Shown here one piece after another: positions 1-64,000 of a DNA stretch of 64,000 nucleotides (the stretch's first letter is position 1; each line of letters begins with the position of its first letter). A program made the position numbers and the translations under genes. The notes under the pieces were generated by a model. That model was not told where the DNA came from. It worked only from the letters and a program-made list of their open reading frames with translations, and did not search any database. Source of the DNA: an uncultured Gammaproteobacteria bacterium (GTDB lineage Bacteria > Pseudomonadota > Gammaproteobacteria > PS1 > Pseudothioglobaceae); assembly GCA_902556205.1 (NCBI GenBank), contig CACDVH010000006.1, positions 1 through 64,000 on the forward strand. Reading direction: 5' to 3'.

Positions 1-917
1 TCAAAGGTCTTTCAGTTGGCATGCAGTCGGTTGTGATTCCTGTACTTATGATTTGCTTAATTATCTATGTTTCAAACCTTTTTGTTGGCTTATATGGCGT
101 TGGTATTGCAGCAATTGGTATGCTTGCTACAGTGGGCATGACCATGGCAATTGATGCTTATGGACCCATCGCTGATAATGCCGGCGGTATTGCGGAAATG
201 GCTGGCCTTGGTGAAGATACAAGAAATATTACTGACTCTCTTGATGAGCTTGGAAATACAACCGCAGCTATTGGAAAAGGATTCGCAATTGGCGCTGCAG
301 CGCTAGCTGCTCTAGCAATTATTACTGCTTACACCGAGACTGTTGCTGCTAACTCTACAGATTTCTTGCTTCAACTTAACAGCGCTGAAGTGTTGATTGG
401 TTTATTTATTGGTGGAACTATTCCATTTCTAATTGCATCTCTCACGATGACAGCGGTCGGTGATGCTGCTTTCGAGATGATTGAAGAAGTCAGAAGACAG
501 TTTAAAGAAATCAAGGGTCTTCTAGAGGGTAAAGCAGAGCCTGATACAGCTAAGTGTGTTGATATCGCGACTACTGCTGCACTTAAAAAAATGATTCTTC
601 CTGGAGTAATTGCAGTTGCAGCGCCAGTCCTTGTGGGCTTTTTAATTAGCCCAGAGGCACTCGGCGGTATGCTTGGTGGCGCTCTTCTAGGATGTGTTTT
701 GATGGCGCTTATGATGGCTAATGCTGGTGGTGCTTGGGATAATGCTAAAAAGCACGTCGAAAAGGGAAACTTTGGCGGCAAAGGTACTGAAGTTCATGCT
801 GCAACGGTTGTTGGTGATACTGTTGGCGACCCATTTAAAGATACCTCAGGCCCATCTATGAATATTCTTATTAATGTAATGGCAATCGTTAGTCTAGTCA
901 TTGCTCCTTTACTTTAA
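1..917 (+). CDS. hppA: Membrane-bound pyrophosphatase (ion-pumping), C-terminal part
   Basis: Integral membrane pyrophosphatase that couples PPi hydrolysis to H+ (or Na+) export. The 5' part lies outside the window; the frame is already open at base 3, so the Met at base 21 is internal. About 300 of the usual 650-700 residues are present. Visible family motifs are [25 protein letters not shown], the Asn/Asp-rich DNAKK segment and [16 protein letters not shown] near the C-terminus, with several hydrophobic helices between. The residue after GNTT is Ala with Gly three positions later. In this family that pattern marks the K+-dependent class, whereas Lys there marks K+-independent enzymes. The ion pumped cannot be decided because the relevant helices are upstream. 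It converges on trkH. Confidence 0.95.
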
Positions 918-936
918 ATAAGAATTAAATCTATTT

Positions 937-967
937 CAGCCCTTCTCTATTGGAGGGCTGATAATCT
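937..967. terminator. Hairpin between convergent hppA and trkH
   Basis: A perfect 7-bp inverted repeat, CAGCCCT at 937-943 and AGGGCTG at 954-960, lies in the 53-bp gap between two convergent genes. The T-richness after it on the plus strand is modest (ATAATCTTTCTT), so it is a plausible but not ideal intrinsic terminator, possibly used in both directions. Confidence 0.5.
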
Positions 968-970
968 TTC

Positions 971-2422
971 TTACTGTCTCCAGAAAGCTCTATGGAAAAT
1001 GGCAATAATTGTCAATACTTCGAGCCTACCAATGAGCATTGAAAAACTCAAAATCCATTTCGCCGCCTCTCCAACAGAGCCATAATTCTGAGCAACATCA
1101 CCTAACCCAGGCCCCAAGTTATTCATTGTGGCAGCAGTAGCTGAGTATGCAGTAACCTGATCGAGTCCTGCAAACATCAGAAGCATCAAGATAAGGAAAA
1201 AAGAAATCGCGTAAAGTGAAAAGAATCCGAGAACTGATACTAAAGCCTTTTCATTAATGCTCGATTTATTAAGTTTCACACTGACCTGCGCATTTGGCCT
1301 AATAAATTTATTTATCTCTTTCATGCCGAGTCTGAACATTACTAGAATACGAACGACCTTGATACCGCCTCCCGTTGACCCTACACAGGCTCCAATAAAG
1401 CTCATCATAATTAGAAAAACAGGAATTGCAGCAGGCCAGCTGCTGTAATTTTGAGACGTAAAACCAGTGGTAGTAGCAATAGAAATGGTTTGAAATAGAC
1501 TATGCCTTAGTGTCTCATTTGCTGAGTCATACTGACCATTTAAAGAAAGCGCTATTATCACAATAATTGAAGAGCAAATTAGGACCATTGCGTAGGTTTT
1601 AAATTCAGAGTCTTTAATGTAATCCACCAGAGATCGGTTATTCCATGCTACGAAATGAAGCGAGAAATTAATTCCCGCCAGAAACATAAAAAACATCGCT
1701 ATCGTCTCAACTGCAGCTGAATTAAAATAACCAATTGAGCCGTCATGGGTTGAAAAACCTCCAATAGCAACAGTAGAAAAACTATGACTTACCGCATCAA
1801 AAATTGACATTCCAGATAAAAAGTATCCTAGAGCGCACAACACTGTTAATGAAAGGTAAATTTTCCAGAGCGCTATTGCTGTATTTCTCAGTTTAGGTGT
1901 TAGTCTGTCTTTGGCAATACCGCTGGACTCAGCATGATAAAGCTCCATTCCACCAACTCCTAAAAGTGGTAGGACTGCAACCGCAAGGACAATGATCCCC
2001 ATTCCCCCAAGCCACTGAAGTTGCTGCCTGTAGAAAAGGATACTTTTTGGTAATTCATCCAGCTGGTTCAAAACAGTTGCCCCTGTAGTGGTCAGACCTG
2101 ACATGGACTCGAAGAAAGCCTCTGAAAATGAAAGATCACTAATAGAATCAGTAATTAAGAACGGAAGGGTTCCAAAGAGTGACAAAACGATCCAAAAACA
2201 AACGACAATGAGAACGCCCTCTCTGAGTCTAAAGTCTTTTTTAATATCTTTAAAAGGCCACCAAAGAACTAAGCCGCCAAGCACAGTCAAAGCAAAGGAA
2301 TAGACAAAGGAGAGGTACTCACCTTCAGCATAGATCAAATCAATCAAAAGCGGAGGAACCTGTGCAAAGCTAAAAACCATCAGGAGAAGGCCAATGGTTT
2401 TTGCAACAATACTTAACTGCAT
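971..2422 (-). CDS. trkH: Trk potassium uptake channel subunit TrkH
   Basis: Membrane pore subunit of the Trk K+ uptake system, 483 residues, the normal family length. The four pore loops with filter glycines are visible: LTTTGATVL near residue 113, TVAIGGFSTHDG near 216, TTTGFTSQNY near 316 and TMNNLGPGL near 433. Many hydrophobic helices lie between them, and the N-terminus is a typical TrkH first helix. It is the last gene of ntrY-ntrX-trkA-trkH on the minus strand, 37 bp after trkA. Its partner TrkA binds NAD and nucleotides and gates the pore. Confidence 0.95.
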   Translation of the reverse strand: MQLSIVAKTIGLLLMVFSFAQVPPLLIDLIYAEGEYLSFVYSFALTVLGGLVLWWPFKDIKKDFRLREGVLIVVCFWIVLSLFGTLPFLITDSISDLSFSEAFFESMSGLTTTGATVLNQLDELPKSILFYRQQLQWLGGMGIIVLAVAVLPLLGVGGMELYHAESSGIAKDRLTPKLRNTAIALWKIYLSLTVLCALGYFLSGMSIFDAVSHSFSTVAIGGFSTHDGSIGYFNSAAVETIAMFFMFLAGINFSLHFVAWNNRSLVDYIKDSEFKTYAMVLICSSIIVIIALSLNGQYDSANETLRHSLFQTISIATTTGFTSQNYSSWPAAIPVFLIMMSFIGACVGSTGGGIKVVRILVMFRLGMKEINKFIRPNAQVSVKLNKSSINEKALVSVLGFFSLYAISFFLILMLLMFAGLDQVTAYSATAATMNNLGPGLGDVAQNYGSVGEAAKWILSFSMLIGRLEVLTIIAIFHRAFWRQ

Positions 2423-2459
2423 TTAAATTTCCACCTTGATTGAAGAGGTAATTAAATTA

Positions 2460-3830
2460 TCATTCATTCTCTAAAAATAAAGCTTCGACTTCATGAATTT
2501 TGCCGACATCGACAAGAACCATTAAGACGTGGTCCCCAGTTTGTATGACTAATTTTTTTGAACCCATCAATAACTCTTCATCTCGAACTATTGCACCAAC
2601 CACAACCCCTTCAGGTAAAGGAAGGTCATTAACGCACACGCCAACAACTTGTGATGTCTTTTCATCACCATGAACAACAATCTCTATAGCTTCGGACTTG
2701 CCATGCTGGAGCGAATGAACTTGCATAAAGTCTCCTTTCCTGAGATGAGACAAAATACCGCTCACAGTGATCTGGTCTGGAGAAACAATAATGTCTACAT
2801 CGCCACTCTGCTCTGCAAGATTTGCATAAACATCTCTTTTAACTAGGGCAATAGTTTTATGAGCCCCCAAACGCTTTGCAAGTATTGAAACAATCACGTT
2901 GACTTCATCAGAGTCAGTCAAGGCTAAAAATAAATCTGTATTTTCAATACCCTCTTCTTTCAATAAATCTTCATCAGAGGCATTGCCTTGCAGAACAAGA
3001 GTATGGTTAAGCTCTTCACTGAGATATTTAGCTCTATTATCATCAAGCTCAATAATCCTTAAATTATGATTCTCCTCAAGAAGCTTGGCTACATTTAGGC
3101 CAATACTTCCACCTCCCGCAATGAAGATTTTCTGATAAGTGTTTTCCGCCCTTCTAAACTCCTTAAGCGCTCTTGAAATATCATTCTTCTTCGCAAGAAA
3201 ATAAACGTGATCTCCCTCTCTGATGACTGTGTCACTTTTTGCAGGAATTGCCCTTTCATTCCTGTAAAGACTGACAATTCGTATTTTTACGTCCGGCATA
3301 TGCTCTTGTAGTTCTTTAATGGGCCTATTGACAATAGGAGTTCCAATAAAAGCGCGGGTCTCAACTAGCTGCACAAGACCATTCTCGAAGTCAAAGACCT
3401 GGGAGGCACCAGGCTCATCGACAATACCTTGAATATATTCTGTAATTAAGTTCTCTGGAGTAATCAAGAAATCAATTGGTAATGCATCATTTGAAAAGAT
3501 TTCTGGCCTTAAGAGATACTCTGTAGTTCTAATTCTTGCAATTTTTTTCTCAACATGATACAAAGTATGTGCCATTCTGCAAGCCACCATGTTTCTCTCA
3601 TCGGAGTTCATCACAGCAATGACCATGTCCATGGATTTAATTCCTGCTTTCTCTAAAACACTTGGATATGCCCCGTAACCAACTACTGTTTTAATATCTA
3701 AATGCCTTTGAAGAGATGTAAGCATCTCTTCTTTTTGGTCAACAATAGTGATATCGTTATCATCATCTAAGCAGAGATATCTTGCCAAGGTTGAGCCAAC
3801 TTGACCTGCACCTAAAATGAGTATTTTCAT
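2460..3830 (-). CDS. trkA: Trk system potassium uptake regulatory protein TrkA
   Basis: Cytoplasmic NAD-binding regulatory subunit of the Trk K+ channel. At 456 residues it has the double architecture RCK_N-RCK_C-RCK_N-RCK_C. The first Rossmann motif is at residues 1-20 (ILGAGQVGSTLARYL) and the second near residue 235 (FIAGGGSIGLNVAKLL). The start codon overlaps the end of the response-regulator gene by 4 bp, indicating translational coupling, and trkH follows. Coupling of ntrYX and trkAH is seen in other proteobacteria. Confidence 0.95.
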   Translation of the reverse strand: MKILILGAGQVGSTLARYLCLDDDNDITIVDQKEEMLTSLQRHLDIKTVVGYGAYPSVLEKAGIKSMDMVIAVMNSDERNMVACRMAHTLYHVEKKIARIRTTEYLLRPEIFSNDALPIDFLITPENLITEYIQGIVDEPGASQVFDFENGLVQLVETRAFIGTPIVNRPIKELQEHMPDVKIRIVSLYRNERAIPAKSDTVIREGDHVYFLAKKNDISRALKEFRRAENTYQKIFIAGGGSIGLNVAKLLEENHNLRIIELDDNRAKYLSEELNHTLVLQGNASDEDLLKEEGIENTDLFLALTDSDEVNVIVSILAKRLGAHKTIALVKRDVYANLAEQSGDVDIIVSPDQITVSGILSHLRKGDFMQVHSLQHGKSEAIEIVVHGDEKTSQVVGVCVNDLPLPEGVVVGAIVRDEELLMGSKKLVIQTGDHVLMVLVDVGKIHEVEALFLENE

Positions 3831-4402
3831 TTTTTATCTATCCCTAAATCTTTGAGCTTCCTGTAAAGCGTTGTTCTCTCAAGGCCTGCAATCTCAGCAA
3901 CAACAGCAATATTATTATCATTGGCTGCTAGGTGATGAAGTAGGTACTGACTTTCAAAGATATTTCTAGCCTCTTTTAATCTTAAAGAATAGTTGATTCC
4001 ACTGACATGCTGAATTTCTGGCTCTGGCTCATCCGAAGTCATTATGTTTCTTAAAATAGGTAGAAAGTCGTGCAAAGGTTTCTTCAGAAAATCAACAGCG
4101 CCCAACTTCATAGCTTTAACGATATCACTTGGCTCAGCGTGACCTGACATCATAACAACTGGCGTATCAAAACCCTCAGAATGCCACTCTGATAATAGGG
4201 AAATTCCATCTTGCCCTGGCATCCAAACATCCATGAGGATTAAATCAAAATGATTAGCTGCTAGAATAACCTTGGCTTCTGCAGCACTTCTAGCGAGCAT
4301 TGTTGAGTAATTAACATCCTCAAGAATATCTTTAATGATCTCAGTATTATCTTTCTCATCATCGATGATCAAAATATTTCCAAATGTAGGCTCTTCAGTC
4401 AT
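3827..4402 (-). CDS. NtrX-like response regulator lacking the AAA+ domain (REC-Fis HTH)
   Basis: Response regulator of 191 residues encoded directly after an NtrY-type kinase with a 4-bp overlap. Residues 8-125 form a receiver domain with acidic pair D14/D15, phospho-acceptor D58 in MDVWMPG and conserved K108 in FLKKP. The DVWMPG form resembles NtrX receivers. Residues about 150-188 form a Fis-type helix-turn-helix (VAEIAGLERTTLYRKLKDL). The roughly 240-residue AAA+ sigma-54-interaction domain that should lie between them is absent, with only a short linker in its place. There is no frameshift or residual AAA+ sequence, so this is a compact REC-Fis regulator (RegA/ActR-like architecture), probably unable to activate sigma-54 promoters. 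Confidence 0.85.
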   Translation of the reverse strand: MTEEPTFGNILIIDDEKDNTEIIKDILEDVNYSTMLARSAAEAKVILAANHFDLILMDVWMPGQDGISLLSEWHSEGFDTPVVMMSGHAEPSDIVKAMKLGAVDFLKKPLHDFLPILRNIMTSDEPEPEIQHVSGINYSLRLKEARNIFESQYLLHHLAANDNNIAVVAEIAGLERTTLYRKLKDLGIDKK

Positions 4403-6477
4403 TTTCCCCCCTTCACAGATTCAATTATACTCAATTCAATAGTTATTCTTGCGCCATGAGGTTCAATATTACTTGCAAATATTTGACCGTCATGCTGCTC
4501 AATTATATTTTGGACAATCGCAAGACCTAAACCACCACTCTTCTCTTTAGTGGTAATGTAAGGCTCAAATACATGGTCAATAATATCCTCTGGAAATCCA
4601 TTTCCATCATCGATAATTATTAATTGAACCAATCTCTCATTGGCCTTCAAAAGAGTTTTAATTTTGATATTTAAAGTCGAAGAATCTTTCTTCGCTTCTA
4701 TTGCGTTTTTAATGAGATTTATAAGCACTCTCGAGATTGCATCTTGATCCAGCTGAATCTTTGGCAGATCACCACTCAAATCAAGATCTACTCTAACATC
4801 ATCATGGTTATCATATAAAGATGCAGACTTATTGACTAGCTTATTTAAAGAGGATAAGGTTTTTCTAATCTCTGGTGTATTTGCATAATCTGCAAATGCG
4901 CTCACCATTGAATCCATAGATGCAACCTGATCCATTATCGTTTGTGTTGTTTTATTAATCACTTTAGAGTCTTTTTCTTCGAGCTTATCTAAAAATAAAT
5001 TTCGAAGCCTCTGGGCAGATAACAAAATTGGAGTCAATGGATTCTTTATTTCATGCGCCATGCGAACCGCCACTTCGCCCCAAGCGGCCTTCTTTTGTGC
5101 TCTGTTAAGCTTCGAAATGTCATTAATGATAATGACATACCCTAAAGACTTATTTTCTACGTCAAGAAAAGCTCCCTGGCAATAAAGCAAACGATTTCGA
5201 TCATTCAGGGTTAATTCAATCTCTTGACTCCACTCCACTGAATCACTTTCAATCTTTTCTTGGATATAGTCAAACAGAGAATTAAGATTCGGATAATCCT
5301 TAACAATAGCATCATAAGACTCTGAAGTATATTTTAAGACATCATTTATTTGCAGTATCTTTCCTATTACAGGATTTATGATCTGTATTTTCTTTTCTTT
5401 GTTCAGTGCAATAACACCAAACGAATATTGCAGAATTGTTTCTAAATATAAGTTATGAGTATCTAGACCTTCTCGAGAAAGCTTAATTCTTCTGCTCATT
5501 TCATTAAAGTGACCAATGAGATCGTGCATATCCTTGAACTTGGGATCTCGCTCAATCTCTACATCATAGTTTCCAGAAGAAATCTCTCGAGTAGCTATTG
5601 ATAAGTTATGCATAGGCCTCATGAGCTGATCAATCATTCTTAACACAATTAATAATGCACTCAAAACTGCCAATAAAATAGTTGAGGTAAAGTCAATCAT
5701 AAATCGAGTTTTAATGATCGATGAGTTTAGCGTCAGTTCTGCATCTTTTGCTGCATCTCGAAAACGCGTCATTCTAGAAGTAAGGCTCTCAATATTAATA
5801 TCAGGGGCAAAGTGAGCAATAAGAGTAAACTCATCAGTCGACGCTGTATATCCATCTGCCATGCATTTGGAGTCAGCTCGTTTGCTTGATGCCGCTAGAT
5901 TCATCTCACTGTCATATAGCTTGAGTTCACATGCCCAAAAATCACTAGTTAAAAGACTCAAAACGGTTTGCATTTTTTCATTAGAGGCTCTAGGGGCATC
6001 AAAATAATTAACCAGTTTTGCAATATTACGTATTCGATCCTCAAAGTATTTAATTGCAATATTATTTGTATTGCGATAGAGTTCATCTACCTCACCCCCT
6101 ACCTTTAAGTTGAATTCATCGAACTGATTTTCTGCAATCTGAAGGTTATCTCTTATTGAGCCAAATGAAAATAGATAAAAGGAAAGCACTGGGAGCAAAA
6201 CTAAAACTGGAACAATTCTTATAAATGACCAGGTAAATCTTGAGCCAATAACTCCCTCTTGAGTGTTTTGTTTTAATTTTTTCATTGAAAGGATGATGTA
6301 GAAAAATGCAACACCACTCATTACCACATTGAATAAAACTAAAACTAGATACCATTTCTCAATTAATTCTGGATTAAGCCCTAGGTAAAACATTCCAAAA
6401 AACGAAATCAAGAAAACACCTATCCAAAACAAAGCGCGGGGAGCTTCTCTCAAGGAAAAAGCCTGATTAAGCAACAT
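4399..6477 (-). CDS. NtrY-like sensor histidine kinase
   Basis: Transmembrane sensor kinase, 692 residues, first gene of the ntrYX-trkAH operon. Order of parts: hydrophobic helices in residues 15-115, an extracytoplasmic segment, another helix near 265-285, a HAMP domain near 285-340, and a PAS-like domain near 345-455. A HisKA domain follows with the phospho-acceptor His in RMAHEIKNPLTP near residue 470. The HATPase_c domain has an N box (INLIKNAIEAKK), a G1 box (DDGNGFP) and a G2 box (GGLGLAIV). This layout is that of NtrY. It should phosphorylate the adjacent short NtrX-like regulator. The signal sensed is unknown; linkage to K+ uptake and an energy-coupling pump suggests envelope or redox status, which is inference. 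Confidence 0.88.
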   Translation of the reverse strand: MLLNQAFSLREAPRALFWIGVFLISFFGMFYLGLNPELIEKWYLVLVLFNVVMSGVAFFYIILSMKKLKQNTQEGVIGSRFTWSFIRIVPVLVLLPVLSFYLFSFGSIRDNLQIAENQFDEFNLKVGGEVDELYRNTNNIAIKYFEDRIRNIAKLVNYFDAPRASNEKMQTVLSLLTSDFWACELKLYDSEMNLAASSKRADSKCMADGYTASTDEFTLIAHFAPDINIESLTSRMTRFRDAAKDAELTLNSSIIKTRFMIDFTSTILLAVLSALLIVLRMIDQLMRPMHNLSIATREISSGNYDVEIERDPKFKDMHDLIGHFNEMSRRIKLSREGLDTHNLYLETILQYSFGVIALNKEKKIQIINPVIGKILQINDVLKYTSESYDAIVKDYPNLNSLFDYIQEKIESDSVEWSQEIELTLNDRNRLLYCQGAFLDVENKSLGYVIIINDISKLNRAQKKAAWGEVAVRMAHEIKNPLTPILLSAQRLRNLFLDKLEEKDSKVINKTTQTIMDQVASMDSMVSAFADYANTPEIRKTLSSLNKLVNKSASLYDNHDDVRVDLDLSGDLPKIQLDQDAISRVLINLIKNAIEAKKDSSTLNIKIKTLLKANERLVQLIIIDDGNGFPEDIIDHVFEPYITTKEKSGGLGLAIVQNIIEQHDGQIFASNIEPHGARITIELSIIESVKGGK

Positions 6478-6542
6478 AAAATTTGTTAGCCATATAGTAA
6501 AGTATTCCGATTATCTCATAAATGCATTATTTCTAGCATAAG

Positions 6543-7601
6543 TTGTTGATAAAATACAACAACGCAATATTTCCAAATATTTTGATAAAAACTGCTGCTC
6601 AGCTTAGCCAATACTTAGATCATATTGAAGATGAGATTCTTCTTGCTGTAGACACCGAGTTTAGAAGGGTTGATTCCTATTTTCCTGAATTATGCTTAAT
6701 CCAAATTGCTACTTTGGATAAATTGGAGTGCATCGATGTTCTTACCCTAGATAATCTTGAGCCTTTATTTGTTAAACTGTATGATAAAAAAACAAAATGG
6801 ATTGTTCACTCTGCAAGGCAAGATGTTGAGGCTCTTTTTTACTTGTCCGGTCGAATTCCAAGTGAAATCTTTGATACACAAATTGCAGCGTCTTTTCTTA
6901 ATTATCCCTTGCAAATTTCTTATCAAAGCCTTACTGAATCTCTTCAAAATGTTCGATTGGAAAAAAAATTTACCCGATTTGACTGGAAAAAACGCCCACT
7001 TCCAACTGATGTATTGCAGTATGCAATTGATGATGTTAGATACTTAATTCCGATCTTTAATCAGCTCTCAAATGAATTGATTAAACAGAATAAGTTAGAT
7101 TGGACGGAAGAGGAGTGCAGATTCTTATTAAATAAAGAGACTTATAGTCCTAATCTTAAACAAATTATAAAAAAAACAAAAGGTATTTCAAAAATCTCTT
7201 CAAAACATAAGAACTTAGCAATCAACTTAATTTTATGGCGCGAATCCGTTGCCCAGAAAAAAAACAAGCCTCGAAAATGGATTATGTCTGATGAAAAACT
7301 TATTGACTATGCCACTGGAAATAACAATCTTACCTCTAATAAATTACATGAATTTGAAAATTTCATTAAACAGAATACGCAAGACTTTAGAAATTTAAAC
7401 CTAGTAAAAATAAGTAAACCGCTCTCAGAAAATGAACTCATTAGAAAAAATGAGTTGAAGGAACAAATTAGATTACTATCAATTGAACATGACTTACCCA
7501 CTGAATTAATCTGTACATCTAAAAACCTTGTTAACTTCATTAGAGGCATTGACTTCAGTTCATTAAATAGTGGCTGGAGATCCAAAATATTTAAAATATA
7601 A
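6543..7601 (+). CDS. rnd: Ribonuclease D
   Basis: 3'-5' exoribonuclease for tRNA 3'-end maturation, 352 residues. A DEDD exonuclease domain covers residues 10-190, with D37 and E39 in AVDTEF, the ExoII motif HSARQDVEAL and the ExoIII YAIDDVRYL. A weaker HRDC region follows at about 210-290. The reading uses a TTG start; the next codon is also TTG, and no ATG precedes the conserved VDTEF block in frame. It is divergent from ntrY with 65 bp between them and is followed at once by rsmD and coaD. Confidence 0.9.
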   Translation: MLIKYNNAIFPNILIKTAAQLSQYLDHIEDEILLAVDTEFRRVDSYFPELCLIQIATLDKLECIDVLTLDNLEPLFVKLYDKKTKWIVHSARQDVEALFYLSGRIPSEIFDTQIAASFLNYPLQISYQSLTESLQNVRLEKKFTRFDWKKRPLPTDVLQYAIDDVRYLIPIFNQLSNELIKQNKLDWTEEECRFLLNKETYSPNLKQIIKKTKGISKISSKHKNLAINLILWRESVAQKKNKPRKWIMSDEKLIDYATGNNNLTSNKLHEFENFIKQNTQDFRNLNLVKISKPLSENELIRKNELKEQIRLLSIEHDLPTELICTSKNLVNFIRGIDFSSLNSGWRSKIFKI

Positions 7602-7621
7602 TAATAACTTATATAAATAAA

Positions 7622-8200
7622 ATTAAAACCATTAAAACCAATACCTTTAGAATTATTTCGGGCAGTCTCAAAGGGAGAAAATTTTCTTTTAAGGACTCTG
7701 ATGGACTTCGCCCCACCTCGGGCAAAGCCAGAGAGACTTTATTTAATTGGCTTCAGTTTGAGATTAATAACAAAACTATCTTAGATCCATTTGCAGGAAC
7801 TGGCGCGTTGGGTATTGAGGCAATTTCAAGAGGCTCTGGAAAGGTCAGCTTTATTGAAAAAGATTTCAAAACGCATCAAATACTTGAGTCTAACCTTAAA
7901 CTTTTAGAATCTAATTGTTATGACCTGATTAATCAAGACTCACTTAAATATCTTGAAAAAGAAAAACTTTTACCTTTTGATTTTGTTTTCTTAGATCCAC
8001 CCTTTAATCAACAATTAATTCCTTTAATATTGTCTTTAATTTCGGAACAAAATCTTATCGATTCAAAAAGTAAAATCTATATTGAAACTGAGTTTGAGAT
8101 TGACCTAGAGCTCTTGAATTCAAACATTAAGTATAATTGTAAAATTGAAAAACAGAAAAAATCAGGTAATGTGAACTATTGTCTGATAAGCTTAGGTTAA
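7622..8200 (+). CDS. rsmD: 16S rRNA (guanine-966-N2)-methyltransferase RsmD, non-canonical start
   Basis: SAM-dependent methyltransferase acting on 16S rRNA G966. The conserved N-terminal block reads FRIISGSLKGRKF, then LRPTSGKARETLFNWL, the SAM-binding DPFAGTGALGIEA, and the catalytic FVFLDPPF. These match RsmD over its whole length; counted from base 7622 it is 192 residues against about 198 in E. coli. The first ATG/GTG/TTG in frame is TTG at 7808, which would delete the substrate and SAM motifs and cannot be the start. The frame is open back to a stop at 7592, and the only candidate initiators are ATT (7622 or 7631) or ATA. Start chosen: ATT at 7622, uncertain. It is followed by coaD after 2 bp. 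Confidence 0.85.
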   Translation: MKTIKTNTFRIISGSLKGRKFSFKDSDGLRPTSGKARETLFNWLQFEINNKTILDPFAGTGALGIEAISRGSGKVSFIEKDFKTHQILESNLKLLESNCYDLINQDSLKYLEKEKLLPFDFVFLDPPFNQQLIPLILSLISEQNLIDSKSKIYIETEFEIDLELLNSNIKYNCKIEKQKKSGNVNYCLISLG

Positions 8201-8202
8201 CT

Positions 8203-8685
8203 ATGAAAAAAATTGCAATCTATCCTGGGTCATTTGATCCCATCACTAATGGACATGTTGACTTAATAAAAAGAGCATCCAAGCTCTTTGATGAGGTCAT
8301 TATTGCAATAACTCAAAATGCTAATAAATCTGGTTTTCTGTCGATTGATCAGAGGGTTAGCGCCGCTGAAAACTCAATTAGTTCTCTAAAAAATACCAAA
8401 GTTCTTAGTTTTAATTCCCTATTGGTTGATTTTGCTAAAGAGCATAATGCTCAAATAATTATTAGAGGTTTACGGGCTGTTTCTGATTTTGAATATGAGT
8501 TTCAATTAAGTGGAATGAATAAACGCCTTAATTCTGAAATTGAGACTTTATTTATGACTCCTTCTGAAGAATTTGCCAATATTTCATCATCTCTAGTTCG
8601 TGAAATTCTTCTGCTTGGAGGCGATATCAGCCCTTTTGTGCCAAGAGAAGTCAAAAAAATTCTACTTGATATAGTTAAAAAATAA
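8203..8685 (+). CDS. coaD: Pantetheine-phosphate adenylyltransferase
   Basis: Fourth step of coenzyme A synthesis: 4'-phosphopantetheine + ATP to dephospho-CoA. The protein has 160 residues, matching the family. It shows the nucleotidyltransferase motif YPGSFDPITNGHVDL at the N-terminus, RGLRAVSDFEYE mid-protein and SSSLVRE near residue 130. The ATG at 8203, 2 bp after the rsmD stop, gives the canonical N-terminus MKKIAIYPGS. An in-frame upstream start at 8179 would add eight unrelated residues and is rejected. The rsmD-coaD pairing is common in bacteria. Confidence 0.97.
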   Translation: MKKIAIYPGSFDPITNGHVDLIKRASKLFDEVIIAITQNANKSGFLSIDQRVSAAENSISSLKNTKVLSFNSLLVDFAKEHNAQIIIRGLRAVSDFEYEFQLSGMNKRLNSEIETLFMTPSEEFANISSSLVREILLLGGDISPFVPREVKKILLDIVKK

Positions 8686-8697
8686 TTTCATAATTTC

Positions 8698-8725
8698 CTT
8701 GAAATTGGATTTTGTATCCCTAAAT
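8698..8725 (+). promoter_or_regulatory. Sigma-32 (heat-shock) promoter of dnaK
   Basis: CTTGAAA at 8698-8704, a 13-nt spacer and CCCTAAAT at 8718-8725 closely match the RpoH consensus CTTGAAA-N13-15-CCCCATNT. The start lies about 35 bp upstream of the dnaK ATG, and a strong ribosome-binding site (AAGGAG, 8746-8751) follows. No CIRCE-type inverted repeat is present. Confidence 0.8.
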
Positions 8726-8759
8726 AGGGTTTATACAAAAAATACAAGGAGTAAATGAA

Positions 8760-10670
8760 ATGTCTAAAATGATTGGAATTGATTTAGGAACAACAAATTC
8801 ATGCGTCGCTGTGATGGATGGTGGTGTTGCTAAAATCATTGAAAATTCAGAAGGAGCTAGAACTACACCCTCTATTATTGCATACCCAAAGGATTCTGAT
8901 GAAATCTTGGTGGGTCAACCAGCAAAAAGACAGGCTGTAACTAACCCTGAAAATACGCTTTATGCTATTAAGCGATTGATTGGTCGACGCTTTGAAGAAG
9001 AGGCTGTACAAAAAGATATCGACTTGGTTCCATACAAAATTATCAAAGCCAAAAATGGAGATGCCTGGGTTGAGGTCAAGGGTAAAAAAATGGCTGCACC
9101 TGAAATTTCTGCACGAGTGATTCAAAAAATGAAGCAAACTGCAGAAGACTACCTGGGAAGTGAAGTTACTGAAGCTGTCATTACAGTACCTGCCTACTTT
9201 AACGATTCTCAGCGCCAAGCAACAAAAGATGCAGGAAAGATTGCTGGTCTAGAAGTTAAAAGAATCATCAATGAGCCGACTGCTGCTGCTTTGGCTTATG
9301 GTGTTGATAAAACAACAGGTGACAAAAAAGTTGCTGTCTATGACTTAGGTGGAGGTACATTCGATGTCTCTATCATTGAGATGGAGGATATTGATGGAGA
9401 AAAACACTTTGAGGTCCTCTCAACGAATGGTGATACATTTTTAGGTGGTGAAGATTTTGATCAAAGAATCATCAACTTCTTAGTTGAAGAATTTAAAAAG
9501 GAGCAAGGCCTTGACCTAGCAAATGATGCTATGGCTCTGCAAAGACTCAAGGAAGCGGCTGAGAAGGCAAAAATAGAGCTTTCATCTTCAGAGCAGACTG
9601 AAATCAGCTTGCCTTATATCACTGCTGATGCTTCTGGCCCTAAACACCTTAACATTAAAATGACAAGATCTAAGTTGGAGTCTCTAGTAGCTGACCTTTT
9701 GAAGCGCTCTATTGATCCCTGTAAAATCGCTCTCAAGGATGCAGGTTTATCCAGTGGAGATGTGGATGAGATTATTCTTGTAGGTGGTCAAACTAGAATG
9801 CCAAAAGTTCAACAGATGGTAAAAGATTTCTTTGGAAAAGAGCCTAAGAAAGACTTAAATCCTGATGAGGCAGTCTCTATGGGAGCAGCAATCCAAGCTG
9901 GTGTTTTAGGTGGTGATGTGAAAGATGTATTGCTACTTGACGTAACGCCTTTATCCCTGGGAATTGAAACTATGGGTGGTGTAATGACAAAGCTCATTGA
10001 GAAAAATACAACGATTCCAACAAATCAGTCACAAATCTTCTCAACTGCTGCAGACAATCAGTCAGCTGTCACAGTTCATGTTCTCCAAGGCGAGCGCGAT
10101 GTCGCTAGTGCGAATAAGTCACTTGGTCAGTTCAACCTTGAAGGGATTGCCCCAGCTCCAAAGGGCCAGCCTCAGATTGAAGTAACACTTGATTTAGACT
10201 CAGATGGAATCTTGAATGTCTCTGCCAAGGATAAGAACACTGGAAAAGAGCAATCGATAACTATTAAATCATCGAGTGGCCTCTCAGATGAAGAGGTTGA
10301 CAAAATGATCAAGGATGCTGAAGCACATGCAGATGAAGATAAGAAATTCCAGGAACTCGTCTCATCTAGAAACATGGCCGATTCTCTTGTTCACTCGACA
10401 AAGCAGTCGCTTGAAGAGTTAAAAGATGAAATCACTGAAGATGAAAAAACTTCTATCGAAGGAGCTCTCAGTGAGCTAGAAGAAAGCATTAAGGGTGATG
10501 ATAAAGAAGCCATCGATGCCAAAGTTCAAAATCTTAGCGAGAAAGCACAAGTCCTGGCCCAGAAAGCCCAAGAAAAAGCGGGTGCAGAAGGTTCTGCCGA
10601 GGCTGGTAGTGCAGATGCAGGTGAAGATGTTGTAGATGCTGATTTCGAAGAGGTAAAGGAAGAAAAGTAA
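8760..10670 (+). CDS. dnaK: Chaperone protein DnaK (Hsp70)
   Basis: ATP-dependent Hsp70 chaperone, 636 residues, full length. The N-terminal ATPase begins [14 protein letters not shown], followed by [34 protein letters not shown] and [13 protein letters not shown]. The linker and substrate domain ([16 protein letters not shown]) start near residue 390, and the lid ends in the acidic C-terminus [14 protein letters not shown] that binds co-chaperones. The ATG at 8760 sits 8 bp after AAGGAG. It is heat-inducible by the upstream RpoH-type promoter, and dnaJ follows after 71 bp with a hairpin in the gap. Confidence 0.99.
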
Positions 10671-10693
10671 GTAGCTTTATTTGCTGATTTAAA

Positions 10694-10724
10694 AAACCTC
10701 TCATGTCTAGTGCATGAGAGGTTT
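10694..10724 (+). terminator. dnaK-dnaJ intergenic hairpin
   Basis: A perfect 12-bp stem, AAACCTCTCATG (10694-10705) with CATGAGAGGTTT (10713-10724), encloses a 7-nt loop. Only weakly T-rich sequence (AATATTTTAAG) follows, and dnaJ starts 17 bp later. It is more likely a partial terminator or processing/stability element that sets dnaK above dnaJ than a full stop. Confidence 0.6.
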
Positions 10725-10741
10725 AATATTTTAAGGGAAAT

Positions 10742-11845
10742 ATGTCAGAAAGAGATTATTACGAAGTTTTAGGTGTCGACAAAAATGCTGATGAAGCCAA
10801 GATCAAGAAGGCCTATAAGCGTCTAGCAATGAAGTATCACCCAGATAGAAATTCTGGGGACAAAGCTGGAGCAGAAAAAAAATTCAAGGAAGTGCGTAAG
10901 GCGTACGATATCATTTCAGACCCTCAAAAGAGATCTGCTTACGACCAGTTTGGGCACGCAGGTGTTGAGCAGGGTGGTCAAGGCTTTGGTGGTGGAAACC
11001 CATTTGGAGGAACTGGAGGTTTTGGTGATATCTTTGGTGATATCTTTGGTGGTGGGAATTCTAAACCAGATAATCGAGGATCTGACCTTCGTTACGACTT
11101 AGAGATTGATTTAAAGCAAGCTGCTGAAAGTGATACAGTCAAAATAAGAGTCCCTAAAAATGATACCTGTGGTACCTGCTCTGGAACAGGTGCAAAACCA
11201 GGTACCTCTGTTAAAACTTGTGGGAATTGTCGAGGTACTGGTCAAACGACCATGCAGCAAGGATTCTTTGCTGTTCAGAGACCATGCAACCAGTGCAACG
11301 GCAGCGGTGAGAAAATTGAATCTCCTTGTGGTACCTGTCGAGGTCAAGGCGTTGTTCGCAATCAAAAAACACTTTCTGTGAAGATTCCAGCTGGTGTTGA
11401 TACAGGAAACCGCATAAGACTGAGCGGAGAGGGTGAAGCTGGTTTGCGAGGTGGCCCTCATGGCGATCTGTATGTACAAATTCACATCAAAGATCATCCA
11501 ATTTTTCAGCGCGAAGGTAATGATTTATATTGTGAAGTTCCTATTGACTTTGCTACCTCAGCATTGGGCGGCTCTATCGAGGTCCCAACGCTAAAGGGTA
11601 AACTCAAAGTTAATGTTCCATCAGGAACTCAAACCTCAAAACTATTTAGACTGCGCGGTAAAGGAATGCCGGCGATGAGGCATAATGGCTCTGGAGACCT
11701 GCTCTGCCAGGTTAAGGTTGAAACTCCAGTGAATCTGAACTCAAAGCAGAAAAAACTTTTAAAAGAGTTTTCTAGCTCATGTGAAGCCAAGCATCACCCT
11801 GAGTCAGATTCGTTCTTTGGTAAAATGAAGTCTTTCTTTGAGTAA
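10742..11845 (+). CDS. dnaJ: Chaperone protein DnaJ (Hsp40)
   Basis: Co-chaperone that stimulates DnaK ATPase and delivers substrates; 367 residues, type I. The J domain covers residues 1-70 with HPD in MKYHPDRN. A Gly/Phe-rich linker at about 75-110 follows. Four zinc-binding CxxCxGxG-type repeats come next ([24 protein letters not shown] and CGTCRGQG, the last with Gln). The C-terminal substrate-binding domains complete it. An AAGGGAAAT ribosome-binding region precedes the ATG. It is second gene of the heat-shock operon. Confidence 0.98.
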
Positions 11846-11857
11846 ACTTGAAACAAT

Positions 11858-13222
<1,365 letters not shown>

Positions 13223-13280
13223 ATACTTAAAGTTAATTTAAGGTTAAAATAGTACATCAATAACTATTACGGGTAACTGA

Positions 13281-14528
13281 TTGGAATCACTGTCCACTTT
13301 TTGGCTAAGTGTTTTACTATTCATTTTAATATTAGCTTCTGCTTTTTTTTCGTCGTCGGAAACTTCGATGATGGCTATAAATCGTTATCGCCTTAAAACA
13401 CTAATCTCAAAAAACAACGTTCAAGCCAAAAGAGTTGAAAAGCTTCTCAATAACATTGATTATTTGATTGGTGCAATTCTTTTAGGTAATAACTTTGTCA
13501 ATATTCTCGCTGCGAGTATCGCTACCCTTTTATCTATCAAACTATATGGCGAAGGTTCAGTGATTATTGCCTCAATGGTTCTAACAATAGTGATTCTAAT
13601 TTTTGCTGAAAATACTCCTAAGACTTTCGCTGCAAAGAACCCTGAAAAAATTGCACTTCCTGCATCATGGCTTCTTGAATTAATCATCAAACTGTTTAAG
13701 CCAGTTATTTATTTAATATCTTTTATTTCAGTATCTATACTAAAAATTTTTGGACTTAAAAGTGAAAACAAAGACAACCTAAATTCTGATGAACTTCGTA
13801 TGGCAGTAAAAGATTCCAAATCTATGATGACTAGCAATTATCAAAGGATGCTTCTCAACATCATAGATCTGGAAAAAGTAAAGGTTGAGGATATTATGAT
13901 TCCTCATAATGAATTAGTTATTGCTGATATTGATGATGAGGATGAATTATTTGATCAGTTCAAACGCATCCAATATAATCGACTTCTTATTTTTGAAGGC
14001 TCCGAGAATAATATTATTGGAACAATTCATATGAGAGATGTAGTGAATAGTTATGCTAAAGGTGAGGTTGAAATGTCACAAGTTAAGGAACTCATTAGAG
14101 AGCCTTATTTTATTCCAGAAGGAACCCCCTTATCGCAGCAACTTGAACACTTTAAGAGCCAAAAAAGAAGACTGGGAATTGTTGTTGATGAATATGGCGA
14201 AGTTCAAGGGATGGTTGTTCTTGATGATATCTTAGAAGAAATAGTAGGTCAATTTACCTCATCTCAAGGCGAAAGCATCGATGAAATATCTTTGCAGGAG
14301 GATGGAAGTTACCTAGTCGACCCCAAAATAAGTATTCGAGAACTCAACAGTGAACTCAAAATAAAACTCCCATTCGACAACGCCAAAACATTAAATGGGT
14401 TAATTTTAGAGCAGCTGCAAAGTTTTCCTCAACACAATGTTTCGTTGAAAATAAATCCATTAATTATTGAGATTATTCAAGTTAGCAAACAGGGTGTTAA
14501 ACTAGTTAAAATCACAAAATTAAATTAG
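13281..14528 (+). CDS. CNNM/CorB-family membrane protein with CBS domains (HlyC/CorC family)
   Basis: Membrane protein of 415 residues. Residues 1-180 form a CNNM (DUF21) domain with several transmembrane helices and the segment FSSSETSMMAINRYRLK. A CBS pair follows at about 190-320 (VEDIMIPHNELVIADI; GIVVDEYGEVQGMVVLDDILEEIVG), then a small CorC_HlyC domain to the C-terminus. The family is linked to Mg2+/Co2+ homeostasis; the ion specificity here is not visible. The start used is TTG at 13281, which gives the usual N-terminal hydrophobic helix. Monocistronic or co-transcribed with the downstream SbmA-like gene 46 bp away. Confidence 0.88.
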   Translation: MESLSTFWLSVLLFILILASAFFSSSETSMMAINRYRLKTLISKNNVQAKRVEKLLNNIDYLIGAILLGNNFVNILAASIATLLSIKLYGEGSVIIASMVLTIVILIFAENTPKTFAAKNPEKIALPASWLLELIIKLFKPVIYLISFISVSILKIFGLKSENKDNLNSDELRMAVKDSKSMMTSNYQRMLLNIIDLEKVKVEDIMIPHNELVIADIDDEDELFDQFKRIQYNRLLIFEGSENNIIGTIHMRDVVNSYAKGEVEMSQVKELIREPYFIPEGTPLSQQLEHFKSQKRRLGIVVDEYGEVQGMVVLDDILEEIVGQFTSSQGESIDEISLQEDGSYLVDPKISIRELNSELKIKLPFDNAKTLNGLILEQLQSFPQHNVSLKINPLIIEIIQVSKQGVKLVKITKLN

Positions 14529-14574
14529 GTATTATCTTTATTAATATCAACAACTCAAACTTTTAAGGACAACA

Positions 14575-15564
14575 ATGTTTAAATTTTTTACTCAAAGAAA
14601 ATGGTTCTTGTGGGCTTATCTTGGCTCAGCAGTTATTCTTACTTCGCTATGGCTTTCTGTTCAGATAGATGTTCAAATTAATGAATGGTTTGGTGGTTTC
14701 TACGACATGATTCAAAAAGCTTTGGCTACTCCAAATGCTGTAACTATTGAAGAGTATTTCGGAGGACTATATAGTTTTGCTAAATTAGCAGCACTTTGGA
14801 TTATCCTTGGATTAGCAACTTCATTCCTAACATCGCACTTCCTATTTAGATGGAGAACGTCCATGGTTGAGTTCTACCACAGCGTTTATGATAAAGCCAG
14901 GACTATTGAGGGTGCTTCGCAGCGTGTTCAAGAGGATACCATCCGTTTTTCTAGAATTATGGAAGGACTTGGAACAAGTCTTATCGAGTCAATTATGGTA
15001 TTGGTAGAATATTTTCCACTCCTAATGGGACTTGCAGTTGGTATACCAATCATGTGGTTTGGAGAATGGGAATTCGGACTGGTAGTTAGTGCTCTTATTT
15101 GGGCAGTTGGAGGAACATTATTAATGATAGGCTTAGCCTGGCTATTAAGGCTAGTTGGAATTGAATATGACCTTCAAAAAAGAGAAGCAGCCTACAGAAA
15201 GGTTTTAGTGATTGCAGAGGATGATGGCACTATTAGACCTAAGTCACTTAATGAACTCTTTGAAGGCGTTCGCATCATCCACTTTAAAAGCTACTTAAAT
15301 TACCTATACTTTAATATTGGAAGACTAGCCTATCTCCAAGTAAACGTATTGGTTGCCTACATTGTTTTAGCGCCAGCGATTGTTGCGGGTGTAATGACTC
15401 TTGGGGTTATGCAACAAATAATCAGAGCTTTTGGAAGGGTTGAGGGTTCCTTACAATACCTCTTTAATTCATGGCCAACAATTATTGAACTTGCTAGTGT
15501 CTATAAAAGACTTAGAGAATTTGAGAATCAAATTGAATCAATATCTGTATTAGAAACTGAGTAA
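14575..15564 (+). CDS. SbmA/BacA-like peptide transporter
   Basis: Polytopic inner-membrane protein, 329 residues, related to SbmA/BacA. That family imports peptides such as microcins and proline-rich antimicrobials using the proton gradient. Family-like segments are WRTSMVEFYHSVYDKAR, IEGASQRVQEDTIRFSR, the QQIIRAFGRVEGSLQYLF region and the C-terminal IIELASVYKRLREFE. It has no ATPase domain, unlike the ABC homologue Rv1819c. It is shorter than E. coli SbmA (about 406), mainly N-terminally. Good ribosome-binding site (AAGGAC). The stop codon directly abuts the stop of the convergent psd gene with no intergenic base. Confidence 0.85.
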   Translation: MFKFFTQRKWFLWAYLGSAVILTSLWLSVQIDVQINEWFGGFYDMIQKALATPNAVTIEEYFGGLYSFAKLAALWIILGLATSFLTSHFLFRWRTSMVEFYHSVYDKARTIEGASQRVQEDTIRFSRIMEGLGTSLIESIMVLVEYFPLLMGLAVGIPIMWFGEWEFGLVVSALIWAVGGTLLMIGLAWLLRLVGIEYDLQKREAAYRKVLVIAEDDGTIRPKSLNELFEGVRIIHFKSYLNYLYFNIGRLAYLQVNVLVAYIVLAPAIVAGVMTLGVMQQIIRAFGRVEGSLQYLFNSWPTIIELASVYKRLREFENQIESISVLETE

Positions 15565-16374
15565 TTAGTTTGAAATAGATTGGCCCATCTTGAGAGCTTG
15601 CCCGGTCTCAAGGTTAAGTTCAGGCGACCCTTTAGGCAAGATAAGAATGACGGTTGAACCCATGTTGAATCGACCCAGCTCCTCTCCCTTGGATAAGCCT
15701 ATTTGACGAGAATCATAGTCATATGTTTTAACTGACTTTGTATAGGGAGGAGTTACTTGACCCTCCCATGAAGTTTCCATTGATCCAACAAAAATAGCTC
15801 CCACCATAACTAAAGCCATTTCACCATATTCTGTATCAAAATAACATATGAGCCTTTCATTTCGAGCAAAAACTTGATCAATGTTTTCAACAGTCCTTTT
15901 ATTTACCGAGAAAAGATTTCCAGGAATGTATTTCATTGATTTCAAGATGCCATCAAAGGGCATGTGAATTCGATGATAATCCTTAGGTGATAAATAGATT
16001 GTTGCAAAACTAGTATAAAAATCATCTTTTGAACTGTCTGCAAGCAAAGCTTTGACTGAGAATTTCTTGCCTTTGGCTTGGACAATCATAGATCCCTCCA
16101 TGTTCCCGAACTGAGAGACAACACCATCAACTGGAGAAACTACTTTTGATTCAGATAGTGGCCTTATACCGGCCTTAAGAGATCGCGTGAAAAAATCATT
16201 GAAGTTTTTATATTCTTTGATATCCTCAAGCTCTGCCTCATTTAAATTAACCTTGTAATTTGAAACAAACCATGAAGTAAAGCTATTTTTTATCCAATGG
16301 ACTTGTATTCTTGCAAATCGAAACATAAGTCTCGATAAAAGATGATGAGGTAATAAAAACTGAAGAAATGTCAT
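15565..16374 (-). CDS. psd: Phosphatidylserine decarboxylase proenzyme
   Basis: Makes phosphatidylethanolamine from phosphatidylserine at the inner membrane. It has 269 residues, the proteobacterial type I length. The self-cleavage site that yields the pyruvoyl group is seen as FNMGSTVILILPKG near the C-terminus; family consensus is LGST, here MGST, with the essential Gly-Ser intact. Other conserved blocks: FFTRSLKAGIRPL, SPVDGVVSQFG, YLSPKDYHRIHMPFDG. Its start overlaps the proS stop by one base (TAATG), so proS-psd is an operon. Confidence 0.97.
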   Translation of the reverse strand: MTFLQFLLPHHLLSRLMFRFARIQVHWIKNSFTSWFVSNYKVNLNEAELEDIKEYKNFNDFFTRSLKAGIRPLSESKVVSPVDGVVSQFGNMEGSMIVQAKGKKFSVKALLADSSKDDFYTSFATIYLSPKDYHRIHMPFDGILKSMKYIPGNLFSVNKRTVENIDQVFARNERLICYFDTEYGEMALVMVGAIFVGSMETSWEGQVTPPYTKSVKTYDYDSRQIGLSKGEELGRFNMGSTVILILPKGSPELNLETGQALKMGQSISN

Positions 16375-18077
16375 TAGGCAAGCTTTTCTAGAATAAAGCT
16401 AACAGCATCCTTAAAATCAATTTCGTCCTTTTCTGAGTGAGCTCTTGATTTGTATTCAATTTTCCCATTATCTGCATGCGTATCGCTGATTACCAAACGA
16501 TGTGGAATACCAAGCAGTTCTGAGTCGGCAAACATGATTCCGGGTCGCTCTTTTCGATCATCAAGCAACACATCAATCTTCTGTTGCTGACAGTCATGAT
16601 AAAGCTGATCAGCAAGTTCTCTAACGCGCGATGATTTATTGTAATTAATTGGAACTATGACCAGCTCAAAAGGAGCAATTGCTCTGGGAAAAATGATCCC
16701 TCTTTCGTCATGATTCTGCTCTATACATGCAGCTATAATTCTAGTTACTCCAATACCATAGCATCCCATATTCATATTGACCGCCCTACCATCTTCGCCA
16801 ATGACATTAGCATTCATTGAATCTGAGTATTTTGTCCCAAGCTGAAAAATATGTCCAACCTCAATTCCTCTTTTGATTTCGATTACGCCCTGACCATCTG
16901 GTGAAGGATCTCCAGCAACAATATTTCGAAGGTCACATGGGGTCATTTTTTGGACATCTCTTTTCCAATTAACCCCAGTAAAGTGCTTATCATTTTCATT
17001 AGCCCCACAAACAAAATCCGATAAAGAGGCTGCTGCATAATCAACCAAAATTGTAATATCTAAATTTACAACACCGATAGAGCCAAAGTTGCAGCACAAC
17101 TGTTTAACCACTTCTTCCTCCTCTGCCATTTGAAGCGGCTGCTTAATGCCTTCAATTTTTGATGCTTTGGCTTCATTAAGTTCATGGTCACCCCTCAAAA
17201 CAAGCGCAACTAGATCATCATTATCACCCATTACAACTAAGGTTTTAATTGAATTCTCAGGCTTTACATTCAGCAGATTGCAGACATCATTAATGGTTTT
17301 CACTCCAGGAGTTTCAATAATAGTTAAATCCTCTTTAGGTGATTCTGGAGCTCCCTGAGGAAGTGTTTCAGCCCTCTCGATGTTTGCAGCATAGTCTGAA
17401 GTGTCAGAAAAACAGATTGCATCTTCACCCGATTCTGCGAGAACATGAAACTCATGAGAACTATCCCCGCCAATTGCACCTGAGTCGGCTAAAACAGGCC
17501 TGTAATCAAAGCCAAGCCTATCAAAAATATTACAATAGGTTTGATGCATTACTTGATAAATCTCGCCAAGTGATTTCTCATCTATATGAAATGAATAGGC
17601 ATCTTTCATTATGAATTCTCTTGAACGCATTACACCAAATCGAGGTCGAATCTCATCTCTAAACTTTGTTTGAATTTGATAAAAATTAATAGGGAGCTGT
17701 TTGTAACTTCTGATGTATTGTTTGGCAATATTGGTAATCACTTCCTCATGAGTAGGACCCATACAAAAATCCCTCTCATGCCTATCCTGAAATCGAAGTA
17801 ATTCTGGCCCATACTCCTTCCATCTTTTTGATTCTTGCCAAATTTCAGCTGGCTGTGCAACGGGCATCAATAATTCTAATGCCATCGACTTATTCATTTC
17901 TTCTCTGATAATTTTTTCAACCTTCTGAATAATCTTTAAGCCAATTGGCAAATAAGAATAAAGGCCTGAAGCTAATTTGGATATAAGCCCTGCTCTTATC
18001 ATTAATTGATGCGAGATAATTTTTGCATCATTGGGTGCCTCTTTAACTGTAGAGATTAAAAAATCACTGCTTTTCAT
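16374..18077 (-). CDS. proS: Proline--tRNA ligase (bacterial type, with editing domain)
   Basis: Class II aminoacyl-tRNA synthetase charging tRNA-Pro, 567 residues. The N-terminal catalytic part includes [20 protein letters not shown] (motif 1 region) and [24 protein letters not shown] broken across motif 2. A trans-editing INS domain lies at about 225-380, inserted between motifs 2 and 3. Motif 3 is in [15 protein letters not shown]. The anticodon-binding domain is C-terminal ([12 protein letters not shown]...). It is first gene of proS-psd and divergent from the M50 protease gene 40 bp away. Confidence 0.98.
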
Positions 18078-18117
18078 ATAAAATGTATTAAGCCACTAAA
18101 TAAATTGATTTTACCTA

Positions 18118-18753
18118 ATGCCTGATTTTCAAACTTTATTAATTTATATTATTCCATTGCTTTTCGCAATTACTCTTCATGAGGCTGCTCATGGCTGGGT
18201 AGCTAGCAAACTTGGTGATCACACTGCACGTATGATGGGCAGGGTTACTCTCGATCCCACTAAGCACATTGATCCAATTGGAACCATAGCAATCCCTTTA
18301 GTTTTATTGCTTTCCTCATCAGGATTTATATTTGGTTGGGCTAAACCGGTTCCAATAAACTTCAACGCACTTCGTAATGGGAAAAATGGCATGATATGGG
18401 TTGCTTTGGCTGGCCCTGGAGCAAATATTGTGATGGCCATTTGCTGGTTATTTGTAATGATTATTGCGATTAAAATGAATATCACTGTACTCATTGAAAT
18501 GGGAAGGGTTGGCATCCTTGTCAATTGTGTACTTGCTGTATTTAATTTACTACCTATTCCTCCCCTCGATGGCTCAAGGGTCATTAGTGCACTTCTTCCT
18601 AATCGACTAGCTTATCAATACAACCAGCTAGAGCAATATGGCCTCTATATCCTTTTGGGTTTAATGTTTCTTGGAGGATTTAACTACCTAGTAAGGCCAT
18701 GGGTTGAGCTTATATTAAGTTGGTTTAACTATGCACTTGTTGTCCTAGGATGA
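18118..18753 (+). CDS. Site-2 protease-like M50 family membrane metalloprotease
   Basis: Polytopic membrane zinc metalloprotease, 211 residues, of the small rhomboid-like M50B group without a PDZ domain. The HExxH motif reads HEAAH at about residue 21 (ITLHEAAHGWVASKLGD). The second zinc-ligand motif is NLLPIPPLDGSRV near residue 143. Hydrophobic helices flank both. Physiological substrate unknown; small stand-alone homologues occur widely in bacteria. Its 3' end overlaps the 3' end of the convergent selO by 9 bp. Confidence 0.9.
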   Translation: MPDFQTLLIYIIPLLFAITLHEAAHGWVASKLGDHTARMMGRVTLDPTKHIDPIGTIAIPLVLLLSSSGFIFGWAKPVPINFNALRNGKNGMIWVALAGPGANIVMAICWLFVMIIAIKMNITVLIEMGRVGILVNCVLAVFNLLPIPPLDGSRVISALLPNRLAYQYNQLEQYGLYILLGLMFLGGFNYLVRPWVELILSWFNYALVVLG

Positions 18754-20127
18754 GCAACTAAGCTCTAGATTCTTAGCCCAGTCAGGTGGCTCACTGTCAT
18801 ACGAATCATAACCATTATGTGAATCAAAAGGCTTTTTAAGAAGTCTAAATAGAACATCAATTTCTTCATATTTTTTAAGATCTTCGGCTTCCCTAATTGC
18901 TACTTCAGCCAAGTAGTTTCGTAGAATATATTTTGGATTAAACTGTTTCATCAAATTTAAACTTTGTGTTAAATTTTCCTCTTTGTTTATTCTTTTTTTA
19001 TAATCCTTAAACCAGGATTCAAATTTTTCACCCAATAAATTCTCATTCTGATTTAATAGCATTCTTAATGAGCGGTGATAGTCTTTTTTCTGCGTATAAA
19101 GAAGCTCTAAAAAGTTGTTAATTAGGGCATTATCACCTTCATCTTGAAGTATTAAACCGAACTTACTCCTCATTAAATATGAGTACTCTTTGACCAATAT
19201 TTTTTCATAGGAGGAAAGAGCATCCTTCAGCTGGTCTTCTTGAATAAGTGACTCTAAAGCATGAGCAAGTCGCTGTAAGTTCCATAATGCAACTGATGGC
19301 TGCCTTTCAAATGAGTATCTACCTTGAGTGTCAGAATGATTACAGATTAAGGCTGGATCATAAGTTTCCATAAAACTGAAAGGTCCATAATCAATTGTTA
19401 ACCCTAGAATTGACATGTTGTCTGTATTCATAACTCCATGAGAAAAACCCTGAGCTTGCCACTTTGCTATCATTATTGAGGTTAACTCTATAACCTTTTT
19501 AAAGAGTCCTAAATAATCCCCTCGCTCAAGCTCACTCATATGGTGTTTGATTACAAAATCTGCTAATTTTTTTACGTTTTCATTTTGACCTTGGGATGCA
19601 AAATATTCAAAGTGGCCAAACCGGATATGACTCTCAGCCACTCGGGTAATAATTGCTGCATTTTCAACATGCTCTCTATAAACTTGAGAGTCGCTATTCA
19701 CTATAGCCAGGGCTCTAGTTGTTGGAATATTGAGCCCTTGCATTGCTATTGAGCATAGGTACTCACGTATACTTGAGCGAAGGACAGCGCGTCCATCAGC
19801 ACCACGAGAAAAGGGTGAGGTTCCAGCCCCCTTTAGAGAAAGTTCTAACCCATCTATCTCACCAATCAAGCAACTTCGGCCATCACCTAACTGAGGAACA
19901 AAATATCCAAATTGATGTCCTGCATAGGCTGTAGATATTGGACTTTCATCGTTAAGAGGCCTCTCTCCAGAACAGATACTTAGAAGCTCATTGTCATTGG
20001 ATTTGAGACTCAAATCTTTCTTCAGACTCTCATTAACATGGATTAAAGAGGCATTTTCTAACTTTTGAGTATGCACTTGAGTAAAAAAATCACTACCTAA
20101 ATCTTTAAATTTAAGAGAGCTTTGCAT
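18745..20127 (-). CDS. selO: SelO-family protein adenylyltransferase (YdiU)
   Basis: Pseudokinase-fold enzyme that transfers AMP to proteins (SelO family); 460 residues, E. coli YdiU has 478. Conserved segments include [66 protein letters not shown] and [15 protein letters not shown]. The C-terminus ends CSS, the cysteine version of the position that is selenocysteine in some homologues; the stop after it is ordinary. Its start lies 17 bp inside the end of gatB, so it is probably translated with the gatCAB operon. Confidence 0.93.
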
Positions 20128-21538
20128 TTAATATCTCGTTAACCTGTTTTGGGTTAGCTTTTCCTTGTGAAGCTTTCATAACCTGACCAACAAAAAAACC
20201 AAGTAGTTTCGAATTACCATCTTTAAACTGTTGAACTTGACCAGGATTATTTGCAATAACATCATCAATAATTGACTCTATAGCACCTGAATCTGTCATC
20301 TGTTTTAGGCCTTGCTTATCTATTATTTCATCTACAGACCCTTTACCATCCCACATTAATTTAAAAACATCCTTAGCAATTTTTCCAGAAATCGTATTAT
20401 CAGTTATTCTTGAAATCAATAGAAATAACTCATCTGCAGAGATTGGTGAATCGACAATTTCAAGTTGACTTTTATTAAGAGCTGCAGAGAGATCGCCCAT
20501 GACCCAATTGGCAGACAGCTTTGAGTCTGCACCTTGTTTTATAATACTTTCAAAATACTCAGCCACCTCTTTTTGTGATGTTAAAACTTCTGCATCATAT
20601 GGACTTAATCCAAGGGTGTCAATAAATCTTATCTTTTTTTCAGTTGGAAGTTCTGGAAGGTCTTTTTTAATCTCTTCCAGAAGTTCATCACTAATGACAA
20701 CGGGCAGAAGATCAGGATCAGGGAAATATCTATAGTCATTAGCCTCTTCCTTAGATCTCATAGACCTAGTTTCATTTTTAATTGAATCATAGAGCCTGGT
20801 TTCCTGCACTACAGAGCCGCCCTCCTCCAAAATATCAATCTGCCTGTCAACTTCAATATTGATAGCCTTCTCTAAGAACTTAAATGAGTTGATATTCTTT
20901 AGTTCAGCTCTTGTTCCAAGACCTTCTCCTTGCTTTCTGACTGAAACATTGGCATCGCAACGGAAAGAGCCTTCTTGCATATTTCCATCACATATCTCAA
21001 TATATTGAACCAAAGCATGAATTTTTTTAGCATAGGCAACAGCTTCTTTAGCACTGCTCATGTCAGGTTCTGAGACAATCTCTAGCAATGGGGTTCCGGC
21101 TCGGTTTAGATCAATTGCAGTATAGTCATCATATAGATCATGGATAGATTTTCCTGCATCTTCCTCAAGGTGGGCACGAGTGATACCCACTGTTTTATTA
21201 TCTCCACTTTCTAAAGTGATTTCAATAGAGCCTTCACCAACGATTGGAATCTCAAATTGTGAGATTTGATAACCTTTGGGTAAGTCAGGATAAAAATAAT
21301 TCTTTCTCGCAAAAATCGAGTTTTTATTAATGGCTGCATTCACTGATAGGCCAAAACGGAGCGCCATTTTAACTACTTCCTCATTTAAAACCGGCAAAAC
21401 CCCTGGAAAACCAAGATCTACAGCACAAGCTTGAGTATTTGCTTTAGAGCCAAATGCAGTTGAGGCGCCAGAAAAAATCTTGGATTGAGTTCTTAATTGT
21501 GAGTGAATTTCTAGCCCAATTACAGTTTCCCAAGTCAT
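20111..21538 (-). CDS. gatB: Aspartyl/glutamyl-tRNA amidotransferase subunit B
   Basis: tRNA-binding and kinase subunit of GatCAB, which converts misacylated Glu-tRNA(Gln) or Asp-tRNA(Asn) to the cognate amide. It has 475 residues, full length. N-terminal GatB signature: [20 protein letters not shown], then [12 protein letters not shown] and [30 protein letters not shown] is mid-protein, and a YqeY-like tail covers about residues 330-475. It follows gatA with a 4-bp overlap. Confidence 0.98.
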
Positions 21539-22992
21539 CGACGAGCTCCCTGGCCTTCTGCTGGGGAACGATTATGCCAGTCAGTCCTTTTTTGAAATTG
21601 ATGCGCTGCATTTAAGAGCAGTTCTTCTGACCAGTGGTTTCCAATTAACTGAAGTCCTACAGGCAAGTTGCCTGAAAATCCAGCTGGAATACTCATGCCT
21701 GGAAGCCCTGCTAAGTTAACTGAGAGTGTATATATATCAGCCAAATACATTGAAACAGGGTCCTTAACTGATCCTAAGTCAAAAGCAACAGTTGGTGACA
21801 CAGGCCCCATGATAAGGTCAACCTCCTTGAATGCCTTTTTAAAATCCTCACTGATAAGCTGACGCACTTTTTGTGCTTTCAGGTAGTAGGCATCATAGTA
21901 ACCGGCTGATAATGCGTAAGCACCTATCATTATTCTTCTTTTGACTTCTTCCCCAAAACCCTCAGAGCGTGACCTTAGATAAAGATCATTTAAATCCTTT
22001 GGATCTTTGCAGCGATAGCCATATCTGACTCCATCAAACCTAGAGAGGTTGGATGAGCATTCACATGGAGCAACAATATAGTAGGCTGGAATTGCATGGA
22101 CAGAGTTTGGAAGTGAGACCTCTTTAATCTCAGCCCCCATCGACTCATATTCTTTAATGGACTGCATCACTATTTTTTCAACACCTGAATCAAGCCCCTC
22201 AGAAAAGTACTCTTTTGGTAAGCCAATCTTAAGGCCATTAATACTATTTTTGAGGCACTGAGTATAGTCAGGAACCGATTTATTTGCACTAGTGGAGTCA
22301 TGTTTATCAAAGCCAGCCATTGCGTTTAGAATAATAGCGGCATCTTCTGCAGATTGGGTCATTGGTCCTGCCTGATCAAGACTTGATGCGTAGGCAATCA
22401 TCCCATATCGAGAAATTCTTCCATAGGTAGGCTTTAGCCCAGTAATGCCGCATAGGCTTGCTGGTTGGCGTATGCTTCCCCCTGTATCAGTCCCAGTTGC
22501 AAACGGAGATAGACGCGCTGCCACTGCGGCTGCTGAACCTCCAGATGAGCCGCCCGGAACTTTATTGGTATCCCAGGGATTTTGAACAGGACCAAAATAT
22601 GAGTTCTCATTGGATGATCCCATTGCAAATTCATCCATATTGGTCTTTCCAAGCATAACCATATTTTCGTTATTCAGTTTCTTTGTGACAGAAGCGTCAT
22701 AAGGAGAAATAAACGAATCCAACATTTTAGAACCAGCAGAAGTCTTGACACCCTTAGTGCAAAAGATATCTTTATGGGCATAAGGTATCCCAGTAAGAAT
22801 TGAGCTACTTCCTTTTGTTATTTTTTTATCCGCCTCCTTTGCTTGAGAGAGCGCTTCATCTTCTGTAATCGAGATAAACGCGTTCAGATCTGAGTTGTTG
22901 ATTCTATCTAAATAATGCTGGGTAAGCTCAAGAGAGGAAAAATCCTTATTTTTTAGACCTTTTATTAACTCAGCAACGGTTAAATTATGCAT
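21535..22992 (-). CDS. gatA: Aspartyl/glutamyl-tRNA amidotransferase subunit A
   Basis: Amidase subunit of GatCAB; hydrolyses glutamine and channels ammonia to GatB. It has 485 residues. The Ser-cisSer-Lys triad is visible: Lys in [13 protein letters not shown] near residue 73, and the serines in [17 protein letters not shown] and [16 protein letters not shown] near 148-172. Operon order gatC-gatA-gatB, with a 4-bp overlap to gatB and 2 bp from gatC. Confidence 0.98.
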
Positions 22993-22994
22993 GA

Positions 22995-23282
22995 TTACTC
23001 AATTACTGTTGGTACGAGAAAATGACCTTGACCGGTCTTTGGGGCAATCGCCTGAAATTCTTCAGAAAGATCATCTTCAGAGACCTTGTCCTCCCTTAAT
23101 CGTTGGGACATTTTTAAGGGGTGGGCCATTGGCTCAGCATCACCAGTATCTATTTCTCCAAGCTTATCCATTAAACTTAGAATATTGTTCAGCTCAGCAG
23201 TAGCTTGCTCAATGTCTGAATCTTCCATGTTGAGCCTAGCTAGATGGGCAATTTCTTTAACTTTTTTATTATCTAATGACAT
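22995..23282 (-). CDS. gatC: Aspartyl/glutamyl-tRNA amidotransferase subunit C
   Basis: Small subunit of 95 residues that clamps GatA and GatB together. Characteristic sequence: [33 protein letters not shown] and [17 protein letters not shown]. First of the three gat genes, 12 bp after aroB. The set indicates that at least one of Gln-tRNA or Asn-tRNA is made by the indirect route in this organism; no glutaminyl- or asparaginyl-tRNA synthetase gene lies in the window. Confidence 0.97.
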
Positions 23283-23294
23283 ATTTAAAACTAG

Positions 23295-24386
23295 TTAGTG
23301 ACAAAAGTTTTTGACCACTCTATTAAAATTTTCTTTTGAGTATGAGTCTGTGAGGTAAGAATCACCCAGGCTTTTTAAAAGAACTAAGCGAATCTTGCCA
23401 TCAATTGACTTTTTATCCAGTGACATTGCCTCTATCAATGTTTCCCTATCAATACTCTTTTTGATATCTATTGGTAAATCAGCTTTTGAAAGAATGCTTT
23501 CAACTCTGAGCACATCCTCATGAGATAAATGCCCTTCATCCTTAGAGAGATAAGCCGCCATGACCATTCCTATCGAAATAGCCTCTCCATGAAGATAGTT
23601 ACCATAACCAAATGCATTTTCTATTCCATGGCCAAAAGTATGTCCCAAATTTAATAGCGCCCTCTTTCCTCTTTCAAATTCGTCGAGTGCTACAATTCTG
23701 GCTTTATCTTTACAAGAGTTAAAAATAATCTCAATGATTAGATCTTTTTTGCGAGACATAATTGATTCAATGTTAACCTCTAGCATAGATAAAAAGTCAG
23801 CATTACCAAGAAGACCATACTTGATGACCTCTGCCATTCCAGCGGAATACTCTTGGTTACTCAAAGTATCTAGTGTGTCAGCATCTATGATGACTGCTTT
23901 TGGCTGATAGAAAGCACCAACCATATTTTTACCCAACTCATGATTGACTCCAGTTTTGCCGCCAACACTTGAATCAACTTGTGAAAGAAGTGTTGTAGGC
24001 ATTTGAATAAAATTAACCCCTCTTTGGTAGGAGGCTGCAGCAAACCCAGCAATATCTCCAACTACGCCGCCACCCAGAGCAACTAGGGTTGAACTTCTAT
24101 CAAATTTAGCCTTCATAAGAGCATCAAAAACTTTATTTAATGTCTCAAGCGTTTTAAACTTTTCTCCATCAGGAAGAACAACTGACTCAACATTAAAGCC
24201 CTCCAGAACAGCCTTGAGCTTTTCAAGATACAAAGGAGCAATGGTTGTATTGGTTACAATCATTACCTGCTTACCTTGAATATGTTTTGTCAGAACAGAT
24301 TTCGAAGATAGCAAATCAGTACCAATATAAATTGGATAGGATTTATCACTAAGATCAACGTTTAAAATTTTGGTATTAACTGACAT
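23295..24386 (-). CDS. aroB: 3-dehydroquinate synthase
   Basis: Second step of the shikimate pathway: DAHP to 3-dehydroquinate, NAD+ and Zn/Co dependent. It has 363 residues, the family length. NAD-binding VALGGGVVGDIAGFAAA near residue 95, SSVGGKTGVNHELGKNMVGAF near 145 (broken here for length) and metal ligands in LNLGHTFGHGIENAF near 245. The start overlaps the ileS stop by one base (TAATG). No aroK neighbour, unlike many gammaproteobacteria. Confidence 0.97.
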   Translation of the reverse strand: MSVNTKILNVDLSDKSYPIYIGTDLLSSKSVLTKHIQGKQVMIVTNTTIAPLYLEKLKAVLEGFNVESVVLPDGEKFKTLETLNKVFDALMKAKFDRSSTLVALGGGVVGDIAGFAAASYQRGVNFIQMPTTLLSQVDSSVGGKTGVNHELGKNMVGAFYQPKAVIIDADTLDTLSNQEYSAGMAEVIKYGLLGNADFLSMLEVNIESIMSRKKDLIIEIIFNSCKDKARIVALDEFERGKRALLNLGHTFGHGIENAFGYGNYLHGEAISIGMVMAAYLSKDEGHLSHEDVLRVESILSKADLPIDIKKSIDRETLIEAMSLDKKSIDGKIRLVLLKSLGDSYLTDSYSKENFNRVVKNFCH

Positions 24387-27154
24387 TAAGCAAATATCCT
24401 ATGTTCACCTTCTCCAGATACATTTTCTATACATCGCCCACATAAATCAACATAGTCCTTGTTTTCACCAATTTCAGGGCGGTGATGCCAGCAACGGACG
24501 CACTTTTGATGAACACTCTTTCTTACTCTTATTGCAAGAGAACTATCAATATCTTTAGCGTCAGCTGGTTTATCCCTCAGTTCAAGGAGATTTGCTTCCG
24601 AAGTGATAAAAACAAACCTTAATTCATTGTTAAGCTCTAACAGAGCCTGATAATGTTCTTGGCCACAGTATAGGTCAACCTCAGCATCAAGTGATGACCC
24701 GATGACCTTATTCCGACGCATCTCCTCAAGCTCTTTTCTAAGGTGCGTATTAATATCTCTGGCTGTTTCAATCGCCTTATTATGAAAATTACCCTCTAAG
24801 TCGTCATACCAAGTTTGTAAAAAGATACTCTCCTTGCTTGCGCCAGGTAGAAACTGCCAAATCTCCTCAGCTGTAAAGGAAAGAATTGGTGCAAGCCACC
24901 TCACCATAGCATGTGAGATATGGAACAATGCACTTTGCGCTGAGCGCCTTGCCAATGAATCAGCCTGAGTTGTGTACTGACGATCTTTAATGATATCCAA
25001 ATAAAAACTACCTAAATCATTAGTGCAAAAATTAAGGATAGCTTTCATAACAAAATGAAAATTATAATTATCGTACTCGTTTATAACTTGTTGCTGTAAA
25101 TCATGCGTTTTTGCTACAATCCATCGATCTAATAAAATCATTTCTTCATTTTTAACTAAATCTTTATCTGGAACAAATCCTTGCATATTAGCCAACATAA
25201 AGCGCATCGTATTTCTGATTCTTCTATAGCTATCTGCACTTCTATTGAGAATTTCATCAGAAACAGTCATCTCTCCTGAATAATCCGTACTACCTATCCA
25301 AAGCCTTAAGATATCAGCACCAAGAGAGTTAACAACTTTTTGAGGTGGGATAACATTTCCTAGAGACTTACTCATCTTGTGACCGTTTTGATCGACAGTA
25401 AAGCCATGAGTTAAGACTTGTTTGTATGGCGCTCTCTCATTAATTGCGCAGGAGGTTAACAAAGAAGACTGAAACCAGCCACGATGCTGGTCAGAACCCT
25501 CTAAATACATGTCAGCTTCATCAGGGAGATAATCACTTGCATTCAAAACAGCGTAATGACTGACTCCAGAATCAAACCAAACATCGAGAGTATCCGTTGT
25601 CTTCTCGAAATCTTTTGCGTCAGACCCCAAAACCTCTTCAGCCTCTAGCTTAAACCATGCCTCTATACCTTCAACCTCAATTTTTTTTGCTATGACTTCA
25701 AATAAAGACTCGGTATCAGGATGCAGCTCGCCAGTATTTTTATTGACAAATAATGTTATGGGCGAACCCCAATATCTTTGACGAGAAATACACCAGTCTG
25801 GTCTATTTCCCACCATGAGTTCAATTCGTTTTTGACCCCAATTAGGAATCCATTTAACCTTTGGAATCTCTTCATTGACCCTATCTCTCAAGTTCCTCTG
25901 TGTCATCGACACAAACCATTGAGGAGTCGCTCGAAAAATGACAGGAGTTTTGTGCCTCCAACAATGAGGATATGAGTGCGTTATTGGCTCATGCTTTACA
26001 AGAGTGCCTTTTTCATTAAGGAGGTCAATAATAGTTGAATTAGCTCTAAAAATATACTCACCTGCAACGCCCTCAGTAGACTCGATAAATACACCTCTGC
26101 CATCAACTGGGCAGTCTACCGGTAGGTTATATTTAAGCCCGACTATGTAGTCATCTTGTCCATGGGCTGGCGCTGTGTGAACTGCCCCTGTTCCTGCTTC
26201 AGTAGTGACGTGTTCACCGAGTATAACAGGAACCTCTTTATCATAGAAAGGGTGTTGAAGCATAATACCTTCGAGTTCAGAGCCCTTATAAACCTTAGTT
26301 AGTTTTTTGAAATCCTGAATACCATATCTCTCGAGTGATGACTCTAGCAAGTCCTCTGATAAAAGAAATAGACTCTCGCCCACATCAACAAGTGCATAAT
26401 TTAATTCAGGATGCAAAGATACCGCTTCATTTGCGGGCAGTGTCCATGGGGTTGTTGTCCAAATAATCAGTGATACTTGCTTTTCAAGCGCAAAAAAATC
26501 GCTCTTAACTTTGAATGCTACATCGACCGTATCAGAGTCCTTATCCTTGTAATCCACCTCTGCCTCTGCTAATGCAGATGAACACTCAGTGCACCAATGA
26601 ACAGGCTTGAAGCCTTTCGTAATGTGGCCATTTTTAACAATCTTTCCTAATGAGCGAACAATATCGGCCTCATATTTGAAATTTTTTGTTAGGTAAGGAT
26701 TATCCCAATCACCAATAATTCCAAGTCTCTTAAAATCAACCTTTTGTTTTTCAATTTGCTTATCAGCATATTCTCTGCAAGCAGCCCTGAATTCATCAGC
26801 AGTAATTTTATGTCCAACCTTACCTTTCTTTTTCTCAACCATATGCTCGATTGGAAGGCCATGACAGTCCCAGCCAGGAACGTAGGGAGAATCAAAACCT
26901 GAGAGTGTTTTACTTTTTACAATAACATCCTTTAGGACTTTATTAACAGCATGGCCAATATGAATATCACCATTTGCATAGGGCGGACCATCATGCAATA
27001 CAAACAAGGGATTGCCTTTGAATTTATTTCGAATCTGTTGATTTAAATCTTGATCATGCCACTCCTTTAGAAAGCCGCCTTCGCGGTTCGCTAAGTTGGC
27101 CTTCATCGGAAAATCTGTCGCAGGCAAGTTTAAGGTATTTTTATAGTCAGACAT
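24386..27154 (-). CDS. ileS: Isoleucine--tRNA ligase
   Basis: Class Ia synthetase charging tRNA-Ile, with an editing domain that removes valine; 922 residues (E. coli 938). The HIGH motif is [14 protein letters not shown] near residue 65. The CP1 editing domain covers about 190-400 ([35 protein letters not shown]). The KMSKS motif is [13 protein letters not shown] near 600. An anticodon-binding domain and a C-terminal zinc finger ([12 protein letters not shown]...DLCGRC) complete it. It heads the ileS-aroB-gatCAB-selO run behind a clear promoter. The lspA gene, often downstream, is absent. Confidence 0.98.
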
Positions 27155-27187
27155 TCTGGCTTATGATTATTTAAATCTAAAGACGCC

Positions 27188-27215
27188 ATTATACTTGACA
27201 CATAGGCTATATCAA
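27188..27215 (-). promoter_or_regulatory. Sigma-70 promoter of ileS operon
   Basis: On the minus strand TTGATA (27215-27210), a 16-nt spacer and a perfect TATAAT (27193-27188) lie 34 bp upstream of the ileS ATG. No T-box-like leader is seen in the short 5' region. Confidence 0.7.
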
Positions 27216-27272
27216 GATTGATAATCCATCCAAAATATGAATTTTAGTTTAGAAAAAAGTTCTAATTTTGTT

Positions 27273-28001
27273 CTATAAATTGACCGACTTTAGGAGCGCT
27301 TGAACCTGTTTAGGTTTTAGGTATTCTGATTGATTCGCTCTTAATTTTTCAGGCAAACGGATGTCACTAAATCTTGTTCTAATAAGACGAGATACTTTAA
27401 AGTCCAGCGCCTCCCATAACCTTCTCACTTCTCTCTTTCTTCCTTCTCTAACGACCACATGATACCAGCGGTTGGCACCCTCGCCTCCACCTAATGTGAC
27501 TCTATGAAATTTAGCGAAACCATCCTCTAATTCAATACCGTTTGTGAGCTTCTTGATGTGCTCTTCTTCAACCTTACCTAAAACTCGAACGGCATATTCT
27601 CGATCTATTTCAGAGCTTGGGTGCATTAATTTATTAGCCAAATCACCATTGTTTGTAAAAAGCAACAAACCCGATGTATTAAGATCTAAACGGCCTACCA
27701 TAACCCATCGAGTGTTTTCGGGCAAGTATTCAAAGACACTTTGTCGGCCTTCTTCATCCTTATTGGAGCAGATGACACCTGCCTGCTTATTGAGGATCAA
27801 TACCTTTGTTTCTTCTTCTGAGTATCTACCAAGATCAATTAACCTTCCATCGATGGTAACCTTATCAGCAATGACAGCTTTGTCACCCAGCTTGGCTTCC
27901 TGATTATTAATTGATATCCTGCCCTGCTGAATTAATCTCTCAGCCCAGCGTCTTGAACCATAGCCAGCATTAGCGATGAGTTTTTGTATTCTCTCAGACA
28001 T
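27273..28001 (-). CDS. rluB: 23S rRNA pseudouridine(2605) synthase RluB
   Basis: Pseudouridine synthase of the RsuA/RluB group, 242 residues. N-terminal S4 RNA-binding domain (RIQKLIANAGYGSRRWAERL), catalytic Asp in VGRLDLNTSGLLLFTNNG near residue 105, and REGRKREVRRLWEALDFKV near 190. Length and the RKREVRR block favour RluB over RluE/RluF. It follows trpS by 12 bp. The usual scpA-scpB neighbours are not here. Confidence 0.93.
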   Translation of the reverse strand: MSERIQKLIANAGYGSRRWAERLIQQGRISINNQEAKLGDKAVIADKVTIDGRLIDLGRYSEEETKVLILNKQAGVICSNKDEEGRQSVFEYLPENTRWVMVGRLDLNTSGLLLFTNNGDLANKLMHPSSEIDREYAVRVLGKVEEEHIKKLTNGIELEDGFAKFHRVTLGGGEGANRWYHVVVREGRKREVRRLWEALDFKVSRLIRTRFSDIRLPEKLRANQSEYLKPKQVQALLKSVNL

Positions 28002-28013
28002 GATTTACCTAAC

Positions 28014-29213
28014 TTAGTAAGTTATCCTCATGGCATCTCTGACCTCTTCCATTGTACTTTTAGCAACAACCCTTGCTCTCTCGGAGCCTTCAAAGATTAT
28101 TTCTTGAATGAGGTTTGGGTTAGATTCATACTTAGCTATCTCTTCTTGGATCGGCTCCAACTCAGAAACAATAGAATCCACAATGGGTTTTTTGCACTCA
28201 ATACATCCAATTTTTGCATTTGTACAACCATCCTTAACCCAATTTTGAGTTTGCTCAGAAGAATAGATTTGATGCATTTGCCAAACTGGGCATTTATTAG
28301 GATCGCCTGGATCTGTTAATTTGATTCGAGCAGGGTCAGTCGGCATCCTGTTCACTTTTTGCTTAACTACCTCAGGGCTCTCTCTTAACGGAATCGTATT
28401 ATTATAGGACTTAGACATTTTTTGACCATCTAGGCCTGGCATTTTTGATGCCTCAGTTAAAAGTGCTTCGGGTTCTAAAAGAATAATCTTTCCTAAGCCT
28501 TCTATAAAGCCCAGAAGCCTCTCTCTATCCCCAAGGGTAATATTTTGCTGCTCTCCCAGTAAAGCTTTTGCTTTTACAAGAGACTCATCATCCCCGGTCT
28601 CCTGATAGCTCTTCCTTAATTCTCTATATAGTTTTGCCTGTTTTTTACCCATCTTAGTAATTGCAGACTCAGCCTTCTCTTCAAAATCAGACTCTCTGCC
28701 ATATACAAAATTGAACCTTCTTGCTACCTCTCTTGTAAATTCTACATGTGCAACTTGGTCCTCACCGACAGGTACGAGTCCAGCCTTGTACATCAAAATA
28801 TCTGCACTCTGAAGAAGTGGATACCCTAAAAAACCATAGGTTGACAGGTCTTTAGATTTAAGTTTCTCTTGTTGATCTTTAAATGACGGAACTCGCTCGA
28901 GCCAACTTAAAGGGGTTGTCATAGATAAAAGCAAATGAAGCTCTGCATGCTCTGGAACCTTTGATTGAACAAATAAAGTTGCGGTGTTAGGATTTAAGCC
29001 TGTTGCAAGCCAATCTACAATCATATCTGAGACATTTTTCTCAAGTTCAATTCTATCTGAGTAGTGAGTCGTGAAAGCATGCCAATCAGCAACAAAATAG
29101 TATGAATCATATTCATTTTGAAGTCTAGCCCAGTTCTTAAGGACTCCATGGTAATGTCCCAAGTGGAGTTGACCTGTTGGGCGCATTCCTGATAGTACGC
29201 GATGATCTTTCAT
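28014..29213 (-). CDS. trpS: Tryptophan--tRNA ligase (long form)
   Basis: Class Ic synthetase charging tRNA-Trp. HIGH-type motif GQLHLGHYHGVLKNW near residue 15, GYPLLQSADILMYKA near 125, KMSKS as GQKMSKSYNN near 270. It has 399 residues, longer than the 330-340 of the E. coli type. The extra block (about residues 185-245, rich in Lys/Glu) sits before the KMSKS loop; this long form is known from several proteobacteria, so I read it as a normal variant. A CxxC-like pair (CIEC) occurs near residue 348. Operon trpS-rluB. Confidence 0.95.
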   Translation of the reverse strand: MKDHRVLSGMRPTGQLHLGHYHGVLKNWARLQNEYDSYYFVADWHAFTTHYSDRIELEKNVSDMIVDWLATGLNPNTATLFVQSKVPEHAELHLLLSMTTPLSWLERVPSFKDQQEKLKSKDLSTYGFLGYPLLQSADILMYKAGLVPVGEDQVAHVEFTREVARRFNFVYGRESDFEEKAESAITKMGKKQAKLYRELRKSYQETGDDESLVKAKALLGEQQNITLGDRERLLGFIEGLGKIILLEPEALLTEASKMPGLDGQKMSKSYNNTIPLRESPEVVKQKVNRMPTDPARIKLTDPGDPNKCPVWQMHQIYSSEQTQNWVKDGCTNAKIGCIECKKPIVDSIVSELEPIQEEIAKYESNPNLIQEIIFEGSERARVVAKSTMEEVRDAMRITY

Positions 29214-29246
29214 TATATTTTTAATAGTATTGAACTGTTAAATTTA

Positions 29247-29939
29247 TTATCCCACAGTTTGGCTGTAACATTCCAAACCATCAAGAACCAGATTATCAAA
29301 GATTTGGACGGATTCAGGTAATTCATTTTTTATCTCATGAGCCAAACCTCCACAAATTGTGACTATTCCATCTGAAAACACCTCATTAAATTTTTCAATT
29401 TGATCATTTATTGATGACAAGAGCATTACTTGTGTTCCGCTTTTCCACGCATCTTTTGTATTATTTGCTAAACCAGCAAAATTAGTCGATACATCTGTCG
29501 TTTCAAACTTTGAAAAACTCTTTCTGAGGACTCCAAGACCAGGCATGATTAGACCACCTTGATGATAACCATCCTCCTTGATAACATCAAAAGTCATTGC
29601 ACTTCCTATATCAATTATGAGTAGAGCCTGATTGGGAAAGCGCTCCATTGCACCAAGCATGGCAAAGAAACGGTCTGAACCAAGGCTCGATGAATCACCA
29701 TAGGAGATTTGTAGATTATTAAAATTATTTTGAGTATTGAGAAGATGTACTTCATCAAAATAAGCCTCTAAATCCAGAACAATCTGCAGATTAGCAACTG
29801 CACTGACCCAAGCTGAATCAGCTTGAGGCAGTGTGTTTATTAAAAATTCACCTACGTCCTTGGAATAGACATTTGATTCTGTTGTCCGCCACTTAATAGC
29901 AGAGTTCCCTATATCAATAAAGATCTTAGATTGGGACAT
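29247..29939 (-). CDS. coaX: Type III pantothenate kinase
   Basis: First step of CoA synthesis, phosphorylating pantothenate. ASKHA-fold motifs: FIDIGNSAIKWR at the N-terminus (phosphate 1 loop), YGDSSSLGSDRFFAMLGA, and IDIGSAMTFDVIKEDGYHQGG broken around the second acidic loop (IIDIGSAMTFD). The ATG at 29939 gives the compact family N-terminus; an alternative ATG at 29954 would add five residues. Neither has a clear ribosome-binding site. Either start lies inside the 3' end of nhaD, implying coupling. Together with coaD in this window it gives two of the CoA enzymes. Confidence 0.92.
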   Translation of the reverse strand: MSQSKIFIDIGNSAIKWRTTESNVYSKDVGEFLINTLPQADSAWVSAVANLQIVLDLEAYFDEVHLLNTQNNFNNLQISYGDSSSLGSDRFFAMLGAMERFPNQALLIIDIGSAMTFDVIKEDGYHQGGLIMPGLGVLRKSFSKFETTDVSTNFAGLANNTKDAWKSGTQVMLLSSINDQIEKFNEVFSDGIVTICGGLAHEIKNELPESVQIFDNLVLDGLECYSQTVG

Positions 29940-31302
29940 CAAAAAGAGCTGCATTAATCCATAGATGCATCAAAATACTTGCAAAATATCCTAGTGCTAT
30001 GGCCCAAATCCATTTGAGATGAGATACAAAAGTGTAATAACCCTTAGATTGACCCATAAGCGCAACTCCAGCCGCTGATCCAATAGATAAGAGACTACCA
30101 CCAACACCAGCCGTTAGCGTCACAAGAAGCCATTGACCTAAAGACATGTCAGGAGTCATAGTTAGTACTGCGAACATCACTGGGATGTTATCAACTATAG
30201 CAGAAAGTATTCCAACTAGAACGTTGGCATAGGTCGCACCTAACTCCACATACATTGCTTCAGATACTAGAGCTAAATAACCCATGAAGCCAAGTCCGCC
30301 GACACTCACAATGACGCCAAAGAAAAATAAGAGTGTATCCCATTCAGCCCTTGAGACCATCTTAAAGATATCAAATCTTTCTGATTTTTCTTCATTTGGA
30401 TTATGGCGCTTAACAAAGTAACTGACAATCATTAAATATCCAAGGCCTGTCATCATTCCCATCGCTGGCGGGAGGTGAAGGAAGTTATGGAAGCTAACTG
30501 CAGTTGCAATGGTTAAAAGAAACATAAATGTAATTAGGATACCGCCAGTTTTGATATCAACCTTTTCCACTGTTGCATTAGGCTTTTCATTTTTAATGGC
30601 AAAATGCATAATAACTGCGGGTATAAGATAGTTAACTGCTGATGGAACAAATAGAACAAAAAACTGCTGAAAATCAACAAGACCTTTCTGCCAAACCATA
30701 AGCGTTGTAATATCTCCAAAAGGGCTAAATGCACCGCCTGCATTTGCTGCTACAACAATATTTACGAAACCAATAGAGATGAAGCGAGCATTACCAGCAC
30801 CTACAGCTAAGACTACGGCACCCATTACCAAAGCAGTCGTTAAATTGTCTGCAATGGGTGACATAAAGAAAGCCAAGATTCCAGTGAGCCAAAACAGCTG
30901 CCTGTAAGAGAACCCTCTAGAAATCAGCCAAACTTTCAACTTGTCAAACACAAGTCGCTCTCGCATGGATTCAATATAAGTCATGGCCACAAGTAAGAAT
31001 AGGAACAGCTCTGCAAACTCTAAAAAATTATGCCTAACTGCAGCTTCAGCAGCATGGGGCATACCGTTGGATGCATATACCCATCCAATAATTGCCCAAA
31101 TTGCGCCTGCAGCCAAAATAACTGGCTTTGACTTGCGAAGATGGGTGAACTCTTCAATCATTACAAAGAAGTAAGCAGTAACGAACAGAACTAATGCAAT
31201 ATAACCAGCTGCGTGAGAAGTTAGATCTATATTTTCCCCAGTAGAGGCTGCAAAAGTTAGGCTTGGAATTAATCCAATTAGTAATATTAGTAATTTTTTC
31301 AT
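29926..31302 (-). CDS. nhaD: Na+/H+ antiporter NhaD
   Basis: Polytopic Na+/H+ antiporter of the NhaD family in the ion transporter superfamily, 458 residues, about 12 hydrophobic segments. The N-terminus (MKKLLILLIGLIPSLTFAAS) looks like a signal peptide, as in several NhaD proteins. Conserved: MIEEFTHLRKSKP, MSPIADNLTTALVMGAV, NAGGAFSPFGDITTLMVW and SAIVDNIPVMFAVL, the paired Asp/Asn-containing half-helices. It probably exports Na+ in a marine setting. It overlaps ygfZ by 4 bp and coaX at its 3' end. Confidence 0.95.
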   Translation of the reverse strand: MKKLLILLIGLIPSLTFAASTGENIDLTSHAAGYIALVLFVTAYFFVMIEEFTHLRKSKPVILAAGAIWAIIGWVYASNGMPHAAEAAVRHNFLEFAELFLFLLVAMTYIESMRERLVFDKLKVWLISRGFSYRQLFWLTGILAFFMSPIADNLTTALVMGAVVLAVGAGNARFISIGFVNIVVAANAGGAFSPFGDITTLMVWQKGLVDFQQFFVLFVPSAVNYLIPAVIMHFAIKNEKPNATVEKVDIKTGGILITFMFLLTIATAVSFHNFLHLPPAMGMMTGLGYLMIVSYFVKRHNPNEEKSERFDIFKMVSRAEWDTLLFFFGVIVSVGGLGFMGYLALVSEAMYVELGATYANVLVGILSAIVDNIPVMFAVLTMTPDMSLGQWLLVTLTAGVGGSLLSIGSAAGVALMGQSKGYYTFVSHLKWIWAIALGYFASILMHLWINAALFDVPI

Positions 31303-32123
31303 TTTTTTAATAAATTTAGTTCAGATCCATGTTCATTATTGATAGTTATCTTACCCTCCAATAATTCAACATCTAATGTTGCTAGACAATAAAATATCGA
31401 TTTGTATTTTACTCTATTGACAACGATTCCGCTTCCTTTATAACGACTCCCCCTTGCTTTTGCTGCTTTAGAAGATGCACAATATAAATTATCTCCCAAT
31501 TCTATTTCACCATTAGATTTAAAGGAAAATAAACGTCGCTTTGCTTCACCCAAATAATGGAGTCTAGCTACAACTTCTTGTCCCGGATAACATCCTTTTG
31601 AAAAATTAACACCAACTTCATTTATATCTAAATTTAGCATTTGAGGAACAAGCTTTTCGCTTGTATTTAAAAAGACTTCAGGTATTTGTGAATTAATACA
31701 TGCCATAGCCCAATGGTCATAATGAGAATTGAATTCTATGTTTTTTTCTTGATTGTATTCAATTAATAATAACAAATTGTCATTAATTGAATATGCTTCA
31801 GAATGATTTTCATTAATTAAACCTATTTGCAATACTTGGTCTGAAATATTTTCTATTAACACATCCGACATAATGACAAACATTTGAAGTCTTTTTATTA
31901 CTGTCTCGAGGAGATCAGCTGGAAACGAAAGTAGATAATTCCCCTTAGAGCGCATTAACCAAAATAATGCAATTATTTTCCCTTGGTGTTGGCAGAACGC
32001 ACTCAGCTGAATGCTTTCATCACTAAGCAAGTTTATATCATTAGACAATTGAGCCTGGAGAAAAGATTCTGCATCAGCACCTGATATTCTTAAAATTGCA
32101 CGATTTGATAATTGAATTCGCAT
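31299..32123 (-). CDS. ygfZ: tRNA-modifying / Fe-S cluster maintenance protein YgfZ
   Basis: Folate-binding protein of the GcvT-like fold that supports Fe-S enzymes such as MiaB; 274 residues. The family signature KGCYPGQEVVARLHYLG with its conserved Cys is near residue 185. The N-terminus RISGADAESFLQAQLSNDI also fits. It overlaps nhaD by 4 bp. Confidence 0.92.
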   Translation of the reverse strand: MRIQLSNRAILRISGADAESFLQAQLSNDINLLSDESIQLSAFCQHQGKIIALFWLMRSKGNYLLSFPADLLETVIKRLQMFVIMSDVLIENISDQVLQIGLINENHSEAYSINDNLLLLIEYNQEKNIEFNSHYDHWAMACINSQIPEVFLNTSEKLVPQMLNLDINEVGVNFSKGCYPGQEVVARLHYLGEAKRRLFSFKSNGEIELGDNLYCASSKAAKARGSRYKGSGIVVNRVKYKSIFYCLATLDVELLEGKITINNEHGSELNLLKK

Positions 32124-32190
32124 GTAACTATATGTCCTAAATTAATAAAGCTATTTTATCAATTATATTTATATGATTAGAATGTTGGAT

Positions 32191-32219
32191 AAAAAAAACC
32201 CAGGGCACGCCCTGGGTTT
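32191..32219 (-). terminator. Strong intrinsic terminator of the outer-membrane protein gene
   Basis: Read on the minus strand, AAACCCAGGG and CCCTGGGTTT pair in a 10-bp stem with a 4-nt loop and run straight into eight T residues. It lies 45 bp after the stop of the porin-like gene and is the best terminator in the window, fitting a highly expressed gene. Confidence 0.9.
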
Positions 32220-32264
32220 AAACACTAACTTAAACTAAGTTAACTGTTATATCTAAATCAAGAT

Positions 32265-33077
32265 TTAGAATGAAACAGCAGCCTTAAGTGTAAGCGCGTC
32301 ATCAAATGAGTCATACGTTGCAGAAATCGAAGCACCTGAAGTTAGGTCACGCGAAATTGCAATAGTAGTGAACGCATCTTTAGCTGTAGTAGCGTGGTGT
32401 GTAGTAGCTGTAGAAGCTGCAGCACTACGAGCTGATGTGTGAGAAACCACAACAGTGTTGCCTGTTACACCAAATGTAGCTGTTACATTTGCAGAACTAT
32501 CTAAAGTTACAGCAGTTCCAGCAACAGTTGTACCAATTGACCATGTAGTTGAACCATCATCATTAGTCAAGCTAACATCCATTCCAGCAATTGAAGCTGA
32601 ACCAGAAGTCTTGTCACCGTCATCAGACATTGTGTGTGAAAGTGTAACACCTGACCATGTGCCAGATAGAGTTACGTCACCAGAATCATCTAAAGCAAGG
32701 TTAGCGTCACCGATTGGAGCAGCTAAGCTTACAGTTACTGATCTGTTGTCACCACTGTCAACCTTACGGCCACCAGTTGTTGTAACAGTAGTTGAATCAT
32801 CTTCGTCAAACATATCAGCAGAAACTGATAGTGGACCAACTGTAGTTGACATAGTAGTTGCAGTTACAGCCACAGCAGCATCAATATCCATTGATTGCGT
32901 GAATGTTGTAGCACCTGCAGTTCCAGTTACTGTCAAGTCAGCATCGTACGTAGTAGCAGAAGCAGCTGAACCTTTATCATCATATGATACTGAAGCTGAT
33001 CCACTTAGAGCGATTGCACCCATAGCAGAAGTTGATGCTACAGCTGTTGTCGCGAATAGTGCGATTAGTTTTTTCAT
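32265..33077 (-). CDS. Secreted Ser/Thr-rich porin-like outer-membrane protein
   Basis: About 270 residues. Signal peptide at residues 1-23 (MKKLIALFATTAVASTSAMG), then a mature part dominated by Ser, Thr, Ala, Gly, Asp and Val in alternating short strands. It ends in AAVSF with the terminal Phe typical of beta-barrel outer-membrane proteins. Features such as SGSASVSYDDKG and SGTWSGVTLSHTMSDDG resemble gammaproteobacterial porins of the GSO/SAR86 type, but I cannot assign a family with certainty. The ATG at 33077 has a GGAG ribosome-binding site; a further ATG at 33089 lies upstream of that site and is rejected. A strong promoter, structured leader and strong terminator flank it, so abundant expression is likely. 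Confidence 0.75.
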   Translation of the reverse strand: MKKLIALFATTAVASTSAMGAIALSGSASVSYDDKGSAASATTYDADLTVTGTAGATTFTQSMDIDAAVAVTATTMSTTVGPLSVSADMFDEDDSTTVTTTGGRKVDSGDNRSVTVSLAAPIGDANLALDDSGDVTLSGTWSGVTLSHTMSDDGDKTSGSASIAGMDVSLTNDDGSTTWSIGTTVAGTAVTLDSSANVTATFGVTGNTVVVSHTSARSAAASTATTHHATTAKDAFTTIAISRDLTSGASISATYDSFDDALTLKAAVSF

Positions 33078-33103
33078 TTTATTCTCCATTTAGAATATTT
33101 AAT

Positions 33104-33145
33104 TGTTGGAATTTCCAACACCCTTTTGTTACTTTTTCAAGTAAC
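33104..33145 (-). promoter_or_regulatory. Two adjacent hairpins in the 5' leader of the porin-like gene
   Basis: On the minus-strand transcript GTTACTT (33145-33139) and AAGTAAC (33134-33128) pair around a GAAA tetraloop. After 7 nt, the palindrome TGTTGGAA/TTCCAACA (33120-33104, one central base) follows. The ribosome-binding site comes about 20 nt later. The arrangement resembles stabilising leaders such as that of ompA; the second palindrome could instead be a protein-binding site. Confidence 0.6.
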
Positions 33146-33154
33146 AATACGCCA

Positions 33155-33183
33155 ATAATAACTATATTTAGAACCAATGTCAA
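33155..33183 (-). promoter_or_regulatory. Near-consensus sigma-70 promoter of the porin-like gene
   Basis: On the minus strand a perfect -35 TTGACA (33183-33178), a 17-nt spacer and TATTAT (33160-33155). Upstream DNA is almost pure A/T runs, resembling an UP element. The leader is about 70 nt. Confidence 0.8.
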
Positions 33184-33382
33184 CAAATATTTGAAAAAAT
33201 AATACAAAAAGTTGTTTTTTTTCAACAATACTAATAATTATTAACTAATTATTTAACTAAAGCTTTATTTAATAGGATTTTTAAAAATCACAATCGTATT
33301 TAATTTTTATGATAAATACTTTAATTTAATTAAATATTTAATTGAATTTGACGCTTATTTGTTGCAAATATGAGATTTGTTG
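33184..33382. other. AT-rich intergenic region upstream of the porin-like gene
   Basis: About 200 bp of very AT-rich DNA with no open frame of note. It has A/T tracts just upstream of the porin -35, a short GTTG-T8-CAAC inverted repeat near 33209-33225 and repeated TTTGTTG words near 33358 and 33376. It may hold UP-element or regulator sites; nothing definite is seen. Confidence 0.4.
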
Positions 33383-33412
33383 AAAAAAAACCGGACAATG
33401 TCCGGCTTTTTT
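33383..33412 (-). terminator. Intrinsic terminator of the PuuD-like gene
   Basis: CCGGACAATGTCCGG (33391-33405) forms a GC-rich stem of at least 6 bp, flanked by eight A on the left and six T on the right. It can stop transcription in both directions; the gene ending 22 bp away on the minus strand is the obvious user. Confidence 0.85.
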
Positions 33413-33433
33413 ACCTAGAAAATATATATTTTT

Positions 33434-34033
33434 TTAAAATAGATACCCACCGTGACCTGCACCTATCATACATAGAAGCATTGGAACAGATAGAACAACA
33501 TTTGTTCTCGAAGCCATGGCTGCAGTAAATTTAGCTTTTGCAATTTCTTCAGCACTAGCCTCAACAATTCCAAGTACTTTTTTCTGGTTAGGCCAAATAA
33601 GTACCCATACGTTAAACAACATAATTGTTCCCATCCATGCTCCCAAACTCATCATGGCGCCTGCAGGTGCTTGAAAAAGAAATGTTTTAATAAAACCATA
33701 CTGCGGAGAAATTGATAACGCCCAAGCGCCTGTTAACCACGTTGCTGCTGCAGCCATCCGGAACCACAAAAGCGCCCTTGGAGCGACATATTTTCCAATC
33801 GCAGCAGGTCCTGGACCACCCTCATCAGCTAATGCATCAGCCAAGGCGGGTACTTGAACAAAATTAAAATAATACAATAGTCCAATCCAAGTAACACCAA
33901 ACATGACATGTAGCCAAATACTAAGATTTCTAGTAATTAAAGAAGAATTCTCGGGTGATAAGAAAATTGCAACAAGGATTGCAAGAATAAAACCACTTAT
34001 TATTGTGCCTCTTACTGAAGTTAATGGGTTCAT
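33434..34033 (-). CDS. Membrane protein with PuuD/urate-oxidase N-terminal-like domain
   Basis: A 199-residue protein with four to five transmembrane helices. WLHVMFGVTWIGLLYYFNFVQVP, split here after 20 residues (WLHVMFGVTWIGLLYYFNFV), resembles the membrane domain found N-terminal in urate hydroxylase PuuD and in stand-alone proteins. His residues within helices could ligate heme, and a conserved GHGGYLF ends the protein. No cytochrome c domain is attached, so urate oxidation is not claimed. Preceding intergenic DNA and its own terminator suggest it is monocistronic. Confidence 0.65.
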   Translation of the reverse strand: MNPLTSVRGTIISGFILAILVAIFLSPENSSLITRNLSIWLHVMFGVTWIGLLYYFNFVQVPALADALADEGGPGPAAIGKYVAPRALLWFRMAAAATWLTGAWALSISPQYGFIKTFLFQAPAGAMMSLGAWMGTIMLFNVWVLIWPNQKKVLGIVEASAEEIAKAKFTAAMASRTNVVLSVPMLLCMIGAGHGGYLF

Positions 34034-34161
34034 AATATTTTTATATAGTTTGTAAAATATCTAATTATAAATAGTTCATTATCATTTAAATGTTTTTTTA
34101 TCATTTATATTTCTATTTATAATTAAAAGCTTAATCCTAATTAAAAGGGCAGGAGAAAAAA

Positions 34162-34725
34162 ATGCTATTGAATTTAAAGAGACTTATTGTTTATTTATTC
34201 ATTTCAATTGGATTGTTTTCAATTTCTTCAATATATGCAAGTCAAATTCCTAAAAATATAGAATACCAAAATCATCAGTTGTTTCTTAATGGCCAAGGCA
34301 CACGTATTATTTTTTTTATGAAAGTTTATGATGGCAGTTTATATTTAGAGACCAAAAGCTCAGATGCCAAAGAAATTGTTAATAATAATTCACCAATGGC
34401 TGTTCGTATTGATGTCATATCGGAAATGGTTACGGCAGAAGCAATGAAGAAAGCTTTGAGTGAAGGGCTAAAAAAATCAACGAACAATAATACTGAACAC
34501 ATATCAGACGAAATTGAACAATTATCATCTTCATTTAATAGTGCCGTTAGTTCGAGTGACTTTTATGAGTTTATATACATACCAAACGCTGGTACACACA
34601 TTATTAAAAACAAAGAGTTAGTAGATTTGATTCCAGGGCTAGAATTTAAAAAAGCCTTCTTTGGAATATTTCTATCTGACAATCCAATACAAAAAAATCT
34701 AAAAAAAGCTATGCTCGGAGGCTAA
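34162..34725 (+). CDS. Exported chalcone-isomerase-like protein
   Basis: 187 residues with an N-terminal signal peptide (about 1-27, ending SSIYAS). The body has the chalcone-isomerase-like pattern: LFLNGQGTRIIFFMKVYDGSLYLE, here LNGQGTRIIFFMKVYDGSLY, an ALSEGLKKS helix and the C-terminal FFGIFLSDNPIQKNLKKAML. Bacterial members lack the plant flavonoid context, and the fold binds fatty acids in some plant relatives. It has a strong ribosome-binding site (AGGAGA) and lies 6 bp upstream of an acyl-ACP synthetase-like gene, which suggests a lipid-related periplasmic role; that role is inference. A TATAAT at 34118-34123 could be its -10. Confidence 0.75.
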   Translation: MLLNLKRLIVYLFISIGLFSISSIYASQIPKNIEYQNHQLFLNGQGTRIIFFMKVYDGSLYLETKSSDAKEIVNNNSPMAVRIDVISEMVTAEAMKKALSEGLKKSTNNNTEHISDEIEQLSSSFNSAVSSSDFYEFIYIPNAGTHIIKNKELVDLIPGLEFKKAFFGIFLSDNPIQKNLKKAMLGG

Positions 34726-34731
34726 TTATCA

Positions 34732-36372
34732 ATGTCAAATCATCCTACCTCTTTTGCTGACTGGCAAAACTATCCCAGTTCTCTGGATCCAATTCATGTA
34801 TCTTGGCTTAAAAATGCAAAAAAGTCTAAAACTGCTTTTGCAGTTGCAGATATTGAAGGTGTTGAAATACCTCACAAAAGATTTCTGACTGGAGTACTTT
34901 TATTCTCAAAGAAAATTGCAGAGTATAGTCCTGAACAAAATGTTGGTCTTCTATTACCAAGTAGTGGTGGGGGTGCAATAGCATCTATGGCTATTCTCGC
35001 CCTTGGAAAAACTATTGTAAATCTGAACTTTACGGCTGGAAAAAAGGCACTTCAATCCGCTGCTAAGCAAGCTGAAGTAAAGCATATTTATACTTCTCGT
35101 AAGTTTTTAGATAAGATGCAAGAGAGAGGTATGGATTTAAAATCATTTTTTCCTGAATCCAAACTTCTCATGCTAGAAGATATTCGTGAAGAAATTTCTA
35201 CAATTTCAAGAATTGGAACACTCTTAAAAGCAATTTTATTGCCAGCTAATTTAATTCAAAAAAGTTACTTTAGAGATGTCTCAATGAATGACACTGCAGC
35301 CATCTTATTCTCAAGTGGCAGTGAGGGCTCGCCAAAAGGAGTTGAGTTATCTCATGGCAATATTGCTGCGAATGCTAAACAGGCCGCTATTGAATTAGGT
35401 GCGGTTGAGAGCGATGTTATAATGTCAACGCTACCCACCTTTCATGCTTTTGGCTTTGCCATTACTACATTAATGCCTCTATCAGAAGGCATCCCTATTG
35501 TTTGTCATGCTGACCCAAAAGATGTTGTAACCATTGCATATGGAATCCAAAAATACTCTGGAACAATACTGGTTGGTACTCCAACTTTTCTTAGAATGTA
35601 CACTATCAGCAAGAAAGTAAGCGTTGAATCAATGCAGTCGCTGAGACTTGTTGTCGCGGGTGCAGAAAAATTAAGGGCAGAAGTCAGAGAGGGGTTTGAA
35701 AATAAATTCAATATGCCAGTATATGAGGGTTATGGCACAACAGAAACATCACCTGGGGCATCTGTGAATTTACCCGACATTGATTCTCCTTATAAACTTA
35801 GAAATAGGCCAGGAACAGTTGGTAAGGCATTTAGTGGTACAGAATTCAGGATAGTTGATCCTGACTCTTTAGAGCCTATCACTACTGGTGAAGATGGATT
35901 AATTTTAATTGGTGGTCCGCAAATAATGAAAGGCTATTTAAAGATGCCAGAGAAAACTGCGGAAGTAATCGAACTTATTGATGGCTATAGATGGTACCGA
36001 ACTGGAGATAAAGGTCATTTAGATGAGGACGGCTTTTTAACAATTGTTGATCGGTACTCAAGATTTGCAAAGATTGGAGGAGAGATGATAAGCCTAACTT
36101 CAGTCGAGGAGGAAATATTAGATGCTTACAATGAAAAAGACTTAGAGATTGCAGCTACTTGTCTGCCAGACCAGCGAAAAGGCGAAAAAATTGTTCTACT
36201 CTCAACTAACAATATTGAGAAAAGTGAACTTAATAAGATTCTTTCAGATGCAAAAGTAAATCCTTTATATCACCCCTCCTCTATCCTTGTTGTTGATGAA
36301 ATACCTAAACTTGGAAGTGGCAAAACAGACTTTGGTGCTACTAAAAAAATTGCATTAGTCAATGATCAATAA
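34732..36372 (+). CDS. Acyl-ACP/acyl-CoA synthetase, Aas C-terminal type
   Basis: Adenylate-forming enzyme, 546 residues, activating fatty acids with ATP. Motifs: FSSGSEGSPKGVELSHGN (AMP-binding P-loop, near residue 191), TLPTFHAFGFA, VVAGAEKLRAEV, YEGYGTTETSPGAS, WYRTGDKGHLDEDGF and the C-terminal KLGSGKTDF with catalytic Lys. The wording VVAGAEKL, RFAKIGGEMISL and LGSGKTDF matches the synthetase half of Aas, the 2-acyl-lyso-PE recycling enzyme. The N-terminal PlsC acyltransferase half is missing, so it is probably a stand-alone acyl-ACP synthetase for scavenged or turned-over fatty acids. Confidence 0.85.
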   Translation: MSNHPTSFADWQNYPSSLDPIHVSWLKNAKKSKTAFAVADIEGVEIPHKRFLTGVLLFSKKIAEYSPEQNVGLLLPSSGGGAIASMAILALGKTIVNLNFTAGKKALQSAAKQAEVKHIYTSRKFLDKMQERGMDLKSFFPESKLLMLEDIREEISTISRIGTLLKAILLPANLIQKSYFRDVSMNDTAAILFSSGSEGSPKGVELSHGNIAANAKQAAIELGAVESDVIMSTLPTFHAFGFAITTLMPLSEGIPIVCHADPKDVVTIAYGIQKYSGTILVGTPTFLRMYTISKKVSVESMQSLRLVVAGAEKLRAEVREGFENKFNMPVYEGYGTTETSPGASVNLPDIDSPYKLRNRPGTVGKAFSGTEFRIVDPDSLEPITTGEDGLILIGGPQIMKGYLKMPEKTAEVIELIDGYRWYRTGDKGHLDEDGFLTIVDRYSRFAKIGGEMISLTSVEEEILDAYNEKDLEIAATCLPDQRKGEKIVLLSTNNIEKSELNKILSDAKVNPLYHPSSILVVDEIPKLGSGKTDFGATKKIALVNDQ

Positions 36373-36380
36373 TTAGATGA

Positions 36381-37193
36381 ATGCCAGAGTTACCTGAAGT
36401 TGAAACCACTCGTAAAGGTTTAGAACCACTCATTACTGATAGAAAAATCATATCAGCTCATATCTATAAAAAAAAGCTTCGATGGGATATACCTACTCAC
36501 CTTAAAAAGACTCTAAAGAGTCAAAAGATACTAAAAATTTCAAGACGAGCAAAGTATTTACTGCTCCACTTTGACTTTGGTCAGCTAGTGATGCATCTGG
36601 GTATGTCGGGCTCTATAAGTGTAGTAAACTCATTTGAACCATTAAGAAAACATGATCACTTTGAACTCAAACTTGATAATTCAAAAAATTTAAGATTTCA
36701 CGATCCTCGGAGGTTTGGGTCAATTCTTTGGCAAAGTCCTAACCAAACTCTAGCTCTTTTAGAAAATCTAGGTCCAGAACCCCTAAGTTATGAGTTTGAT
36801 GAGGATTCGCTATTTAGTTCCTCTATTGGAAAATCAAGAAATATTAAATCCTTCATTATGGATAGCAATGTGGTAGTTGGAGTTGGTAATATTTATGCAT
36901 CCGAAAGCCTTTTTTTAGCGGGAATATCTCCTAAAAGAGAGGCTGGAAAAACCTCCAAGGAACGCTACAAAGTTTTAACGAATTCCATCAAAAATGTTTT
37001 AAAAGACGCGATTAATAATGGCGGCACAACTCTGAATGACTTTTCAAATGTTGATGGCAATCCTGGATATTTTTCACAAGTTCTAAATGTTTATGGTCGG
37101 GAAAACATGCCTTGCATGAGGTGCAGTGGTAAAATTAAGCGGATAATACAAAATCAACGCGCAACCTTTTACTGCTCTAAATGTCAACATTAG
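36381..37193 (+). CDS. mutM: Formamidopyrimidine-DNA glycosylase
   Basis: Base-excision repair enzyme removing 8-oxoguanine and FaPy. It has 270 residues. The N-terminus MPELPEVETTRKGLEPL holds the catalytic Pro and Glu; MHLGMSGSI, RFHDPRRFG, the H2TH region (NVVVGVGNIYASE) and a C-terminal zinc finger CxxC...CSKC (CMRCSGK and YCSKCQH) follow. The stop lies inside the next gene (13-bp overlap). Confidence 0.97.
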   Translation: MPELPEVETTRKGLEPLITDRKIISAHIYKKKLRWDIPTHLKKTLKSQKILKISRRAKYLLLHFDFGQLVMHLGMSGSISVVNSFEPLRKHDHFELKLDNSKNLRFHDPRRFGSILWQSPNQTLALLENLGPEPLSYEFDEDSLFSSSIGKSRNIKSFIMDSNVVVGVGNIYASESLFLAGISPKREAGKTSKERYKVLTNSIKNVLKDAINNGGTTLNDFSNVDGNPGYFSQVLNVYGRENMPCMRCSGKIKRIIQNQRATFYCSKCQH

Positions 37194-37585
37194 ATAATTC
37201 AAAAGCTTTGTTTCAAAGTAGTTGCTCTACAAACTCAGAGCCTTACGCACTGCAAAATATTGGGGATATGATGTCGCCAGAGTTTAGTGAAAATTGTATT
37301 ATCATTGTAGATCCATCAATTCCAATTCACCATAAAGCCTATGTTATTGTTGATTTCAATGATGATCTATATTTCCGCCAGTATATTGAACAAAATGGCA
37401 GAAAGGTCTTAATGTGTTTAAACTCTCAATATGATGAAATTGAGCTAGATAACAATTTTGAAGTTCACGGATGCATCACCCAGCAGAAACAAAGAAAACA
37501 AAAGTCACTTCATTATTACCTTCCAAATAATTCTACTGGAAAAATTGAATTTACACAAACAGGCAAAGAGAAAACGAATAAATAA
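37181..37585 (+). CDS. S24/LexA-like domain protein with lost catalytic serine
   Basis: 134 residues. YALQNIGDMMSPEF and CIIIVDPSIPIHHKAYVIVD, FRQYIEQNGRKVLMCLN and a final FEVHGCI reproduce the S24 (LexA/UmuD C-terminal) fold motif order. In active enzymes the first motif reads GDSM with the nucleophilic Ser; here it is GDMM (Met30). The Lys of the second strand is also not evident (FRQYI). No helix-turn-helix or hydrophobic signal is present. It overlaps mutM by 13 bp. Inference: a non-proteolytic S24-fold protein co-expressed with a DNA-repair enzyme. Confidence 0.6.
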   Translation: MSTLDNSKALFQSSCSTNSEPYALQNIGDMMSPEFSENCIIIVDPSIPIHHKAYVIVDFNDDLYFRQYIEQNGRKVLMCLNSQYDEIELDNNFEVHGCITQQKQRKQKSLHYYLPNNSTGKIEFTQTGKEKTNK

Positions 37586-37587
37586 TT

Positions 37588-38334
37588 CTAGTCCCTTATC
37601 ATCCATATAAGATGAGCCATTCTGCCTGAATTAATTCCATCTCTTCGATACGAAAAAAAATCACTTGAATCTCTATAAGTGCACCTATCGCCTCCAGAAA
37701 TTGACTTAATTTGAAAACCTTCGAGAATCACTTTGGCTGCATCATATAAATCAAGAAAACTTTTATTATTTTTAATTGTAAAAGAACGCTCAAAGTTACT
37801 ATTTTTAGCTAAATAGAGATTCCTAACCTCCTCACCAACTTCAAAGTATCTCTTTGAGATTGCAGGACCAAGATGAACCAATAGATTATCTCCATCCGAA
37901 TTGAAGGATTTGATTAAATTTTCTATAACTCCAGAAATTAAGCCTCTCCAGCCAGCGTGAGCAATTCCAACCATTGACCCATCTTTTTTACTAACAAAAA
38001 CAGGTAAGCAGTCGGCAGTCATTATGGCACAAACAACTCCAGCCTCAGAAGTAAAGCTTGCATCTGCCTCAATAATTGAGACTATAGAAGCGGCATCTAC
38101 GCATTTAGAAGAGTGGACTTGATTAATCCATAGCGGCTTAGAAGGCAAATTATATAAATTTTTAAGAATCTTTCTATTTTCTAAAACTCTATTAGAATTA
38201 TCATTCACATGAAGAGCTAAATTAAAATTTTCAAAGTTATTCGTGCTCTTTCCTCCCTCAGTAAATCGTTGGGTCGAAAGAAGTTTTACATTACTCGGAA
38301 AATGATTCATTTTTGCATTATCAACTAAAATCAT
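37588..38334 (-). CDS. pgeF: Purine nucleoside phosphorylase / laccase-domain protein YfiH
   Basis: Multicopper-polyphenol-oxidase-like (DUF152) family enzyme, 248 residues; such proteins act as purine nucleoside phosphorylases/adenosine deaminases and in peptidoglycan proofreading (PgeF). Metal-site motifs: NQVHSSKCVD, IMTADCLPVFVS and GIAHAGWRGLISG, then VHLGPAIS. Overlaps rluD by 4 bp, the standard rluD-yfiH pairing of gammaproteobacteria. Confidence 0.93.
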   Translation of the reverse strand: MILVDNAKMNHFPSNVKLLSTQRFTEGGKSTNNFENFNLALHVNDNSNRVLENRKILKNLYNLPSKPLWINQVHSSKCVDAASIVSIIEADASFTSEAGVVCAIMTADCLPVFVSKKDGSMVGIAHAGWRGLISGVIENLIKSFNSDGDNLLVHLGPAISKRYFEVGEEVRNLYLAKNSNFERSFTIKNNKSFLDLYDAAKVILEGFQIKSISGGDRCTYRDSSDFFSYRRDGINSGRMAHLIWMIRD

Positions 38335-39272
38335 GAATCAAAACTATTTAATGCATCTATTAGCCCCATCATATCTTCAGGGAGTTCAATTCTCCATGTC
38401 ATTGAAATACCTGTTGTTGGATGCTTTAAGGTTAATTTTTTTGAATGGAGTGCTTGTCTTTGAAAAGCTCTAAGAGCTTTTTTTATTTCATTTCCTGCTT
38501 TTTTTGGAAATCTGACGCGCCCTCCATATAATGGATCTCCAACCAAAGGGTAGCCAATGTGTGAAAGATGAACACGAATTTGGTGGGTTCTTCCAGTTTC
38601 AAGAATAGCCTTTACATGAGTATGGTTCACAAATCGATCTATGACTCTGTAGTGAGTAATCGCAGATTTTCCATTAGCTCTGACTGACTGTTTGACTCTT
38701 TCTTTAGGGTCTCTTCCAATAGGCTCATTCACAGTTCCACCTGAAATCATATGGCCATAAACAATAGCTGAATACTCTCTTTCAACTGAATGAGTCTGAA
38801 GTTGTTCAGCGAGGTACTTTTGTGACTTTAAGTTTTTAGCCACCACCATTAATCCTGAGGTATTTTTGTCTAACCTATGAACTATACCTGCTCTATCCAA
38901 CATTGACAAATCAGAATTGTAGTGAAGAAGTGCATTAGCAAGAGTCCCATTCCAATTTCCTGCTCCAGGATGCGTAACTAGCCCAAAAGGCTTATTAATG
39001 ACTATAACATCTTCATCCTCAAAAACAATGTCTAGTGGAATTCTCTCTCCAACCCATTGATTTCTCTGTATTTCCTTGATTGTCAAGCAAATAACCTCAT
39101 CGCCATTAGATTTATCCTTTGGTTTAAATTTTTGGCCATGAATCAGAGCATCTCCAGACTTAATTAATGAAGAAATCTTGGAGCGAGAGTAGTTTGGCAT
39201 CATAGAGGCTAGAGAGACATCTAGCCTATCACCTTTCATTCGCTCTGGAATTATAATATTAAGTGATTTCAT
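38331..39272 (-). CDS. rluD: 23S rRNA pseudouridine(1911/1915/1917) synthase RluD
   Basis: 313 residues. N-terminal S4 domain (GDRLDVSLASMMPNYSRSKI), catalytic Asp in AGIVHRLDKNTSGLMVVAKN near residue 137, and ETGRTHQIRVHLSHIGYPLV near 240, with DPLYGG. Length and the pgeF neighbour favour RluD over RluC. It sits 20 bp downstream of the sugar cluster, so it may receive read-through from it. Confidence 0.94.
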   Translation of the reverse strand: MKSLNIIIPERMKGDRLDVSLASMMPNYSRSKISSLIKSGDALIHGQKFKPKDKSNGDEVICLTIKEIQRNQWVGERIPLDIVFEDEDVIVINKPFGLVTHPGAGNWNGTLANALLHYNSDLSMLDRAGIVHRLDKNTSGLMVVAKNLKSQKYLAEQLQTHSVEREYSAIVYGHMISGGTVNEPIGRDPKERVKQSVRANGKSAITHYRVIDRFVNHTHVKAILETGRTHQIRVHLSHIGYPLVGDPLYGGRVRFPKKAGNEIKKALRAFQRQALHSKKLTLKHPTTGISMTWRIELPEDMMGLIDALNSFDS

Positions 39273-39292
39273 ATTTACTAACCAAAAAAAAA

Positions 39293-39826
39293 TTAGGACT
39301 TGTAATCGCTCAAGTTGCTATCTTTTTCAGAAATTATAATATCTAAATCAGGGAATTCTTTTTTGAGGTACTTTTTTATGTTAAAGCCTTTATAGTTTTC
39401 TTGAGAATATTTATTATCCATAAAGTACTGCAATAAAACATTATCAGTCAACGATATAAATCCATGGGCAAAACCCTTAGGAATGAATATAGCATCGCCA
39501 GCTGATAGTTCAAAACGAAGCACTTTTTCAGTTTCTTTTTTAGATAAATCAATAGCAAGATCAATAATTGACCCCTGATGAACTGAGATTAACTTATTTT
39601 GAGCAAATGGTTGATCTTGATAATGCATCCCTCTGAATGTATGTTTTTTTTCATTGCAAGAAATCAACTGGTAACTCAAATTAAAATTTAAGCTTGGGAT
39701 ATTTTTAAACATCTTTTGGGCATCGAGTGCACTTAAAAATCCTCGATTATCATTAAAGACATTAAAAACGTTTTTAAATACTATAGGTTTGTTTAATTTC
39801 GTTATACTGGTTCTTGATTTGCTCAT
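39293..39826 (-). CDS. RmlC-like dTDP-4-dehydro-6-deoxysugar 3,5-epimerase
   Basis: 177 residues of the RmlC cupin family. FRGMHYQDQPFAQNKLISV holds the catalytic His; GSIIDLAIDLSK the Asp; FIPKGFAHGFISL a core cupin motif; LQYFMDNKYSQENYKGF the C-terminal Tyr region. The family acts on dTDP-4-keto-6-deoxyhexoses, as 3,5-, 3- or 5-epimerase. Given the 3-dehydratase upstream, a 5-epimerisation of a 3-deoxy intermediate is possible; this is inference. Its start lies 53 bp inside the previous gene, an unusually long overlap, so a later start cannot be excluded. Confidence 0.85.
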   Translation of the reverse strand: MSKSRTSITKLNKPIVFKNVFNVFNDNRGFLSALDAQKMFKNIPSLNFNLSYQLISCNEKKHTFRGMHYQDQPFAQNKLISVHQGSIIDLAIDLSKKETEKVLRFELSAGDAIFIPKGFAHGFISLTDNVLLQYFMDNKYSQENYKGFNIKKYLKKEFPDLDIIISEKDSNLSDYKS

Positions 39827-40616
39827 AAAAATTTTTTTTCAAAGAATTTATATAAATATTTTCTGGAAAAGAATTTATATTATTTAATAAATTATTACCT
39901 TTCATTGTAGCTTTAATTTTAGTGGAAGTTTTCTCAATTGAGATAATGCTTTCTGCTAGCTCTCTTATAGTTAGATGATTATTTGACATTATCATGTATT
40001 GACTTGGAGTCAAACCTATAGAGCTAATTAAAGAATCTGCAACCTCCTCAACATGAGTTAAATTGATGTCAACACTGATTGATGGTATTTGGATATCACG
40101 ATTTGCAATAGAGTTTTTAATAAAGACGTCTAATACTTTACTTCTTTGATCATTTTTTCCAAATGTATCAAACAAAAAAACCTCGGTTACTTCGAACTCT
40201 GACTTTGCCCAACTAACAAATTTATTTTTTGTTTCTGAATATAAACTCTTCTGCTTCAAATCTGGAAGCTGCAAATAAGAAGATGAAGAAATGATTCGCT
40301 TTAAACCAACATTTTTTAAAATATTACAAAGGGATTTAGGAAAATGAAAATTGGACTTTTCCAATAGCTCCTCTTCAGCTAGATTTATAGGGTTTGGATT
40401 GTAGTAGGTTGCAAGGTGCAACAGCAAATCTGAAGGATATTTTTGTAACTCTTCTATACTAAAATCTTTGCATACAGGATCAGCAGAATTCTGATAGATG
40501 GTTATTTTTTTTTCTCTACCAAAATTGACTACTGCATCATAATCATAAATTATTTTTTTTAAAACGTGTTGCCCAATAAAGCCTGTTAGGCCTGTAGTAT
40601 AGATTATTTTAAGCAA
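39774..40616 (-). CDS. NAD(P)-dependent nucleotide-sugar reductase/epimerase (SDR)
   Basis: Extended short-chain dehydrogenase, 280 residues. Rossmann motif TGLTGFIGQHVL at the N-terminus and catalytic YSETK near residue 125 preceded by SSSSY. It sits between the 3-dehydratase (13-bp overlap) and the RmlC-like gene, where a 4-keto reductase (RmlD-, abequose-synthase- or ColC-like) is expected. No gene typical of RmlD is otherwise present. Sugar product unknown. Confidence 0.75.
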   Translation of the reverse strand: MLKIIYTTGLTGFIGQHVLKKIIYDYDAVVNFGREKKITIYQNSADPVCKDFSIEELQKYPSDLLLHLATYYNPNPINLAEEELLEKSNFHFPKSLCNILKNVGLKRIISSSSYLQLPDLKQKSLYSETKNKFVSWAKSEFEVTEVFLFDTFGKNDQRSKVLDVFIKNSIANRDIQIPSISVDINLTHVEEVADSLISSIGLTPSQYMIMSNNHLTIRELAESIISIEKTSTKIKATMKGNNLLNNINSFPENIYINSLKKNFYEQIKNQYNEIKQTYSI

Positions 40617-41797
40617 TTTTCTATTTCAAATAATTTTTCTAGCATGTAGTCCATTTTCTCCTTTGTTTGTCTATTATGACAACCAAGAAGGATGCCAGAC
40701 TCCATAATATTGTCACTTACGTCAAAGCTCCCAAAGGAGTCCCATTCAAATTTTTTAGCTACTGGTTGACGAAGAATATTTCCGGTAAAGATAGTTCTTG
40801 TTTGGATGCCAGATTTTTCGAGATAAATTTGAACCTCCTTCCTCTTTGAAGCTAACTTATTTTGAAGTATTGCTGGGAAAGCTAGCCAGCCAGTCTCAAC
40901 ATTACCATAGGATGAAGGAACAAAAAAATTATCAGAAGATGATAAGTTATTTTTTAGATAATTGTAGTTATCTAACCTATTTTTAAGATTGGCCCCTAAA
41001 CTCTTGACTTGGACTAGCGCAAAAGCTGCTGAGATTTCTGATGGTAGAAAGTTATAAGCAATGTCATCAAAAATATACTTGTCGTCATAGTTTATATTAT
41101 CAATTTTTGCATTGAATCTCCTCTCATAATCTTCCGTTTCTCCATACAGAGAGGACCTTCTACCCCAGCCCCTTAGTGATAAAGCTAAGTCAAAATGTTC
41201 TTTATCAGAAAAACACGTCATCCCTCCAAAGCCTGCTCCTGTTACAACATGGGAAGCATAAAAGCTAGTCGTTGACACATCTGACCAATTATCAATCTCT
41301 GATGAATACTTATACCCTATGGTGTCTGCAGAATCTTCAATAGTCTTTAGATTATTTTCTTTTGCAAAATGATATATCTCCTCCCAGTTAGCAACATTTC
41401 CTATGAGGTTAGGTACGCATATTGCGGACACTCCCTCAAGTGGTATTCTTTTTAAAACTGATGTATCTATTTGCATTGTCTCTCTTTCAACATCAATAAA
41501 TAAGGGTTTTAGGCCACTCTGAACTAGAGGAGATACTGTAGTTGAGAAAGTTAAACTTGGAGTAATTACTTTTGTTCCCTTTTTCAGATTTAGTGCTTGG
41601 ACGCCAATAAGGTTTGCAGAGGAGCCACTATTTGTCATCAAGCCATATTCTTTATTAAAAATATTCGCTACTTTACTTTCCAATCTTTGAACATTTTTTC
41701 CACACATAAGTGCAAGGCGATCATTTCTAAGGACCTCAATAACGGCATTGATTTCTTCTTCTGAATAATTTGCTTCTGCGTAAAAAACTTTCTTCAT
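40604..41797 (-). CDS. PLP/PMP-dependent NDP-4-keto-6-deoxyhexose 3-dehydratase (ColD/RfbH-like)
   Basis: DegT/DnrJ/EryC1-fold protein, 397 residues. The usual PLP-binding lysine is replaced by His183 in SFYASHVVTGAGFGG. That substitution defines the ColD and RfbH/E1 3-dehydratases and is not found in ordinary sugar aminotransferases, which have Lys here. Other fold motifs: LMTNSGSSANLIGV near 53-66, IEDSADTIGYKY, SLRGWGRRS and PSEISAAFALVQ. Length is near ColD (388). I see no cysteine pattern like the C-x57-C-x-C-x7-C iron-sulfur site of RfbH/E1, so a ColD-like mechanism is favoured. It is preceded by a six-codon upstream ORF. Confidence 0.82.
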   Translation of the reverse strand: MKKVFYAEANYSEEEINAVIEVLRNDRLALMCGKNVQRLESKVANIFNKEYGLMTNSGSSANLIGVQALNLKKGTKVITPSLTFSTTVSPLVQSGLKPLFIDVERETMQIDTSVLKRIPLEGVSAICVPNLIGNVANWEEIYHFAKENNLKTIEDSADTIGYKYSSEIDNWSDVSTTSFYASHVVTGAGFGGMTCFSDKEHFDLALSLRGWGRRSSLYGETEDYERRFNAKIDNINYDDKYIFDDIAYNFLPSEISAAFALVQVKSLGANLKNRLDNYNYLKNNLSSSDNFFVPSSYGNVETGWLAFPAILQNKLASKRKEVQIYLEKSGIQTRTIFTGNILRQPVAKKFEWDSFGSFDVSDNIMESGILLGCHNRQTKEKMDYMLEKLFEIENCLK

Positions 41798-41817
41798 TAA
41801 TTGAATTGCAAAGACAT
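41797..41817 (-). CDS. Six-codon upstream ORF coupled to the 3-dehydratase gene
   Basis: On the minus strand AGGAGAAGG sits 4 nt before ATG at 41817. This opens a mini-ORF encoding MSLQFN with a TAA whose last A is the first base of the dehydratase ATG (TAATG, 41799-41795). The dehydratase itself has no good ribosome-binding site. Translation of the mini-ORF should therefore deliver ribosomes by termination-reinitiation. The alternative is that a base has been lost and the long gene once started here; no evidence for that beyond the geometry. Confidence 0.55.
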   Translation of the reverse strand: MSLQFN

Positions 41818-41878
41818 TTTGCCTTCTCCTATATTTTGTTTAAATTCATGAATCATCTATTTAGCCAATAATGTTTAT

Positions 41879-42757
41879 CTATATATTTTTGGCTATATCA
41901 AGAAGATATCGTCCATATTGATTATTACTTGAATGATTTGCTAAAACCTTAAAATTTTCAGCTGAGATAAAACCTTTTTCAAGAGCAACCTCCTCTAAGC
42001 ACGCTACTTTTAATCCCTGTCTTTTCTCAATTGTCTCAATAAATGCTGAGGCATCTAATAAGTTTTCATGAGTTCCGGTATCGAGCCAAGCATAGCCCCG
42101 ACTCATTATTTCTACTTTTAAACGCCCATCATTAAGGTAAAGTTGATTTAATGAGGTAATTTCTAATTCACCCCTTAGAGAAGGCTGAATTAGAATAACC
42201 TTTGAAATAACATCATTTGGGTAAAAATATAACCCAGTTACAGCAAAATTACTTTTAGGGCTAACTGGCTTTTCTTCAATCGATTTCACTAGACCAGTTT
42301 TGTCAAACTCCACAACACCATAATGCTTAGGCTCCTTGACATAATATCCAAAGACCGTTGCTAAATTAGAGTCTTTTGCTAATGATACTGCCTCCTCTAG
42401 AATGCCTGTCATGCCATGACCGTAAAAAATATTATCTCCAAGAATTAAGCAAACATCATCATTTTGGATAAAGTCTTTTCCAAGAATGAAGGCTTGTGCT
42501 ATTCCATCTGGAGAGGGTTGGACTTTATATTGAAATTTCATTCCAATATCAGACCCGTCCCCAAGCAAATCCTCAAATCTTGATAAATCATCGGGTGTTG
42601 ATATTATTAAAACCTCTTGAATTCCCGCAAGCATTAAAATTGACAGGGGATAGTAAATCATTGGCTTATCATAAACAGGCAATAACTGTTTAGAAATGCT
42701 TTTTGTTAATGGATATAGCCTAGTTCCAGAACCACCAGCAAGAATAATGCCTTTCAT
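41879..42757 (-). CDS. rfbA: Glucose-1-phosphate thymidylyltransferase
   Basis: RmlA: glucose-1-phosphate + dTTP to dTDP-glucose. It has 292 residues. Signature [35 protein letters not shown] (broken), [12 protein letters not shown]-like block ([13 protein letters not shown]) and [17 protein letters not shown] near 220. One base after rfbB, so translationally coupled. Product feeds RfbB. Confidence 0.97.
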
Positions 42758-43834
42758 TTATTTACTCTTCCCCAAACGAACAAGTTTATAGTTATCATTT
42801 TGAATGCTTTTTAACCAAGCATGGTTCTTCAAATACCACATTATGGTTTTTCTGATGCCTGATTCAAAATTTTCATTCGGTTTCCACCCAAGACTTTTGT
42901 TGATTTTTGAAGAATCTATGGCATATCTTACATCATGTCCAGGCCTATCTTCAACATAAGTAATTAATTCGCTATAGGAGCTAATTTCCGAATTATTTAT
43001 AGGAAGAAGTTCATCTAAGATTGAGCAAATCTGTTGGACAACCTCAATATTTTTAATCTCATTATTTCCTCCTATATTATATGTTTCGCCAATCTTCCCT
43101 TGAAGTGCAACAATCATTAGCGCACTGACATGATCATCAACATATAGCCAATCCCTAATTTGTTTACCATCACCGTACACTGGAAGTGGCTTTAATGTAA
43201 TTGCAGTTAATATCATGTGTGGTATCAATTTTTCAGGAAATTGATATGGGCCATAATTATTAGAGCAATTTGTAATTAAAACTGGCAAGTTATAAGTTCG
43301 ATGCCAAGCTCTAACTAGGTGATCAGAGCTTGCTTTTGAAGCTGAATAGGGAGAGCTTGGATCATAACGCGTTTCTTCTGAAAAAAAATTATTTGTATTC
43401 TTTAAATCACCATAAACCTCATCAGTTGATACATGTAAAAATCTAAAATTGTCTTTTTTTAAGCCTTTAAGCGACTGATAATATATCCTAACACCCTCTA
43501 AAACATTAAATGTACCAATAACATTAGTTTGAATAAAATCAATTGGTTCATCTATTGATCTATCAACATGGGATTCAGCTGCTAGATGAATAACTAGGTC
43601 AGGCTTACTGTCATTAATTACTCTTTGTAAGTTAATTGAATCACAAATATCTAGCTTTTCAAAAATATAATTCTTTCTATTTTCAATTGACTTTAAAGAC
43701 TCTAGACTCCCTGAATAGGTGAGTTTGTCGATATTAACAACTTTATATTCTGAATTTATAACAAGGCTTCTTATTAAGGCAGAGCCAATAAATCCTGCTC
43801 CGCCAGTTATTAAGATGTTTTTGATACTTTTCAT
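42758..43834 (-). CDS. rfbB: dTDP-glucose 4,6-dehydratase
   Basis: RmlB: dTDP-glucose to dTDP-4-keto-6-deoxyglucose. It has 358 residues. NAD-binding [42 protein letters not shown], catalytic Tyr/Lys in [17 protein letters not shown], and [14 protein letters not shown]. Its product is the common substrate for the downstream 3-dehydratase, reductase and RmlC-like enzyme. 18 bp after the smaller OGT-like gene. Confidence 0.97.
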
Positions 43835-43851
43835 TGCAAATTACTATTAAT

Positions 43852-46272
43852 TTAATTAGGCTCGTTATCTAAATAAATATGGTCAGGCTCTATTCCCTGA
43901 TGGAATTTTTCAAACATAACCTCATAAGCTGACTCTAGATTTTTTGTAAATAAAGGTGAATTAAATAGAGGCGCATTATCTAGATTATTCAATAGTTTTG
44001 ACTTAATGATTTTATATTTTTTTGGATTTGTTGCTAATTCTATAGCTAGGGACTCATATTGTTTTTGAGAATTTGTAATTAGTTCCGGTAAATTAACAGC
44101 ATTTAATAGACTTGAGGCCACCCTACTTGCGAAAGATTTCCCTAGTAAAGTTAATACTGGGAGACCCATTCTTAGAGCATCACTAGTTGTTGTATGCGCA
44201 TTATAAGGGAGAGTGTCCAAAAATAAATCTGCATACTGAATTCGATTTAAATGTTTTTCACTTGAAATATAAGGAGCAAAAACCAAACGATTCTCATCAA
44301 TACCTAGTTTAGTAGCTTCTTTTTTGAGATTTTTAATGGATGTCTCGTTATTGACGAGGAGCCATAAAACACTATTTTCAACCTGAGTAAGGATATTCAT
44401 CCAGCTTTTAAATGTATTAGGCGTAATTTTATAGGCATTATTAAAACAACAGAAAATAAAACCTTTTTCAGGCAAGTCAAGACCTTTTCGATTCAATCTG
44501 ACATCTTCGACATTCTGCTTAGAAGGATTAACTTGATAACTATCCGGCATATAAATTATCTTCTCAGAATAATATTTCTTTTTATTTTCTGGTATTAATA
44601 TTTTATCTGCAACTAGGTAATCCATATAATCTGCATGCATTGAACCAGGATATCCTAAATAGTTAACTTGGATTGGCGCTAAAGACATTGCAAAAACCTT
44701 TGTTCTTGAATTGGCTGTAAAACCCCCTAAGTCAATAGCAATATCAATCTCTAGAGATCTTGATAAATTAACTAGATCGTCATTTGACATTGAAAGCACA
44801 TCATGATAATGGTCAACACCATCTCTTATACGAAGGTTCATTTTATCTTTAGTATCTTTTGTATAAGAGAATGCATGTATTTCAAATCTACTCCTATCGT
44901 GAGTTTCATACAACTGGGCAGTCAAAGTTGTAACTGGATGTGATCTAAAATCTGCAGAAAAATATCCGATCCGAATTTTAGAATGCTTTTGATGAATCTT
45001 AGATTCATACTCAAGAAAATTGCTTTGGAACTGATCCTCAACAAAAATTTCAGCAGCTTTCTTTTGAATAGATAAATCATCTATCAAAGCTTTAAGAGCA
45101 AAGGGACCAATTGCCTTTTGATTTTTATTGATTTTTTTAGATAATTTAAGGATGTTACTATCAAAATCCTCCCAAATACAAAGATGCATTTTAGTATTTA
45201 AGAGGGCACCAAAAAGATAAGCAGTATTTGGCTGGAGACTATAAGCCTTTTCAAAACAAGAAAGTGCTTCAACTCTTTTTCTTCGATTTCTTAGAACATT
45301 CCCAAGATTATTGTATGCATCCGCATAATCTGGATTTAAGGCGATTGCCTTTTCATAACTTTCAACAGAAGCTTTAGTTTTTCCTAATACTCCAAGAACA
45401 GTTCCTAAGTTATTGTATGAAAGAGCATAATCTGGTTTAAATTTAAGAGCGTTTTTATAACAGTTATGAGCATCAACAAATTGCCCAAGATTCATATATA
45501 CCAGTCCAAGATTGTTATGAGCCTCAGCGTAATCTGGCTTTAATTCGATAACTTTTTTAAAGCTATCTTTTGCTTTTAGAAATTGAAAACTTTCTTTATA
45601 CTGAATTCCTAAATTATTATGAGCCTCAATGAAGTCTGGCTTAATCTTTATTGCATCCTTATAAGAGGAAACTGCAAGCTTAATATTGCCGATTTCCTTA
45701 TAAATAACTCCTAAATTATTATGAGTTTCAGCTAAATTAGGCTTCATTGAAATTACTTTTTTATAAGTCTGAATAGCTCTATCTAAATGTCCTAAATCTT
45801 TTAAGGCATTTCCAAGATTAAAATGAGCTTCAGCCACATTAGGGTTTATTGAAATCGCTTTTTCATAGAATTCAACTGCATTTTCATGTTGAGATAATTT
45901 CTGATAGACATTAGCTAAATGATAATTTGCATCAAAATAAGAGGGATTAATAGATATTGCTATCAACAAATTATCAATTGAAGCCTTATTCCTATTAAGA
46001 TTTTCAAGTGTAATCCCTAAATTTTTATATGCTTCAAAGTAATCAGGTTGAATTTTTACCGCATTTTCAAACATTTTGACAGAAGCTACTAAATCTCCAA
46101 TTGCTTTATAACAAGCACCAGCAATATTAAAAATTATTGGAACATTGGGATACGACTTATTAATATTTTGAATCTTTTCAATTGCTTCAACATACCTCCC
46201 CTTTGAATAGAGATCAAACAAAGCATTAATCTTTGACTGAGGTATTTCTATCTTCTTATTACTTTGATTCAC
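43852..46272 (-). CDS. TPR O-GlcNAc-transferase-like glycosyltransferase (GT41), 806 aa
   Basis: Residues about 15-350 form an N-terminal helical module (with SYPNVP and GACYKAIG) and about nine canonical 34-residue TPR units with NNLG and NPDYA boundaries. Residues about 425-790 form a GT41 (SPINDLY/OGT) domain: GYFSADFRSHPVTTL with the conserved His, DIAIDLGGFTANSRT, APIQVNYLGYPGSMHADYMD, FCCFNNAYKITPNTF with the UDP-binding Lys, and LDTLPYNAHTTTSDALRMG with the HTT motif, then SFASRVASSLL. Residues near the ends match the neighbouring 934-aa protein, so they are paralogues. Likely substrate: protein Ser/Thr, with UDP-sugar donor (family knowledge). No signal peptide; cytoplasmic. Confidence 0.9.
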   Translation of the reverse strand: MNQSNKKIEIPQSKINALFDLYSKGRYVEAIEKIQNINKSYPNVPIIFNIAGACYKAIGDLVASVKMFENAVKIQPDYFEAYKNLGITLENLNRNKASIDNLLIAISINPSYFDANYHLANVYQKLSQHENAVEFYEKAISINPNVAEAHFNLGNALKDLGHLDRAIQTYKKVISMKPNLAETHNNLGVIYKEIGNIKLAVSSYKDAIKIKPDFIEAHNNLGIQYKESFQFLKAKDSFKKVIELKPDYAEAHNNLGLVYMNLGQFVDAHNCYKNALKFKPDYALSYNNLGTVLGVLGKTKASVESYEKAIALNPDYADAYNNLGNVLRNRRKRVEALSCFEKAYSLQPNTAYLFGALLNTKMHLCIWEDFDSNILKLSKKINKNQKAIGPFALKALIDDLSIQKKAAEIFVEDQFQSNFLEYESKIHQKHSKIRIGYFSADFRSHPVTTLTAQLYETHDRSRFEIHAFSYTKDTKDKMNLRIRDGVDHYHDVLSMSNDDLVNLSRSLEIDIAIDLGGFTANSRTKVFAMSLAPIQVNYLGYPGSMHADYMDYLVADKILIPENKKKYYSEKIIYMPDSYQVNPSKQNVEDVRLNRKGLDLPEKGFIFCCFNNAYKITPNTFKSWMNILTQVENSVLWLLVNNETSIKNLKKEATKLGIDENRLVFAPYISSEKHLNRIQYADLFLDTLPYNAHTTTSDALRMGLPVLTLLGKSFASRVASSLLNAVNLPELITNSQKQYESLAIELATNPKKYKIIKSKLLNNLDNAPLFNSPLFTKNLESAYEVMFEKFHQGIEPDHIYLDNEPN

Positions 46273-46273
46273 T

Positions 46274-49078
46274 TTATGCTTTTATATAAATATGATCTGG
46301 CTCAAATCCTAACTGATTTTTTTCATATATCTCAGCATAAGATTTCTCGATTTGCATAGTAAAATCTTTTGTATTGAACAAGGGAGCATTTTCTAGATTT
46401 CTTGCTAACTTCTTTTTAATGATATTCATTTTATTTGGATTTGACGCCAAATCCACTGCAACAGATTCATAATCATCTTGGGCATTAGTAATTAATTCGG
46501 GCATATCAACCGCTGTAAGAAGGCTTGCCCCTACTCTGCTAGCGAATGAGTCCCCTGAAAGTGTCAAAACTGGTAGGCCCATTCTTAGTGAGTCACTTGC
46601 AGTAGTGGCTGCATTATATGGGAACGTATCCAAGAATAAATCAACAACAGTATTCCTTTCTAAAAATTCTATCCTGGACAACTTATCCGCAAATATAAGC
46701 CTTTCAGCCTTAACACCTCTTTTTTTCATTTCAGATAACAAATTACTTCTTGATGCATGATTTTCAACAAATATCATCAATAAACTTTCATCAACTTTAG
46801 ATAGAATTCGAGACCAACTATCAAATACACTAGGAGTTATCTTAAAGGTATTATTGAAACAACAAAAAATAAAATTTTTATCGGGGAGTCCATAATCTTT
46901 TCGCTTAATTTGATTTTTAATTTTGGGTTTTATTGAGTCATTGACTTGGAAGCTAGGCAGATAAATAATTTTTTCTGAATAATGTTTTTGATTTTCCTTT
47001 GGGATAATAATTTCATCAGCAATTAGATAGTCATAGTAATCTGTTCCCAATGTTCCTAAATATCCAATATAACTTAATTGGATTGGAGCTGCAGACATAG
47101 CAAATATTTTAGTTCTGCATCCTTCTGTAAATCCACCCAAATCTATTGCAATATCAATTTCCAAAGACCTTGATAAAAGCGCAATATCTTTATCAGAACT
47201 ATCAACCACATCATGATAATAATCAACCCCCTTTCTTATTCGAAGATTCATGTCATCATTTGTATTACGCCCAAAAGAAAACGCATGAACTTCAAATCTT
47301 TTCCGATTATGCATTTCATACAACTGAGCAGTCAAAGTTGTTACTGGATGTGATCTAAAATCTGCAGAAAAATACCCTAATTTAATTCTTTTATGAGCTG
47401 GATAAATTTCAAGTTTTGGAAGAGTATCAAGACGAGGGTAGTTCTTTTCAGCATAAATTTGGGTTATTTTTTTTAGGCGAAGAGGATCATCAGTTAAAGC
47501 CATAAATTCAAAGGGAAGCATTACTAATTCGCTGTTATCAATTTTATTTTTAATTTCATTAGTTCGATCGATAACTTCAGCCCAGGAACATAAAAGCATC
47601 ATTGTATTCAATGTGCTTCCCAAAAGAAAATCTGCATCAGGATTTATAGAAATTGCACTTGCATAACTATTAAGTGCGTCATTAAACTCACCTTTTATCT
47701 TAAAGCATATTCCCAGATTAAGGTGCGCTTCAATCATTAACGGATCTAATGAAATGGCTTTTTTATAAAATTTAATGGAGTTTACTATATCAAACTTATT
47801 AAAATAGACTATGCCTATATTACCCCACGTATAAGCATAATCAGGATTTATTTCTAATGCTTTTTGATAATATTCTAAAGCCTTATCTGATTCACCCAGC
47901 TCAAAAAAAATAACACCAAAGTTATTCAAGCATTCAACATAGTTTGGATTTAACTGAATAGCTTTTTGATAATTATTTAATGCATCATCATATCTCTTAA
48001 TTTCTTTTAGAATGGATCCTAAGTTATTATGTGCTTCAGGAAAAAATTGATTAATTTCAATTGCATTCTCATAAGATCTAATCGCATCATCGACTAAATC
48101 TAACTCTCGTTGAGTATTTCCAAGATTATTGTGTGCATCAAAATTATTGGGATCAATGCTCAATGCTTTTTTGTAGCGACCAGAGGCTTCATCAAATCTA
48201 CCCTGTTCTTTTAGAAGGTTGCCAAGATAATTATGGGTATCTGAATAATCTGGATTAATATCAAGAGACGACTGAAATGTTAAAGTTGCTCTATCAAATT
48301 GTTTCAATTCAGTCAGAACAATACCCAGGTTATTATAATAAACTGGATAAACTGCATCAGAGTTTATTGCTAACTCGTAGCAACTAATTGCTTCTTCAAG
48401 TTTTCCAAGTTCCTTGTATGTATTGCCAAGGTTATTATGAACTTCTGCAAAATTTGGATTAATTTTAATAGCTCTTTTGAAAGCTTCAATGGCATCACTA
48501 AAATTATTTAAGGCTTTTAAAGCAACACCAAGATTATTGAAAGCATTTATAAATTTTGGTTTTAATTTTGTTACTTTTTTAAGACACTCCACCTCCTCAT
48601 GAAATAGACCCAATTCTTGAAAAATTAGACTTAAACTGAATAGCGCTTCAACGTATTCAGGTTTTAAACTTATTGCAGTTTCAAAACTTTTCCTAGCCTC
48701 ATCAAGAAAACTCATTTCCCTCATAAGATTGCCAAGGTTATTATGCGCCTCAGCAAACTTAGAATTAATTTTTAGCGATTTTTTATAGAAGTCCAGTGCA
48801 TCTTCAAACCTATCTAATTGCTCCATTACTCTTGCTATGTTGAAATATGCCTTAAAGTTCTTAGAATCAATAGAAATTGCCTCCTTATATGATTTTATTG
48901 CCTCATCCAATTGTTCAAGCCCCTCAAAACAGGCCCCTTTAATATTTTTTATAATTGGTTCAGATGGGTATATTGTTTCAATATTATTTATTTCGATTAA
49001 AGCTTCTTTAAAGCTATTATTAGAAAATAAATCGATTAGATCATTAATTTCTGATTCAGAGGGATGTTTTGAGGACAT
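46274..49078 (-). CDS. TPR O-GlcNAc-transferase-like glycosyltransferase (GT41), 934 aa
   Basis: Paralogue of the next gene, one base upstream of it in the operon. N-terminal helical module with GACFEGLEQ, then about 13 TPR units to residue about 490. The GT41 domain at about 560-920 has GYFSADFRSHPVTTL, DIAIDLGGFTEGCRTKIFA, APIQLSYIGYLGTLGTDYYD, FCCFNNTFKITPSVF, LDTFPYNAATTASDSLRMG and DSFASRVGASLL. The HTT of the paralogue is ATT here, so one donor-phosphate contact may differ; this could mean altered donor or activity. Four extra TPRs suggest a different or larger acceptor. Confidence 0.9.
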   Translation of the reverse strand: MSSKHPSESEINDLIDLFSNNSFKEALIEINNIETIYPSEPIIKNIKGACFEGLEQLDEAIKSYKEAISIDSKNFKAYFNIARVMEQLDRFEDALDFYKKSLKINSKFAEAHNNLGNLMREMSFLDEARKSFETAISLKPEYVEALFSLSLIFQELGLFHEEVECLKKVTKLKPKFINAFNNLGVALKALNNFSDAIEAFKRAIKINPNFAEVHNNLGNTYKELGKLEEAISCYELAINSDAVYPVYYNNLGIVLTELKQFDRATLTFQSSLDINPDYSDTHNYLGNLLKEQGRFDEASGRYKKALSIDPNNFDAHNNLGNTQRELDLVDDAIRSYENAIEINQFFPEAHNNLGSILKEIKRYDDALNNYQKAIQLNPNYVECLNNFGVIFFELGESDKALEYYQKALEINPDYAYTWGNIGIVYFNKFDIVNSIKFYKKAISLDPLMIEAHLNLGICFKIKGEFNDALNSYASAISINPDADFLLGSTLNTMMLLCSWAEVIDRTNEIKNKIDNSELVMLPFEFMALTDDPLRLKKITQIYAEKNYPRLDTLPKLEIYPAHKRIKLGYFSADFRSHPVTTLTAQLYEMHNRKRFEVHAFSFGRNTNDDMNLRIRKGVDYYHDVVDSSDKDIALLSRSLEIDIAIDLGGFTEGCRTKIFAMSAAPIQLSYIGYLGTLGTDYYDYLIADEIIIPKENQKHYSEKIIYLPSFQVNDSIKPKIKNQIKRKDYGLPDKNFIFCCFNNTFKITPSVFDSWSRILSKVDESLLMIFVENHASRSNLLSEMKKRGVKAERLIFADKLSRIEFLERNTVVDLFLDTFPYNAATTASDSLRMGLPVLTLSGDSFASRVGASLLTAVDMPELITNAQDDYESVAVDLASNPNKMNIIKKKLARNLENAPLFNTKDFTMQIEKSYAEIYEKNQLGFEPDHIYIKA

Positions 49079-49084
49079 ATATAT

Positions 49085-50749
49085 TTAATCTTTATAATAA
49101 TTTAAGCCATTCACCAACGGCTGAAGATAATCTTCATATTTTTTCCATACATCTGAGCTACCTTTGTATATTTTTTGCTTAACTTGAAGAGCGCTGGTAG
49201 TTCTAACAGCTGTTTCATTCTCATAAAATTTTAGACAATTTTCATCCCACTCTAGTTCACAGTACTTTAAAAGGTTTTGAGTCTGCTTCTCCTGGTCATT
49301 TGTTAGATCTTCATAATATAGGTCGAAGATTTTATTTGGAAATAATTGCCGCCAGAAAGCCAAAAGCTTTTTGTATAAGTGATAATAATTTGCTAAATCA
49401 TTTTGATCATAAGAATAACCATTACCATTGAAATAATATTTATATATTGACCAACAAGTTGCCATTGGATCACGATTCATATGGATAATTTTTGCCTCAG
49501 GAAAAGCAGAAATCATAAAACCAATATGCCGAAAATTCAAAGGCATTTTATCAATTACAATTTTTTCATTTACATTCAAGCTATCAATGTATTGCAAATA
49601 TTGATTGCGGACCTTTAATAAATCTTCCTTGATGAATCCTTTAATGGGGTCATAATTCTTTAAAAATGGAACAACAAACTGATTTAATTGATTTAGCTCT
49701 CCAGCTCCATAGACTTTGTCGTGACTACCTATAATCTGATGAACTAAAGAAGTTCCTGAACGAGGCATTCCAACAATAAAAATTGGCTTAACATTAGATG
49801 GTTTAATATCATCTTTGTCTAAAACAATAAGTTTGGAATTGAAAACTTCTCTAATTCTATCAAATAGCTTTATATCCTTATCAATAGCATAATTTAATTC
49901 ATTTTTTCTGAGCCTATTAGCCTCATTTAAATATCTAAATTGCTCATCATGATTATCATGACTTTCATAGATGTGCGCCAAGGCAAAGTTGATTGCTATC
50001 CGATCAATTACATCAAGCTCAGAGTCCAAAAGATAGGATTCCATTTCAGATATTTTAGGATCATTTTTCTTATATTTTTTTGCTCTACTTAAATGAAGAT
50101 GAGCATCACCCCAATTAGGTCTGAGTTTTATAGCTTTTTCAATATTTTTAATAAACTCATCCTTATTGCCAAGATCCTTGAAGACCATAGCAAGATTAAA
50201 ATAAGCCGCTTCATAGTCTGGCTTGATTCTGACTGCTTTTTCAAAAGATTTAATAGCATCTTTGGCCCTACCAAAGTCACTTAATGCGAGTCCAAGATTA
50301 TTATGTGCTTCAGCAAAATCACTCTTGTAAGCCACGGCCCATTCTAGATTTTCAATCGCCTTAATCAAGTCTTTTTTATCATCTTTTAGAATATTTCCCA
50401 AGTTGTTGTATGCATCAGGATAGTTAGGTTGAATCAAAATTGCTTTTTTGTAGCTTTCTATCGATTCATCAATGTTTCCTTTTTCTTTCAATGCAAATCC
50501 AAGATTAAAGAAGGCTTCAGCATAGTTTGGTTTAATTTGAACAGCAGTCTTGAACATTTGGATAGAGCCCTCTAAATGCCCCACCTCCCTATAACATGCC
50601 CCAATTAAATTAAACAGCAATGGAACATTTGGATATGATTGATTTAAAGCTTTTATTTGACCTATAGCTTCTTCAAATTTACCCTGAGTATAAAGAGACA
50701 TAACATAATCAATTTGCTTACGGGATAAAACAGGATTTTCATTTTTCAT
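49085..50749 (-). CDS. TPR sulfotransferase (Sulfotransfer_3 type)
   Basis: About 554 residues. N-terminal helical module with SYPNVP and GACYREVG, five to six TPRs to about residue 235, a linker starting KKYKKNDPKI, then a PAPS-dependent sulfotransferase domain. The 5'-phosphosulfate loop is IFIVGMPRSGTSLVHQI near residue 325 and the 3'-phosphate region IIHMNRDPMATCWS near 425. The C-terminal YKGSSDVWKKYEDYLQPLV resembles tyrosylprotein-sulfotransferase-like bacterial proteins. The ATG at 50749 is preferred over TTG at 50776 because it aligns with the start of the adjacent OGT-like protein. First gene of the long minus-strand run and 7 bp from the 934-aa OGT. Confidence 0.87.
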   Translation of the reverse strand: MKNENPVLSRKQIDYVMSLYTQGKFEEAIGQIKALNQSYPNVPLLFNLIGACYREVGHLEGSIQMFKTAVQIKPNYAEAFFNLGFALKEKGNIDESIESYKKAILIQPNYPDAYNNLGNILKDDKKDLIKAIENLEWAVAYKSDFAEAHNNLGLALSDFGRAKDAIKSFEKAVRIKPDYEAAYFNLAMVFKDLGNKDEFIKNIEKAIKLRPNWGDAHLHLSRAKKYKKNDPKISEMESYLLDSELDVIDRIAINFALAHIYESHDNHDEQFRYLNEANRLRKNELNYAIDKDIKLFDRIREVFNSKLIVLDKDDIKPSNVKPIFIVGMPRSGTSLVHQIIGSHDKVYGAGELNQLNQFVVPFLKNYDPIKGFIKEDLLKVRNQYLQYIDSLNVNEKIVIDKMPLNFRHIGFMISAFPEAKIIHMNRDPMATCWSIYKYYFNGNGYSYDQNDLANYYHLYKKLLAFWRQLFPNKIFDLYYEDLTNDQEKQTQNLLKYCELEWDENCLKFYENETAVRTTSALQVKQKIYKGSSDVWKKYEDYLQPLVNGLNYYKD

Positions 50750-50904
50750 TAAAGCTTTTCCATTTTTATCAAACAAACCAAAATGTCATAATTTGTGCAG
50801 AAATACTCTAGGTATGGGTCTACAAATTTTGGTGCATACAATTAATTTTAAACTAGGTTATTTTATATTCCATAGTATTTTTATTTTTAATAACATTCAA
50901 TATA

Positions 50905-51002
50905 TGAATGATATTATTTAGCAAAGCTTTATTTATATAATTGAGGTTTTTCGAATAAAATATTAATAAAGTATTCAAAATACTATACTGTGAATGATAT
51001 TA
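50905..51002. promoter_or_regulatory. Repeats in the divergent TPR-sulfotransferase promoter region
   Basis: The 267-bp AT-rich region between the two divergent TPR-sulfotransferase genes holds a 12-bp direct repeat TGAATGATATTA at 50905-50916 and 50991-51002. A palindrome AGTATT-CAA-AATACT lies at 50970-50984, with a TATACT -10-like box overlapping its right edge (50984-50989). These are candidate regulator sites controlling both directions. No gene is seen in the gap. Confidence 0.4.
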
Positions 51003-51016
51003 AATAATTTATTACG

Positions 51017-52825
51017 ATGTCTCTAAAAATTGAGCGCTATCTTTCTCGCGCAAATAAACTTTCTAAAAAGGGGGAACTAGAAAAAGCAAAAGAAATTTAC
51101 TCTTCTGTTCTTAAAATATCTCCAGACAACAAAGTAGCAAAAAAACAACTACTTTCCTTAGAACAAAATCATGCCTCAAATCCTGAAAAAGCTCAATTAG
51201 AAGAAGCAATGAGGCTATACAAATTAGGCCAATTAGATGAAGCATTAAATGCTGTAAATGAATTGATACAAAATCATCCTAGCGAGCCAATATTGTTTAA
51301 TATTAGGGGTGCCTGTTATAGTGTGCTTGGACCAACTGATCATGCAATAGAGGATTTCAAAAAAGCAATATCTCTTAATCAAAGCTATGCTGAAGCGCAT
51401 TACAATCTGGGTGTCGTATTTCAAAAAATTGACCAAAATGATAATGCATATGATTGCTATGAAAATGCATTGAAATTAAATCATGCATATCCTCAAGCGC
51501 ATAACAACATAGGAATGATAAGCCTAAAAAAACGAGAACTTAATTCTGCGGTTAAAAGCTTTGAATGGGCAGTAGCCTACAACCCTAACTATGTTGAAGC
51601 ACATAATAATCTAGGAGCAGTATTCCAAGAGCTTATGCTCTTCGAAAAGGCAAAAGAACAATATGAGAAAGCATTATCAATCAATCCAAGATTTGCTCAA
51701 GCTCTAAACAACTTAGGCGCAACATGTGAAATTTTTGGACTTAAAGATCAGGCAGTAGAGAACTATAACAATGCTATTAATGAGGATCCAGGTTATTCTG
51801 AAGCTCATAGAAACTTAAGTGCTATTAAAAAATTTAAGAAAAATGATCCTCAAATACATCAATTAGAATCACTTTATTCAAATATCAATTTAACTAAACC
51901 AGATAAAAAAAATCTGAGTTTTGCATTGGCTAAAGTATACGAAGATTTAGGAGAAAATGAAAAGTTTTTCAAATTCTTAAATGAAGGTAATAATTTAAGA
52001 AAACAAGAATTAAATTACACATTTGCATCAAGTAAAAATTTTCATTTAAGCATGTTAAAAGCATTTAAGTCTCCTCCAAAAATAATTACACAAAATACTA
52101 ATAATAAATCAACCATTCGACCTATATTTATAGTTGGGATGCCAAGATCTGGAACCACCCTAGTAGAACAAATTATTTCTAGTCATCATGAAGTCTATGG
52201 TGCCGGTGAGCTAAATAACTTAAAAAAATTTGCTACCCCAATATTTCTTGAGCATGCAAATTCTAATAAAAAGATTATCAATGAAGAGGATATCCTGTCT
52301 CTAAGGAATAGCTATTTGGATTCACTCTTAGAGCTAAATTTTCAAGAAAAGATAGTGACAGATAAGATGCCAATCAATTTTAGGCTAATTGGTTTTATTC
52401 TATCCGCTATTCCAGAAGCAAAGATTATCCATGTTAAAAGAGATGCCAGAGCCACTTGCTGGTCAAACTATAAACATTATTTCAGCTCTGGCAATGGATT
52501 TACTTTTGATATGGAAGATTTATACAAATTCTATGGCCTTTACATTGAAATTATGGATTTTTGGCATAAATTATTCCCGAATAAAATTTATGATTTGGAT
52601 TATGAAAAATTAACAGAAAATCAAAAAATAGAAACAGAAAAACTTCTGAAATATTGTGAATTAGACTGGGATAAAAAATGTCTAGAATTTCATAAAAATG
52701 ATCGTGGAATTAAGACTGCGAGTGCATCACAAGTTAGGCAAACAATGTACCAAGGTAGCTCAGAAGCTTGGAAACAATTCAAGCCTTATATAAAGAACCT
52801 TATTGATGGTCTGAAATCTTACTAA
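51017..52825 (+). CDS. TPR sulfotransferase (Sulfotransfer_3 type), divergent paralogue
   Basis: 602 residues. An extra N-terminal TPR-like hairpin (residues 1-50: RANKLSKKGELEKAKEIYSS) precedes the module with NHPSEP and GACYSVLG shared with the minus-strand proteins. Six TPRs follow, then the linker KKFKKNDPQI and the sulfotransferase domain: IFIVGMPRSGTTLVEQI near residue 375, IIHVKRDARATCWSNYKHYF near 470, and C-terminal YQGSSEAWKQFKPYIKNLI. It is clearly paralogous to the 49.1-50.7 kb gene. Probably transfers sulfate from PAPS to a protein or sugar hydroxyl. No signal peptide. Confidence 0.88.
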   Translation: MSLKIERYLSRANKLSKKGELEKAKEIYSSVLKISPDNKVAKKQLLSLEQNHASNPEKAQLEEAMRLYKLGQLDEALNAVNELIQNHPSEPILFNIRGACYSVLGPTDHAIEDFKKAISLNQSYAEAHYNLGVVFQKIDQNDNAYDCYENALKLNHAYPQAHNNIGMISLKKRELNSAVKSFEWAVAYNPNYVEAHNNLGAVFQELMLFEKAKEQYEKALSINPRFAQALNNLGATCEIFGLKDQAVENYNNAINEDPGYSEAHRNLSAIKKFKKNDPQIHQLESLYSNINLTKPDKKNLSFALAKVYEDLGENEKFFKFLNEGNNLRKQELNYTFASSKNFHLSMLKAFKSPPKIITQNTNNKSTIRPIFIVGMPRSGTTLVEQIISSHHEVYGAGELNNLKKFATPIFLEHANSNKKIINEEDILSLRNSYLDSLLELNFQEKIVTDKMPINFRLIGFILSAIPEAKIIHVKRDARATCWSNYKHYFSSGNGFTFDMEDLYKFYGLYIEIMDFWHKLFPNKIYDLDYEKLTENQKIETEKLLKYCELDWDKKCLEFHKNDRGIKTASASQVRQTMYQGSSEAWKQFKPYIKNLIDGLKSY

Positions 52826-52886
52826 AAAAATAAACTATCACAATTAAACTGATTTATACTTCAAGTTTTGGAATCTAAAAATAATT

Positions 52887-54047
52887 ATGAGGTTTGATTT
52901 TGTTCCTTTCTTTAATCCAGGTGAGAATATTCCTTGGAACCGTGTCGTTAAGATGATGCGTGAGCAAACTCAACTGGCAGAACAAGCAGACTTCACAACG
53001 GTTTGGCTTACCGAGCACCACTTTGCTCACAATGGCTATCTCAATGCTCCACCTAACCCAATCATGATGTCTCTTGACTTAGCATCTCAATCAAAAAAAA
53101 TTAGAGTTGGTCAAGCCCCTATTGTTCTTCCTGACTGGCACCCTTTAAGAGTTGCCGAGGATGTAGCACTTCTAGATAATATGACTGAAGGAAGAGTTGA
53201 TTTTGGAGTGGCAAAAGGTATCAATGAGAGAGTTACACTTCAGTTTAATATCGACGCAGATCGTCGCGATAATGAAAAAAGCTACAGACTATTTATGGAA
53301 TCCCTTGAGGTTATATTAAAGGCATGGACTGAAGATCCTTTTACCCACAAGGGTGAATTTTATCAGTTCCCAGTTCCTGGCTGGAAGGAAACCAATCGAT
53401 ATTTGATGCCTCTTGAAAAAGAATATCACTCTGAGGATGGTGAATATACAGGGATGTATATTCATCCTAGGCCTTATCAAGACCCACATCCTCCAGTATG
53501 GCTCATGTCAAACTCACCGCATACCTATAAACTAGCTGCAGAGAGGGGCTTTAAGGTGATTGGTATGTCAAGCCCTCCTAGTAAACTGGTTTCTTGCTGG
53601 GATGCATACGCAGATGCAGAATCACATGATGGAACTATCCATCAAAGAGGTGACGGAGTGGGAGTATGTGCAGTTATTTATGTTGCTGAAACCATGGACC
53701 AAGCAGATAAGGATGTTAGGAATGCAATTAACGGCTACTACGAGTACCTAAGTGGATCGAGACCAGAAGGTAGCTGGACTCGAAAAGCCTACCTTGATGA
53801 TGATGTAAACCCAACTGATGATGACCTTAATGGAGAGTGGTTTGATTTTCTAATGAAATATGAGCTCATCTGGGTTGGTGATGCGGACTACGTTTCAGAA
53901 AAAATTCAAAAATATAATGAGTCAATTGGCCTCAAACATATCATGTTGCTTCAGCAGTTCCCTGGATTTGACTATCAAAATATTCTCAAAAGCATGACTT
54001 TGTTTTCTGAGCGAGTGATGCCTAGATTTAACCCAGATGGAGCTTAG
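52887..54047 (+). CDS. Luciferase-like flavin-dependent monooxygenase (LLM class)
   Basis: 386 residues of the bacterial luciferase-like family using reduced FMN. N-terminal MRFDFVPFFNPGENIPW, WLTEHHFAHNGYLNAPP, RVGQAPIVLPDWHPLRVAED, VDFGVAKGINERVT and PPVWLMSNSPHTYKLAAERG are typical LLM signatures. It heads a tight plus-strand operon with GST, SnoaL-like and formamidase-like genes (9-17 bp gaps), pointing to oxidative breakdown of an organic compound. No reductase partner is adjacent. Substrate unknown; sulfonate-specific SsuD is not supported by context. Confidence 0.85.
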   Translation: MRFDFVPFFNPGENIPWNRVVKMMREQTQLAEQADFTTVWLTEHHFAHNGYLNAPPNPIMMSLDLASQSKKIRVGQAPIVLPDWHPLRVAEDVALLDNMTEGRVDFGVAKGINERVTLQFNIDADRRDNEKSYRLFMESLEVILKAWTEDPFTHKGEFYQFPVPGWKETNRYLMPLEKEYHSEDGEYTGMYIHPRPYQDPHPPVWLMSNSPHTYKLAAERGFKVIGMSSPPSKLVSCWDAYADAESHDGTIHQRGDGVGVCAVIYVAETMDQADKDVRNAINGYYEYLSGSRPEGSWTRKAYLDDDVNPTDDDLNGEWFDFLMKYELIWVGDADYVSEKIQKYNESIGLKHIMLLQQFPGFDYQNILKSMTLFSERVMPRFNPDGA

Positions 54048-54056
54048 CAAAAAATT

Positions 54057-54728
54057 ATGTTAGAAGTCTGGGGTAGAAAAAATGCGAATCAAGTCATTCA
54101 GGTTCTGTGGACCCTCTCAGAGCTTGGTATTGAATACAAAAGACACTCCATAGGAACTGAATCTGGTGACCTTGACACTGAGGACTATAAGTCTCTCAAT
54201 CCCAACTCTAAAATACCCACCATCAGAGATAATGGATTTGTCCTGTGGGAGTCTCATGCTGTAATAAGATACCTTGCCAAGCAGTATGGATTTGGCAGTC
54301 TGTATCCTGAAGATCCTCAAAAGGCCGCAATTTCAGACCAGTGGATGACCTGGTCAACTGACAGCTTTATGGGCACCTTTTTTCCTGTCTTCTGGCAGCT
54401 CGTTCGAACCGAAGAGAAGGATAGAAACTATACAAAGATTGCAGAAATGGCTAAACAAAGCTCAAGCATTCTCAAAGTTCTCGATGATTACTTAGTTAAC
54501 AATCACTTTGTTGCAGGAAATGAGTTTACTTTTGGAGATATTCCTCTTGGCGTATTAATTCATAAGTACTTTGTGCTTGATATCGAAAGGCCATCATTAC
54601 CTGGAATTGAAGCTTGGTATCAAAGACTCTCAGAGCGACCTGCCTTTAAAGAGCATGCGATGCAGCCTTTCGGTAATTCACCATCAGAATTCTTTGACCT
54701 ACAAACCAAGGGCGAAGAAGAGGAATAA
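54057..54728 (+). CDS. Glutathione S-transferase family protein
   Basis: 223 residues with a thioredoxin-fold N-domain: VWGRKNANQVIQVLWTLSEL, NPNSKIPTI (cis-Pro) and LWESHAVIRYLAKQYG with the Glu-Ser glutathione-binding pair near residue 66. The helical C-domain has FTFGDIPLG and a Trp-rich terminus. The Asn in KNANQ occupies the active-site Ser/Cys region of bacterial GSTs. Probably acts on a product or by-product of the upstream monooxygenase (inference from the operon). Confidence 0.88.
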   Translation: MLEVWGRKNANQVIQVLWTLSELGIEYKRHSIGTESGDLDTEDYKSLNPNSKIPTIRDNGFVLWESHAVIRYLAKQYGFGSLYPEDPQKAAISDQWMTWSTDSFMGTFFPVFWQLVRTEEKDRNYTKIAEMAKQSSSILKVLDDYLVNNHFVAGNEFTFGDIPLGVLIHKYFVLDIERPSLPGIEAWYQRLSERPAFKEHAMQPFGNSPSEFFDLQTKGEEEE

Positions 54729-54739
54729 TAGGTACTATT

Positions 54740-55147
54740 ATGTCAATATTTAATTCAAACACTACCACCCAAGAAGCAGGAATAACCCCTAATCTCCTTG
54801 ATGAGATTACGGATGCCTACAATCGAAATGATACTGACGCTGTGATGTCATTCTTTGCAGAGGATGCTGTCTTTGACCATGCTACAGGACCAGACATTAA
54901 TGGCACTCGCTTTTCAGGGCTAGATACAATAAGGGGTATTTTCCAAGGTCTTTTTGATAACGTTGAAAGTGTCCACTGGGAGCCAATAGATACAAGAGTA
55001 TCTGGTGACAAGGCATACTGTGAGTTTCATCGTGTAGCAAAACTAAAGTCCGGCGAAATTCAAGACTATTTAAGCGTTGATGTCCTCACCTTTAGAGAGG
55101 GCCTGATCATCCACAAAGATACTTTTTACAAGAATCGAACAAGCTAA
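54740..55147 (+). CDS. SnoaL/NTF2-like protein
   Basis: 135 residues with the NTF2-like pattern: LLDEITDAYNRNDTDAVMSFFAEDAVFDHA, here read as NDTDAVMSFFAEDAVFDHA, GLDTIRGIFQGLF, and strands to LTFREGLIIHKDTFYKN. The fold is used by isomerases, hydrolases and accessory proteins, so function is not fixed. Third gene of the monooxygenase operon, 11 bp after the GST gene. Confidence 0.75.
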   Translation: MSIFNSNTTTQEAGITPNLLDEITDAYNRNDTDAVMSFFAEDAVFDHATGPDINGTRFSGLDTIRGIFQGLFDNVESVHWEPIDTRVSGDKAYCEFHRVAKLKSGEIQDYLSVDVLTFREGLIIHKDTFYKNRTS

Positions 55148-55163
55148 TTAAAAAAGCAAAAAT

Positions 55164-56018
55164 ATGGAAAGAAAAATACCAATTGACCCAATACTTGAAA
55201 AAGGCTACAACGTCAGGTTACTGGTCGATGACTTCGACGGACTCATTGAAAAGTGGTCAAACTGGAGTGAAGATTTTAGATCTAATGCGGACTCCTCTCT
55301 CAACTGTCAGTATGGTAAAGGTGAGAAAGATAAACTTGATATTTTCAGATGCGGAAATCGAAATGCCCCATTATTTATCTTCATTCATGGGGGTTACTGG
55401 CAAAGGGGAGACAAGTCAATCTATAGTTTTGTAGCAGAGTCTTTTGTGAATTCAGGAATTGATGTTGCTCTCATTGGTTATCAATTATGTCCTGGCGCTA
55501 GCATGACGAATATTGTCGAAAAAATTAGAGAAGCTATCGTATGGATCTGGAATAACGCAAATGATTACTCGATTTCAAAACACAGAATCAATGTCTCTGG
55601 TCATTCAGCGGGTGGCCATATCACCGGAATGATTCTTGCAACCGACTGGTCAACTATTTCAAATGATCTTCCAAAAGATATCGTTAAAACAGGGGTTCCA
55701 ATAAGCGGACTTTATCAGCTTGATCCGATCAGAGAAACAACTATAGCAGATGCTCTTGGGCTTGATGATAAAGAGAGTCTAGCCTTGAGTCCACATTTCT
55801 TTGAGCCAACAACTGACGCCCCGATTCTAGTTACCTTAGGTGGTGGTGAAACGCCTGAATTTCATTGGCAGACTGATAACTTTGTACAGCAATGGCAAAG
55901 CTTCAAGGCACCACTTGATTACTTTGCAGAACCTAAGGTTGATCACTTTGGCGTTGTAGAGAGACTCTCCAATAAGGATTCTGAGATTTTCAATAAGGTA
56001 AAAGAATGGCTTAAATAG
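55164..56018 (+). CDS. Alpha/beta hydrolase, kynurenine-formamidase-like
   Basis: 284 residues. Oxyanion-hole HGGYWQRGDKSIYSF near residue 76, nucleophile elbow VSGHSAGGHITGM near 148, and a C-terminal catalytic His in VDHFGVVERL. The HGGYWQ...DKS wording matches the kynurenine formamidase (BNA7/arylformamidase) branch. In this operon it could hydrolyse an N-formyl or ester product released by the monooxygenase. No tryptophan or kynurenine genes adjoin. The operon converges on mtkB with 20 bp between stops. Confidence 0.8.
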   Translation: MERKIPIDPILEKGYNVRLLVDDFDGLIEKWSNWSEDFRSNADSSLNCQYGKGEKDKLDIFRCGNRNAPLFIFIHGGYWQRGDKSIYSFVAESFVNSGIDVALIGYQLCPGASMTNIVEKIREAIVWIWNNANDYSISKHRINVSGHSAGGHITGMILATDWSTISNDLPKDIVKTGVPISGLYQLDPIRETTIADALGLDDKESLALSPHFFEPTTDAPILVTLGGGETPEFHWQTDNFVQQWQSFKAPLDYFAEPKVDHFGVVERLSNKDSEIFNKVKEWLK

Positions 56019-56038
56019 TTTAAACTTTATAGCTGAAT

Positions 56039-56926
56039 TTAAACCTTTAAGAGTTTGGCCATTGTTGCCCCCATATCTGAAGGTGTTGGTGACACAAGTA
56101 TTCCAGCATCCTGAAGTATTTCAACCTTCTCAGCAGCACTCTCACCACTCGTGCTAACAATTGCTCCCGCATGACCCATTAGTCTTCCTGGTGGTGCAGT
56201 CAAACCAGCAATATAGGCTGACATCGGTTTAGTCATATGTTTTTGGAAATACTCTGCAGCTTCCGCTTCCTGTGGACCCCCAATCTCACCAATAATCAAT
56301 ACTGCTTCAGTTTCATCATCTTGCTCAAAATGCTTTAAGATTTCCACAAATGAACTTCCATTAATAGGGTCACCGCCGATTCCTACACCGGTACTAATAC
56401 CGATGCCTAGTTCTTTCATTTGAGAAGCTGCTTCATAACCTAGAGTGCCTGAGCGTCCTATCAATCCTACGTTACCTTGTTTATAGATATGGCCAGGCAT
56501 AATGCCTAACATAGCCTTACCTGGACTAATTGTTCCTGCGCAATTAGGGCCCGTTAAAATCATACGGTTTTCAGGCTTAGCGCGTGCAAAAAGGTATCGC
56601 TTCACTCGAATCATATCATGCGTTGGTATTCCGTCAGTAATGCTCACACAATATTTAATGCCGCCTTCAGCTGCCTCCATAATTCCATCTGCAGCATACG
56701 CAGGAGGTACAAAGATGATGCTAGCTTCAGCACCCGTTGATGCAACAGCCTCTTTGACTGTGTTGAATACTGGCCTTCCTAGATGCGTTGTACCTCCCTT
56801 GCCAGGGGTAACTCCAGCAACGACGTTAGTACCATAATCAATCATCTCTTGAGCATGAAATGAACCCATGCGACCAGTTAGCCCCTGAATTAAAACTGGA
56901 GTTTTCTCATTAATAAATATACTCAT
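56039..56926 (-). CDS. mtkB: Malate--CoA ligase subunit alpha (SucD-like)
   Basis: 295 residues with an N-terminal CoA-binding Rossmann domain (LIQGLTGRMGSFHAQEM; GGVTPGKGG-like AGVTPGKGGTTHLG; VFNTVKEAV) and a C-terminal ligase domain with the phospho-His in LMGHAGAIVSTSGESAAEK near residue 250. It resembles succinyl-CoA synthetase alpha; the wording (GNVGLIGRSGTLGYEA, GIGGDPINGSSF) and linkage to malyl-CoA lyase point to malate-CoA ligase: malate + CoA + ATP to malyl-CoA. True sucCD specificity cannot be excluded from sequence alone. Confidence 0.82.
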   Translation of the reverse strand: MSIFINEKTPVLIQGLTGRMGSFHAQEMIDYGTNVVAGVTPGKGGTTHLGRPVFNTVKEAVASTGAEASIIFVPPAYAADGIMEAAEGGIKYCVSITDGIPTHDMIRVKRYLFARAKPENRMILTGPNCAGTISPGKAMLGIMPGHIYKQGNVGLIGRSGTLGYEAASQMKELGIGISTGVGIGGDPINGSSFVEILKHFEQDDETEAVLIIGEIGGPQEAEAAEYFQKHMTKPMSAYIAGLTAPPGRLMGHAGAIVSTSGESAAEKVEILQDAGILVSPTPSDMGATMAKLLKV

Positions 56927-56935
56927 TTCTTCACC

Positions 56936-58111
56936 TTATTTTCCCGTTGACTTTTTCCATTCAGCAACAACTGTGTGAGCTGCATCTGACAAAGTCTCAG
57001 CAGTAATAACTTTTTTTCCACTATCTTTTAATATTTTCCTCCCCTTTTCGACATTAGTCCCTGATAAGCGAACCACCAGGGGAACATCAACATCACGTGA
57101 ATTTAATAAATCCACAATACCTTGAGCAACCCAATCACATCGGTTGATGCCCGCAAAGATGTTGACCAAAATTGCCTCAACATTATCATCTGAAAGGACC
57201 AACTCTATAGAAGTCGCAACCCTCTGGGCAGAAGCACCTCCACCGATATCGAGGAAGTTTGCTGGCTCACCACCAGCATGCTGAATCATGTCCATAGTGG
57301 CCATTGCAAGGCCTGCGCCATTGATAAGACAACCAATATTTCCCTCTAGGCCAATATAATTTAGATCATGCTCAGCTGCATTGATTTCTCGAATATCTTG
57401 CTGTGTTTTGTCATGAAACTCAAAGATTTCTGGGCGTCGATAGAGTGCATTTGAGTCAAATGACATCTTCGCATCAAGCGCCAAAACTTTATTTCCAGAG
57501 GTCAAAACCAATGGGTTGATTTCCAATAAATTAGCATCCGTGTCTCGAAATGCGCGATAACATTTCATCACTGCTCGACTAGCTGAGCCAATCGCCTCAT
57601 TAGGCAGCCCTAGGGTAAAAACGAGTTGACGTGCCTGGAAAGGCTGCATACCAACCGAAGGATCAATCCTTATCTTATTAATTTTTTCTGGCATCTCTTC
57701 TGCAACTTGCTCAATATCCATTCCGCCTTCTGTAGAAACAACTAGAGTTACTTTTTGAGATGCCCTATCCAATACAATACTGAAGTAGAGCTCCTTTAAA
57801 ATGTCACTAGCCTCCTCAACATATATACTTGAAACCATTTTGCCTTCTGGGCCTGTCTGATTTGTGACTAGGTTATTTCCAAGAAACTTGTCACAAAATT
57901 GTGAAATTTCTTTTGGAGACTTACATAACTTGACTCCACCCGCCTTGCCGCGTGCTCCTGAATGAACCTGTGCCTTTACGATCCATTTATCGCCACCTAA
58001 TTCGTTAGCTTGATAAATTGCCCCCGTTGCAGAATGTGCAACACCGCCTCTTGGAACTGGAACTCCGTATTGAGCTAAAAGCTTCTTGGCTTGATATTCA
58101 TGAATATTCAT
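56936..58111 (-). CDS. mtkA: Malate--CoA ligase subunit beta (SucC-like)
   Basis: 391 residues. ATP-grasp N-terminal domain (MNIHEYQAKKLLAQYGVPVP; KAQVHSGARGKAGGV), LEINPLVLTSGNKVLALDAK near residue 205 with Mg2+ ligands, and a C-terminal ligase domain with GNIGCLINGAGLAMATMDMI and GGGASAQRV. Partner of the SucD-like subunit 9 bp downstream, 2 bp after mcl. Operon mcl-mtkA-mtkB is the context seen in serine-cycle methylotrophs. Confidence 0.85.
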   Translation of the reverse strand: MNIHEYQAKKLLAQYGVPVPRGGVAHSATGAIYQANELGGDKWIVKAQVHSGARGKAGGVKLCKSPKEISQFCDKFLGNNLVTNQTGPEGKMVSSIYVEEASDILKELYFSIVLDRASQKVTLVVSTEGGMDIEQVAEEMPEKINKIRIDPSVGMQPFQARQLVFTLGLPNEAIGSASRAVMKCYRAFRDTDANLLEINPLVLTSGNKVLALDAKMSFDSNALYRRPEIFEFHDKTQQDIREINAAEHDLNYIGLEGNIGCLINGAGLAMATMDMIQHAGGEPANFLDIGGGASAQRVATSIELVLSDDNVEAILVNIFAGINRCDWVAQGIVDLLNSRDVDVPLVVRLSGTNVEKGRKILKDSGKKVITAETLSDAAHTVVAEWKKSTGK

Positions 58112-58113
58112 AA

Positions 58114-59067
58114 CTAAACTCCAACTTTTCCATTAATTGCTTTATCAGTATTCACAATATTTTCTGCCATCTTTGCAGAGGCAGCATCAATCATTCTTCC
58201 GTTAAGTTGCGCAGCGCCCCTTCCCTCTTTAGCTGCTTCATCTAAGGCAATTAAAATTTGTTGGGCATGTGTGACTTCGGACTTAGGAGGCGTATAAACC
58301 TCATTAGCCAATTCAATCTGAGAAGGATGTATCGCCCACTTTCCTTCAAATCCAAGAGCTGCGCCTCTTTTTGCTGCATCAATATAAGACTCTGGATCAT
58401 TAAAGTCACCAAATGGCCCATCAATTGCTCTCAAACCGTAGGCTCTACAAGCGACTAACATTTGTGAGAGCCCTGCATGCCACTGATCACCAGGATAGTC
58501 AGGGTTTAGACCACCAATCACGGTTGTTCTTGCCCTGCAGCTCGCAGCATAATCAGCAACACCAAAGTGCATCGCTTCAAGCCTTTCTTCACGACCTTTT
58601 TTAGCAATATCCATAACGTTGGCCATTCCAAGAGTTGTCTCAATTAATACTTCGATTCCAATACGATTGCTTAAACCTTTTGCTGTCTCAATTTGATTGA
58701 GCATTGCTGATAGCATATAGATATCAGATGACGTTCCTGCTTTTGGAAGAAGTATTGTGTCAAGCTTCTCTCCAGCCTGCTCAACCACCTCAACGACATC
58801 TCGATACATGTAATGTGTATCAATACTATTAATTCGCACTGAAATAGTTTTTGCATGACCCTGCCAATCAAGGTCATTAATAGCTTCAATGACATTTTTA
58901 CGTGCTGGAACTTTATCATCTGGAGCAACTGCATCCTCCAAATCTAAAAAGACATAGTCCGCAGAACTTTTTAATGCCTTTTCAAACATTTTAGGATTTG
59001 ATCCTGGAACAGCTAATTCACTTCGCTGCAGCCTCTGTTTGACTGGTTCATAAATAATATGACTCAT
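58114..59067 (-). CDS. mcl: L-malyl-CoA lyase (CitE-like)
   Basis: 317 residues of the HpcH/HpaI-CitE family. RSELAVPGSNPKMFEKAL, DYVFLDLEDAVAPDDK with the metal Asp/Glu region, ISVRINSIDTHYMYRD, EVLIETTLGMANVMDIA, MHFGVADYAASCRAR and GFEGKWAIHPSQIELAN. It cleaves malyl-CoA to glyoxylate and acetyl-CoA, or runs in reverse. With the malate-CoA ligase it can split malate into C2 units for the serine or ethylmalonyl-type pathways. First gene of its operon. Confidence 0.9.
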   Translation of the reverse strand: MSHIIYEPVKQRLQRSELAVPGSNPKMFEKALKSSADYVFLDLEDAVAPDDKVPARKNVIEAINDLDWQGHAKTISVRINSIDTHYMYRDVVEVVEQAGEKLDTILLPKAGTSSDIYMLSAMLNQIETAKGLSNRIGIEVLIETTLGMANVMDIAKKGREERLEAMHFGVADYAASCRARTTVIGGLNPDYPGDQWHAGLSQMLVACRAYGLRAIDGPFGDFNDPESYIDAAKRGAALGFEGKWAIHPSQIELANEVYTPPKSEVTHAQQILIALDEAAKEGRGAAQLNGRMIDAASAKMAENIVNTDKAINGKVGV

Positions 59068-59108
59068 AAAACCCCTTTATTTAATCATTATGTAAACAAT
59101 ATAACAAC

Positions 59109-59166
59109 ATTATCAAAGAGTAGATTGAGTAATTATCAAAGGCGATTTAGGTCAAATCAACTGACC
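59109..59166 (-). promoter_or_regulatory. Repeats upstream of the mcl-mtkAB operon
   Basis: In minus-strand sense CTTTGATAAT occurs twice with a 23-bp period (59141-59132 and 59118-59109), about two helical turns apart. Just upstream is the inverted repeat GGTCA-N7-TGACC (59166-59150). The TTGATA within each repeat could be a -35 box. Candidate activator or LysR-type sites, unproven. Confidence 0.4.
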
Positions 59167-59196
59167 ATTTAATTACGTTTTAAATCTGGCTTAAGG

Positions 59197-59273
59197 TGGC
59201 GTCCCGTAGGAGATTTGAACTACCTGTTTCCAGAATGAAATCCTGGCGTCCTGGGCCACTAGACGAACGGGAC
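59197..59273 (-). tRNA. tRNA-Glu (UUC), variant with weak T-stem
   Basis: 77 nt including encoded CCA. Acceptor GTCCCGT/ACGGGAC is perfect, D-arm TCGTCTAG...AGGAC is E. coli-like, anticodon stem CCAGG/TCTGG encloses ATTTCAT with anticodon TTC. The T-stem GGTAG/CTCCT has a T-C mismatch and a G-T pair around a TTCAAAT loop. Still likely a functional Glu tRNA; second tRNA-Glu of the cluster. Confidence 0.85.
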
Positions 59274-59300
59274 AAAAGAAATTTTAGAGGACTTTGCTAT

Positions 59301-59332
59301 GATTAAGCAAGCTATATTTAACTTGCTTAATC
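59301..59332. repeat. 11-bp inverted repeat between the two tRNA-Glu genes
   Basis: GATTAAGCAAG (59301-59311) and CTTGCTTAATC (59322-59332) pair perfectly around 10 nt, followed on the plus strand by seven A. In the direction of tRNA transcription the T-run comes before the hairpin, so it is not a standard terminator; a processing signal of the tRNA precursor is possible. Confidence 0.6.
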
Positions 59333-59339
59333 AAAAAAA

Positions 59340-59414
59340 TGGCATCCGGTAGGGGAATCGAACCCCTCTTGCCAGGATGAAAACCTGGAGTCCTAACCGA
59401 TAGACGAACCGGAC
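59340..59414 (-). tRNA. tRNA-Glu (UUC)
   Basis: 75 nt including encoded CCA. Acceptor GTCCGGT/ACCGGAT with a G1-U72 wobble, anticodon stem CCAGG/CCTGG around TTTTCAT (anticodon TTC), T-arm AGGGG-TTCGATT-CCCCT fully paired. The D-arm differs from that of the other tRNA-Glu. Middle gene of Ala-Glu-Glu. Confidence 0.93.
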
Positions 59415-59430
59415 AAAATCATTATTGCTA

Positions 59431-59506
59431 TGGTGGAGCTAGGCGGGATCGAACCGCCGACCTCAACACTGCCAGTGTTGCGCTCTCCCAGCTGAGCTAT
59501 AGCCCC
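59431..59506 (-). tRNA. tRNA-Ala (GGC)
   Basis: 76 nt including encoded CCA. Acceptor GGGGCTA/TAGCTCC contains G3-U70, the alanine identity element. The anticodon stem CAACA/TGTTG encloses CTGGCAG with anticodon GGC. T-arm GGCGG-TTCGATC-CCGCC. First gene after the promoter. Confidence 0.96.
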
Positions 59507-59535
59507 AAAAAACTGGGTTGTTAGCAAAAACGTAA

Positions 59536-59563
59536 ATTATAATCTGTATATCATTTCAGTCAA
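59536..59563 (-). promoter_or_regulatory. Sigma-70 promoter of the tRNA cluster
   Basis: On the minus strand TTGACT (59563-59558), a 16-nt spacer and perfect TATAAT (59541-59536), 30 bp upstream of tRNA-Ala. A GC-rich stretch typical of stringent discriminators is not obvious. Confidence 0.75.
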
Positions 59564-59586
59564 GTCAAAATTGGTAAAATATAATT

Positions 59587-60309
59587 ATGGAAAAAATATA
59601 TAACAGCGATAATTACTCAATAGAAGTGCTTTATCATATTGGCGCTTATGAAAACTCAATTCATTTTATTTTTGATGAGTCAACTAAAACATGCGCAATT
59701 GTTGATCCTGCATGGGAGCCTGATTTATTTCTAAAAAAAATTAGTGATAAAGGCTACACTCTCACAGATATTTGGATTACGCATTGGCATGGGGATCATA
59801 CTAATGCTGTGGACGACATAGCAAATAAAACAGGAGCAAAAATAACTGCCGGTGTGAATGAAGTCCCTTATTTAAACATTGAGAATCCAGTTCATACGGT
59901 TACTGATGGAGACATCATTACACTCGGTAACATCGAAGTCAAAATTATTGAAACGCCAGGACATACTGCTGGAGGTGTTTGCTATCTACTGGATGAGCAC
60001 CTGATTGCAGGTGATACTTTGTTTGTCTATGGGGTAGGTATCTGCAGTCTTGCTGGCTCAAACCCAGTCACTCTATATCATTCTCTTAAGAAACTCATTG
60101 CTCAGGTCCCTGACCATATTCACTTGTTATGCGGGCATAACTATGGCTCTGAAATTTCAACTACAATTGCAGAGCAGAAAAGAGCCAACCCCTTCTTACT
60201 CATTGAAGATGAAGATACATTCGTTCGTTACAGAATGCATGTTCATGACTCTACTCGAACTTACCCAATGTCTCCTATGACCCTAGATGAGGTAAACGCT
60301 TTGTTATGA
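59587..60309 (+). CDS. MBL-fold metallo-hydrolase (glyoxalase II-like)
   Basis: 240 residues. Metal-binding THWHGDHTN near residue 63, ETPGHTAGGVCYLL with the next His near 128, AGDTLFVYGVGICSL with bridging Asp near 145 and LLCGHNYG near 180. These are the glyoxalase II/persulfide-dioxygenase-type ligands, but the family CGRCDL-like motif is GICSL here, so substrate is open (hydroxyacylglutathione or a related thioester). Overlaps nadD by 4 bp. Confidence 0.85.
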   Translation: MEKIYNSDNYSIEVLYHIGAYENSIHFIFDESTKTCAIVDPAWEPDLFLKKISDKGYTLTDIWITHWHGDHTNAVDDIANKTGAKITAGVNEVPYLNIENPVHTVTDGDIITLGNIEVKIIETPGHTAGGVCYLLDEHLIAGDTLFVYGVGICSLAGSNPVTLYHSLKKLIAQVPDHIHLLCGHNYGSEISTTIAEQKRANPFLLIEDEDTFVRYRMHVHDSTRTYPMSPMTLDEVNALL

Positions 60310-60908
60310 TAGGAATTTATGGCGGCTCCTTCGATCCCGTACATTTAGGACATCTCAATACTGCAAAATCAATTAAAAAAGAGCTTAATTTTGAGCGTTT
60401 ATTCCTTTTGCCATGCTTTGAGCCTGTTCATAAAAATTCACTTCACTATTCCTCCACCCAAAGGCTAGAGATGCTCGATCTTGCTATCAAAAAGTATCCC
60501 TCCCTTGAAATTGATACTAGAGAAATTGACCGAGGAGGAAACTCTTTTATGATTGATACTCTAGCTGAATTAATAAAAGAATTTAAGGGAAAGACAATTT
60601 GCCTCATCATTGGGATGGATAGTTTTATTAACTTTAAAACATGGAAAAAGTGGGATGAATTTGCTAGATTAATTCATTTAATTATCCTTCCAAGAAAGAC
60701 CAATCAACCCTTTCAAAAAAACCTTGATACTTTTGATTTAGCTCTTGATAAGAATGACTTGAGTAAGAAACCGAGTGGGCTTTTATATTTTTCTAATTCT
60801 CAGCTGATCGATATTTCGTCAACCAATATTAGAGGTAAAATTGCCTCCAACCAAAATCTTGAAGGCTTGATGCCCTCCTCCGTTATAAACTTTCTTCAAA
60901 AAATATGA
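60306..60908 (+). CDS. nadD: Nicotinate-nucleotide adenylyltransferase
   Basis: NaMN + ATP to deamido-NAD, 200 residues. IYGGSFDPVHLGHLNTAK holds the HxGH motif, GNSFMIDTL mid-protein and ISSTNIRGKI near the C-terminus. Overlaps rsfS by 4 bp. The nadD-rsfS-rlmH order is the classic bacterial arrangement. Confidence 0.97.
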   Translation: MIGIYGGSFDPVHLGHLNTAKSIKKELNFERLFLLPCFEPVHKNSLHYSSTQRLEMLDLAIKKYPSLEIDTREIDRGGNSFMIDTLAELIKEFKGKTICLIIGMDSFINFKTWKKWDEFARLIHLIILPRKTNQPFQKNLDTFDLALDKNDLSKKPSGLLYFSNSQLIDISSTNIRGKIASNQNLEGLMPSSVINFLQKI

Positions 60909-61240
60909 AACTTGCTGAACAGATAAAAGTTGTTGAAAACGTTATTGAGGAATTAAAAGGAGAAAACATCATCACACTCAACGTAATGCAACTGAGTGAT
61001 GACATGGAGGCCATTATCATTGCAACTGGACGATCTATTCAGCACGTCAGAGGAATTGCCAACAATGTAAGTATCGAAGCCAAGAGACTTAATATGCCTG
61101 TTTTAGGGACTGAGGGTGTTGAATTTAGTGAGTGGGTGCTAGTTGATCTTGGCGAAGTCATTGTTCATGTCATGACAGAAAAAACACGAGAATTCTATAA
61201 GTTAGAGAAGTTATGGTCCATCGAGGAAGATGAAGATTAA
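60905..61240 (+). CDS. rsfS: Ribosomal silencing factor RsfS
   Basis: 111 residues; binds uL14 and blocks subunit joining in starvation. DMEAIIIATGRSIQHVRGIA, LGTEGVEFSEWVLVDLGEV (family GxEgxxxxxWvLiDlgdv) and VHVMTEKTREFYKLEKLW. Overlaps rlmH by 11 bp. Confidence 0.96.
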   Translation: MKLAEQIKVVENVIEELKGENIITLNVMQLSDDMEAIIIATGRSIQHVRGIANNVSIEAKRLNMPVLGTEGVEFSEWVLVDLGEVIVHVMTEKTREFYKLEKLWSIEEDED

Positions 61241-61697
61241 TCTCATTGCTGTTGGAAAAAAAATGCCTGACTGGATAAATGAAGGCATTGAACATTACAA
61301 AAAACAATTTCCCAAAAACTACAACTTTGCCATCACCTCAATTGAATCTCAAAGCAGGAGATCAAAAAGTGAAGAACAAGCTAAAAGCCTTGAAGAAAAA
61401 TTAATTTTAGATGCCGCTTCAAACTCGACCCTATTAATTGCTTTTGATGAGCAGGGCAGACAACAAACCAGTGAAGAGCTATCAAAATCAATTGAAAAAT
61501 GGCAGCTTAACGCAGAGAATGTGGCTTTGATTATTGGAGGCGCAGATGGGCTGTCAAGTGACATAAAACAGAAATGTAATTTAATCTGGAGTCTCTCAAA
61601 CTTAACATTGACTCACTCGATGGCTCGATTGCTTTTGGTAGAGCAAATCTACAGGGGTTATAGCTTACTAAGTAATCACCCCTATCATAGAAGTTAG
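61230..61697 (+). CDS. rlmH: 23S rRNA (pseudouridine-1915-N3)-methyltransferase RlmH
   Basis: SPOUT methyltransferase, 155 residues. INLIAVGKKMPDWINEGIEHY, LIAFDEQGRQQTSEEL, IIGGADGLSSDIK with the SAM knot, and the invariant C-terminus LSNHPYHRS with the HPYH motif. Modifies the target made by RluD, also encoded in this window. Confidence 0.97.
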   Translation: MKINLIAVGKKMPDWINEGIEHYKKQFPKNYNFAITSIESQSRRSKSEEQAKSLEEKLILDAASNSTLLIAFDEQGRQQTSEELSKSIEKWQLNAENVALIIGGADGLSSDIKQKCNLIWSLSNLTLTHSMARLLLVEQIYRGYSLLSNHPYHRS

Positions 61698-61703
61698 GTA
61701 GCT

Positions 61704-62051
61704 TTAAAGAATTGAATTGACATTTTCAGGAGGCCTTCCGATTGCAATGCCCTTCTCTGTTCTAACGATAGGTCGCTCGATTAATATAGGGAACTCTAGC
61801 ATTGATTTTATAAGATAGTCTTCACTCAATGACTTATCAGAAAGCCCAAGCTCTTTAAACTTAGACTCTCCTCTTCGAAGCAGTTCTCTAGCGCTAATGT
61901 CCAAGTCTTTTAATATTGACTTGAGTTCTGACTCGCTTGGGGGATTAACAAGATAATTAACAACCTCAAAGTCTATATCGTTTTGTTCTAAAATAGCAAC
62001 AGTTGCTCTAGATTTAGAGCAGCGGGCATTGTGATAAATCTTAGTACTCAT
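61704..62051 (-). CDS. ArsC-family reductase (YfgD/ArsC glutaredoxin type)
   Basis: 115 residues. Active-site Cys11 in NARCSKSRAT, then LLRRGESKFKELGL and IERPIVRTEKGIAIGRPPE, with arginines in positions resembling the arsenate-binding Arg set. Member of the thioredoxin-like ArsC family; arsenate reduction is likely but not proven, and no arsR or arsB adjoins. Convergent with rlmH, 6 bp apart, and divergent from the TlpA-like gene. Confidence 0.88.
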   Translation of the reverse strand: MSTKIYHNARCSKSRATVAILEQNDIDFEVVNYLVNPPSESELKSILKDLDISARELLRRGESKFKELGLSDKSLSEDYLIKSMLEFPILIERPIVRTEKGIAIGRPPENVNSIL

Positions 62052-62062
62052 AGTAATTATTC

Positions 62063-62590
62063 ATGAAAAAATTTCTTATTATACTCCTCCTAATAACTCC
62101 TTTTCATGCAAGCCAAGCGCTGAGTTTTAGCGAAGTAGTTGACTCGGTCAAAGAACTCATGCCCTGGCATGAATCAGCCCCAAAACTGGCCTTTGAATTG
62201 ACCGATACTAATGGAAATATCTTTACAGAAAAAAACACGCGAGGTAAGTATTTGGTCGTTAATTTTTGGGCCTCTTGGTGCACACCCTGCCTAAAAGAGA
62301 TACCAGCATTTGTTGAGTTTTACAAGGAAAACTCAGGCCATGTAGAAATTCTTGGCTTGGACTTTGAACCTGTCAACCTTGAAGTGATTGATGAGTTTAT
62401 TGAACGTTTTTCGATTAACTATCCAATAGTTCTCTATACACACATCAATGACTCTGAATATACCAACTTTGGAGAAATTGTCGGCATGCCTACAACGCTT
62501 ATATATAGCCCTGAAGGGGAGCTACTTCAAACCTTTATGGGGGAAATCACAGTTGAAGATCTGAATAAATACATCTCACCAATTACCTAA
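62063..62590 (+). CDS. TlpA-like periplasmic thioredoxin
   Basis: 175 residues with a signal peptide (MKKFLIILLLITPFHASQA), then a redoxin domain with VVNFWASWCTPCLKEIPAF, the CxxC near residue 72, and cis-Pro in GMPTTLIYSP. Probably a thiol-disulfide reductant for cytochrome c or envelope proteins. No ccm genes adjoin. Divergent from the ArsC-like gene (11 bp); uvrD follows after 12 bp. Confidence 0.88.
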   Translation: MKKFLIILLLITPFHASQALSFSEVVDSVKELMPWHESAPKLAFELTDTNGNIFTEKNTRGKYLVVNFWASWCTPCLKEIPAFVEFYKENSGHVEILGLDFEPVNLEVIDEFIERFSINYPIVLYTHINDSEYTNFGEIVGMPTTLIYSPEGELLQTFMGEITVEDLNKYISPIT

Positions 62591-62602
62591 GATAACTTCA
62601 TT

Positions 62603-64000
62603 ATGATTTCACCACCAATTGCAAATGGACTGAATGAAAAACAGCATCAATCGGTTACTTTATCCGAAGACAGCAACGCTTTAATTCTTGCTGGTGCAGG
62701 AAGCGGAAAAACGCGAGTTCTGACGCATCGAATTCATTACCTAGTATCTGAAAAAAATCATCACTCTGATGATATTCTCGCTGTCACCTTTACAAATAAA
62801 GCTGCCAACGAAATGAAGGAAAGGCTGAGTGAACTTCTATATCAACCCATAGGTAGAATGTGGGTTGGCACCTTTCATTCACTCGCACATAGGCTTTTAC
62901 GAACACACGCAATTGATGCTAATCTCTCGCCCACCTTTCAAATTCTTGATGCACAGGATCAATATCGAATAATTAAGCGCCTTATGAAGGAGAATAGCAT
63001 AGACGAGAGCAAGTTCCCTATCAGAAAGGTTCAGTGGTTCATCAATCAACAAAAAGATGAAGGGATAGAGCCTCAAAGTATTAATGTGGGCTATAATTTT
63101 TTTGTCAAGCAAAGTGCTAAGGTTTTTGACCTCTATGAAAAACACTGCCAAGCGAATGACCTAGTTGATTTTGCTGGCCTTTTAGTGAAGAGCTATGAGC
63201 TACTGAAAAACAATCAAAACTTACTAGGGCATTATCAAAAAAAGTTTAAACACATTCTAGTCGATGAGTTCCAAGATACCAACCGCATACAATATCAATT
63301 TATAAAAATACTTCATAACGAGAATAATCATATCTTCTGTGTAGGTGATGATGACCAGTCGATCTATGGCTGGAGAGGAGCCAGAATTGAAAATATACAA
63401 AAAATAGAAAATGACTTTAAACCCATAGAGGTTATCAAGCTTGAACAAAACTATCGGTCTACGGGGAACATTTTAAGCGCCTCAAATGCGCTGATTGCTA
63501 ACAACCAAAATCGACTTGAAAAGTCTCTATGGACAGAGTCTGGTGATGGTGACTTAATCAATGTTTTTAATGCTAGGACTGAAACTGAAGAATCTCATTA
63601 TGTCGTCAGTGAAATTGAAAACCAGTTTAATCAGGGAAGGAACCTGAGTGAGTGCGCTATACTCTATAGATCTAATGCCCAGTCAAGGGTTTTTGAGGAA
63701 GCTCTAATCAGGAGAAATATCCACTACAGAATATATGGTGGGTTACGTTTTTTTGAGAGAGCTGAAATTAAAAATGCCATGGGTTACGTTCGCCTTACTG
63801 AAAATACTTCTGACAATATTGCTTTCGAGAGAATTGTGAACTTTCCAACACGCGGCATTGGGTTATCGACCATTGAAAAAATAAGGTCCCATTCAGTTGA
63901 AAACCATACCGATTTATTCCAATCTTCTTTAGCAATCAAAGACTCTCTTGCTTCGAGAGCATCTAACGCCCTCACAAACTTTATTCACTTAATCGAGTCA
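62603..64000 (+). CDS. uvrD: DNA helicase II UvrD, N-terminal part
   Basis: Superfamily 1A 3'-5' helicase of nucleotide excision and mismatch repair. The frame is open from ATG at 62603 to the window end, giving 466 residues of an expected 720 or so. Walker A ILAGAGSGKTRVLTHRI near residue 30, motif Ia AVTFTNKAANEMKERL, TFHSLAHRLLRTH, motif II LVDEFQDTNRIQ, motif III VGDDDQSIYGWRGAR, motif IV LEQNYRSTGNIL and ILYRSNAQSRVFEEAL. Close to E. coli UvrD throughout (QKDEG, YGGLRFFERAEIK), rather than Rep. The 3' end is cut off. Confidence 0.97.
   Translation, partial: MISPPIANGLNEKQHQSVTLSEDSNALILAGAGSGKTRVLTHRIHYLVSEKNHHSDDILAVTFTNKAANEMKERLSELLYQPIGRMWVGTFHSLAHRLLRTHAIDANLSPTFQILDAQDQYRIIKRLMKENSIDESKFPIRKVQWFINQQKDEGIEPQSINVGYNFFVKQSAKVFDLYEKHCQANDLVDFAGLLVKSYELLKNNQNLLGHYQKKFKHILVDEFQDTNRIQYQFIKILHNENNHIFCVGDDDQSIYGWRGARIENIQKIENDFKPIEVIKLEQNYRSTGNILSASNALIANNQNRLEKSLWTESGDGDLINVFNARTETEESHYVVSEIENQFNQGRNLSECAILYRSNAQSRVFEEALIRRNIHYRIYGGLRFFERAEIKNAMGYVRLTENTSDNIAFERIVNFPTRGIGLSTIEKIRSHSVENHTDLFQSSLAIKDSLASRASNALTNFIHLIES

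Follow-up and report, generated by a model that had tools for sequence, protein, structure and literature searches.

Paired TPR-glycosyltransferases and TPR-sulfotransferases beside dTDP-sugar genes in a bacterium related to 'Ca. Thioglobus singularis'

Gene content of the island

The window analysed here, a stretch of 64,000 nucleotides from a relative of 'Ca. Thioglobus singularis', carries a real run of genes for two TPR-GT41 glycosyltransferases, two TPR-sulfotransferases (STs) and a dTDP-sugar cassette, every named gene being an intact open reading frame of the stated family. The minus strand encodes, in order, ST1 (TPR plus Sulfotransfer_3, TTG start as called, 49085–50776), OGT-A (TPR plus GT41, 46274–49078), OGT-B (TPR plus GT41, GTG start, 43852–46272), the dTDP-glucose 4,6-dehydratase RmlB (42758–43834), the glucose-1-phosphate thymidylyltransferase RmlA (41879–42757, over the TIGR01207 cut-off), a DegT-family, ColD/E1-like 3-dehydratase (40604–41797), an SDR of the Epimerase family that is presumably a 4-ketoreductase (39774–40616, TTG start as called) and an RmlC-like epimerase (39293–39826). 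Spacing along this run from ST1 is 6, 1, 17, 0 and 81 bp, followed by overlaps of 13 and 53 bp. ST2 (TPR plus Sulfotransfer_3; PF13469, E = 7.5e-39) lies on the plus strand at 51017–52825, divergent from ST1 across a 240 bp intergenic region (50777–51016), and promoter-like matches in 50600–51150 are at chance level (five found versus 4.4 expected).

Coordinates and families agree with the initial annotation, which described a minus-strand run with gaps of 1–81 bp or overlaps and a divergent paralogous ST. It had also begun the system at 37588, but the first two genes (37588–39272) are a housekeeping flank kept in relatives and lie outside the system: a minus-strand Cu-oxidase_4 gene (37588–38334, presumably pgeF/yfiH) and a minus-strand pseudouridylate synthase gene (38331–39272, which we take to be rluD). 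None of the island genes was recognisable as encoding an acceptor. In phage records OGT-A had no match and the ST head one weak match.

Glycosyltransferase heads and their predicted pocket

Both glycosyltransferases score over the GT41 family cut-off and have the equivalents of the catalytic His498 and the phosphate-binding Lys842 (human OGT numbering, as below). The pocket residues are I653/L656/F901/R904/Y917/A920 in OGT-A and L653/P656/H901/R904/Y917/H920 in OGT-B, such that both keep Arg904, the uridine reader of human OGT, and both carry at 917 a Tyr corresponding to SPINDLY Y744, the sugar gate that holds fucose. At the SPINDLY methyl-pocket positions, Ile653 (I592) is found in OGT-A and Val500 (V497) in both enzymes. 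An O-GlcNAc transferase proper is expected to have at 917 a small residue such as Cys, leaving room for the N-acetyl group, where Tyr is found here, and the SPINDLY-type guanine readers Lys689 and Ala731 are replaced by Phe (OGT-A) or Leu (OGT-B), and by Arg. From these residues we read the combination of an OGT-type Arg904 and a SPINDLY-type Tyr917 as a putative dTDP-deoxyhexose pocket; to our knowledge, dTDP-6-deoxyhexoses are a donor class not known for GT41. The predicted model of the OGT-A head was too poor for use (pLDDT 67).

Within the genus the OGT-A-type pocket forms one clade and therefore represents one event. The Y901/G920 pair is found elsewhere without dTDP genes nearby, and its value as a straightforward indicator that dTDP sugars are used is weakened because it is common elsewhere and forms one clade in the genus. 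The readable pocket residues of one further genome (G023; 76% complete, with broken genes) are OGT-A-like, and no rmlB was found there.

Among known enzymes, the OGT-B head is nearest to animal OGTs and then to XcOGT, with His498 and Lys842 kept, but the window enzymes differ from human OGT and XcOGT in the Cys917-to-Tyr replacement, in lacking the long inter-half insertion of animal OGT and in their adjacent dTDP genes. SPINDLY (PMC10027727, PMC9715652) is likewise a TPR-GT41 enzyme with the sugar-gate Tyr and uses a 6-deoxyhexose, the class of sugar predicted here; it differs in reading GDP through K689/A731, whereas both enzymes of the window retain Arg904, with which OGT reads the pyrimidine.

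Sugar cassette

The rmlB gene of the run is the sole match at E ≤ 1e-60 in the window genome. RmlA and RmlB would yield dTDP-4-keto-6-deoxyglucose, from which the ColD-like enzyme would take off the 3-OH, and the RmlC-like epimerase and SDR may then complete the dTDP sugar. For the DegT enzyme the nearest solved relatives are E1 (CDP-4-keto-6-deoxyglucose 3-dehydrase) and ColD. Five residues past the Ser of its SF motif stands a His and no Lys, and alignments differ by one residue as to whether the catalytic His is matched by this His or by the Ser before it. The proposed His-for-Lys 3-dehydratase is therefore upheld in its missing Lys, its His near the site and its ColD/E1 kinship, with the alignment of the His uncertain by one residue, and the suggested 3,6-dideoxyhexose fits a dehydratase of this type. 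The window enzyme shares with ColD and E1 the DegT fold, the absence of the PLP lysine and a His near its place; it differs in its dTDP context and in having no counterpart of the cluster of Cys residues seen in the E1 sequence to which it was aligned. ColD and E1 belong to GDP or CDP contexts.

The SDR had no solved-structure relative at E ≤ 0.01. A dTDP-L-rhamnose pathway was not found in the window, where the RmlC-like protein of the island reaches 84 of the 155.75 bits of the rmlC equivalog cut-off; the best RmlD-like protein of the window genome also falls below its cut-off (183.4 of 224.05 bits) and is encoded on another contig. The donor of OGT-A in the window is probably a dTDP-3,6-dideoxyhexose.

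The cassette varies across species, being of a rhamnose, 3,6-dideoxy or amino type, or absent. In five genomes (G000, G007, G015, G020, G021) rmlA–rmlB lies in a single run with GT41, accompanied by unlike partner genes. G007 and G021 have rmlC and rmlD that score above the respective cut-offs, G000 and G020 a ColD-like dehydratase with an SDR and an RmlC-like gene, and G015 a DegT enzyme with the Lys. PS1, a strain of 'Ca. T. singularis' in culture, has the rhamnose version.

Sulfotransferase heads and PAPS supply

The ST head was modelled at pLDDT 92.2 (ST1), and its best 13 matches in the PDB are all tyrosylprotein sulfotransferases (TMq 0.77–0.86). The predicted model places it in the Sulfotransfer_3/TPST fold by its PAPS P-loop, its 3′-phosphate Arg/Ser and its fold, and PRSG, Glu31, Lys81, Arg106 and Ser114 are invariant (32 of 32). 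As modelled, the head folds like protein-tyrosine sulfotransferases; Tyr sulfation itself is putative. Fold, P-loop and the conserved Glu/Lys/Arg/Ser are shared with TPST1/2, from which the window ST differs in being a TPR fusion and in its low identity (16–23% in Foldseek alignments). TPSTs have no TPR arms and are located in the Golgi.

The APS kinase gene cysC occurs in 12 of the 15 ST genomes versus 3 of the 14 without ST among the 29 genomes of the genus (thresholds set by us at E < 1e-30 for ST and E < 1e-20 for cysC). In seven of the 15, no more than approximately 1 kb separates it from an ST gene, with cysQ in between in two, and it went undetected in three (G010, G019, G020). Its position near ST backs the PAPS use that had been attributed to the Sulfotransfer_3 enzymes.

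Co-occurrence of the two enzyme families

Of the 83 genomes in the family, 10 have GT41, and these all belong to one genus, where 15 of 29 genomes have ST and every GT41 genome (10/10) is among them (Fisher p = 1.5e-4, relatedness ignored), as expected if GT41 and TPR-ST go together. Likewise, rmlB is present in six of the 10 GT41 genomes versus two of the 19 others. The island site is variable between species, and ST genes also occur at other sites, between homologues of window genes 14528 and 14575 in three genomes (G015, G020, G022) and beside the homologue of 14528 in a fourth (G016), where the contig then ends. Independence of the four TPR genes from each other and from the sugar genes, named by the initial annotation as the finding that would tell against it, is seen in part: ST occurs without GT41 in five of the 15 ST genomes and at other sites, and G008 and G018 have GT41 and ST with no rmlB, but GT41 is never found without ST.

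The proposed search for co-localisation beyond the genus was productive, with GT41 and ST no more than approximately 5 kb apart in at least eight sampled genomes of seven other gammaproteobacterial families. Sulfotransfer_3 is present in 164 of 369 sampled Gammaproteobacteria, many in frames longer than 500 residues, often in the same genome as GT41 and sometimes at the same locus. A contig scan with the GT41 head alignment returned at least 78 loci, many ending at contig ends (L150–L152 are from this genus). The near GT41 relatives come from Betaproteobacteria, Chlorobi and others and, among the matches listed, mostly have no partners, ST being present at two of the 78 (L203, and L151 from this genus) and rmlB at one (L151); in L184, rmlA, rmlC and part of rmlD lie approximately 8 kb or more from GT41. 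Because these relatives mostly lack partners, the sugar cassette looks, among the matches listed, like a feature of this genus.

Exchange of TPR modules

Within the genus, GT41 and ST heads have exchanged some of their TPR modules. The TPR of a GT41 from G025 is 84% identical to that of an ST from G031 over 516 nt, and in a tree of N-terminal TPR caps (38 of 44 proteins, six being dropped where the cap pattern had no match) the OGT-B cap falls in a clade with the ST1 cap (support 99/92). In PS1, three GT41s have heads 92–96% identical in DNA and TPRs only 57–60% identical. The GT41 label requires eight changes on the cap tree, at least six of them on starred branches. Labels are more clustered than when shuffled (11 changes versus a mean of 15.9, a value as low arising in 0 of 200 shuffles), and the TPR arms are therefore not freely mixing. 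An ST and a GT41 in G018 have 356 identical N-terminal residues in common; the repeats of this genome, 1084 and 1630 nt long, may reflect assembly or strain mixture, and two mixed cap pairs come from it alone.

TPR matching inside each genome was dropped as a general rule, since same-genome GT41–ST pairs score no higher than cross-genome pairs (23 versus 181 pairs in the genus, G018 left out; p = 0.77), in a protein set in which one G027 ST is labelled TPR-only and another ST is absent. In other Gammaproteobacteria the same-genome scores are slightly higher (22 same-genome pairs, p = 0.025, composition uncontrolled). Exchange of TPRs is more directly relevant than co-localisation to whether acceptors are shared, and the exchanged modules suggest a mix-and-match system of protein decoration.

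A modular protein-modification system?

We put close to even chances on the island encoding a cytoplasmic, modular protein-modification system, in which TPR acceptor grips are joined to GT41 or TPST-like heads. The N-terminal TPR superhelices would grip particular acceptor proteins, the GT41 heads would pass sugar to Ser/Thr, and the TPST-like heads would transfer PAPS sulfate to a hydroxyl of the same acceptor class, either on a side chain of the protein (perhaps Tyr) or on the newly attached sugar; we infer which sugar is donated, the class of acceptor, the sequence of the steps and export of the product. That a TPR domain can select the acceptor is shown by FlmG of Caulobacter (PMC7591256). 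More tentatively, and with rather less likelihood, a pool of TPR readers may be recombined onto dTDP-6-deoxyhexose GT41 or TPST-like heads, such that an acceptor could gain one mark, the other or both, and lineages could adjust acceptor, sugar and charge through module exchange.

It is unlikely, though a serious contender, that these are two independent TPR enzyme families which share a variable site and act on different targets, TPR exchange being ordinary recombination of repetitive genes. The STs without GT41, the other insertion sites, same-genome TPRs unmatched on average and caps partly sorted by enzyme type would all be natural under such independence, but it sits poorly with the 10 of 10 GT41 genomes that have ST, the approximately 5 kb linkage in at least eight genomes of seven other families, the well-supported cap clades holding both enzymes, and the slightly higher same-genome TPR scores of other Gammaproteobacteria, with composition uncontrolled. 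Somewhat less probable still is a surface-polysaccharide island, the dTDP sugar entering LPS or capsule, the STs sulfating the polysaccharide and the GT41s serving as ordinary pathway glycosyltransferases. dTDP-sugars and sulfotransferases are common in polysaccharide clusters, the island site varies between species, and eight genomes of the genus have rmlB, which in three of them (G010, G016, G022) is on a different contig from the island. Yet none of the island genes (39293–52825) encodes a flippase, a polymerase or a glycosyltransferase of another family, the closest relatives of both heads modify proteins (OGT/SPINDLY and TPST), and recognising proteins is what TPR arms typically do.

Flagellin modified by glycosylation and sulfation is highly improbable. 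A flagellar protein had been suggested as acceptor, but flagellin (PF00669) was found in none of the 29 genus genomes, including the single-contig, 99% complete G007 and G008, and as acceptor it is rejected for the genus unless its flagellins are too distant for PF00669. In its favour are two GT41 loci elsewhere: in G376 two flagellin genes, FliD and a FleQ-type regulator are surrounded by three GT41s and a TPR-ST, and in G137 flagellin and FliD adjoin two GT41s. FlmG is a further precedent. It resembles the modular protein-modification enzymes proposed here in being soluble, with an acceptor-binding N-terminal TPR, a C-terminal GT-B head and cytoplasmic O-glycosylation (PMC7591256), and differs in needing pseudaminic acid and modifying flagellins, whereas the island has no flagellin and has a dTDP cassette, accompanying STs and TPR exchange with them. 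Among the matches listed, open-licence titles and abstract openings described neither paired TPR-GT41/TPR-ST systems nor GT41 with dTDP donors.

If the modular reading is true, this would be a soluble bacterial system whose acceptor choice and chemistry reside in distinct parts that can be exchanged, and it would supply a natural toolkit for protein sulfation and deoxyhexosylation. It would also offer a testable reason for why Sulfotransfer_3 enzymes share genomes, and sometimes loci, with GT41.

Genomic setting of the island

The genome that carries the window comprises 32 contigs (1.65 Mb), and a complete genome of the same genus (G007; 1,714,148 bases), which we infer to be 'Candidatus Thioglobus singularis' PS1, is available for comparison. 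All genes of the island (39293-52825) are intact. On one side lie pseudouridylate synthase, Cu-oxidase_4 and Fapy-DNA-glycosylase genes and on the opposite side a luciferase-like, GST, SnoaL, hydrolase and CoA-ligase group; relatives keep this flanking frame, while the island content between differs. Adjoining the island at 56039-59067 are an HpcH/HpaI lyase and a CoA-ligase pair, presumably a serine-cycle-like malate thiokinase/malyl-CoA lyase arrangement. A second variable site, with a flank common to both contigs, is seen at loci L080 (G025), where a GT41 glycosyltransferase gene adjoins polysaccharide-lyase and FG-GAP-repeat genes, and L088 (G031), which carries cysC and a sulfotransferase gene whose TPR resembles that of the G025 GT41.

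Glycosyltransferases, sulfotransferases and APS kinase co-occur

GT41 (PF13844) is found in 10 of 83 family genomes, all 10 within the window's genus, and Sulfotransfer_3 matches in 20 of the 83. Among the 29 genomes of the genus, 10 carry GT41 and 15 a strong Sulfotransfer_3 sulfotransferase (ST; E below 1e-30); none has GT41 without ST (Fisher p = 1.5e-4, relatedness ignored), while five have ST without GT41. When only the 14 genus genomes at least 85% complete are counted, ST occurs in 5/5 with GT41 versus 1/9 without (relatedness ignored). Across a class-wide sample, Sulfotransfer_3 is present in 56/83 GT41 genomes versus 108/286 others (p = 1.5e-6, again ignoring relatedness), and the two genes lie within about 5 kb of each other in at least eight genomes (G164, G165, G237, G286, G317, G376, G391, G405).

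APS kinase follows ST in the genus, occurring in 12/15 ST genomes versus 3/14 without (p = 0.002, relatedness ignored), and in seven genomes (G008, G016, G022, G023, G025, G027 and G031) the distance from cysC to an ST gene is about 1 kb or less. A cysQ-type gene, whose product would clear PAP, sits between the two in G016, where it is over the CysQ cut-off, and in G022, where we take an inositol-phosphatase-family protein for CysQ. The window's genome has a strong cysC on another contig (L147, contig 1, 7382-8392, with glycine-cleavage T and H genes nearby) and a weaker one on a third. The strong cysC, like L149 6108-7118 of G007, encodes an APS kinase joined to an EF-Tu-type C-terminal domain, resembling a CysNC that lacks its GTPase part.

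A predicted model of the ST catalytic head (pLDDT 92.2) matches tyrosylprotein sulfotransferases (TPSTs) at ranks 1-13 in the PDB (TMq 0.77-0.86), above other bacterial sulfotransferases, SULTs and heparan sulfotransferases, and profile comparison is in accord. The P-loop PRSG, Glu31, Lys81, Arg106 and Ser114 are invariant in 32/32 heads, and we take the conserved Glu to match the TPST general base.

Sugar cassettes and the GT41 pocket

The rmlB of the window is the single match at E<=1e-60 in its genome. rmlA-rmlB shares a run with GT41 in five genomes, with unlike partner genes: rmlC and rmlD, each over its own cut-off, in G007 and G021 (rhamnose-type cassettes); a ColD/E1-like dehydratase (90% identical between the two), an SDR and an RmlC-like gene in G020 and the window's genome (G000); and a Lys-bearing, transaminase-type DegT enzyme in G015. 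In G022, rmlB and rmlD occupy a site other than the island, and GT41 is present without rmlB in G008 and G018. Because different dTDP pathways adjoin the glycosyltransferase, these cassettes point to a dTDP sugar as the GT41 donor.

Pocket residues were read by alignment to human OGT, whose numbering is used, and SPINDLY. Both window enzymes, OGT-A and OGT-B, keep Arg904 and have Tyr at 917; Arg904 of human OGT reads O4 of uridine according to PMC10027727, and the SPINDLY Tyr equivalent to 917 holds fucose and disfavours N-acetyl. Val at 500 in both, and Ile at 653 in OGT-A, match the SPINDLY methyl pocket (V497, I592). The set Ile653, Leu656, Tyr/Phe901 and Gly/Ala920 occurs in GT41s of G000 (OGT-A), G007, G015, G020, G021 and G022, all rmlB genomes, and is lacking in G008 and G018, which have no rmlB. 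G025, also without rmlB, has Tyr901 and Gly920 but Leu653 and Gln904; in G023, whose genes are broken and whose genome is 76% complete, the positions that can be read agree with the set, and no rmlB was detected. Enzymes with the set form one clade, so that it counts as one event rather than six, and similar pockets occur elsewhere with no dTDP genes nearby. The residues suggest a GT41 pocket suited to dTDP-deoxyhexoses, which we did not find in the literature searched.

Exchange of TPR arms

The N-terminal TPR arms diverge more than the heads: the three GT41s of G007 share 92-96% DNA identity in their heads and just 57-60% in their arms, as against 64.5% and 53% between OGT-A and OGT-B. One ST/GT41 pair of G018 is identical over the first 356 residues, within a perfect 1084-nt repeat, and a second perfect repeat (1630 nt) gives another such pair the same first 80 residues; G018 is a draft genome of unstated method, and assembly or strain mixture could contribute. 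Independently of G018, the G025 GT41 and the G031 ST are 84% identical over 516 nt of TPR DNA, their contigs also sharing a 78% identical 2.2 kb stretch some 9-13 kb away. On the tree of N-terminal TPR caps, the GT41 label requires 8 changes, at least 6 of them on well-supported branches. From these sequence comparisons we conclude that the GT41 and ST families exchange TPR arms, which was not found in the literature searched; the exchange is real, yet not unrestricted, since the labels cluster more than shuffled ones do (11 changes versus 15.9).

Within the window, the OGT-B and ST1 caps fall in one mixed clade (99/92), that of ST2 groups with other STs, and that of OGT-A with GT41s and the G018 pair. 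Short proteins (about 230 aa) that consist of TPRs alone are encoded near islands (L070 15962-16663, L071 6672-7376, L079 7938-8627, L085 14469-15158); they belong to the OGT-B/ST1 clade and are possible adaptors or regulators. Same-genome TPRs were no better matched than different-genome TPRs in the genus, with G018 set aside. We infer that arm exchange may mean one acceptor per cell.

Candidate acceptors and overall reading

FlmG of Caulobacter shows that a TPR arm is able to select the acceptor. At L144 (G376:C25, 535-19557), GT41s and a TPR-ST lie beside flagellin and FliD, with a FleQ-type regulator near, and at L146 (G137:C7, 4626-13418) GT41s lie beside flagellin and FliD; both are likely FlmG-like flagellin modification loci, that of G376 with sulfation as well. 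Close to GT41/ST genes at L137 (G164, 14106-15847) and L138 (G317, 7068-7655) are small proteins that look exported and are possible acceptors; the two that were scanned (L137 14106-14969, L138 7068-7655) matched no Pfam family. Every component family is already known. The best reading of the island is a cytoplasmic system marking proteins, which would place deoxyhexose and sulfate on them, the decorated product presumably then being exported.
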